From NCBI GenBank assembly GCA_012729975.1, contig JAAYBW010000259.1, positions 1 to 37,959 on the forward strand: DNA of 37,959 nt, written 5' to 3'. The DNA is from Clostridiales bacterium (GTDB taxonomy: Bacteria; Bacillota; Clostridia; Oscillospirales; Oscillospiraceae). The stretch's first letter is position 1. Each line of letters begins with the position of its first letter. Positions 1 to 37,959 of the stretch are shown here, one piece after another. The notes beneath the pieces were generated by a model that saw nothing but the letters and a program-made list of their open reading frames with translations, had not been told where the DNA came from and did no database searches. The position numbers and the translations under genes are program-made.

Positions 1-1
1 C

Positions 2-1210
2 ATAGTGCGCAGCAAGACCACCCAGCCCATGGGCGCCGGCGCCTATGTTTTCCAGAGCTATCAGAACGGCACCATCACATATAAGGCCAATGAGCTTTAT
101 TATAAGGGCGCACCGAAGACGACCTATGTCCTCTTCCAGGAAGGCGCGGACGGCGATAAGCTTGCCGGCATAGTTTCCGGCCAGTTCGATGTAACCGATC
201 CCAGCTTCAGCACCCCCACCGTTGAAGCCATCAAGGGCTACAATTCCAACGGCGAGCTCACCGGCAATATCATTTCCACCAGCACGGTCAATAACCTCGG
301 CTACGGCTACATCGGCATCAGCGCCGTCACCGTAAATGTCGGCGGCGACATTGCCAGCGATGCTTCAAAAGCCCTGCGCAAGGGTTTTGCCACTTTATTC
401 TCGGTACATCGCGACACGGTTATAAACTCCTACTACGGCGACCGCGCAAGCGTCATTCAGTACCCCATCTCCAACACCTCCTGGGCTGCCCCCCGTCCGG
501 CCGATGAGGGCTATCGTATAGCGTACTCCGCAGATGTCGACGGCAACCCCATCTACACCGACACAATGACGGAAGAACAAAAATACGCCGCTGCCCTTGA
601 TGCGGCCATCGGCTTCTTCAAGGCCGCCGGCTTCACCTTCGATGAGGCATCCGGCAAATTCACCGCCGCTCCCGCGGGCGCGGACCTCGTTTACGAAGCC
701 ATGATCCCCGGCGACGGCATAGGCGATCATCCGGCTTACGGCATCCTGACCGCGGCAAAGGAGCAGCTTGCATCCATAGGCATCACCCTTGAGATCAACG
801 ATCTTACCAATTCCGCCGACCTGTGGACAGCCCTTGAGTCCGGCAACTGCCAGATGTGGGCCGCTGCCTGGGGCGCGACAATCGACCCTGATATGTATCA
901 GGTATATTACAGCAGCAATATAGTCGGCCTGCCCGGCAGCACCGAGTCAAACCACTACGGCATTCAGGATGCAACACTCGACGAGCTCATTATGGCGGCC
1001 CGTCAGAGCGCCGATCAGAGCTACCGCAAAGCCACCTACAAGCAGGCCCTCGAGGTTATACTTGACTGGGGCGTCGAAGTTCCGACATATCAGCGCCAGA
1101 ATGCCATCATCTTCTCCTCAGAGCGGATCAACATGGAAACCATGACCCCCGACATCACCACCTTCTACGGCTGGATGAGCGAGATAGAGAATATCGAAGT
1201 ATACGACTGA
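2..1210 (+). CDS. Oligopeptide ABC transporter solute-binding protein, 5'-truncated
   Basis: C-terminal 400 or so residues of a family 5 (OppA/DppA-type) extracellular substrate-binding protein, which captures peptides outside the membrane and hands them to the permeases encoded next. The reading frame is open to the left window edge, so the N terminus, signal peptide and lipobox are outside. The identification rests on features typical of the family: the Ala-rich lobe with ALRKGFATLFSVHRD (near residue 125), the IGITLEINDL segment and the MWAAAWGATIDPD motif in the last third, and a C-terminal stretch with VPTYQRQN. The genes that follow are the two permeases and two ATPases of the same transporter, which supports the call. 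The substrate cannot be read from the sequence; peptides are the family default, nickel or sugars are less likely alternatives. Confidence 0.9.
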   Translation: MVRSKTTQPMGAGAYVFQSYQNGTITYKANELYYKGAPKTTYVLFQEGADGDKLAGIVSGQFDVTDPSFSTPTVEAIKGYNSNGELTGNIISTSTVNNLGYGYIGISAVTVNVGGDIASDASKALRKGFATLFSVHRDTVINSYYGDRASVIQYPISNTSWAAPRPADEGYRIAYSADVDGNPIYTDTMTEEQKYAAALDAAIGFFKAAGFTFDEASGKFTAAPAGADLVYEAMIPGDGIGDHPAYGILTAAKEQLASIGITLEINDLTNSADLWTALESGNCQMWAAAWGATIDPDMYQVYYSSNIVGLPGSTESNHYGIQDATLDELIMAARQSADQSYRKATYKQALEVILDWGVEVPTYQRQNAIIFSSERINMETMTPDITTFYGWMSEIENIEVYD

Positions 1211-1243
1211 TTTCAGCTGACCCAAGCAAAATAACAGATAAAG

Positions 1244-1276
1244 GCGTCTTTGGGCGGCAGCCCCGCCCAAAGACGC
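1244..1276 (+). terminator. Strong hairpin after the solute-binding protein gene
   Basis: A perfect 14-bp stem (GCGTCTTTGGGCGG with its complement) closes a 5-nt loop 34 bp after the stop codon. No U-tract follows. Together with the next hairpin it probably stabilises the upstream binding-protein mRNA and lowers transcription into the permease genes. Confidence 0.6.
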
Positions 1277-1281
1277 GCAGT

Positions 1282-1333
1282 AAATATCCGCCGCAAGGAA
1301 GCTAGGAAGGCCGTGCCTTTGCGGCGGATATTT
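1282..1333 (+). terminator. Second long hairpin before oppB
   Basis: AAATATCCGCCGCAAGG pairs with CCTTTGCGGCGGATATTT, leaving a single bulged A and a loop of about 17 nt. Only a TTTT run at the end of the right arm resembles a U-tract. It may be a leaky terminator, an RNA stability element or a copy of a dispersed intergenic palindrome. Confidence 0.55.
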
Positions 1334-1371
1334 TACCGGTTCGCTCAAATACTATTGGTGGTGGTAATGAT

Positions 1372-2361
1372 ATGGGTGAGTTCCTGCTCAAGCGTACTCT
1401 GCTGAGCATCCTGATATTGTTCTTTGTAATGCTCATAGTCTACGCTCTGATGTATTCGCTTCCCACAAGCTATGTCGAGGTGATGGCGCGCGAACTCGCC
1501 ACAAAACCCGGCAGCCTCAAGTCGGCAGCCCAGTGGCTTGCGGAGCTAAACGCCTCTTACGGTTTCGACAGGGGCCTCGTGGGCGGCTATTTAACATGGC
1601 TTAAAACAGCGCTCACCGGAGATTTCGGCGACAGCTGGTACTGGACGGTATCCGTTGTCGAGAAGTTTCAGGAAACTGTTTGGGTAAGCTTCTGGATGGG
1701 TCTTGTCGCCTTTGCCTTCCAGATAGCGATAGCAATACCCTTAGGTGTCACGGCGGCAAGAAAGCAGTACAGTGTTACCGACTACACGGTTACGGTTATC
1801 GCCCTTGTCGGAATATCGCTTCCCACGTTCTTCACGGCTACGCTGTTAAAGCTGGTTTTCGGCGTCAAGCTCGGGTGGTTCGACATTTCGGGCATGCAGG
1901 GACGAAACTATCATCTGCTCAGTGAGTGGGGGCAATTTCTTGACCGCGCGCATCACCTGGTGCTCCCCATTGTTACGCTTATTATCATAGGCATTGGCTC
2001 GCTTATGCGCTACACGCGCACGAACATGCTTGAGGTTTTAAACTCCGACTACATACGCACGGCCAGGGCAAAGGGACTGTCTGAAAGGCGGGTCATCAAC
2101 CATCACGCGTTCAGAAACACCCTCATTCCGCTGGTCACCATACTCGGCGGCTCGCTGCCGGGCTTATTTTCGGGAGCTCTTATTACCGAGACGCTTTTTG
2201 CGATACGCGGCATCGGATTTGCTTCCTACTGGTCAATGGTAAACGGAGATATACCCTTCACCATGTTCTATCTCGCTTTCATTTCCATACTCACGCTGCT
2301 CGGAAACCTGATCGCCGATATCTTATACGCAGTCGTCGATCCTCGCGTCCGTGTGCACTGA
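1372..2361 (+). CDS. oppB: Oligopeptide ABC transporter permease OppB/DppB family
   Basis: Membrane subunit of a peptide importer, 329 aa, which is normal for the family. The N-terminal helix (about residues 8-30) is followed by a periplasmic-side loop with the typical YGFDRGL and WLKTALTGDFGDSW motifs, then five more helices. The ATPase-coupling EAA loop is recognisable as ARAKGLSERRVINHHAFRN. The start ATG has only a weak GGTGGTGG-type ribosome binding site. It lies downstream of two long hairpins and just before oppC, whose ribosome binding site begins at this gene's stop codon. Assignment to the DppB/OppB family is secure; the transported peptide is not known. Confidence 0.94.
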   Translation: MGEFLLKRTLLSILILFFVMLIVYALMYSLPTSYVEVMARELATKPGSLKSAAQWLAELNASYGFDRGLVGGYLTWLKTALTGDFGDSWYWTVSVVEKFQETVWVSFWMGLVAFAFQIAIAIPLGVTAARKQYSVTDYTVTVIALVGISLPTFFTATLLKLVFGVKLGWFDISGMQGRNYHLLSEWGQFLDRAHHLVLPIVTLIIIGIGSLMRYTRTNMLEVLNSDYIRTARAKGLSERRVINHHAFRNTLIPLVTILGGSLPGLFSGALITETLFAIRGIGFASYWSMVNGDIPFTMFYLAFISILTLLGNLIADILYAVVDPRVRVH

Positions 2362-2374
2362 AAGGAGATACGAC

Positions 2375-4453
2375 GTGATTAAAAAAGATAAAAACAGCCT
2401 CAATGAGGCGCTCAAGCGCCGCGAACAGCGCCAGCGCGACAGCGCGCTGATAGAAAGAGATAACGGAAACGGGAATACGGTTCTCGCGCTTGATGATACA
2501 CAGCGCGTGAAGATCCTTTCCCCGGGAAGACTTGTCTCAAAAAGGTTTTTCAGAAACAGACTGGCTATGGTAGGCCTTTGCATACTCATTGCCATGTTTA
2601 TCCTTTGTTTTCTGTGTCCTATCTTCTACCCGTATTCGCAGACACAGATATTTTATAAGTACGACCTTTTAAACGTCAATTACGCCAGCGCGACAGAGCG
2701 AACCGAATACGTCGCTTACACGGTCGATAAGGATCTTGACGTACACTACTCCGTTTTAAACCGCATAAACACATATATCAGTCAGATGGAAAGCGAAGGC
2801 CTGACCGAGCTTTTTGCCTACGACCCTGAAGGCAGCGAATACTCACTGAGTAAGCTCGGGGAAAGAGTCTATAAGCTTTCCGCCAACGAGCTTCTGGATA
2901 TAGCCGAGTATCACGAGAAAGCGGTTATAGGCACCTATACAAAGCTCGGAGACACGTTTACCTGGCGTGCCGAGGCCATGGACGGGGCTTTCCAGACCGC
3001 CGCGAGAGATGCGCTTGCGGCCGGTGTCAGCAGCTTTACTTATAAAGGCGAAAATTATACTATCACCGAAGCGGCCAAGAACAAATATGACATAACCCGC
3101 TCAAACGCCAGCGTTGAATATATAGGTCAAAATCCCGGATCCGGCTTTGACGCGGCATTCGGCGACACGGTGGCATCAGGGCAGACCGGTTTTGAGTTTT
3201 CCGGTGTAAGCTACAGGCTGCGCCCCTCGTCCGGAGGCTATGTGGCATACACCCAGGGCGGTCAGCAGACAGCCGTTGTCGCCTCGACCTATGTCTTCGA
3301 CCCATATGAGGCGGGACTTAACATACCCGAGGGCTTAAAGAGCGCTGCTCTTCTGGCTGTATACGACGGCGGGAGCTTCGAGTATGACGGAGAAACCTTC
3401 AGTATACGCGAGAACGGAGAACATCTTGAGATCCTTGACCCGGCGGGGAAGGAATACGCGGTGCTCAGCACCTACTCCATCCGCCGCTATTCCGGTCAGG
3501 ATACGCTGGATCTTCAGTTTAAGGATACCCTGCGCGGCGTTATCGAGGGCATGGAAGCGAGCGGAAAACAAACCGCCGAGTTTGTTTACAGCCTGCCAAC
3601 CATGGATGAGGAAGCAAACTACGTACGCGATGAAAACGGCAGCCTTACCTACAGCGACGCGACCCTCGTTGTAAATCGTATGACCAATCAGTATGTTGTG
3701 ATCTGCGAGCAGACCACCTATCTGATCGATATATTCGGCAGACCCTCCGCAGCACACTGGCTGGGAACGGACGGCGACGGCATGGACATTCTCGCAAGAG
3801 CCATGTACGGAGGCCGCATCTCCCTGATGGTCGGCTTTGTGGTCGTTCTGCTCGAAATGTTCCTCGGCATCATATTGGGCGGCCTGGCCGGCTTCTTCGG
3901 CGGCTGGGTGGATACGCTCATAATGCGTCTTGTAGATATCTTCTACTGCATACCCAGTCTGCCGATACTGATAATAATGGGCGCCTTGTTTGACGCTCAG
4001 AAACTGGAGCCTTATGTAAGGCTAATATGGCTGATGGCAATACTGGGCTTTTTGGGATGGGCCGGCGTTGCGCGTCTCGTTCGCGGCCAGATTCTTTCTT
4101 TGCGCGAGCAGGAGTTCATGGTCGCGGAGGAAGCCACCGGCATGCGCGCGAACAAGCGGATCTTCCGCCATCTTGTGCCGAACGTAATGCCGCAGCTGAT
4201 CGTATCGGCCACAATGGGCCTCGGCTCGGTCATCATAACGGAGTCCACTTTGTCCTTCCTCGGTCTGGGCGTTAAGCATCCGCTGGCGACCTGGGGCAAC
4301 ATGATAAACTCGGTAACGGGTTCTTCCGAGGATATGATACGCTACACATACATCTGGATTCCCATAGGCCTTCTCATATGTCTGGCGGTCATCGCCTTCA
4401 ACTTCGTGGGAGACGGCCTGCGTGACGCCTATGACCCGAAGATGAAGCAGTAA
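2375..4453 (+). CDS. oppC: OppC/DppC-family permease with about 365-residue extracytoplasmic insertion
   Basis: Second membrane subunit of the peptide importer. I place the start at GTG 2375, since AAAGGAGA at 2361-2368 has ideal spacing; the frame also opens at GTG 2351, inside oppB, without such a site. That gives 692 aa, against about 300 for usual OppC. The N-terminal cytoplasmic part and first helix (about 63-85) are followed by an insertion of about 365 residues before the canonical HWLGTDGDGMDILARAMYGG (from residue 461), five further helices and the EAA loop (EEATGMRANKRIFRH, near 585). The insertion holds three similar units around residues 221, 273 and 335 with pattern F-x-[YF]-x-G-x-x-[YF]. 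By topology it faces the outside, where it could touch the binding protein. The core function is secure; the role of the insertion is unknown. Confidence 0.9.
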   Translation: MIKKDKNSLNEALKRREQRQRDSALIERDNGNGNTVLALDDTQRVKILSPGRLVSKRFFRNRLAMVGLCILIAMFILCFLCPIFYPYSQTQIFYKYDLLNVNYASATERTEYVAYTVDKDLDVHYSVLNRINTYISQMESEGLTELFAYDPEGSEYSLSKLGERVYKLSANELLDIAEYHEKAVIGTYTKLGDTFTWRAEAMDGAFQTAARDALAAGVSSFTYKGENYTITEAAKNKYDITRSNASVEYIGQNPGSGFDAAFGDTVASGQTGFEFSGVSYRLRPSSGGYVAYTQGGQQTAVVASTYVFDPYEAGLNIPEGLKSAALLAVYDGGSFEYDGETFSIRENGEHLEILDPAGKEYAVLSTYSIRRYSGQDTLDLQFKDTLRGVIEGMEASGKQTAEFVYSLPTMDEEANYVRDENGSLTYSDATLVVNRMTNQYVVICEQTTYLIDIFGRPSAAHWLGTDGDGMDILARAMYGGRISLMVGFVVVLLEMFLGIILGGLAGFFGGWVDTLIMRLVDIFYCIPSLPILIIMGALFDAQKLEPYVRLIWLMAILGFLGWAGVARLVRGQILSLREQEFMVAEEATGMRANKRIFRHLVPNVMPQLIVSATMGLGSVIITESTLSFLGLGVKHPLATWGNMINSVTGSSEDMIRYTYIWIPIGLLICLAVIAFNFVGDGLRDAYDPKMKQ

Positions 4454-4468
4454 AGGGAGGTATGGAAT

Positions 4469-5656
4469 ATGTCAAAAAAACGTAAAGGCGCGTCCTATAT
4501 CTCCGGTAAAGAGTCAAGAAGGATAACCAAATTCAACAGAAAGCTCACAATGCACCTGGAAAAGCAGCGTGCGGCCAAGTCGGCGGATCCTTCGATATAC
4601 ACGACCAAAATGCGCGATGAGTCGAACGTCGTCGAGTTTGACAACATCTGCTCTTACTTTTTCACGGATGTGGGAGTTGTTCGCGCCGTGGACGGCGTCA
4701 GCTTCAACGTGCCCAAAAGATCCACCGTCGGTATAGTCGGCGAATCCGGCTGCGGCAAGAGCGTTATGAGTCTATCGCTTATGCAGCTTCTGCAAAGGCC
4801 TCAGGGCCAGACGGTCGGCGGCGAGATACGCTTCAACATGGGCGGCGGAAAGGCTTACAATATCGTCAACACACCTACCACCGAAATGATGAAGATTCGC
4901 GGCAACAAGATTTCAATGATATTTCAGGAGCCGATGACAAGCCTCAACCCCGTGTTCCGGTGCGGATATCAGATAGACGAGGTTTTATTGCTCCACAATC
5001 CCGGCATGACAAAGGAGCAGGCAAAGGCCCGCTCCATCGAAATGATAAGCATGGTCGGCATAGCAAATGCGGAGGGCGTTTATAAAATGTTTCCGCATGA
5101 GCTCTCCGGCGGCATGAGGCAAAGGGTTATGATAGCCATGGCTCTGGCCTGTTCGCCGGAACTCATAATAGCCGACGAACCGACGACCGCACTGGACGTC
5201 ACGATCCAGGCACAGATACTCGACCTGCTAAAAGACCTCAAGGAGAAAATAAACAGCTCTATAATGCTCATAACGCACGACCTGGGCGTAATCGCAAACA
5301 TGGCCGATTATGTCGTTGTCATGTACGCCGGACGCGTTGTAGAGCGCGGTACTACCGAGGAGGTGTTCCATCGCCCCTGTCACCCGTACACTATAGGCCT
5401 GATGGAATCCAAACCCGTAGTCGGCAAAAAGGTCGAGGCGCTCTACAACATCCCCGGAAATGTTCCGAACCCCGTAAATATGCCCGATTACTGCTATTTT
5501 CGCGACCGCTGCGAACAAAGCATAGAAAAATGTCAGGGCGTCTATCCCCCGATGATCAAGCTGAGCGACACGCATTACGCCGCCTGCTGGAGACATGAGG
5601 ACGAGGGAATTGTAATTGAGTACCCGAAATCGGTGAATGTGGAGGAGCTGAAATGA
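4469..5656 (+). CDS. oppD: Oligopeptide ABC transporter ATPase OppD/DppD
   Basis: One of two nucleotide-binding subunits that power the importer, 395 aa, cytoplasmic. Walker A GESGCGKS lies at residues 91-98, the Q-loop in [10 protein letters not shown], signature LSGGM at 212-216, and Walker B LIIADEP at 232-238. The C-terminal OppD/DppD domain keeps four cysteines ([10 protein letters not shown] and AACW), the pattern reported to hold an iron-sulfur cluster in this family. An N-terminal basic extension of about 50 residues precedes the ATPase domain and is longer than usual. AGGGAGG at 4454-4460 supports ATG 4469. The stop overlaps the start of oppF by 4 bp (ATGA), suggesting coupled translation. 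Confidence 0.95.
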
Positions 5657-6750
5657 ACGAAAATGTGAAGACTGCTCCCGAGCAGGAAAGCGAATACCTC
5701 GTCGAGGTCAATAACCTCGTCAAATGGTTCCCCATTAAATCCAGCTTCTTCAGGCGCACCATAGGCCATGTCCGCGCCGTAGACGGTGTTTCATTCAAAA
5801 TCAAGCGCGGACAGACGATGGGACTGGTGGGAGAATCCGGCTGCGGTAAAACAACCGTAGGAAGAACGATTCTTCGCCTGATCGACAGGACGTCCGGCGA
5901 GGTTAAAATCGGCGGCAGGGACATATTTGCCCTCTCCCGCGAGGAACTGCGCCTCATGCGGCCGGAAATACAGATTATCTTTCAGGATCCCTACTCGAGC
6001 CTGTCGCCCCGTATACCCGTCGGAGAGATTATCGGAGAGGCCGTGCGCGAGCACAACATAGTTCCTCCCGAGGAGTTCGACGACTATATATCCCGTGTCA
6101 TGCGCGCCTGCGGGCTTCAGGAGTACCACAAGGACCGCTATCCCCACGAGTTCTCCGGCGGTCAAAGACAGCGCATCTGCATCGCCCGCGCGCTCGCGCT
6201 CAATCCGGAATTCATTGTCTGCGACGAGCCGGTATCGGCGCTTGATGTATCAATTCAGGCCCAGATAATAAACCTTCTCAAACAGCTGCAGAAAAACTTC
6301 GGATTCACATATCTGTTCATATCCCACGACCTGTCCGTAGTCGAGCACATATCGGACACCGTAGGAGTCATGTACCTCGGCAATCTCGTCGAGTACGCGC
6401 CGACCGACAGCGTCTTTAAGCATCCTCTGCACCCGTATACGGTCGCGCTCTTTTCGGCTATACCCGTACCCGACCCGGACGCGAAGGTGAACAGGATAGT
6501 GCTCCAGGGCAGTCTGCCGTCGCCCGTAAACCCGCCGACGGGCTGCAAATTTCACACACGCTGCGACAGATGCATGGATATTTGCAGATGCGCTGTGCCC
6601 GAGTGGCGCGAGATAGAACCCGAGCACTGGTGCGCCTGCCACCTCTACAACGGCAAAGAAGAACAGGAACGCGCCGAGAAAGCCCTGCGCCGGGACCGTG
6701 ACAGCGGTGCTTTAAATGAGAGAAAGAAAACCGAAGAAACCATCCTTTGA
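5653..6750 (+). CDS. oppF: Oligopeptide ABC transporter ATPase OppF/DppF
   Basis: Second ATPase subunit of the peptide importer, 365 aa. Walker A GESGCGKTT is at residues 60-68, signature FSGGQ at 167-171, Walker B FIVCDEP at 187-193, and a cysteine-rich tail (GCKFHTRCDRCMDICRC, later WCACH) resembles the C-terminal domain of the family. It overlaps oppD by 4 bp and the next small gene by 35 bp, so the three should be translated from one message. The heterodimer of this protein with OppD drives uptake through OppB and OppC. The tail is rich in charged residues and appears to be a lineage-specific extension. Confidence 0.95.
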   Translation: MNENVKTAPEQESEYLVEVNNLVKWFPIKSSFFRRTIGHVRAVDGVSFKIKRGQTMGLVGESGCGKTTVGRTILRLIDRTSGEVKIGGRDIFALSREELRLMRPEIQIIFQDPYSSLSPRIPVGEIIGEAVREHNIVPPEEFDDYISRVMRACGLQEYHKDRYPHEFSGGQRQRICIARALALNPEFIVCDEPVSALDVSIQAQIINLLKQLQKNFGFTYLFISHDLSVVEHISDTVGVMYLGNLVEYAPTDSVFKHPLHPYTVALFSAIPVPDPDAKVNRIVLQGSLPSPVNPPTGCKFHTRCDRCMDICRCAVPEWREIEPEHWCACHLYNGKEEQERAEKALRRDRDSGALNERKKTEETIL

Positions 6751-6979
6751 GGATGACGGGCGCGTTATCGCGCCAATGAATGTAGACGGTATGCCCTGGT
6801 ATTCTCACAAAGCTCCGCGAACCGGGCAAGAGTGTAATCCGTCCGAGAAGCTCTCCCGTGAGGAGGCGAGGGCCTACCGCTTCGCAGCGCTTAAATCCGC
6901 TCTGCTGATCGTTGCGGTATTCGGTGCCGCGGGAGCTGCCTTTATCGGCTTTTGCCTGCTCATCTGGAAACTGCTGTAG
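6716..6979 (+). CDS. Small single-pass membrane protein, unknown function
   Basis: An 87-residue protein encoded at the end of the peptide transporter operon, overlapping the end of oppF by 35 bp. The N-terminal half is polar and contains the motif DDGRVIAPMNVDGMPWY (about residues 13-29); the C-terminal half has one hydrophobic helix, about residues 60-86. No ribosome binding site stands out, so translation may depend on coupling to oppF. I do not recognise a named family. The overlap, the operon position and a non-random composition (acidic motif, basic linker, then a clean membrane helix) make it likely to be real. It could be an accessory subunit of the transporter, but its motif may equally belong to an independent small membrane protein family. 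Confidence 0.75.
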   Translation: MRERKPKKPSFEDDGRVIAPMNVDGMPWYSHKAPRTGQECNPSEKLSREEARAYRFAALKSALLIVAVFGAAGAAFIGFCLLIWKLL

Positions 6980-7000
6980 CAGCTCTTATAAATCCGACGA

Positions 7001-7033
7001 ATGATCCCGGTTGCCTTTGGCGATCGGGATCAT
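7001..7033 (+). terminator. Terminator-like hairpin of the opp operon
   Basis: ATGATCCCG pairs with CGGGATCAT, and the interior TTGCC/GGCGA extends the stem to about 14 bp with one mismatch and a 3-nt loop. It is followed by ATTTACATG, a poor U-tract. It sits 21 bp after the last opp gene. Confidence 0.7.
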
Positions 7034-7081
7034 ATTTACATGCATAACAGAGTGCAAACCGCTTTGTTTACAAAAATGTGA

Positions 7082-7110
7082 TTGTTTGAAAAATCGCGAT
7101 GTACTATAAT
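7082..7110 (+). promoter_or_regulatory. Promoter of the LtaS-type gene
   Basis: TTGTTT at 7082-7087 and a perfect TATAAT at 7105-7110 are 17 bp apart. The expected start of transcription is about 24 bp before the ATG at 7141. Confidence 0.7.
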
Positions 7111-7140
7111 GTTTTAGATTACAAACCGAAGGGGTAGCTC

Positions 7141-9468
7141 ATGAATTTTATATTCTTTGACAGAACCGCCTTTACCGAGAGGCTGGATATAAGCTTTTAC
7201 TTTTATTGTCTTTTACGCCGGCCGGCTCTTATTAAATATCTCCCCGCCCGCCTTTTTATCGAAATTCTGAATATTTTCGGTCTCGTTCGGGAGGAGAAAT
7301 ATTTCGACCGCCGCTGGCGCTTTCTCAGAGGTGTTAATGACCCGCTCGGAAGAGCGGCCGGGTTCTGGAAAAAGCGTCTTCGGAAAGTTTATAACTTTTT
7401 CCCGGAACAGCGAAACCTATGGTTAAGCCGATGGCCCGAGCCTGTGCTGCGCCCTCTCGGCGAGCAGCTGAACACCGTGATTATTGCCCCGTCTTTCGAT
7501 CTTGTCGATGGGAAGTATTCCCCGTATGAAGACCTCAGCGCGCTATACCGGCGCGCTTTAAAATCCTATAAACCGACGTTGGTGCTTGACGGACCTTATT
7601 CGCAGATACGCACGGGCGCCGATACTCTGCGCGCATGGCACGGACGCGTTTTCGAAAACACGAAAAAATGCCGGGTATACCGCTTTGTATTCGGCGTTTA
7701 CACCTTTTTAGCTCTTCTGGGGCTCGGCGTGGGACTCGGTCTGATAAGCATGTATTTCGGCGCTTCAAGATACCTTCTGCAAATGTTTATGACTTATTTT
7801 TCGATACCGCTCATACCCGTCCTTAATATTCTGCCCGTGGCGGCTCTTGTATTTCTGTTGTATTTCATTTTTAACCGGGTCTGGCTGAGCTTCGCGTTTT
7901 CATCCCTTATAACCATGGTTTTTTCACTTATAAACTATTTTAAGCTTGAGATGCGAAACGACCCTCTTCTCGCCGCGGACCTTAAGCTTATCTCGGAAAC
8001 CAACAATATGCTCGGCCGCTATGAAATCCAGTTTACATGGAAGATATATCTGGCCTTCGCTTTATGCATACTCGCGGTTATCGGCGCGGCGATACTGGTC
8101 AGAAGCCGCATCGGTTCCCCCAGAGTCAGGCTTATATCCGTTGTGGTAATAATCTGCCTCGGTGTTTTCGCTTACTCAACGGTATATATAAATCCTTCGG
8201 TTTATAATATGACCGAGAATTACGAACTGGTGTCGCGCTGGTCGGCAACCGGGCAATACGTATCCCGCGGCTTTGTCTACCCGTTTATCAACAGCATCAA
8301 GTCGGCAAAAGTAAAACCGCCCGAGGGCTACGATGAGACCGCGGCCCGAAACGAACTGGCTCGCCGTATTAACGAATCAATACCGGAGAAAGAGCGCATT
8401 TCTTTCATAGTCGTTCAGCTGGAAGCGTTCAACGACTTTTCAAAGTATAAGAGCCTTCTGAGTTTCACAGAGGATATTTATGAACCGTTTCATGAGCTTG
8501 CCGAGAACTCTGTTTCGGGAGAACTGATCACAGACGTGTTCGCGGGCGGCACGGTGGAAACGGAATGGGCTTTCCTAACGGGCAACACGATTAACAGCGA
8601 TTACAGAAGCAACGTAAACTCCTATGTCCGATATCTCGGCGCTCAGGGTTATTACTGCGAAGGGAGCCATCCCTGCTACGGATGGTTTTATAACAGAGTC
8701 AACGTAAACGAATATCTCGGCTTCGACACATTTCATTATTACGAAGACCTTTACTACGGGCTCTCCGGCGGCATCGCGGGCGACGACATTCTTTTCCCCG
8801 AGATAATACGTCTTTATGAAGATCACCGCGCTTCTTCCGACCGTCCGTATTTCAGCTTCTCGGTAACCTATCAAAATCACGGCCCGTATTCGGACGAGTA
8901 CAACTATTACGATAAAGATTACGTTGAGAGCGAAGGTTTTACCGCGGCTGAAATGAATATACTTAACAACTACTTCGGCGGTATAGAAAACACCGTGAAG
9001 AACGTGTGCTCCACCGCCGAATATATAGATTCGAGCGATGACCCGATCGTTTTTTTGGTATTCGGCGATCACAACCCATGGATGGGTTACGGCAACAGCG
9101 TTTATAACGCCATGGGGCTCGATCTGGATTTTGACAAGGAAGAAGGCTTTTTCAATTACTACGGCACACCTTACATCATTCATGCCAACGAAGCCGCCCG
9201 CTCGGTACTCAAAAAACAGTTTGTGGGCGAAGGCCCGGCAATAAGCCCCTGCTTTTTGATGAATCAGCTTTTCTCGGAATGCGGCTGGGGAGGCGACGCT
9301 TATATGAAACTGGCGAGCGAGGTTATGGCACAGACTCCTCTTGTCCATTCCACAAACCGCTATTTACTAAACGGGGAACTGACCTCGGCCCTGCCTGATG
9401 ATCTTTCCCGGCTGATGAACACATTCCGCTGCGCTCAATATTACCGCAGATGGAATTTCAGCGGCTGA
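7141..9468 (+). CDS. LtaS-family lipoteichoic acid synthase with N-terminal degenerate HAD domain
   Basis: 775-aa membrane protein. The C-terminal part is an LtaS/sulfatase-fold domain outside the membrane that should transfer glycerophosphate (or a similar group) from phosphatidylglycerol to a growing teichoic acid. Its metal site and nucleophile are visible: E428 in VVQLEAF, T471 in AGGTVETEW, H580 in QNHGPY, and D643-H644 in GDHNP. Five membrane helices lie at about 182-206, 221-243, 250-270, 300-320 and 331-352. Residues 1-160 are extra; they resemble an HAD-IB phosphatase (FFDRT at 5-9, FYFYCLLRRP, WPEPVL near 99), but the catalytic residues are mostly replaced. ATG 7141 follows GGGG at 7130 or so. 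A dedicated promoter lies upstream. Substrate preference within LtaS-like enzymes is not certain. Confidence 0.9.
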   Translation: MNFIFFDRTAFTERLDISFYFYCLLRRPALIKYLPARLFIEILNIFGLVREEKYFDRRWRFLRGVNDPLGRAAGFWKKRLRKVYNFFPEQRNLWLSRWPEPVLRPLGEQLNTVIIAPSFDLVDGKYSPYEDLSALYRRALKSYKPTLVLDGPYSQIRTGADTLRAWHGRVFENTKKCRVYRFVFGVYTFLALLGLGVGLGLISMYFGASRYLLQMFMTYFSIPLIPVLNILPVAALVFLLYFIFNRVWLSFAFSSLITMVFSLINYFKLEMRNDPLLAADLKLISETNNMLGRYEIQFTWKIYLAFALCILAVIGAAILVRSRIGSPRVRLISVVVIICLGVFAYSTVYINPSVYNMTENYELVSRWSATGQYVSRGFVYPFINSIKSAKVKPPEGYDETAARNELARRINESIPEKERISFIVVQLEAFNDFSKYKSLLSFTEDIYEPFHELAENSVSGELITDVFAGGTVETEWAFLTGNTINSDYRSNVNSYVRYLGAQGYYCEGSHPCYGWFYNRVNVNEYLGFDTFHYYEDLYYGLSGGIAGDDILFPEIIRLYEDHRASSDRPYFSFSVTYQNHGPYSDEYNYYDKDYVESEGFTAAEMNILNNYFGGIENTVKNVCSTAEYIDSSDDPIVFLVFGDHNPWMGYGNSVYNAMGLDLDFDKEEGFFNYYGTPYIIHANEAARSVLKKQFVGEGPAISPCFLMNQLFSECGWGGDAYMKLASEVMAQTPLVHSTNRYLLNGELTSALPDDLSRLMNTFRCAQYYRRWNFSG

Positions 9469-9528
9469 TAGGGTTAAATCACAACGCAAAACATTTACCG
9501 CGATAACAAGAAAGGAACCTGAATTATA

Positions 9529-12492
9529 TTGCTTACACTTAAAGGAATCACCAAGGAATACCCTGTGGGTAACGGAACGGTCAGGGCTCTTCGCGGCATC
9601 GACCTTATATTCAGAAAAAGCGAGTTCGTATCCGTGCTGGGCCCCTCGGGCTGCGGAAAGACCACGCTGCTGAACATAATCGGCGGTCTTGACCAGTATA
9701 CACAGGGCGATCTTATAGTAAACGGAGTCTCCACAAGCCGGTACCGCGACCCCGACTGGGATGCTTACCGGAACAACTCGGTGGGCTTCGTATTTCAAAA
9801 CTATAATCTTATACCCCATCAGACGGTACTTGTTAACGTCGAGCTGGCGCTGACCCTGTCCGGAGTGTCTAAAGCGGAGCGCAGGCGGAAAGCCGCCGCC
9901 GCTCTTGAAAGGGTCGGTCTGGGCGATCAGCTTAAAAAAAATCCGAATCAGCTTTCGGGAGGACAGATGCAGCGCGTTGCCATAGCGCGCGCCCTTGTCA
10001 ACGACCCTGAAATTCTGCTCGCCGACGAACCTACGGGCGCACTTGACACCGAAACCAGCACACAGGTGCTTGATATTCTCAAAGAGATCTCGGCAGATCG
10101 GCTCGTTATTATGGTCACGCACAATTCTGAGCTTGCCGAACACTATTCAACCCGCATCGTCCGGCTTCTCGACGGGCTTGTTACGGGCGATACCGATCCG
10201 TTCGACGGCTCCGAAGCGCCGAACGAACCTTCCGTTGCCGGCGGTTTAAACGCCCCTAAAACCGCGAAAAAGAAGTCCATGTCTTTTTACACGGCGCTGA
10301 CGTTATCGCTCAATAACCTGATGACCAAAAAGACACGCACCTTTATGACCGCCTTCGCGGGCAGTATAGGCATCATCGGCATCGCTCTTATCCTCTCGCT
10401 GTCAAACGGTATTCAAAAGTATATAGACCGCATTCAGAGCGACACTCTTTCCGCCTACCCCATCACCATATCCGCTGAAACAGTGGACATGGCCGGCATT
10501 CTCTCATCCATGCGGGAAGATCAGGACGGCGAGATCTCGCATGACCGCGATGCCGTTTATTCCGGCTCTTACATGGCCGATATGTTCGACACAATGCTCT
10601 CCATAGACACCAAAACCAACAATCTTCAGGCGTTTTTGGAGTATGTGCAGAGCGAAGAGAGCGGTATGAGCGAATATATCGGCAGCATCCAGTACAAATA
10701 TGGTACAACCTTAAATATCTACGCTTCCGATACGTCAAACGGCATTGTTAAGGTCAATCCCAGCCCGGTTATCGACAATCTTATGTCAACCTTTTACAAC
10801 ACAGACACGCTGTCCGCCAGCCCGGTGTCCTCAATAATGGGGATTTCGTCCGGATTCGACATATGGACGGAGCTCATAGACGATAAGGAACTGCTCGAGT
10901 CGCAGTTTGACCTGATTGCCGGCCGGTGGCCTTCGTCTTACGACGAGGTCGTGCTGATAGTGGATGAAAACAACGAGATCAGCGATATATTTCTCTATTC
11001 GCTGGGTCTTATGGATCAAAGCGAAGTTCAGGAAATGCTGCAGGCCGCGCTCGCCGGCAAAAAAATCGAGCCGAAAACCGAATCCTGGACTTACGAGGAG
11101 CTGCTCGGTACGACCTATAAGCTGGTTTTACCTACAGATTACTATGTTTATCACTCCGAGACCGGCACCTGGACGGATAACAGCATAAACGCCGACTACA
11201 TGACCTATCTTATTGACAGCGCCGGGCAGCTGAGCGTTGTGGGTATAATCCGCCCCGGCGAGAACGCGGTCGCGACTGCCGTAACCGGTGCCGTCGGCTA
11301 TACGGGCGATCTTGTAAGGCATGTTGTCGAGACCATAAACGAACGCAAGATAGTCAAAGAGCAGCAAAACGATAAAGCCACCGACGTCTTTACCGGACTT
11401 CCCTTTGCGGACTCGTCTTCGACAGTTCTGACAGACTCCGAAAAAGCCGCGGAATTTTCAGACTTCGCCAAAACTCTCACAGTCACCGAAAAAGCTGCTA
11501 TATTTGCCCGTATCGGCTCGGTACCCACGCAGAAGGAGATAAACGATAAGGTCGCAGAGGTTATGAACGGTATGACCCGCGAAAAGGCCGAGCAGCTTTT
11601 TATAAAGGGCTATGCCGCCCGTATGGGGGTGGACGAAGAATCGGCGGCCTCATACATTGCTTCCATGACTGATGAAAACCTTTTTCGCTTTATCGAGACG
11701 GGCCTGAGCGAGGATATACGCTCTTCATATGCCGAGTCCTTTGAGCAGGCCGTGAGCTCTATGACATCCGAGGAACTGGCCGCGGCGTTCGACGCACGGG
11801 TAGCGGCCTCAGACGAGGCAAGTCTTGCCGCGCTCTACGATGAAAATATGTCGGCCGGCGTTTCAGAGTCGACTCTTGAGGAAAACCTCGCTCTTCTGGG
11901 CGTTTCCGACCTCGATAAGCCGGCATCGGTGAACATATACGCCAGAACCTTCAGGGACAAGGACTCCATCACCGAGAAAATAGCGGAATACAACGAAAAA
12001 ATGTCGGCACAGGGCAGAGAGGATTTAGTCATCAGGTATACAGACTATGTGGGCCTTCTGATTTCTTCCATAACAACCATTATCAATATAATTTCGTATG
12101 TCCTCATCGCTTTTGTTTCCATATCGCTGGTCGTATCGTCGATCATGATCGGGGTTATAACATATATCAGCGTATTGGAACGCACTAAAGAAATCGGTAT
12201 TTTACGCTCCATCGGAGCTTCCAAGAGGGATATCTCCCGCGTTTTCAACGCCGAGACAATGATAATCGGTTTCACTTCCGGAGCCATCGGCATTATTCTG
12301 GCTGCTCTGCTGTGCATACCCGCCAGTGCGATAGTTAAGAACCTTACCGGGGTTTCGGGCATAGCCCAGCTTCCGCTGTCCGGAGCGCTCGCCCTTGTTT
12401 TAATCAGTATCGTCCTTACTTTGATCTCCGGTCTTATACCATCCCGAATCGCGGCGCGAAAGGACCCGGTAGTGGCCCTTCGCACGGAATAG
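9529..12492 (+). CDS. Fused ABC ATPase-permease, MacB/FtsX type
   Basis: A 987-residue single-chain half-transporter. The ATPase domain (1-225) has Walker A GPSGCGKTT at 38-46, signature LSGGQ at 142-146 and Walker B ILLADEP near 164-170, typical of the LolD/MacB group. After a linker comes a first membrane helix (about residues 275-300), an extracytoplasmic region of about 530 residues, and three C-terminal helices in the FtsX-like arrangement, with KEIGILRSIGASKRDI between them. Such proteins dimerise and act as mechanotransmitters for export of peptides, antibiotics or lipoproteins rather than as classical importers. The start is TTG, chosen because the conserved MLTLKGITKEY begins there; AAAGGA at 9511-9516 is a little distant. 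No separate accessory protein or two-component regulator is next to it, so the substrate is unknown. Confidence 0.9.
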   Translation: MLTLKGITKEYPVGNGTVRALRGIDLIFRKSEFVSVLGPSGCGKTTLLNIIGGLDQYTQGDLIVNGVSTSRYRDPDWDAYRNNSVGFVFQNYNLIPHQTVLVNVELALTLSGVSKAERRRKAAAALERVGLGDQLKKNPNQLSGGQMQRVAIARALVNDPEILLADEPTGALDTETSTQVLDILKEISADRLVIMVTHNSELAEHYSTRIVRLLDGLVTGDTDPFDGSEAPNEPSVAGGLNAPKTAKKKSMSFYTALTLSLNNLMTKKTRTFMTAFAGSIGIIGIALILSLSNGIQKYIDRIQSDTLSAYPITISAETVDMAGILSSMREDQDGEISHDRDAVYSGSYMADMFDTMLSIDTKTNNLQAFLEYVQSEESGMSEYIGSIQYKYGTTLNIYASDTSNGIVKVNPSPVIDNLMSTFYNTDTLSASPVSSIMGISSGFDIWTELIDDKELLESQFDLIAGRWPSSYDEVVLIVDENNEISDIFLYSLGLMDQSEVQEMLQAALAGKKIEPKTESWTYEELLGTTYKLVLPTDYYVYHSETGTWTDNSINADYMTYLIDSAGQLSVVGIIRPGENAVATAVTGAVGYTGDLVRHVVETINERKIVKEQQNDKATDVFTGLPFADSSSTVLTDSEKAAEFSDFAKTLTVTEKAAIFARIGSVPTQKEINDKVAEVMNGMTREKAEQLFIKGYAARMGVDEESAASYIASMTDENLFRFIETGLSEDIRSSYAESFEQAVSSMTSEELAAAFDARVAASDEASLAALYDENMSAGVSESTLEENLALLGVSDLDKPASVNIYARTFRDKDSITEKIAEYNEKMSAQGREDLVIRYTDYVGLLISSITTIINIISYVLIAFVSISLVVSSIMIGVITYISVLERTKEIGILRSIGASKRDISRVFNAETMIIGFTSGAIGIILAALLCIPASAIVKNLTGVSGIAQLPLSGALALVLISIVLTLISGLIPSRIAARKDPVVALRTE

Positions 12493-12514
12493 CGCTGTCG
12501 ATTTATCAAAAAAA

Positions 12515-12548
12515 ACGGCGGCCGGGAGCATTGTTTCCCGGCCGCCGT
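12515..12548. terminator. GC-rich hairpin between the ABC gene and his operon
   Basis: A 13-bp perfect stem (ACGGCGGCCGGGA with its complement) closes an 8-nt loop 22 bp after the ABC transporter stop codon. The A-run just before it gives a U-tract only when read on the minus strand; the plus strand lacks one. It may stop read-through from the transporter into his, antisense transcription, or both. Confidence 0.65.
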
Positions 12549-12641
12549 CGAATCAAACGGCGCTATTTCTTCGGGTGTCGGACTTATGCCAAATACTCGG
12601 AATATGGGACGCTTTTCGGTTTTTTCGGTATCCGAATATCC

Positions 12642-12670
12642 TTGCATAAAAATTCATTGGCTGATATACT
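12642..12670 (+). promoter_or_regulatory. Promoter of the his operon
   Basis: TTGCAT at 12642-12647 and TATACT at 12665-12670 are spaced by exactly 17 bp. Transcription should start near 12677, leaving a leader of only about 16 nt before hisZ. That leaves no room for a T-box or leader-peptide attenuator. Confidence 0.75.
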
Positions 12671-12692
12671 GTCCGAAAAAGAGGTGATGCGC

Positions 12693-13877
12693 GTGAATTT
12701 CGGAAAAATCAATACTCCCGACGGCACAAGAGACAGCCTGTTCTCCGAGTGCACGGACAGACGCCGGATCCGCGGCGCGCTCATGAGCCTCTTCGCCTCT
12801 CGTTCGTACTGCGAAGTAATGACTCCCGGTTTTGAATTCTATGACCTTTTCGTCAGGGCGGAGGATCCGATTCCTCAGGAATCGATGTTTAAACTGGTGG
12901 ACAGAAGCGGTCGTCTGCTTGTCATGCGGCCCGACTGCACCGCTCCGATAGCCCGCGTCGTAGCAACGCACCTTAAAGACGCAGTTTATCCGGTTCGACT
13001 TTGCTATGATCAGGCCGTATTTCGTTCCGAAGCCGAGCACAGGGGCGCAACCTGTGAAATTGCCCAGTGCGGAATAGAGCTTATCGGAGCTGACGGGCTC
13101 AGGGGTGATATTGAGGCGGTTGCCATGGCTGCAGACGCTCTGGCGGCGGCGGAAGCCCCGGATTTTTATATCGAGCTTGGCCATGTTGATTATTTCGGAG
13201 GTCTCGCGGATGAGCTTAATCTCGGTCGGGAGCGCACCGAGGAGCTTCGCCACTGCATAGAATCAAAAAACTTCGCGCTCCTCGACGGGCTGCTGAAAGA
13301 TTACTCCGGTCCCGCGGCCCGGGCGCTTCGGCGCCTGCCCTATCTTTTCGGAGGCGAGGAAACGCTCGACGAAGCCGAGGCTCTCGCCGTAGGCGAAAGA
13401 GCGCACTTCGCGGTAAAGCGCCTTAGGGATATATATAACGAGATCTCCCCGGGAAAGCGCGGCGGACGCCTTCGTTTTGACCTGGGTCTTGTTCAGCATC
13501 TGGGATATTACAGCGGCCTGGTATTCCGCGGCTATTGCACCGGAGCGGGTTCCGCGGTGCTCGCAGGCGGCAGATATGACGGTCTGCTGTCCGATTTCGG
13601 CTGCGAGCTTCTCTCCATCGGTTTCGCGGTATACGCCGACACACTCGCGGCCTGCCTTCCCTCCAGGGCTCTGCCCGGCACCGATACTCTGATATATTAC
13701 GACGACGGTTGTCTTGACAGCGCCGTAGAACTCTTATCGACTCTCCCCCCGGGAACGGCCGAGCTTTCAACGTTTACGGAGCTCGGGCCGACGCTTGCTT
13801 TAGCCCGCCGGAAAGCCGCTGACCGCGTGCTCCATGTATCAAAAGGCGGCATTTCGGAGGTGTATGTCAATGAGTGA
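12693..13877 (+). CDS. hisZ: ATP phosphoribosyltransferase regulatory subunit HisZ
   Basis: Histidyl-tRNA synthetase paralogue (394 aa) that forms the octameric ATP phosphoribosyltransferase with the short HisG and mediates histidine feedback. Class II synthetase motifs are visible near the start (NTPDGTRDSL, FFEFYDLF-like region, MRPDCTAPIAR) and later a glycine-rich GGRYDGL, but no anticodon-binding domain follows, as expected for HisZ. The upstream frame is open to 12531 but that start would lie in the intergenic hairpin. I prefer GTG 12693, since GAGGTG at 12681-12686 is well placed; ATG 12687 is possible and adds two residues. It is the first gene of the operon and overlaps hisG by 8 bp. 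Confidence 0.9.
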   Translation: MNFGKINTPDGTRDSLFSECTDRRRIRGALMSLFASRSYCEVMTPGFEFYDLFVRAEDPIPQESMFKLVDRSGRLLVMRPDCTAPIARVVATHLKDAVYPVRLCYDQAVFRSEAEHRGATCEIAQCGIELIGADGLRGDIEAVAMAADALAAAEAPDFYIELGHVDYFGGLADELNLGRERTEELRHCIESKNFALLDGLLKDYSGPAARALRRLPYLFGGEETLDEAEALAVGERAHFAVKRLRDIYNEISPGKRGGRLRFDLGLVQHLGYYSGLVFRGYCTGAGSAVLAGGRYDGLLSDFGCELLSIGFAVYADTLAACLPSRALPGTDTLIYYDDGCLDSAVELLSTLPPGTAELSTFTELGPTLALARRKAADRVLHVSKGGISEVYVNE

Positions 13878-14502
13878 CAATCTGAAAATCGCCATAACCA
13901 AGGGACGCCTTCTGGAAGAGTCGTCCTCACTGTTTGAAAAACTCGGCGCCGACTGCTCTGCGGTAAGAAAGCCCGGCAGAAAACTCGTCGTGCCCGTTTC
14001 GGAACTCGGTTTATCCGTAGTGCTCGCTAAAGCCCCGGATGTCATTACTTATGTTGAACACGGCGTATGCGCGATGGGAATCGTCGGCAAGGATACCATT
14101 ATGGAGAGCGGCGGTTCTTTTTACGAGGTGCTCGATCTCGGGTTCGGACGCTGCCGTTTCGCGCTGGCCGCCCCTGCCGGGACGGATTTCTTAAACGGCT
14201 GGAAGACACGCACAATAGCCTCAAAATATCCGAAGGTCGCAATGGAATATTTCCGCTCCCGCGGCATGGACGTAAACGTAATAAAAATCGAGGGTTCGGT
14301 TGAGCTGGCCCCCGTACTGGGACTGGCGGACGGAATTATCGACATCGTGGAAACCGGCAGCACGCTGCGTGCGAACGGTTTGGAGATCATCGACACCGTC
14401 GCGGATATATCAGCCCGACTTATCGTTAACACGGCGGCTATGAAGCTTTATAAAAACGAGCTTCTGGGTTTTGTCGAAAAATGCAGGGAGGCCCTTACAT
14501 GA
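13870..14502 (+). CDS. hisG: ATP phosphoribosyltransferase catalytic subunit, short form
   Basis: First committed enzyme of histidine synthesis, joining ATP and PRPP to phosphoribosyl-ATP. The 210-aa length is that of the short form without the C-terminal regulatory domain, which needs HisZ, encoded just upstream. Motifs include IAITKGRLLEES at the start, the GIVGKDTIME region and the PRPP-binding DIVETGSTLRANGL. GGAGG at 13856-13860 favours ATG 13870 over ATG 13864, which would add two residues. The gene overlaps hisZ by 8 bp and hisD by 4 bp. Confidence 0.95.
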   Translation: MSDNLKIAITKGRLLEESSSLFEKLGADCSAVRKPGRKLVVPVSELGLSVVLAKAPDVITYVEHGVCAMGIVGKDTIMESGGSFYEVLDLGFGRCRFALAAPAGTDFLNGWKTRTIASKYPKVAMEYFRSRGMDVNVIKIEGSVELAPVLGLADGIIDIVETGSTLRANGLEIIDTVADISARLIVNTAAMKLYKNELLGFVEKCREALT

Positions 14503-15791
14503 TCACGGTTACAAAAGCATCACGAGACAACGCCTCCTCGGTAATATCGGCGCTCCGCGCGCGCAGCGCCGAAAAAAACGCCGAGATATCCGCGGCGGCC
14601 GCCGATATAATGAATAATGTCCGCAAAAACGGCTGGCAGGCAGTCGTTGAATATTCCCTGAGATTTGACCGCGCGGAACCTTTCGAGCTTACCCGCACGG
14701 AGCTGGAAGCCGCCGCCGCGAGCTGTCCGGCGGAGCTATTGAGCGCCATACGGCGGGCGGCGGAGAATATACGGGATTATCAAAGCCGGCTGCTTCCGAA
14801 AAGCGCCGAGTGGCAGGTGCCCGGCGGCATACTCGGTCAGACGGTACGCGGCTTACACCGGGTCGGGGTGTATGTGCCCGGCGGAGCTGCGGCATACCCG
14901 TCCACGGTACTTATGAACGTTATCCCCGCTAAGGTCGCGGGCGTCGGCGAGGTAATAGTCGTGACTCCGCCTACGAAAAATTTAAATATCGCCGTGATGG
15001 CAGCGGCTTACGTTGCCGGCGCGGACAGGCTTATCGCCCTCGGCGGCGCGCAGGCCGTCGCAGCCCTTACCTACGGCGCGGGCTTCGTGCCGCGCGTCGA
15101 TAAACTGGTCGGACCCGGAAACGCTTATGTCGCGGCAGCCAAGAGGCTTGCCTTCGGCGAGGTGGACATAGATATGGTCGCAGGCCCTTCGGAGGTGCTC
15201 ATTATCGCGGACGATACCGCGGATCCGGTATACATTGCCGCAGACATGCTCAGTCAGGCCGAGCATGACGCTCTTGCGGCCTCTGTTTTGGTAACAACCT
15301 CTAAGGCACTATCCGATAAGGTAATAGAGCAGCTTAAAGCGCAAAGCGAACCGCTTGAAAGAAGAGAAATAATAAGGCAGTCTCTGGCCGAGCAGGGCGC
15401 TATTATAATATGCGGCACTCCCGAAGACGCGGCCCGCATTGCCGACGAGGCCGCGCCGGAGCACTGTGAGATAATGACGGAAAACCCGCGCGCTCTGCTC
15501 CCTATGATAACCAACGCCGGAGCCATATTCCTCGGTCCGCACTCGCCCGAGCCGCTCGGAGACTATATGGCCGGCCCGTCACACGTGCTTCCGACCTCGG
15601 GCACGGCCAGGTTCTTCTCACCTCTTTCCGCGGAAAGCTTCATTAAAAAAACCAGCATAATAGAATATACCCGCGAGGGTATTCTCGCCGTCGCGGACGA
15701 CATTATCCGCCTTGCGCGCGCAGAAGGTCTAACGGCTCACGCCGCGTCCGTTGCCGCGAGAATGAACACGGATACCGCGCGAGAAAAATGA
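14499..15791 (+). CDS. hisD: Histidinol dehydrogenase
   Basis: Zinc- and NAD-dependent enzyme for the last two oxidations, histidinol to histidine, cytoplasmic, 430 aa. Family landmarks are HRVGVYVPGGAAAYPS, DKLVGPGNAYVAAAK, DMVAGPSEVLI, QAEHD and the catalytic AAPEHCE. ATG 14499 overlaps the hisG stop as ATGA and has GGGAGG at 14486-14491; an in-frame ATG at 14481 would add six residues without a better site. In related operons hisC usually follows, but here hisB does. Confidence 0.96.
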   Translation: MITVTKASRDNASSVISALRARSAEKNAEISAAAADIMNNVRKNGWQAVVEYSLRFDRAEPFELTRTELEAAAASCPAELLSAIRRAAENIRDYQSRLLPKSAEWQVPGGILGQTVRGLHRVGVYVPGGAAAYPSTVLMNVIPAKVAGVGEVIVVTPPTKNLNIAVMAAAYVAGADRLIALGGAQAVAALTYGAGFVPRVDKLVGPGNAYVAAAKRLAFGEVDIDMVAGPSEVLIIADDTADPVYIAADMLSQAEHDALAASVLVTTSKALSDKVIEQLKAQSEPLERREIIRQSLAEQGAIIICGTPEDAARIADEAAPEHCEIMTENPRALLPMITNAGAIFLGPHSPEPLGDYMAGPSHVLPTSGTARFFSPLSAESFIKKTSIIEYTREGILAVADDIIRLARAEGLTAHAASVAARMNTDTAREK

Positions 15792-15830
15792 CTGCCGCGG
15801 CAATAATCCGAAGAAAGAACGGAGATTCAT

Positions 15831-16409
15831 ATGAGAACTGCCGATATTGAACGGATTACCAAAGAGACGCGCATTTCACTGTCTTTAAACCTGGACGGCG
15901 GAGATGTGTCAGTCGAAACGGGACTTGGCTTTTTTGATCATATGCTCACCGCTTTGTTTTTTTACGCGGGCTTCGGGGCGAGGCTGACCGCCTCCGGCGA
16001 TCTTGACGTCGATGCCCACCACACGGTCGAGGACGTCGGCATAGTCATCGGGCGGGCTCTGGCGGAAGCTCTGGGCGACAGGAAGGGAATCCGCCGCTAC
16101 TGGAGCTGCCAAATCCCTATGGACGAAGCGCTTTGCTCCGCAGCTTTGGATGTGGGCGGCAGGGCTTTTCTGCGTTATGACGCGCCTATGCCTCAGGAAT
16201 TTGTCGGCGGCTATGATGTATGCCTTACACCCGAATTCATGCGCGCTTTTGCCGTAAACGCGGCCGTTACGCTGCATATGAAAGCCGAATACGGCGATAA
16301 CTCGCACCATGTGACCGAAGCGCTTTTTAAAGCGCTGGGAACCGCGCTCAGATACTGCTGCGAAATCAGCGGATCTTCCGTGGCTTCAACGAAGGGTGTC
16401 CTCTCATGA
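15831..16409 (+). CDS. hisB: Imidazoleglycerol-phosphate dehydratase
   Basis: Manganese enzyme that dehydrates imidazole glycerol phosphate to imidazole acetol phosphate; 192 aa, the monofunctional form without the histidinol-phosphatase domain. Metal-binding histidine motifs are clear: FFDHML near the start, DAHHTVEDVGI and the C-terminal GDNSHHVTEALFKALG. It starts 39 bp after hisD with ACGGAGA as ribosome binding site, and its end overlaps hisA by 4 bp. No histidinol phosphatase gene is visible in the operon. Confidence 0.96.
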   Translation: MRTADIERITKETRISLSLNLDGGDVSVETGLGFFDHMLTALFFYAGFGARLTASGDLDVDAHHTVEDVGIVIGRALAEALGDRKGIRRYWSCQIPMDEALCSAALDVGGRAFLRYDAPMPQEFVGGYDVCLTPEFMRAFAVNAAVTLHMKAEYGDNSHHVTEALFKALGTALRYCCEISGSSVASTKGVLS

Positions 16410-17122
16410 ACATACTCCCGGCCATCGATCTCAAAGACAACAGCGTAGTGCGCCTGTACAGAGGCGATTACAATACAGTACACAGTGTGGCCGAAAGCGC
16501 CGCGGACACAGCAAGGCTCTTTTCCGATTGCGGCGCGCAGATGATACACGTTGTGGATCTTGACGGGGCGCGCGACGGCGTTCGCAAGAACGCCGGAACG
16601 GTTGCCGAAATCTGCGCCTGCTCGAAGGCCGCGGTTGAACTCGGCGGAGGTATACGCTGTATGCGGGACGTTGAGGCTGTCTTCGCTCTGGGTGTAAAAA
16701 GAGCCGTTATCGGTTCGGCCGCGGTCTCCGATCCGGAATTTGTCCGGATAGCGGCCGAAAAATACGGTGATCGCATAGCGGTAGGCGTAGACGCTAAGGG
16801 CGGCCTTGTACGTACGCACGGCTGGACCGAGGGCACCGGCAGGAATGCCGTAGAGTTCGCGGTCTCAATGGAAAACCTCGGAGTGCGTACAATTATCTTC
16901 ACCGATATCGATACGGACGGGATGCTCTCGGGGCCTCCCTTTGATACGCTCAAACGCCTGCGCGCGGAGCTCAAGTGCTCTCTTACCGCAAGCGGCGGAG
17001 TCTCCTCGCTTGATGATCTGCTCAGGCTCCGGGAGCTCGGTATTGACAGCGCCATCGTCGGCAAGGCCTGGTATTCCGGCGCCGTTGATCTTCGCGAGGC
17101 TATATATCAGTGTAAAGACTGA
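16406..17122 (+). CDS. hisA: Phosphoribosylformimino-AICAR-P isomerase HisA
   Basis: (beta-alpha)8-barrel isomerase opening the ribose of ProFAR to PRFAR; 238 aa. Catalytic aspartates lie in PAIDL near the start and VGVDAKGG in the middle; phosphate-binding motifs are VELGGGIR and TASGGVSS. The sequence is that of HisA and not of HisF, whose N-terminal motif differs. Its ATGA start overlaps the hisB stop. hisH, normally just before it, and hisF, normally just after it, are not present. Confidence 0.95.
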   Translation: MNILPAIDLKDNSVVRLYRGDYNTVHSVAESAADTARLFSDCGAQMIHVVDLDGARDGVRKNAGTVAEICACSKAAVELGGGIRCMRDVEAVFALGVKRAVIGSAAVSDPEFVRIAAEKYGDRIAVGVDAKGGLVRTHGWTEGTGRNAVEFAVSMENLGVRTIIFTDIDTDGMLSGPPFDTLKRLRAELKCSLTASGGVSSLDDLLRLRELGIDSAIVGKAWYSGAVDLREAIYQCKD

Positions 17123-17150
17123 TGCAGGCAGTTTAGGAGGCTTATACGGT

Positions 17151-17471
17151 ATGGTCGATCTGTCGCGCTTTTTTCTTAAATCCGGTCTTGTGCCGGTCAT
17201 TATACAAGACTCAGCTACCCGCGAGGTCCTGATGCTCGGTTATACAAACGAAGAGGCCTTAAACCTCACGCTCAATACGAAAACCGCATGGTTTTACAGC
17301 CGCAGCAGAAAAAGGCTCTGGAACAAGGGCGAGACCTCGGGCAATTTTCTGCATACGGAGAAAATACTGTATGACTGCGACGAGGACACTTTCCTCTTTC
17401 TTTGCAGGCCGGACGGCCCCACATGCCACACAGGCGAAAAAAGTTGTTTTTTCAGGGAATTGGAGGTTTAA
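17151..17471 (+). CDS. hisI: Phosphoribosyl-AMP cyclohydrolase
   Basis: Third enzyme of the pathway, hydrolysing phosphoribosyl-AMP to ProFAR, 106 aa, a stand-alone cyclohydrolase. Zinc and magnesium ligand motifs are recognisable: WFYSRSRKRLWNKGETSG, the acidic YDCDEDT, and CHTGEKSCF at the end. TAGGAGG at 17134-17140 points to ATG 17151; a longer open frame upstream lies within hisA and is not needed. hisE follows with an 8-bp gap, so the two activities fused in many bacteria are separate here. Confidence 0.95.
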   Translation: MVDLSRFFLKSGLVPVIIQDSATREVLMLGYTNEEALNLTLNTKTAWFYSRSRKRLWNKGETSGNFLHTEKILYDCDEDTFLFLCRPDGPTCHTGEKSCFFRELEV

Positions 17472-17479
17472 GCGAAGCT

Positions 17480-17806
17480 ATGCGGGACGAGTTCAGATTG
17501 CAGTACGAGGCCGCCATGGAGCGCCGCAGTCACCCTGCAGAGGGCTCCTATACGCGCTATCTTTTCGATCAGGGCACCGATAAAATACTTAAAAAGATCG
17601 GCGAGGAATGCGCCGAAACCATAATCGCCGCCAAAGGCGGCGACCACAGCGGAACCATATATGAAATCGCCGATCTTCTTTACCATATCGCCGTGCTGAT
17701 GGTTAACGAGGGCATTACGATAGACGAAGTGTACGGCGAGCTTAATGAGCGGAGCAAAAAAAGCGGGAATCTCAAGGAAATGAAGACAGTCGACAAAAAC
17801 ACATAG
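17480..17806 (+). CDS. hisE: Phosphoribosyl-ATP pyrophosphatase
   Basis: Second step enzyme, removing pyrophosphate from phosphoribosyl-ATP; 108 aa, all-alpha MazG-like fold. The metal site is in GEECAETIIAAK and EIADLLYHIAVLM. GGAGG at 17462-17466 sits 13 bp before ATG 17480, overlapping the end of hisI, which suggests reinitiation. It is the last gene of the operon, followed by a bidirectional terminator. Confidence 0.94.
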   Translation: MRDEFRLQYEAAMERRSHPAEGSYTRYLFDQGTDKILKKIGEECAETIIAAKGGDHSGTIYEIADLLYHIAVLMVNEGITIDEVYGELNERSKKSGNLKEMKTVDKNT

Positions 17807-17824
17807 ATATATCACGCGAAATTT

Positions 17825-17860
17825 AAAAAACGGCGCTGTCATTATAGTGACAACGCCGTT
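17825..17860. terminator. Bidirectional terminator between hisE and the glycyl radical enzyme gene
   Basis: AACGGCGcTGTCA pairs with TGACAaCGCCGTT (12 pairs, one mismatch, 6-nt loop). Read on the minus strand it is followed by six U, a classical terminator for the glycyl radical enzyme gene; on the plus strand CTTTC follows, so it can also end the his transcript. Confidence 0.85.
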
Positions 17861-17897
17861 CTTTCATAGGTATTCGATTGTTTAGCCGCCCGATACG

Positions 17898-20333
17898 CTA
17901 CAGCGCCAGCTCGGTGCGGCGGATGAGATCGTTTTGCCCGTCGATATGAAGCTCCACAAAATAAGCGGAGAAGCCTGCCACTCGAACTATAAGGTCTTTA
18001 TACGCCTCAGGTTCGACCTGAGCCTTGCGCAGCGTATCAGCGCCTATTATATTGATCTGAATCTCCATGCCGCCCATGGCGAAATAGGTCTGTATAAGCT
18101 GTGAAAGCTTAATAAAGCCCTCCTCGCCGCTCATGGAAGTCGGGTGGAATTTCATGTTGAAAAGCGTGCCGTTGGGGAAGTCGGTCTGAACGATCTTCGA
18201 AACCGAATGGAGGATATTTGTCGGGCCGCTTATGTCCATACCCTGCACGGCCGAAATACCGTCTGACAAGGGCTCGCCGGCACGGCGGCCGTCGGGAGTC
18301 GCTATTGTCATCCTTCCGAAAATTACGTTTGTGGTGACCGGGTACAGACCCGCGCTGAAGCGCCCTCTGGGACCCGTGCACGCATTGACGCTGTCGGCAA
18401 AGACCTTGGCCGCCCAGCCGGCGTATCGGTCTACCTCCGCTATGCCGTTTCCGTAATGCGGAGCCTCGTTGACGATATAGTCGCGAAGCTCTTCATAGCC
18501 CTTCCAGTTGTTGAGCAGCGCCTCAAGCAGCTGCGCGCCGGTACACTTTTTGGTGTCGAACACCAAATGCTTAATCATATGCAGGGAATCCGCGGCATTG
18601 CCTATCGCGATACCGGCTATTCCGGTAGAGTTGTAGCGTGCCCCGCCGTACATAACATCCATGCCCTTTTCCATGCAGCCGTCGACCGTACAGGAAACCA
18701 TAGGCAGAGGGAGCTGCTCGCGGGCAACGTACTCAAAAGCGTTGATGCAGTTCGCGTGCCATTTGACAAAGAACTCTACCTGCTTTTTGTATGCCTCGAG
18801 AACCTCGTCAAAGGTTTTCATATCGCCGAGCTTGCCGGTGGGCAGGCCGCAGCGCTCCGGGTTCGGAGGCTGCCCGTAACGTCCGGGCATGGGATTATAA
18901 CCGTCGTTTATAGCGAGTACCAGCGCGTTGGCCATATTCCAGTAGGTTTCGGTCCCGGTGCCGCCGCAGGCCGGCCATTCGTCTCCGCAGCCCGCGGGCT
19001 CGACACAGCCGATAAGGGTATAGTTTCGCGCGGACTCAAGCGAGAGACCCCTGCTCATGAGTGCCGGAATAATAACATCGTCGTTTTCAAACGTGGGAAC
19101 GCCTCCGGCCAGCTTGGTCGTCTCGATCGCGGCCTCCCAAAGCTCGACGGGCGTATTCTTGTGAATGCGCAGCGCTTGCGGGGGATCGTGCAGAAGCAGC
19201 CTTCCGCTCGCCTGCAGCATCATGAAGGTTACCGGGTTCGAGGCGTCGTTGCCGTCTTTATCCACGCCTCCCATGGTCATAAGCTGCCCGCTTGTATAGC
19301 CGGGGTTTGACTGTGTGGCGCCATAGCTCCAGGGCTTATTCATCTCGGCGACCTTGAGGTAAAAAAGGTCCATGATCTCCTGCGCGTACTCCGGCGTTAT
19401 GCGGCCCGCCTCTATGTCGGCAGCGTAATACTCGCCTAAGTACTGGTCAACGCGCCCGAAGCTGATGCCGTGCATGCAGGCGTCAAGACACATAGCGGTC
19501 TGGTACATGAAGATACACTGAACGGCCTCGTAGAATGTTCTGGCCGGTTTCTCCACGGTCCAGTTCAGTGACTCCGCCATCATCTCCAGCTCGGCCTTGC
19601 GGTCCGGGTCTTTTTCTTCGGCGGCTTTCTGCGCGGCCAGCGCGGCATATCTCTTAGTGAGGCATATTATGCCTTCGCACACGATAGCTACTGAGCGGTA
19701 GAAGTTATACTGATTTATAGATGTGCCGAAAATGCCGTTTTCCTCAAGCTCCCTGACCTTTGCCAGAGCCTCTTCGCGGATCGCCCCAAATCCTTTATGA
19801 GTAGCCGTCATGAAGCCGGCCGTGAAATGTCCGACCGGGCTCTGCGTATTGTCCCTCGGTCCGAACATGCTGATTCCGTTGCCCATATGCGGGTAAAATC
19901 CGTCAGGCATGTACGCGTCAAACTTGCCGCTCATGCACTCATGGCGCCAGAAATCCGCGGTATTCAGTACGTATTCTCTGTCCTCTTCGGAGATAATATA
20001 GGCGTCTATGTCGCGAGTGGAAATATAGCGGCTTTTTATCTCCTCGATGAGCCAGTTCACGCTGTTTTCGGGATACAGCGCCGCAGCGCGGTATTTGGCG
20101 CTCTGAGCGCCGACGACTACCTCTCCCTCATCAATGCGAACTGGGATATTCTGCAGTATTGCTCTGAGAGCCTTTGCACGCTTTAAAATTCCGCTGAGCT
20201 TTTGATTTTCGGGATCCATATAAAATTCCGTTATAATCTTATACCGGGCCACGCAAATCTCCGGTTTGGTTTCTCTGTACTTCTTGCGCATCTGCGCAAC
20301 ACGAACTGATATAGGGCTTAGTTTATAGGCCAT
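17898..20333 (-). CDS. Glycyl radical enzyme, dehydratase/lyase-like, substrate unknown
   Basis: 811-aa member of the pyruvate formate-lyase superfamily, using a protein glycine radical to make a cysteine thiyl radical. C443 lies in IGCVEPAG and is followed by E445, as in the dehydratase/C-X lyase branch (glycerol and propanediol dehydratases, choline lyase, isethionate lyase) and unlike the paired cysteines of true PFL. G787 lies in RVAGFSAYF, with F where RVxGY is usual. The usual PFL and glycyl radical domains appear over the whole length, so the enzyme should be intact. After the active-site cysteine the sequence differs from the PQxPGKTEGWHD type of diol dehydratases, and I cannot assign a substrate. 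AGGAGG precedes ATG 20333. There is no radical-SAM activase next to it; it has its own promoter. Confidence 0.92.
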   Translation of the reverse strand: MAYKLSPISVRVAQMRKKYRETKPEICVARYKIITEFYMDPENQKLSGILKRAKALRAILQNIPVRIDEGEVVVGAQSAKYRAAALYPENSVNWLIEEIKSRYISTRDIDAYIISEEDREYVLNTADFWRHECMSGKFDAYMPDGFYPHMGNGISMFGPRDNTQSPVGHFTAGFMTATHKGFGAIREEALAKVRELEENGIFGTSINQYNFYRSVAIVCEGIICLTKRYAALAAQKAAEEKDPDRKAELEMMAESLNWTVEKPARTFYEAVQCIFMYQTAMCLDACMHGISFGRVDQYLGEYYAADIEAGRITPEYAQEIMDLFYLKVAEMNKPWSYGATQSNPGYTSGQLMTMGGVDKDGNDASNPVTFMMLQASGRLLLHDPPQALRIHKNTPVELWEAAIETTKLAGGVPTFENDDVIIPALMSRGLSLESARNYTLIGCVEPAGCGDEWPACGGTGTETYWNMANALVLAINDGYNPMPGRYGQPPNPERCGLPTGKLGDMKTFDEVLEAYKKQVEFFVKWHANCINAFEYVAREQLPLPMVSCTVDGCMEKGMDVMYGGARYNSTGIAGIAIGNAADSLHMIKHLVFDTKKCTGAQLLEALLNNWKGYEELRDYIVNEAPHYGNGIAEVDRYAGWAAKVFADSVNACTGPRGRFSAGLYPVTTNVIFGRMTIATPDGRRAGEPLSDGISAVQGMDISGPTNILHSVSKIVQTDFPNGTLFNMKFHPTSMSGEEGFIKLSQLIQTYFAMGGMEIQINIIGADTLRKAQVEPEAYKDLIVRVAGFSAYFVELHIDGQNDLIRRTELAL

Positions 20334-20357
20334 ATTCGCGCCTCCTTAAGGAATACA

Positions 20358-20408
20358 ATAACACAATCTTCTTTTTCTATTATAGCACAATCGATAAGCG
20401 CAATTCAA
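20358..20408 (-). promoter_or_regulatory. Promoter and repeated element of the glycyl radical enzyme gene
   Basis: On the minus strand TTGAAT (20403-20408) and TATAAT (20379-20384) are 18 bp apart, with TGC directly before the -10 (extended -10). An 11-bp element GATTGTGYTAT occurs twice, at 20382-20392 overlapping the -10 and at 20358-20368 in the leader, 24 bp apart, and could be an operator. Confidence 0.7.
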
Positions 20409-20454
20409 TGCGCCCCGCCTGACGCGGATATAATCCGCCGGAGCGCTCGCCGGC

Positions 20455-23400
20455 TTAAAACAGTGACATCTGCGCGCTTTCCGGTAGGTTTCCGAAAGCT
20501 CCCGCCTTTTTCAGCTGCTCTATATTGGCGCGCGATACCTTCGGACAGGCCTGCGCGAATTCATCTATCGATGTGAACTCCCGGTCTGTGTGGGCCGCGA
20601 TATCACGCGCGGCGGCTTCCCCGAGACCCGACACCGCTATAAACGGCGGCAGCAGCTTGTCTGAGTCGATAAGAAACCTGACCGGATCCGATCTGTAGAT
20701 ATCTATCCCGGCAAAGGAGAAGCCGCGCATATAAAACTCATAGCAAACCTCAAGAACGACGATTTCGTCCTTTTCGTTCTGTTTAAGATCCTGACGCGAC
20801 GAGAGCTCGGTGATCCTCGCTTTTATTTTATCCGCACCGCAGGTCATGGTATCGAGATCGAAAACCTTTGCCCGCACCGAAAAATAAGCGCTGTAAAACT
20901 CTATGGGCCTGTGCACCTTGAACCACGCTATTCGCATGGCCATTATTACATAGGCAGCGGCATGCGCCTTGGGAAAAAGGTACTGTATCTTCTTGCAGGA
21001 ATCGATATACCACTGGGGCACTCCCAGCCCGCGCATCTCGTCTTCTATGCCCTCGGGCCATGCGTTCGGATCGCCCTTGGGCAGCTTGCCCTTTCTTACC
21101 GCCTCCGTAAACTTAAAGGCTCGCTTTTCTTCCATTCCCTTGGATATAAGGTAGAGCATTATATCCTCACGGCAGCCCGCGCATTCCTCAACGGTGGCTA
21201 TGCCGCTGAGCACCAGATCCTTTATATTCCCGGCCCAGACATCGGTGCCGTGGGAAAAACCCGACAGCTTTATAAGGGTGGAAAAACTCTTCGGTTTAGT
21301 GTCGACCAGCAGCTGCCGCGTAAAGTTGGTGCCGAACTCGGGTACGGCAATGGTTCCCGTCTTTCCGATAATCGGGTCGTCCTCGGGCAGACCGAGTGCG
21401 GCCGGAGAATTAAAAAGGCTCATTGTCTCGGGGTCGTCCAGCGGTATCGACAGGGGGCCAATACCCGTGAGATCTTCAAGCATCTTTATCATCGTAGGAT
21501 CATCATGTCCGAGTATATCCAGCTTGAGCAGATTGCTTTCCATGCTGTGGTACTCAAAATGAGTGGTGATAATATCGCTGTCGGTGTCATCCGCCGGATG
21601 CTGCACGGGGCAAAAATCGTATATCTCCTTATCCTGAGGTATGACGACCAGACCCCCGGGGTGCTGTCCCGTGGTGCGTTTTACGCCTGTCAGTCCCGCG
21701 GCAAGCCTGCTCTCCTCGACTTTCGAGGCCGTCTTGCCGCGTTCTTCAAGGTATTTTTTCACATATCCGTAAGCCGTCTTCTCCGCTATCGTTCCGATCG
21801 TACCGGCTCTGAAAACATGCTCGGCACCGAAAAGTTCTATCGTATCCTTATGCGCCTGCGCCTGATATTCACCGGAAAAGTTCAGGTCTATGTCCGGAAC
21901 CTTATCTCCCCCGAACCCTAAAAACGTTTCAAACGGTATGGAAAAGCCGTCCTTAACGTATCTGCTGCCGCATACGGGGCAATCGGCGTCGGGCATATCC
22001 ACACCGCAGCCGTATCCGACTCCGGCTTCAAAATCGGCGTGCTTGCAGACAGGACACCTGTAATGCGCGTTCAGGCCGTTGACTTCGGTTATTCCGGCGA
22101 AATAAGCGACGACCGACGAGCCCACGCTTCCCCGGCTGCCGACCAGATAACCCGCGGCGGTGGATTTGGAAACCAGCTTTTGAGCACTCATATAAATTAC
22201 ATCGTACGCGCAGCCGATTATATCTTTCAGTTCCGCATCAACACGGCGCAGCACCTGCTCGGGCGGCCGGTCGCCATACATCTCGCGCATCTTTTCCCTT
22301 ACAAGAAACTGAAGCTCTTCGGCCGAATTCTCTATCTTGGGTTTAAAAAGCCCCTTAGGCAGCGGCGCGACCTCGCCGCACATGTCCGCGATGCCGTTTG
22401 TCGACTCGATTACCACGCGTCTGGCCGTATCCTCTCCGAGATAAGAAAACTCCTCGAGCATCTCCTGTGTGGTTTTAAAGTACAGCGGAAGCGGCTTGTC
22501 CGCGTCCGGGTATTTGTTTGACAGGAGTATCCGTCTGAAAATCTCATGCTCCGGCTCCAGAAAATGAACGTCGCCCGTCGCGCACACCGGCTTATTTAAA
22601 TCATTTCCCAGACGTACGATCCTGCGGTTAAACTCCCGCAGATCCTCTTCACAGGAGGCTCTTCCGTCGTCTATAAGGAACCGGTTGTTGCAAAGCGGCT
22701 GAATTTCAAGAAAATCATAAAACTCCGCCAGCCTGCGAAGCTCCCGTTCACTGCGCCCGGATACGAGCGCGTGGAATATCTCTCCGTTCTCGCAGGCACT
22801 TCCCAGAAGCAGCCCTTCCCTGTTTTCCAATATAAGGCTTTTAGGCATAACCGGGTTTTTACGGAAATGCTTAAGATAGGACAGCGAAATGAGCTTGTAC
22901 AGATTGCGCATACCGGCCTGACTGTATACGAGTATCGTAAGATGGCGCGGCTGCCCGCGTCTTTGAACGCCGCTGCGCAGTTTTGATAATTCCGCGTCAA
23001 TGATGTTCAGACTTGTCACCCCGGCCTCCCTGAGCCGGTCAAAAAGTACCAGCGCTGTGCGCCCGGTTGTCTCGGCGTCATCCGAAGCCCTGTGGTGATT
23101 GAATTCGGGCAGGCCTAGGAAGGCCGCGACCGAATCGAGGCTGTGTTTTTTTAGCTCCGATAAAAGCGCGCGGGACATAGTCAGCGTGTCGACTGAGACA
23201 TTGTCAAACGGCAGACCGGACTGCCCGCATACGGCCGAGATGAATGCGGTATCAAAATCTGCGTTGTGCGCGACAAGCGGCGCGCCTGCGGCAAAGCGCA
23301 GAAAATCCCGCACGGCCTCGCTCTGTGTCGGTGCCGCCTTAACGTCTTCATCCGTTATGCCTGTCAGTCGTGTTATTTCCGGCGGTATCTTCCTTCCGGG

Positions 23401-24402
23401 ATTGACAAAGGTCTGAAAGCGCTCGCACGGAAGACCCCCGGAAAAACGCACCGCGCCTATCTCGGTGATCGCGTCAGTCCCCGGCCTGAGGCCCGTGGTC
23501 TCAAGGTCAAAGGCGACGAAATCGGTATCCAGTCCGGCGTCGGAAGGCGCGGATACGGCGAGCCTGTCATCCACATCGTTTACGTAATAGGCTTCGATAC
23601 CGTAGATAATTTTGATGCCGTATTTTTTACCGGCAGCACACGCGGCCGGATAAGCCTGCGCAGCTCCGTGATCTGTTATGGCCACAGCGCGATGGCCCCA
23701 GCGGGCCGCGGTTTGCACAACCGCGTCGATGTCCGTAAGCGCGTCCAGGGCGGAAAACCGCGTATGTAGATGAAGCTCGACGCGCTTATCGCCCTCAGGC
23801 AAGTCGGAACGGATCTTTTTTTCCTTGATCTCTATATTGACCGGTTCCATGGTTATATCCGCGTACCAACGGCTGTAAGACACCGGCCCCTGTACCCGAA
23901 GGCACAGCCCGTCGCGTATTTCGTCGAGAGCCTCATCGCCTTTGTCCAGATATTTCGTTACCCGAATGCTGCCCGTTTCATCGTTTATATTGAAATCCAA
24001 AACCCTGCCGCCTCCGCGGAGCTCACGTCTTTCCGTTCCGAATACCTCGCCCCGGACCGTTACGCGGCCCGATTCCGGGCCGAGTGTTCCGATTTCGGTA
24101 TCCTTCCCTTTAATGGGTTTGCCGTACAGCAAACGTTCAATGTTTTTTCTATATTCCTGTTTTAAGGCCGACGCCGCTTTTATCTCCACGGAACGCAGTC
24201 CGAATTCGGCCGCTATTTCGGCTTCCATCATAGAAACGGTCACCGGCGGCGGCGGAGCCGGATATTCTATGTGAAGCTTCATCGCCAGATTCCCTTTGTC
24301 AACGTGAACAGACAGCACATACGAGTCACGCAGCATTCCGAACAGAGCTTCGTCTCCCCTGCAGCAGTCAAACATATCATAAAACGCGGTGCGTGCTCCC
24401 AT
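20455..24402 (-). CDS. polC: DNA polymerase III alpha subunit, PolC type
   Basis: Replicative polymerase with built-in proofreading, 1315 aa. In order: a short N-terminal domain, an OB domain (VRGEVFG to about residue 200), a PHP domain beginning VELHLHTRFSALD and split by the 3'-5' exonuclease (AFDLETTGL, LVAHNADFD), a palm with the catalytic PDIDLNFSG, and a four-cysteine zinc site (CPVCKH and CPVCGS). The C terminus ends in QMSLF, a beta-clamp binding motif. Bacillus subtilis PolC is about 1437 aa; the difference lies mostly in the N-terminal domain, which here is about 100 residues shorter. The start directly follows the ispG stop, and GGAGG lies 11 bp upstream. No clear U-tract terminator follows the gene. 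Confidence 0.97.
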   Translation of the reverse strand: MGARTAFYDMFDCCRGDEALFGMLRDSYVLSVHVDKGNLAMKLHIEYPAPPPPVTVSMMEAEIAAEFGLRSVEIKAASALKQEYRKNIERLLYGKPIKGKDTEIGTLGPESGRVTVRGEVFGTERRELRGGGRVLDFNINDETGSIRVTKYLDKGDEALDEIRDGLCLRVQGPVSYSRWYADITMEPVNIEIKEKKIRSDLPEGDKRVELHLHTRFSALDALTDIDAVVQTAARWGHRAVAITDHGAAQAYPAACAAGKKYGIKIIYGIEAYYVNDVDDRLAVSAPSDAGLDTDFVAFDLETTGLRPGTDAITEIGAVRFSGGLPCERFQTFVNPGRKIPPEITRLTGITDEDVKAAPTQSEAVRDFLRFAAGAPLVAHNADFDTAFISAVCGQSGLPFDNVSVDTLTMSRALLSELKKHSLDSVAAFLGLPEFNHHRASDDAETTGRTALVLFDRLREAGVTSLNIIDAELSKLRSGVQRRGQPRHLTILVYSQAGMRNLYKLISLSYLKHFRKNPVMPKSLILENREGLLLGSACENGEIFHALVSGRSERELRRLAEFYDFLEIQPLCNNRFLIDDGRASCEEDLREFNRRIVRLGNDLNKPVCATGDVHFLEPEHEIFRRILLSNKYPDADKPLPLYFKTTQEMLEEFSYLGEDTARRVVIESTNGIADMCGEVAPLPKGLFKPKIENSAEELQFLVREKMREMYGDRPPEQVLRRVDAELKDIIGCAYDVIYMSAQKLVSKSTAAGYLVGSRGSVGSSVVAYFAGITEVNGLNAHYRCPVCKHADFEAGVGYGCGVDMPDADCPVCGSRYVKDGFSIPFETFLGFGGDKVPDIDLNFSGEYQAQAHKDTIELFGAEHVFRAGTIGTIAEKTAYGYVKKYLEERGKTASKVEESRLAAGLTGVKRTTGQHPGGLVVIPQDKEIYDFCPVQHPADDTDSDIITTHFEYHSMESNLLKLDILGHDDPTMIKMLEDLTGIGPLSIPLDDPETMSLFNSPAALGLPEDDPIIGKTGTIAVPEFGTNFTRQLLVDTKPKSFSTLIKLSGFSHGTDVWAGNIKDLVLSGIATVEECAGCREDIMLYLISKGMEEKRAFKFTEAVRKGKLPKGDPNAWPEGIEDEMRGLGVPQWYIDSCKKIQYLFPKAHAAAYVIMAMRIAWFKVHRPIEFYSAYFSVRAKVFDLDTMTCGADKIKARITELSSRQDLKQNEKDEIVVLEVCYEFYMRGFSFAGIDIYRSDPVRFLIDSDKLLPPFIAVSGLGEAAARDIAAHTDREFTSIDEFAQACPKVSRANIEQLKKAGAFGNLPESAQMSLF

Positions 24403-25449
24403 TTAGCAGTCATCCTCCAGTACCATTTTGCACAGCGCGGCGGAAAGCTCACCGAACGGCAGCTTTGCCACCGTCCGGCCGTGCCTGAAAAGTATGCCGT
24501 AGTCCTTGCCTCCGGCTATGCCGTAGTCCGCGTCTGCGGCCTCCCCCGGACCGTTCACAGGACAGCCCATTACAGCGACCTTAACAGGGCGTCGGCAGCC
24601 CTCAAGACCCTGTTTGACATCTCTGAGCAGAGAAAAGAGGTCTATCTGCGTACGGCCGCAGGTGGGGCAGGATATAATTTCCACAGTGTCTTTGCGCAGC
24701 CCGAGAACACGCAGTAAAGCGACTCCCGCCGCCGCCTCCTCCTCGGGCTCCTCGGTGAGCGAGAACCTTATGGTGTCTCCGATTTTATCAAGCAGCAGCG
24801 AACCTATCCCCGCCGCCGATTTTATAACGGCGTCTCTTCCGGCACCCGCTTCGGTTACCCCGATATGAAGCGGGTAGTCTGTCTCCCCGGCCGCGATTCG
24901 GTTCGCTTCCACTGTCGTGCAAACGCTCGAGGCCTTAAGAGAGATGCATATGTCCGACATACCGAAACGCTCGAGCATTTTTGCCTGCGTCACGGCCGAC
25001 TCTACCATAGCGCGGGCTGTTATGCCGCCGTATTTAGCCAGAAGGCTCTTTTCCAGGCTTCCGCCGTTTATACCTATGCGTATGGGTATACCGTGCCGTT
25101 TACATGCTTCGGCCACAGTCTTCACGTTATCCTCGCCCCCGATGTTGCCCGGGTTTATGCGTATCTTGTCCGCTCCGGCCTCCGCGGCCAGAACGGCAAG
25201 CCTGTAATCGAAGTGTATGTCCGCGACAATCGGAATACCCGTATGCTGCTTTAGCAGTCCGATATTGGCCGCCGCTTGCTTTGTCGGCACAGCAACGCGC
25301 ACGATATCGCATCCCGCGGCCTCCAGACGCTTAATCTGCGCAAGCGTAGCCCCGAAATCCTCGGTTTTGGTATTCGTCATTGACTGAACAGAAACAGGCG
25401 CGCCGCCTCCGACAGCGACGCCGCCAACCTTTATCTGCCGTGTTTTCAT
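24403..25449 (-). CDS. ispG: 4-hydroxy-3-methylbut-2-enyl diphosphate synthase
   Basis: Iron-sulfur enzyme of the MEP isoprenoid pathway, reducing MEcPP to HMBPP; 348 aa. The [4Fe-4S] ligands are seen as C261 and C264 in CPTCGR, C296 in GCPVNGPGE, and E303. The N-terminal TIM barrel opens with TRQIKVGGVAVGGGAPV and VQSMTNTKTED. The enzyme is oxygen-sensitive and needs flavodoxin or ferredoxin. It sits between rseP (14-bp gap) and polC (no gap), with the other MEP gene dxr two genes upstream. Confidence 0.97.
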   Translation of the reverse strand: MKTRQIKVGGVAVGGGAPVSVQSMTNTKTEDFGATLAQIKRLEAAGCDIVRVAVPTKQAAANIGLLKQHTGIPIVADIHFDYRLAVLAAEAGADKIRINPGNIGGEDNVKTVAEACKRHGIPIRIGINGGSLEKSLLAKYGGITARAMVESAVTQAKMLERFGMSDICISLKASSVCTTVEANRIAAGETDYPLHIGVTEAGAGRDAVIKSAAGIGSLLLDKIGDTIRFSLTEEPEEEAAAGVALLRVLGLRKDTVEIISCPTCGRTQIDLFSLLRDVKQGLEGCRRPVKVAVMGCPVNGPGEAADADYGIAGGKDYGILFRHGRTVAKLPFGELSAALCKMVLEDDC

Positions 25450-25463
25450 ATTTTTTTCCCTGC

Positions 25464-26513
25464 TTATATGAGCTTTATTATGTCGTTTAACATCACGAAG
25501 GCCATCAATCCGAGCAGAAGGACGTATCCCGCCGCATGCACATAGCCCTCTATTTTCGGGTTGACCTTACGACGGAACACCTTTTCGATAACCAGGGTCA
25601 CCAGCATGAGGAATATGCGCCCTCCGTCCAGGGCAGGTATCGGCAGCAGGTTCATGACCGCCAGATTAACGGCTATGAACGCGCACATATACGCCACATT
25701 CCTGAGACCGTTTTGAAAGCTTCCCGACTCGCTCCCGACCTGATTGATCATCGCGACGACGCCGACCGGTCCCGACAGGTCCTTTACCCCGGCTCCTCCG
25801 GTAAACAGATCGGTCAGTCCTATTCTCACCAATTTTACGAAGTAAGCGGAATTATACCATGCCTGTTTTAGGGTCTCGAAAAAATCGGCCTTTACGGTAT
25901 TAAAATACAGCCCGTATTTTGTTTGGACGCCGTTTTCGGTTTCATATTCGCGAAGACGGAGCGGGAAATCATTCAGCCTGATTTTTTCCCCGTCTCTTCT
26001 GATGACAAGATCGGGTGTCCCGTCGCTTCTCATAAGGTACATCGAAACCTCGGTTATGATACCGACGCGCTGACCGTCGATTGTCAAAATGCGGTCCCCG
26101 ACCATCAGCCCGTTTTCACCCTCTGCCGGGAATCCGTCCATAAAACCGGACAAAACCGGCTCGGAGAAATAGCCGGAGCCCGAAAATAAAATAACCGCGA
26201 CCAGGAACCCGGCAAGGAAGTTCATAAAAGAACCGGCCAGAAGAACAATAAGACGTCTCCAGACGCTCTTTTCCGTAAATGCGTCCGGATGGGGAGAGTC
26301 GCCGTCTTCTCCTTCCATTGCGCAAAAACCGCCTATAGGAAAAGCGCGCAGCGAGTATACTGTCTCGCCCCTTGTGCGGGATATTATTTTCGGCCCCATG
26401 CCGATGGCGAATTCATTTACTCGGATCCCCGCGGCCTTGGCGGCGGCGAAATGCCCGAGCTCATGTAAAAATATCAGTATCGCGAAAGCGACTATCGCAA
26501 TTACAATATACAT
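25464..26513 (-). CDS. rseP: RIP site-2 zinc metalloprotease RseP/RasP
   Basis: Membrane-embedded M50 protease that cuts within membrane helices of anti-sigma factors and of left-over signal peptides, 349 aa. H17-E18-x-x-H21 in FLHELGHF and the distal PALDGG motif form the zinc site. One PDZ domain (around residues 115-200; MVGDRILTIDG) lies between the first and later helices. The gene overlaps the end of dxr by 13 bp and is followed by ispG, an order widespread in Clostridia. Confidence 0.95.
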   Translation of the reverse strand: MYIVIAIVAFAILIFLHELGHFAAAKAAGIRVNEFAIGMGPKIISRTRGETVYSLRAFPIGGFCAMEGEDGDSPHPDAFTEKSVWRRLIVLLAGSFMNFLAGFLVAVILFSGSGYFSEPVLSGFMDGFPAEGENGLMVGDRILTIDGQRVGIITEVSMYLMRSDGTPDLVIRRDGEKIRLNDFPLRLREYETENGVQTKYGLYFNTVKADFFETLKQAWYNSAYFVKLVRIGLTDLFTGGAGVKDLSGPVGVVAMINQVGSESGSFQNGLRNVAYMCAFIAVNLAVMNLLPIPALDGGRIFLMLVTLVIEKVFRRKVNPKIEGYVHAAGYVLLLGLMAFVMLNDIIKLI

Positions 26514-27667
26514 TCTTCGGCATACCTCCCGGCTGACTCGCTAACAGCGAGTATGTCATCCGCGGTATTCGCGGTGATGTGCTCAAAACGACTCGTAACC
26601 TCGGTCGCGATACGGTATATGTCCGTAAATCCGATCCTTCCGGACAGAAATGCTTCCACGGCAGTCTCATCAGCCGCGTTTAAAGCCGCGCAAACGCCGT
26701 CCCCTCCGGGCGCCGACTCCAGCGCAAGCCTCAGACAGGGGAAAGCATCCGTGTCGGGCTTAAAAAATGTCAAAGCACCCATATCCGTGAGGCTGAGTCT
26801 GCGGGCGGGGCCGCAGAGGCGCTCCGGCCAGGTCAGCGCAAGCTGTATGGGAAGCCGCATATCCTGCGCGCCAAGCTGCGCCATTATACTTCCGTCTATG
26901 AACTCCACCATAGAGTGAACCACGCTCTGAGGATGTATCAGCACATCTATTTTCCCCGGCGGGGCCGAAAAAAGATGCATGGCTTCTATTACTTCAAAGC
27001 CCTTGTTCATCAGCGTCGCCGAGTCTATCGTTACCTTCGCTCCCATTTTCCATTTCGGGTGGCGGAGCGCTTCCCCGGGTGTTACCGAGGCCATTTCCGC
27101 CGGGCTGCACCCGAGAAACGGGCCGCCGGAAGCCGTCAGTATTATACGGGAATATTCATCCCCTGCCGTAAGGCACTGGAAAACCGCGCTGTGCTCGGAG
27201 TCCACCGGTATAAGCTCGGCGCCCGTTTCCGCGACGCGCCGCATAATCAGATTCCCCCCGCACACCAGCGTCTCCTTATTGGCTAGCGCCAGTCTGGCTC
27301 CTCTTTCAATTGCCGCGAGCGCCGGCAGCAGACCGGAGCCCCCGGTCACGGCCGAGAGCACCGTTTGCGCCTCATCCAGCGATGCCGCTTCGACAACTGC
27401 CGTCTCGCCGCCGAGAACCTTAATATCGGTGTCCGCGAGCGCCAGGGCGAGTTTTTCGGCCGCGGACTCGTTTCGCATAACGGCGAGCTTCGGCTTGAAT
27501 CTGCGCGCCTGCTCTTCCATCAGTACGGTGTTTTTATCCGCCGCGAGCGCGATAACGCCCAAGCCGAGCGCCTGCGCAACGTCAAGAGCGTTTTTCCCTA
27601 TCGACCCGGTCGAACCCAGTACGGTTATATTTTTACCGGGGGCTTTATATATATTTCCAGCTTTCAA
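26501..27667 (-). CDS. dxr: 1-deoxy-D-xylulose-5-phosphate reductoisomerase
   Basis: Second enzyme of the MEP pathway, converting DXP to MEP with NADPH and a divalent metal; 388 aa. The Rossmann motif LGSTGSIG is at residues 17-24; metal and substrate motifs are PVDSEHSAVFQCL and TIDSATLMNKGFEVIEA. It precedes rseP with a 13-bp overlap and follows cdsA by 30 bp. It is the target of fosmidomycin in other bacteria. Confidence 0.97.
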   Translation of the reverse strand: MKAGNIYKAPGKNITVLGSTGSIGKNALDVAQALGLGVIALAADKNTVLMEEQARRFKPKLAVMRNESAAEKLALALADTDIKVLGGETAVVEAASLDEAQTVLSAVTGGSGLLPALAAIERGARLALANKETLVCGGNLIMRRVAETGAELIPVDSEHSAVFQCLTAGDEYSRIILTASGGPFLGCSPAEMASVTPGEALRHPKWKMGAKVTIDSATLMNKGFEVIEAMHLFSAPPGKIDVLIHPQSVVHSMVEFIDGSIMAQLGAQDMRLPIQLALTWPERLCGPARRLSLTDMGALTFFKPDTDAFPCLRLALESAPGGDGVCAALNAADETAVEAFLSGRIGFTDIYRIATEVTSRFEHITANTADDILAVSESAGRYAEECIL

Positions 27668-27697
27668 TGAAAAATCCTTTCAAGGAGCGCCGGTCCT

Positions 27698-28534
27698 TTA
27701 AAACGGCGGCGCCAGCAAAAACGCGCATACGATAACGGGCGCGAGCGTAACCATACTGTCGAAACGATCGAGCACTCCTCCGTGCCCCGGCAGGACCGTT
27801 CCGTAGTCCTTTTTTCCGTATTCTCTTTTAATAAGCGAAAAGGTCAGATCTCCGAGCTGTGACACGGCTCCGCCTAAAATACCCCAGCAGATTATCAGCG
27901 GATAATTAACGTCAATCGAAAATCCGAGCCTCATTAGAAGAGCCAGTATCAAAGAGCATACGCACGAGCATATCAGACCGCCCAGAGCTCCTTCCCTTGT
28001 CTTTTTTGGGCTGGTTTTCGGAGCGAGGGGATGTTTTCCGAACAGCATTCCGGAAAAAAGCGCTCCGCCGTCTCCGGTAAAGGCAATGACGAAGGGCAGC
28101 AGAACACGAAAAACACCGTTGTCCCCTCCTCTGAGGACGCAAAGCCCCGAAAAGCAAAGGGGTACAACGGTTCCCGACATCAGCGCGGCAAACATTTCCC
28201 GACCGGCGAACTGTACGCTTCTTTCGTGGTATAAGACCCACATAAATAGAAGAATCAATAAAAATAATATGCTTACGCCTGACAGCACGAATACTGCCGG
28301 CTTAAACGTCAATATACCGCATATATATAAAAAAACGCTTAAATTTACAAACAATGCCGAGGCGACGCACAAAGCGGTGCATGCCGGTCCCGTTTCCGCG
28401 ACGGCTGTCAGTTCTCTCGCCGCGCACGCGGCTATCAGCGCTGACAAAACGGCTGTCCCCCAGGGCGGAAGGAAAGTCAGAACGACCAGCACAACGGGAA
28501 CACCTACGGCCGCTACCATTAGTCTCGACTTCAT
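27698..28534 (-). CDS. cdsA: Phosphatidate cytidylyltransferase
   Basis: Integral membrane enzyme making CDP-diacylglycerol from phosphatidic acid and CTP, the precursor of phosphatidylglycerol, which the LtaS-type enzyme in this window would consume. 278 aa with about seven to eight helices. The CdsA signature is complete near the C terminus: SQLGDLTFSLIKR, then KKDYG and PGHGGVLDRFDS. GGAGG at 28541-28545 lies partly in an inverted repeat. Upstream genes usual for this block (uppS, frr) are absent, and infB is next instead. Confidence 0.95.
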   Translation of the reverse strand: MKSRLMVAAVGVPVVLVVLTFLPPWGTAVLSALIAACAARELTAVAETGPACTALCVASALFVNLSVFLYICGILTFKPAVFVLSGVSILFLLILLFMWVLYHERSVQFAGREMFAALMSGTVVPLCFSGLCVLRGGDNGVFRVLLPFVIAFTGDGGALFSGMLFGKHPLAPKTSPKKTREGALGGLICSCVCSLILALLMRLGFSIDVNYPLIICWGILGGAVSQLGDLTFSLIKREYGKKDYGTVLPGHGGVLDRFDSMVTLAPVIVCAFLLAPPF

Positions 28535-28540
28535 TTATGA

Positions 28541-28559
28541 CCTCCGTAAACATTTACGG
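28541..28559 (-). promoter_or_regulatory. Inverted repeat covering the cdsA ribosome binding site
   Basis: On the minus strand CCGTAAA and TTTACGG flank two bases, and the GGAGG of cdsA begins inside the right arm. A hairpin would partly hide the site; alternatively this is a DNA operator. Confidence 0.45.
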
Positions 28560-28589
28560 CAACGCTCGGCGGGAATCCGAAAAGTCTTT

Positions 28590-28657
28590 TCTTACACGGA
28601 CACCCCGACAGGCTCAGGTATACCGCGGGCAATACCCGCGGCACACGCTCAGAGCTA
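28590..28657 (-). other. infB-cdsA intergenic segment with a short hairpin
   Basis: The 123-bp gap after infB contains CCGCGGG-TATTG-CCCGCGG on the minus strand without a U-tract. It may slow or process the transcript; I see no confident promoter for cdsA, so the two gene blocks are probably co-transcribed at least in part. Confidence 0.4.
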
Positions 28658-31168
28658 TTACGCCTCGGTCTTTTCCATGGTGAAGGCCTCTATAACGTCG
28701 CCTACCTTAATATCATTATATCTGTCAAGCGTTATTCCGCATTCATAGCCGGCGGAAACCTCCCTGACATCGTCCTTAACTCGCTTTAAGGACCCGATTT
28801 CGCCCTCGTGAACAACTATTCCGTCTCTTACAAGACGTATCCTGGAGTTCCTGTTGATCTTTCCGTCGACAACATAGCATCCCGCTATGGTTCCAATCTT
28901 TGAAGCCTTGAATATCTGACGCACCTCGCAGTGCCCCGTGAGCGCTTCCTTAAATTTCGGAGACAGCATGCCCTTCATGGCCGCCTGTATCTCATCGATG
29001 CATTCGTATATTATGCTGTAGGTTCGTATGTCTACGTTTGTTCTCATCGCGCTGTCGCGGGCGGCGGCGTCCGGTCTGACGTTAAATCCGATAATTATCG
29101 CGTTTGAAGTTCCGGCCAGCATTACATCCGACTCGCTGATTGCTCCCACTCCGCTGTGTATCGCGTGAACCCTCACTTCGTCATTTGAGAGCTTTTCAAG
29201 CGAGGATTTGATAGCCTCGGCGGAGCCCTGTACATCCGCTTTTATTACAACCGCGAGCTCCTTAACGTCACCCTGCTGTATCTGTGCGAACAGATCCTCC
29301 AGCGAAACCTTTTCGCGTCCCGGCGCAGAGGCTGCGATCTTGTGCTCTTCCTTGCGCTGCAGGGCCAGTTCTCTGGCCATGCGCTCATCCTCAACGGCGT
29401 TGAAAACATCACCCGCGGCGGGAGCTTCCGAAAGTCCCGTAATCTCAACGGGAACGGACGGACCAGCTTCCGTAAGTCTTTGCCCCTTATCACCGGTCAT
29501 TGTCCGAACACGGCCCACGGTCGTTCCGGCTATTATAACGTCACCTGTTTTAAGCGTTCCGTTCTGCACCAGGACAGTCGCGATAGGCCCGCGTCCCTTG
29601 TCAAGGCGCGCTTCGATAACCGTACCCTTCGCAAGTCTGTTGGGATTTGCCTTCAATTCGCGCATCTCGGCGGTCAGCGAGACCATTTCCAGCAGATTTG
29701 CTATGCCCATTCCGGTCTTGGCCGAAATCTCGCAGATTATCGTATCGCCGCCCCACTCCTCGGAGAGAAGCCCGTATTCTGTCAGCTGCTGCTTGATGCG
29801 TTCCGGATTCGCGCCCGGCTTATCCATTTTGTTTATTGCCACTACTATCGGTATTTTCGCGGCTTTCGCATGGTTAATCGCCTCTACCGTCTGAGGCATT
29901 ATACCGTCGTCTGCCGCGACGACAAGTATCGCGATGTCCGTTACCATCGCGCCCCTTGCCCTCATTGATGTAAACGCCTCGTGGCCGGGGGTGTCAAGGA
30001 AGGTTATCATCTTATCGTTTATCTGCACCTGATACGCGCCGATATGCTGCGTTATTCCGCCCGCTTCTCCGGCAACGACGTTCGCGTCTCTGACTCTGTC
30101 CAGAAGCGATGTCTTGCCGTGGTCAACATGGCCCATTACCACAACAACCGGGCTGCGCGGGCTAAGGTCTTCGTTTTTATCGGCCGAGTCATCGATAAGA
30201 CGCTCTTCTATTGTCATTACGATTTCGTGTTCCACTTTGCAGCCCATATCCATGGCGATCAAAGCGGCGGTATCAAAATCGATTATGTCGGAAACCGAGG
30301 CCATAACGCCTATTTTTATCAGCTGGCGGACAATCTCCGCGCCTGTTTTCTTCATACGCGAAGCAAGATCCCCCACCGCTATCTGATCCGGTATAGCTAC
30401 CTTAAGCGGCTGCTTCTTGGCTATCTCAAGCTGCAGCTTCTGCATCTGATTGCGCTGTTCCTGACGGCGTTTGGCGCTTGCTGCCGCGGCACCTTTTGCG
30501 CTCTGATTCTTTTTCGTCCACTTTTCCTTGCCCTGTTTGACGTTAGCCAATCTTTCGGGAACGAACTTCTCCAGACGTTCGTCATATTTCTCGGCATTTG
30601 TAACAGCCGGGCCCCGTGTGTCGATTATTTTCTTTTGACGTACCTTAGACTGCACCGGCTGTGTATTCTGCTGCGCCGACGGCTGCTCGGACTTCTGCTG
30701 ATGCGGCTGCTGAGGGGTTTGATGCTGCTGTCCGGAAGGCCTTTGCGCAGGCTGCTGCTGGCGCTGCTGTGAAGGCTGGGCGGGCTTTTGCTGCGCTGGT
30801 TTCTGGGGCTGTCCGACGGGCGCTTTCGGCTCGGGTTTTGGCATCTGAGTCTTATCGTCCTGCGAAGGCTGCGCTTCGGATTCCTGAGGCTTCGAAGCGA
30901 TTTCCGCGGCTGTCTCCCGTACGATCTCAACCGTCGGCTGCGGTTCGGGTGCGGCGACATTTTGTTTCGGCGGTGTTTCAAAAACCCTCGCGAGGCTCTC
31001 GACCTGATTATGCTGTGTAATATAGTCGAAAATGACATTGAGCTCCGCGTCTGTCAGCACCTGCATATGGTTTTTCGGCGGAGCGAAATACTCCGTCATT
31101 ATATTCATTATCGTCTTGGACTGCATTCCGAAATCCTTGGCGACCTCGTGTATCCTGTATTTAATCAT
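28658..31168 (-). CDS. infB: Translation initiation factor IF-2
   Basis: GTPase that brings initiator tRNA to the 30S subunit and promotes joining of the 50S; 836 aa. A N-terminal IF2-N domain ([11 protein letters not shown]) is followed by a Q/P/S-rich disordered linker (about residues 95-190), a second IF2-N region, then the G domain: GHVDHGKT at 346-353, [15 protein letters not shown] and SAKTG. Domains II to IV follow. I start at ATG 31168, since GGAGG at 31176-31180 is well placed; the frame is open further upstream inside ylxQ. It overlaps ylxQ by 8 bp. Confidence 0.97.
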
Positions 31169-31562
31169 CTGTTTTCCTCCCTGTATGCGAGCTTTGAGTT
31201 CGCGGCGCTTTCGCACTTTTCTCCGCAAGCTTTTCGGCGGCCCCGGTATATTCGGCACGTTCTGCGCCAAGTTTTTTCACGAAGCTTGCCGCAAGCCCCG
31301 CGTCGGTTATCGCCGCTATGGCGCATACCGTTTTTCCGAAAAGGTCTCCAAGCTCGGACTTTGTATACGGAAGCGGTATAAGCGGTATATTCCGCCACTG
31401 TGAGAAATTAACCGCGCGCTTGGCTGTACCCTCCGCTGTGTCGGATGCCGTCATTATCAGTTTTGCTTTTCCCGAGCGGACAGCCGCTCCTACCGAATAT
31501 TCGCCTGTTTCGACCGCTCCCGCCTTTTTGCATAGGCCGAGCATTCCCAAAGCCTTATCCAT
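31161..31562 (-). CDS. ylxQ: L7Ae-family RNA-binding protein YlxQ
   Basis: Small ribosomal protein L7Ae-like protein, 133 aa, of the type found between nusA and infB in Gram-positive bacteria. The L7Ae core is seen in [21 protein letters not shown], the [14 protein letters not shown] segment and the [14 protein letters not shown] region. Members of the family bind kink-turn-like RNA, though the physiological partner is not settled. The C-terminal 30 residues are Lys/Ala-rich and probably disordered. Overlaps of 8 bp with both ylxR and infB show tight coupling. Confidence 0.9.
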
Positions 31563-31824
31563 CCGCAGCCTCCAGACCCGCCGCGAGCGCGGCGTATACG
31601 TCCTCCGGTATGGAGATATCCAGCGCGCGCTCCAACGCGCGCGACTTTTTGGCTTTTTTCAGGCATTCGGCGTCCCGGCACAGATAAGCTCCCCTGCCGG
31701 GGCTCTTTCCTTTAAGGTCAACGGAAATAAGGCCTTCGGGAGATCTGACTATTCGCGTCAGCTCTTTTTTCGGCTTCATGGTTCTGCATCCCGTGCACTG
31801 ACGCTGCGGAATTTTTTTTGGCAT
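31555..31824 (-). CDS. ylxR: YlxR family RNA-binding/nucleoid-associated protein
   Basis: Basic 89-aa protein of the YlxR (DUF448) family, encoded between nusA and ylxQ as in most Bacillota. Motifs are QRQCTGCR near the N terminus and SPGRGAYLCRD, which also hold the family's conserved cysteines. YlxR proteins have been linked to RNA binding and to transcription regulation; the newer literature also links one to RNase P, so the exact role is not settled. ATG 31824 has GGAGG five bases upstream; an earlier in-frame start at 31854 lacks such a site. Confidence 0.92.
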   Translation of the reverse strand: MPKKIPQRQCTGCRTMKPKKELTRIVRSPEGLISVDLKGKSPGRGAYLCRDAECLKKAKKSRALERALDISIPEDVYAALAAGLEAADG

Positions 31825-31889
31825 TGGCACCTCCGGTATAAGTACACCGAGCATAACATCTGAGTGTTTCGCTTTACTTTAAAAGACTT

Positions 31890-33068
31890 TTAATTCCCGT
31901 CCGGCTCCCCGGGTTCATCGGTCTTATCGTCCGCGCCGGTTTTTTCATTATCGACATCGATCTGTTTAAGATATGCGGAAAGATCGATTCTGTTCATGGT
32001 TGTGTCGTTAATTACCTGTGAAGCGGGCTTGATATCTATTTTACAGCCGGTAAGCTTAGCAGCCAGGCGCGCGTTTTTTCCTTCTTTGCCGATAGCGAGA
32101 GAAAGCTGGTTATCGGGCACAATAACCCGGCAGCTTTTGCCGTCCTCAAGCAGGGTAACATTGTATACCTCCGCGGGCGCGAGCGCCGAGGCTACGAATT
32201 TCTCGGGATCGTCGTCATAAAGAACGATGTCGATCTTTTCCCCGCGCAGCTCGGTGACAATGTTGTTAACCCTGGCTCCCTTCGGTCCTACACAGGCTCC
32301 TATGGCATCGACTTCCGGATCGTTTGAGATAACCGCCATCTTGGTGCGGCTGCCAGCTTCCCTGGCTATGCTGCGTATCTCCACTATGCCGTCATATATC
32401 TCCGGGACCTCAAGCTCAAAAAGCCTCTTAACAAGGCCCGGATGCGTTCTGCTGATTATAACCTGCGGGCCGCGAGTGCTTCGGCGCACCTCAACGACAT
32501 AAACCTTCAGGCGGTCTCCGTCCCGTATTACCTCGCTTCGCACTCGTTCGCCCGGCATAAGCACGGCTTCGGTAAACTCGGAGCTGCTCGCTATTTTAAT
32601 GTACACGTTGCCCGTCTTCGGGTCGGTTCTGACAACCGTGCCTGTGAGAATCTCGTGTTCCTTGGAGGTGAACTCCTCAAATATCAGGCCGCGCTCGGCT
32701 TCGCGGATACCCTGAATGATAACCTGCTTTGCCGCCTGCGCCGCAATGCGTCCGAACCGCTTTGTCTCGACGCCGGTCCTGATTACGTCGCCTATCTCGG
32801 CTTTCGGGTCGATAAGCCGGGCTTGTTCTACCGTCATCTCAAGATTGGGATTGACGATATCCTCCTCGGCCACAACGGGATGGGCGATATATATTCTTAT
32901 CATACGGGCTGCTTCATCAACCTCAACGACCGCGCCTTCCGCCGTCGCGGGATTGTCCTTCCGGACCGCCGCAAGCAGCGCCTGATTTATCTTATCGAGC
33001 ATGTAGCTTTTCGGTATACCTTTTTCTTTTTCTATTTCGTCTATAGCGTCAAAAAATTCGCTGTTCAT
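31890..33068 (-). CDS. nusA: Transcription termination/antitermination factor NusA
   Basis: RNA polymerase-associated factor that promotes pausing and intrinsic termination, 392 aa. The N-terminal polymerase-binding domain (1-125) opens [19 protein letters not shown]; an S1 domain follows (about 135-200, [15 protein letters not shown]), then two KH domains, the second containing [20 protein letters not shown]. The acidic C-terminal repeats of enterobacterial NusA are absent, as usual for Gram-positive bacteria. It is 12 bp from rimP, and the operon leader has an intrinsic terminator that NusA itself could stimulate. Confidence 0.97.
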
Positions 33069-33080
33069 TTCGTAACTCCT

Positions 33081-33548
33081 CTAAAACTTAATACGCAGTC
33101 TTACGGATGCTATTTCGGGCTTTTTCAAGCTGACACGCCTTCCGGCGGTCTCTATATCCACATCGCCGCCGGTATATGACAGCAGCGTTCCGACATACTC
33201 CTTGCGCCCTTCCTTCGCGCCGTAAAGTTTCACAGCCACATTGGAACCTATGAATCTTTCAAAATCGGAGGGCCTTTTAAGCGCTCTTTCAGCGCCTGCG
33301 GAAGATACCTCAAAAACGTACGGTTCGTCAATCGGATCGGCCTGATCAAGCAGCGGGTCAAGTTCACGCGAAACAGCCTCGCACTGGTCTATTGTTACCC
33401 CGTCTTCACTGTCTACGTATACTCTCAGAAAACGCTGTCCGCCTTCCCTGACATACTCGACGTCCCAGAGCATGAGCCCATGCTTTTGCGCTATAGGCGT
33501 AGCAAGATCGGAGACTAATTCAATAATTTTTACATGTGAAAGCGACAA
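33081..33548 (-). CDS. rimP: Ribosome maturation factor RimP
   Basis: 155-aa factor for maturation of the 30S subunit, first gene of the nusA-infB operon. The RimP N-terminal domain is seen in LMLWDVEYVREGGQRFLRVYVD with the SRELDPLLDQADPI segment, and the C-terminal SH3-like domain in VSSAGAERALKRPSDFERFIG. The start is TTG, supported by GGGGTGA six bases upstream; no ATG or GTG fits better. It is preceded by a leader of about 90 nt with an intrinsic terminator. Confidence 0.92.
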   Translation of the reverse strand: MSLSHVKIIELVSDLATPIAQKHGLMLWDVEYVREGGQRFLRVYVDSEDGVTIDQCEAVSRELDPLLDQADPIDEPYVFEVSSAGAERALKRPSDFERFIGSNVAVKLYGAKEGRKEYVGTLLSYTGGDVDIETAGRRVSLKKPEIASVRLRIKF

Positions 33549-33590
33549 GCCGGATCACCCCGAAACAAAATTTGGTACCCCTCAAAGGCC

Positions 33591-33617
33591 AATAAAAAGA
33601 GTGGGCAGCACCCACTC
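33591..33617 (-). terminator. Intrinsic terminator in the rimP-nusA leader (probable attenuator)
   Basis: On the minus strand GAGTGGG-TGCTG-CCCACTC is followed by TTTTTATT, a compact seven-pair terminator with a U-tract. It lies between the promoter and the rimP start codon, so it must be read through for the operon to be expressed. In Bacillus subtilis the homologous operon is known to be autoregulated by NusA-stimulated termination in its leader. Confidence 0.8.
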
Positions 33618-33645
33618 ATCCAGTCAAACACCATCCATCGTGAAG

Positions 33646-33674
33646 ACTATACCACGATAAGGCAGATAATGCAA
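33646..33674 (-). promoter_or_regulatory. Promoter of the rimP-nusA-infB operon
   Basis: On the minus strand TTGCAT (33669-33674) and TATAGT (33646-33651) are spaced by 17 bp. Transcription should start near 33639 and pass through the leader terminator. Confidence 0.8.
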
Positions 33675-33798
33675 TACTTTTTTGATGATAAGCGGCATTC
33701 GAAAGACCCCGTAATCCGACTGTTTATAAACATGAATAAAATCCCGTCGAAAAACGCCGCTTATGTTTCGGCTTATGTCTGATAATAGCAAATGACTC
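33675..33798. other. Central part of the divergent rimP/trmL intergenic region
   Basis: No gene seen. It contains an inverted repeat ATAAGCGGC (33688-33696) and GCCGCTTAT (33756-33764), and the heptamer CTTATGT twice, 12 bp apart (33760-33766, 33772-33778), just upstream of the trmL promoter. Their role is unknown. Confidence 0.35.
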
Positions 33799-33826
33799 TT
33801 GAAATGCTCCCCGGAAGTGGTACAAT
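33799..33826 (+). promoter_or_regulatory. Promoter of trmL
   Basis: TTGAAA at 33799-33804 and TACAAT at 33821-33826 are 16 bp apart, placing the transcript start about 20 bp before ATG 33853. Confidence 0.7.
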
Positions 33827-33852
33827 TGCAGCAGTTGACTGGGGGACGGCGA

Positions 33853-34335
33853 ATGATAAATATAGTACTCGTCGAACCGGAAATACCGCAGAACACCGGC
33901 AACATAGCCCGAACCTGCGCGATTACCGGCTCAAGACTCCATCTTGTTAAACCGCTGGGCTTCGACATTTCCGAAAAAGCGGTCAGGCGCGCAGGTCTGG
34001 ATTACTGGAATGATGTCGATATCCGGGTTTACCGCAATATACGCCATTTCTTTGAAATAAACGGCGACTCCGATGTTTGGCTGCTCACGACAAAGGCCCC
34101 ACGATGTTACACCGACGCTGTATTTGCGGACGGCTGTTTTCTTATATTCGGAAAAGAAACCGCCGGCTTACCCCAGAGTATGCGCGAGAGATACAGGGAC
34201 CGCTGCCTTCGTATCCCCATGCGGGAGGGATTCAGGAGCATGAACCTGAGCAGCAGCGCGGCCGTGGTTCTTTACGAAGCGCTCCGACAGGGAGGCTTTC
34301 CGGGGCTTTCAGGCTGCGGCTCAATGGCACAGTGA
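33853..34335 (+). CDS. trmL: tRNA (cytidine/uridine-34-2'-O)-methyltransferase TrmL
   Basis: Small SPOUT-class methyltransferase, 160 aa, which methylates the ribose of the wobble base in tRNA-Leu. It acts as a dimer with SAM bound in a C-terminal trefoil knot. Family motifs are LVEPEIPQNTGNIARTC near the N terminus, LIFGKETAGLP and MNLSSSAAVVLYEAL at the C terminus. ATG 33853 follows a GGGGG run at 33840-33845 and is 27 bp after the -10. A longer frame to 33799 includes the promoter and is rejected. The stop codon lies in the left arm of an inverted repeat. Confidence 0.94.
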   Translation: MINIVLVEPEIPQNTGNIARTCAITGSRLHLVKPLGFDISEKAVRRAGLDYWNDVDIRVYRNIRHFFEINGDSDVWLLTTKAPRCYTDAVFADGCFLIFGKETAGLPQSMRERYRDRCLRIPMREGFRSMNLSSSAAVVLYEALRQGGFPGLSGCGSMAQ

Positions 34336-34386
34336 CCGCGCGCCGACCGAGGCCCTCCGTTAAAAAACGCTTTTAACTCACTGTGC
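34327..34386 (+). terminator. Composite hairpin at the end of trmL
   Basis: GCACAGTGA, which includes the trmL stop, is repeated inversely as TCACTGTGC. Between them GTTAAAA-AACGC-TTTTAAC forms an inner hairpin flush with the right arm, leaving about 23 unpaired bases on the left. An AT-rich stretch with six T follows. It is possibly a terminator, less typical than the others here. Confidence 0.45.
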
Positions 34387-34456
34387 ATAAAATGAATTTT
34401 TTACCTATATAAGTACATTATTCCGTCGTATGCGGGGAAAGGATATATATATATCA
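34387..34456 (+). promoter_or_regulatory. Upstream region of pgk
   Basis: An AT-rich segment with TATATA at 34406-34411 and a weak TGTGCA 18 bp upstream (34382-34387), which would overlap the trmL hairpin. The spacer to the GGGGAAAGGA ribosome binding site is AT-rich. A pgk promoter is likely here, but the exact boxes are uncertain. Confidence 0.35.
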
Positions 34457-35659
34457 ATGGAATACAGAAAAAAATCCGTGCGAAGCGCAGACCTCATGGG
34501 GAAAAAAGTTTTGCTGCGCTGCGATTTCAATGTTCCTCTCGATAAAAAAACCGGAGCCATCACGGCAGACACACGTATAACGGCTACCGCTCCGACTATC
34601 AGATTCATGCTCGACAGGGGAGCGTCCGTTATCACCTGCTCGCATCTCGGGAAACCGAAGGGCAATGCAGATCCGTCGCTTTCATTGACCCCGGTTGCCG
34701 CAAGGCTTTCCGACGTGATCGGTTCGCCGGTCGTTTTCGGCTCGGACATTACCGGCCCCGAAACAAGAGCGAAAGCTGCAGCGCTAAAACCCGGGCAGAC
34801 GATGCTGCTCGAAAATCTACGTTTTGATCCCCGGGAAGAAACAAACGATCCCGTATTCGCTAAAGAACTCGCGGACCTGGCGGACATCTACGTTTCCGAC
34901 GCGTTCGGAACGGCGCATCGCGCGCACGCTTCAACCGCGGGCATCGCGCAGTTTCTGCCCGCGTATGCCGGTCTTCTGCTGGAAAAGGAAATCAGCATTA
35001 TGGGGAAAGCTTTAAACGAGCCCAAGCACCCCTTCGTGGCAATACTGGGCGGCGCAAAGGTCACCGATAAGATAGGCGTCGTTTCCAATCTGCTTGAGAA
35101 AGCCGACGCTCTGATAGTCGGCGGCGGCATGGCTTTTCCGTTTATAAGAGCCCTGGGAGGAAGCATAGGCGATTCCATATTTGAGGGCGACAGTATTGAT
35201 TATTGCCGTTCAATGATTTTTAAAGCCGCAGCGCTGGGCAAACCGTTCTTTTTACCCGTTGACGCGATTGCGGCCGCCCGATTCGCGGCAGACTCACCTT
35301 TTCAAATCTGCAGATCCGACAAGATCCCCGACGGTTATATGGGGCTTGATATCGGTCCGGATACGCAAAGCCGCTACCACGACGCGATAGCCGGAGCGAA
35401 AACCATAATCTGGAACGGCCCTATGGGCGTTTTTGAATTTCCCGCTTTCGCGGGCGGTACGGCCACCGTTGCGGAGGCCGTAGCGAACGCGACCGACAGC
35501 GGAGCGATAAGCATTGTCGGAGGAGGCGACAGCGCGGCGGCAGTGGAACAGCTCGGTTTTTCCTTCCGGATATCGCATATATCCACAGGCGGCGGCGCCG
35601 CTCTGGAATTTCTTGAAGGCAAGGAACTTCCCGGCATAGCCTGCCTGCTGAATAAGTAA
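34457..35659 (+). CDS. pgk: Phosphoglycerate kinase
   Basis: Glycolytic kinase making ATP from 1,3-bisphosphoglycerate, 400 aa, full length. Motifs are LLRCDFNVPLDK, ADTRITATAPTI, CSHLGKPKG, the hinge and nucleotide sites GGAKVTDKI and GGGDSAAAVEQLG, and STGGGAALEFLEG. ATG 34457 is 13 bp after AAAGGA (34438-34443); an in-frame ATG at 34430 overlaps the ribosome binding site region and is disfavoured. tpiA follows after 4 bp. Glyceraldehyde-3-phosphate dehydrogenase, often encoded just before pgk, is not here. Confidence 0.97.
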   Translation: MEYRKKSVRSADLMGKKVLLRCDFNVPLDKKTGAITADTRITATAPTIRFMLDRGASVITCSHLGKPKGNADPSLSLTPVAARLSDVIGSPVVFGSDITGPETRAKAAALKPGQTMLLENLRFDPREETNDPVFAKELADLADIYVSDAFGTAHRAHASTAGIAQFLPAYAGLLLEKEISIMGKALNEPKHPFVAILGGAKVTDKIGVVSNLLEKADALIVGGGMAFPFIRALGGSIGDSIFEGDSIDYCRSMIFKAAALGKPFFLPVDAIAAARFAADSPFQICRSDKIPDGYMGLDIGPDTQSRYHDAIAGAKTIIWNGPMGVFEFPAFAGGTATVAEAVANATDSGAISIVGGGDSAAAVEQLGFSFRISHISTGGGAALEFLEGKELPGIACLLNK

Positions 35660-35663
35660 GCAT

Positions 35664-36434
35664 ATGGACAGAAAATACAGGAAGCCCGTAATCGCGGGAA
35701 ACTGGAAAATGAATATGCTGCCCTCCATGGTCGCGCCTTTCGGAAAGCGTCTCAAAGCCCTTGCGGGATTCTCGGACTGGTGCGAAACCGTTGTCTGCGT
35801 TCCCTTCGTCATGCTCACACATGCCATTGATGTTTTTTCGGACTGCCGGATCTCCGTCGGCGCTCAGAATGTCGGCGAGCGCGAGTCCGGCGCACTTACC
35901 GGCGAGGTTTCCGCCGCGCAGCTCGCCGATCTGGGCGTGAAATATGTAATAGTCGGTCACAGCGAGAGGCGAACGCTTTTCGGTGAAGACAATATTACGG
36001 TTAACAAAAAAATACGTCTGGCTTTGAATGCCGGGCTCAATCCCATTGTCTGCGTCGGGGAGACAGCCGAAGAGCGCGATATGGACGCGGCGCTTGATAT
36101 CGTGCGCCTTCAGGTTAAATACGCACTTAACGGTCTGGATATAAAAAGCCTCGGCCGCGTCACACTCGCATACGAGCCCGTATGGGCGATAGGCACCGGA
36201 CGAAACGCAACTGCGGAGCAGGCCGGCGAAGTCTGCTCTTATATAAGGAGCGTCGTGGGCGAGCTCTTTGACGCTCCCGGCGCCCGCGCAATGACCGTGC
36301 TCTACGGAGGCTCCGTCAATGCCGAAAACGCCGCGGAGTTGTTTTCCCGGGCTGATGTGGACGGCGGACTCGTAGGCGGAGCTTCACTTGATCCCGACGT
36401 CTTTTATTCTGTCATTAAGGCCGCGGATCAATGA
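35664..36434 (+). CDS. tpiA: Triosephosphate isomerase
   Basis: Interconverts dihydroxyacetone phosphate and glyceraldehyde-3-phosphate; TIM barrel of 256 aa. Active-site motifs are AGNWKMN (Lys), IVGHSERR (His), AYEPVWAIGTG (Glu) and the phosphate-binding LYGGSVN. It begins 4 bp after pgk with no strong ribosome binding site, which suggests translational coupling. gpmI follows after 46 bp. Confidence 0.97.
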   Translation: MDRKYRKPVIAGNWKMNMLPSMVAPFGKRLKALAGFSDWCETVVCVPFVMLTHAIDVFSDCRISVGAQNVGERESGALTGEVSAAQLADLGVKYVIVGHSERRTLFGEDNITVNKKIRLALNAGLNPIVCVGETAEERDMDAALDIVRLQVKYALNGLDIKSLGRVTLAYEPVWAIGTGRNATAEQAGEVCSYIRSVVGELFDAPGARAMTVLYGGSVNAENAAELFSRADVDGGLVGGASLDPDVFYSVIKAADQ

Positions 36435-36480
36435 AAAATAAGGCCGGCTTTCACCCGGTTTAAGCAACAGGAGCGAAGAC

Positions 36481-37959
36481 ATGAAAAACCCCAACATTAA
36501 AAAGACGCCCGTAACACTGCTGATCATGGACGGCTTCGGCCTTGCGCAGCCGGGCCCCGGAAACGCGATTCATCTGGCGAACACGCCGGAACTGGACGCC
36601 CTGATAGAAAAGCACCCACATACCGCGCTGTCCGCTTCCGGGAAAGACGCGGGACTTCCGGAGGGTACAATGGGCAACAGCGAGGTCGGGCACACAAATA
36701 TCGGCGCGGGGCGCGTTGTCTACCAAAACCTGCTGCGCATATCAAATGCTATTGACGACGGCAGCTTTTACGATAACCCCGTTTACATCGAGGCTGCCGA
36801 CGCCTGCGCCGCTTCGGGCGCTTCCGCGCATATACTCGGGCTGTTGTCAGACGTGGGTGTGCACAGCCACACAGACCACTTATGGGCGCTTTTAAAGCTT
36901 CTGAAAGCGAGGGGACTCACGAGAGTATACCTTCACTGCTTCATGGACGGCCGCGACAGCTCGCCCACCTCCGGCGCCGGCTATATGCGGGAGACGGTAA
37001 GGCAGTGCGCGCAGCTCGGAATCGGTAAAGTAGCCAGTATCTGCGGACGTTTTTACGGCATGGACAGGGATCAGCGATGGGATCGTGTAAAGCTCGCCTA
37101 TGATGCCATGGTTCTGGGTGAGGCACGCTATGACCCCGATCCCGTAAACGCAGTCGAAGAATCATATACAGCGGGAAAGACAGACGAATTTATCGAGCCT
37201 GTCGTCTGTGACAAAGAAGGGCTCATCTCGCCCGGAGACACCGTGTTTTTCATCAATTTCCGCCCCGACAGGGCAAGAGAAATAACAAGCGCCTTCACCG
37301 ACCCCCTTTTCGACGGGTTTAACCGGGCCAAAGGCTATTTCCCGTTAAGCTTCATATGCGCAGCCCAATACGATGCCGACATCCCCAACGTAAGGATCGC
37401 CTTTCCCCCCGAGTTTCCCAAGAACACCTTCGGAGAGTATCTGAGCAAACTCGGTATGACTCAGCTTCGCATTGCGGAGACGGAAAAGTACGCGCACGTC
37501 ACCTTTTTCTTCAACGGAGGAATCGAGGCTCCGTTTCCCGGTGAGGACAGAATTTTAATACCCTCATCAAAAGAATACCCGACCTATGACCTTATTCCGC
37601 AGATGAAAGCGCTTGAAATAACCGAAAAGGTCTGTCAAAAGATTTCAGAGGGATTATACGACGTGGTGGTCGTGAATCTGGCAAACTGCGATATGGTAGG
37701 CCACACGGGCGTAATGAAGGCCGCGATAACAGCCGTTGAGACAGTTGATTCCTGTGTAGGGCGCATTGTGCGCGCAACGGCGCAGGAGGGCGGTATAACA
37801 ATAGTCACCTCCGACCACGGAAACGCCGAAGACATGACTGATCCCAATAAATCTCCCCACACGGCGCATTCGACAAATCCCGTGCCTTTTATAATCTGCG
37901 GAGCTGATGCGGCTCTCAGAAGCGGCCGCATCTGCGACATCGTGCCGACTATACTTGAG
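36481..37959 (+). CDS. gpmI: 2,3-bisphosphoglycerate-independent phosphoglycerate mutase, 3'-truncated
   Basis: Manganese-dependent mutase interconverting 3- and 2-phosphoglycerate; the frame is open to the window edge after 493 codons, so roughly the last 17-20 residues of a usual 510-aa enzyme are missing. D17 in IMDGFG and S67 in GNSEVGHTNIG are the metal ligand and the phospho-serine; other landmarks are SDVGVHSHTDHL, CFMDGRDSSP, NFRPDRARE, NLANCDMVGHTG and TSDHGNAEDM. AGGAG at 36469-36473 gives a good start at ATG 36481. It completes the pgk-tpiA-gpmI lower-glycolysis operon; enolase could follow outside the window. Confidence 0.97.
   Translation, partial: MKNPNIKKTPVTLLIMDGFGLAQPGPGNAIHLANTPELDALIEKHPHTALSASGKDAGLPEGTMGNSEVGHTNIGAGRVVYQNLLRISNAIDDGSFYDNPVYIEAADACAASGASAHILGLLSDVGVHSHTDHLWALLKLLKARGLTRVYLHCFMDGRDSSPTSGAGYMRETVRQCAQLGIGKVASICGRFYGMDRDQRWDRVKLAYDAMVLGEARYDPDPVNAVEESYTAGKTDEFIEPVVCDKEGLISPGDTVFFINFRPDRAREITSAFTDPLFDGFNRAKGYFPLSFICAAQYDADIPNVRIAFPPEFPKNTFGEYLSKLGMTQLRIAETEKYAHVTFFFNGGIEAPFPGEDRILIPSSKEYPTYDLIPQMKALEITEKVCQKISEGLYDVVVVNLANCDMVGHTGVMKAAITAVETVDSCVGRIVRATAQEGGITIVTSDHGNAEDMTDPNKSPHTAHSTNPVPFIICGADAALRSGRICDIVPTILE

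Follow-up and report, generated by a model that had tools for sequence, protein, structure and literature searches.

The fused gene considered here occupies positions 7141–9468 on the plus strand of the window, by which we mean the whole stretch of 37,959 nucleotides that was analysed, and encodes a protein of 775 aa from an ATG start. Three parts can be distinguished in the protein: a pseudo-HAD-IB domain (residues 1–180; 7141..7680, plus strand), recognized from homology, profiles, predicted fold and a table of catalytic residues; a transmembrane part with about five hydrophobic segments (residues 181–410; 7681..8370, plus strand), recognized from hydropathy, secondary structure and alignment; and a predicted extracytoplasmic phosphoglycerol transferase domain of the sulfatase fold (residues 411–775; 8371..9465, plus strand). 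In the model of the HAD domain the final helix (residues 174–183) runs towards the first transmembrane segment. Because the N-terminal domain precedes about five transmembrane segments it is expected, by the known topology of LtaS, to face the cytosol; the cytoplasmic location proposed in an earlier, sequence-only reading of this DNA is probable, the domain also being strongly positive. Prediction of the full-length structure from four sequences reached a pLDDT of 43, a low confidence at which the placement of the domain relative to the membrane is beyond the reach of the model. Downstream of the fused gene is an ABC-transporter ORF (9529–12492), followed by a hisZ-hisG-hisD-hisB-hisA-hisI-hisE cluster (12339..17803, plus strand). 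No hisF gene was seen between the hisA and hisI genes of the window, although another of the genomes (G002) has one at that place.

The N-terminal domain is genuinely of the HAD-IB type. Since residues 1–180 alone gave no HAD match in searches against Pfam, NCBIfam and PDB sequences, the assignment rests on relatives, profiles and fold. Searching whole genomes revealed, in the genome of the window itself, a stand-alone protein of 190 aa (G000:C111) that matches the window domain with an E value of 1.2e-8, and similar stand-alone proteins are also present in relatives; these are HAD-IB hydrolases (PF12710, TIGR01490) in which every catalytic residue is intact. Profile–profile comparison (hhalign) of 18 fused with nine intact domains scored 99.2% (E 2e-19), the window sequence taken singly scored 98.6%, and a profile of intact HAD-IB proteins recovered the window domain with an E value of 2e-16. 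AlphaFold2, run on an alignment of four sequences, gave a best model with a pLDDT of 90.9 and a pTM of 0.84, the other four of the five models lying at 54–74, and the top structural neighbours of the best model over residues 1–184 are HAD-IB proteins, namely 3fvv (Z 14.7, spanning 178 residues), 4eze (Z 12.6) and the SerB-like 3n28 (Z 11.3), in keeping with a Rossmann-like core and a helical cap between motifs I and II. The sequence-only reading had called this domain HAD-IB and had proposed structure prediction with a fold search as a check, and the call is borne out by the relative in the same genome, the profiles and the predicted structure alike. Compared with the hydrolases of TIGR01490/PF12710 (the stand-alone members of the family and 3fvv), the window domain is similar in its fold and length, in the layout of the cap and in having motif I at the N-terminus, but has lost four of the six catalytic positions, all six of which are intact in those proteins, is strongly positive, and is joined to a membrane enzyme. 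A PgpC-type (phosphatidylglycerophosphatase) origin was also considered and produced only weak matches (best 5e-7). Five of the stand-alone HAD-IB matches (L082, L084, L085, L086 and L094) contain one stop codon in the matched frame, which may be a genuine internal stop or just mark where the gene ends.

Alignment of the 18 fused domains with 21 intact relatives shows the extent of the catalytic loss. The nucleophilic aspartate, present in all 21 intact proteins, is found in none of the fused domains, where F, I, V or M takes its place (F5 in the window); the motif III lysine and both motif IV aspartates are likewise present in 21/21 intact and 0/18 fused sequences, with a deletion of about six residues at motif IV. 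Two positions are retained, and may be structural: the residue at nucleophile+2, which is D in every intact protein and D or E in every fused one (D7 in the window), and that of motif II, which is S in all 21 and S or T in all 18 (S96 in the window). Judged from these residues, each of the 18 fused proteins of the family carries a catalytically dead domain, and three fused proteins that belong to two further families of the order also lack the nucleophile. The sequence-only reading had located F5, D7, T9, S96, D150 and S154 correctly and had rightly noted that the nucleophile and the motif III lysine are gone, but its register at motif IV does not hold. Motif IV of the intact proteins reads YSDSxxD, and both the alignment and hhalign map its catalytic aspartates to Q155 and to a deleted position in the window domain, so that the loss of phosphatase chemistry is fuller than had been stated; D150 and S154 were never catalytic positions. 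D150 is invariant in the fused proteins but aligns with a non-catalytic aspartate of the intact relatives, and T9 is retained in only nine of the 18 fused domains.

In the window protein Pfam sees only the sulfatase domain (PF00884, residues 423–695, E 4.7e-16), a match that confirms the proposed fusion to an enzyme of the LtaS/MdoB superfamily; as in the LtaS/MdoB/GacH proteins, the sulfatase domain follows a transmembrane domain and carries a catalytic Thr and Glu, Asp and His as metal ligands. Residues E428, T471, H510, R519, H580, D643 and H644 are all present, E428, T471, D643 and H644 being taken as the equivalents of Glu-263, Thr-307, Asp-481 and His-482 of Listeria LtaS (PMC4192460), and the synthase catalytic residues are kept in 12 of 17 complete homologues, the window protein included. 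Among the solved relatives GacH ranks first (9.5e-12); after it come the Listeria LTA primase (2.5e-8), Listeria LtaS (3.7e-6) and Staphylococcus aureus LtaS (2e-5). Listeria LtaS has a second glycerol-phosphate site, required for polymerisation, which comprises Ser-486, Asn-488 and His-489, five to eight residues past Asp-481 (PMC4192460); the window protein has GDHNPWMGYG there and, on reading the sequence by eye, this second site is not apparent. As GacH is the closest solved relative and the second site of LtaS is not apparent, the description 'LtaS-type' proves too specific, although membership of the LtaS/MdoB superfamily stands, and 'phosphoglycerol transferase of the LtaS/GacH superfamily' would be a safer name. 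The GacH ectodomain (5wcx, 6dgm) has the GGT and GDH motif regions in common with the window protein, but is otherwise distant in sequence, and the structures compared are ectodomains without a HAD domain. LtaS and LtaP (2w5q, 4uoo, 4uop; PMC4192460) likewise combine five transmembrane segments with a sulfatase-fold ectodomain bearing catalytic Thr, Glu, Asp and His; they are more distant than GacH, and the cytosolic HAD domain is an extra in the window protein.

Among 400 genomes of the family that were searched, 18 fused proteins were found, distributed over genera g1, g3, g7, g8, g12, g81 and g88, and most relatives in the family carry the same synthase without the HAD domain; the three further fused proteins, from outside the family, were noted above. 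A contig search returned no relatives with the full window protein as query, and three named fused relatives, all from Clostridiales metagenome assemblies, with an alignment of closer sequences as query. The pseudo-HAD domains, including the three from other families, fall into a single clade of the HAD tree (support 100/99), a tree whose long branches drew a warning from the program. In the tree of synthase domains the fused members of the family cluster, with one apparent loss (G184, with no remnant of a HAD domain detected next to its unfused gene), and the members from other families are placed elsewhere. Either a single early fusion followed by losses or transfer of the domain is possible, the genomes compared being incomplete metagenome assemblies.

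The fused domains differ from their intact relatives in charge, with a net charge of +7 to +21 (mean 12.6) against -6 to +8 (mean 1; p 1e-7); that of the window domain is about +15 over residues 1–186. In close pairs where it could be measured, dN/dS of the pseudo-HAD domain is 0.04–0.10, and 14 positions, including W59, W76, W94 and P99, are invariant across the 18 sequences, values which show the domain to be under purifying selection. This constraint is decoupled from the synthase residues. Five homologues (L027, L028, L029, L023 and L025), three of them from g88 and the others from genomes G006 and G197, have lost synthase catalytic residues: H510, H580 and H644 are replaced in the g88 proteins, and most of the catalytic residues in those of G006 and G197. 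The two losses sit in separate parts of the tree, and the proteins concerned would be double pseudoenzymes that arose in two separate lineages. The HAD domain is nonetheless their best-conserved part, with 91% identity against 62% for the ectodomain between G006 and G197 (p 5e-13), and 91–94% against 77–85% in pairs from g88 (p 2e-6 to 0.0015; 93% against 77% at p 2e-6), p values that assume independent sites, ignore sequence relatedness and are a rough guide only. In close pairs whose synthase is intact, by comparison, conservation of the HAD domain is equal to or below that of the ectodomain. Part of the excess could stem from fast, relaxed evolution of the ectodomain rather than from any particular function of the domain. 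The G006 and G197 genomes, which are 88–91% complete, yielded no further gene of the sulfatase family.

The histidine genes of the window are part of a wider pattern. In ten of 18 genomes a his gene directly adjoins the fused gene, and in the window it is one gene away; none was found in the neighbourhoods of 20 unfused relatives. The linkage occurs in four genera and in two arrangements, with the fused gene upstream of hisZ in g1, g3 (one of two) and g88, and downstream of hisE in g7, where three of four junctions inspected (L031, L033 and L025) show a 4-base overlap, GTGA, of the hisE stop and the start of the fused gene; the fourth (L023) could not be read for overlap. It is absent from g8, g81, g12, G130 and the two other families. 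A histidinol-phosphatase origin of the domain was considered on account of this linkage. Intact HAD-IB proteins match histidinol-phosphatase models weakly (best 2.4e-12), but the intact relative from the same genome (L019) scores 24 bits against the NF052360/NF052359 models, for which the cut-off is 280, and the window protein gave no match to either. This origin was not adopted because the intact HAD-IB proteins fall far below the family cut-offs and lie away from his genes (none within 1.5 kb flanks), and because a PHP-type histidinol phosphatase candidate exists in most genomes.

Fusions of the same HAD-IB subfamily to another membrane partner occur in other families of the class. In L126, L127 and L128 an intact HAD-IB domain lies N-terminal to a GtrA/DPMS transmembrane domain; like the window domain it is thereby attached to a membrane protein with a link to the synthesis of envelope glycans, but it keeps motif I as DFDET, is detectable by Pfam, and has only a small GtrA domain as its membrane part. 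HAD phosphatase domains have also been described as fusions to enzymes producing the lipid-linked pentose donors of envelope glycans, where they take phosphate off ribose-5-phosphate groups, and GtrA has been proposed to be a flippase for lipid-linked sugars (PMC11127046). These HAD domains, on gPRT or UbiA-type PPPRS, are again N-terminal on envelope-glycan enzymes that use lipid-linked donors, but they are described as phosphatases with conserved active-site loops (PMC11127046), whereas the window HAD is to all appearances dead and its partner is a phosphoglycerol transferase. On the strength of the GtrA fusions and of the described fusions with lipid-linked donor enzymes, we think that the ancestor of the pseudo-HAD domain may have acted on an envelope-related phosphate ester. 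Tying the subfamily to envelope glycan metabolism in this way yields substrate guesses that can be tested. A search of the accessible literature for a HAD domain on LtaS, or for an LtaS pseudoenzyme, found no such case, and pseudoenzyme domains joined to envelope-polymer enzymes have been little described.

Our working hypothesis, to which we give an even chance of being correct, is that the pseudo-HAD domain is a membrane-apposed, non-catalytic, cationic binding or docking module that does not depend solely on the synthase activity of its own chain. A HAD-IB phosphatase would have been fused N-terminally to a phosphoglycerol transferase with five transmembrane segments, a member of the LtaS/GacH/MdoB superfamily, and would then have lost all phosphatase chemistry. 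At the inner face of the membrane the domain may now bind without turnover, its target being either a partner protein or a headgroup that is phosphorylated or lipid-linked, through an old active-site shell that still holds the motif II Ser/Thr and the nucleophile+2 Asp/Glu; it is the charge and these retained residues that point to binding. Survival of the domain after loss of the synthase active site suggests a role in binding something, not in cutting it, and with two lineages in which the domain has outlasted that activity its job would extend beyond the synthase of its own chain. The universal retention of the same two positions might instead signal an enzyme with a rearranged active site, which we regard as extremely improbable given that the nucleophile, the motif III lysine and the motif IV aspartates are missing from every homologue. 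A decaying fused domain without function would account for the loss of catalytic residues, for the low identity between genera (26–51%) and for the absence of the domain from G184, which is nested in the clade; the dN/dS values led us to reject this reading, and the invariant positions, shared across three families, also make neutral decay very unlikely.

A regulatory role within the same chain, close to the sensing role suggested by the sequence-only reading, is a less likely possibility: the pseudo-HAD domain could sense or present a lipid substrate, for instance phosphatidylglycerol or a glycolipid acceptor, and so gate the attached phosphoglycerol transferase. Preservation of the catalytic residues in most partner enzymes, the position of the cationic domain next to the membrane, and the links of HAD-IB relatives to envelope glycan enzymes (PMC11127046) are all consistent with such gating. 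A purely in-cis role is challenged by the two lineages that have lost the synthase active site, since it is in g88, G006 and G197 that the domain is under the strongest constraint, and in the latter two with no other sulfatase-family gene found. The linkage to his genes invites the further idea that the ligand of the domain is a phosphoribosyl or histidinol-phosphate-like compound, and that the domain connects the histidine pathway to the envelope. The contrast with the unfused relatives, the weak histidinol-phosphatase matches and the ribose-5-phosphate chemistry of the described HAD domains speak for this idea, which we nevertheless consider quite unlikely, as the linkage is missing from several genera and from the other families, no his genes lie close to the intact HAD-IB proteins, a PHP-type candidate is present in most genomes, and the linked loci come from related sequences and are not independent observations. 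In a combined form, unlikely in our view, the protein would be a membrane-bound pseudo-phosphatase receptor whose HAD domain signals to the synthesis of envelope polymers on sensing either such a metabolite, made by the neighbouring his genes, or a pentose phosphate linked to a lipid; in g88 and in part of g7 the whole protein would then be a two-headed pseudoenzyme retained solely for sensing or scaffolding. For a binding or docking module, the two lineages that lost synthase residues and kept the dead phosphatase domain are natural experiments, in which the function of the domain can be studied apart from that of the synthase.

Two minor observations concern the surroundings of the gene. The genome from which the window derives also encodes a second, unfused phosphoglycerol transferase of the sulfatase family (G000:C275:34229–35008, a frame of 665 aa), which lies on a distant branch of the tree. 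Downstream in the window, on its minus strand, positions 20458–27679 hold four genes that read like polC, ispG, rseP and dxr, names given by sequence reading, and in G130 relatives of these four genes are found directly upstream of the fused gene (L060).
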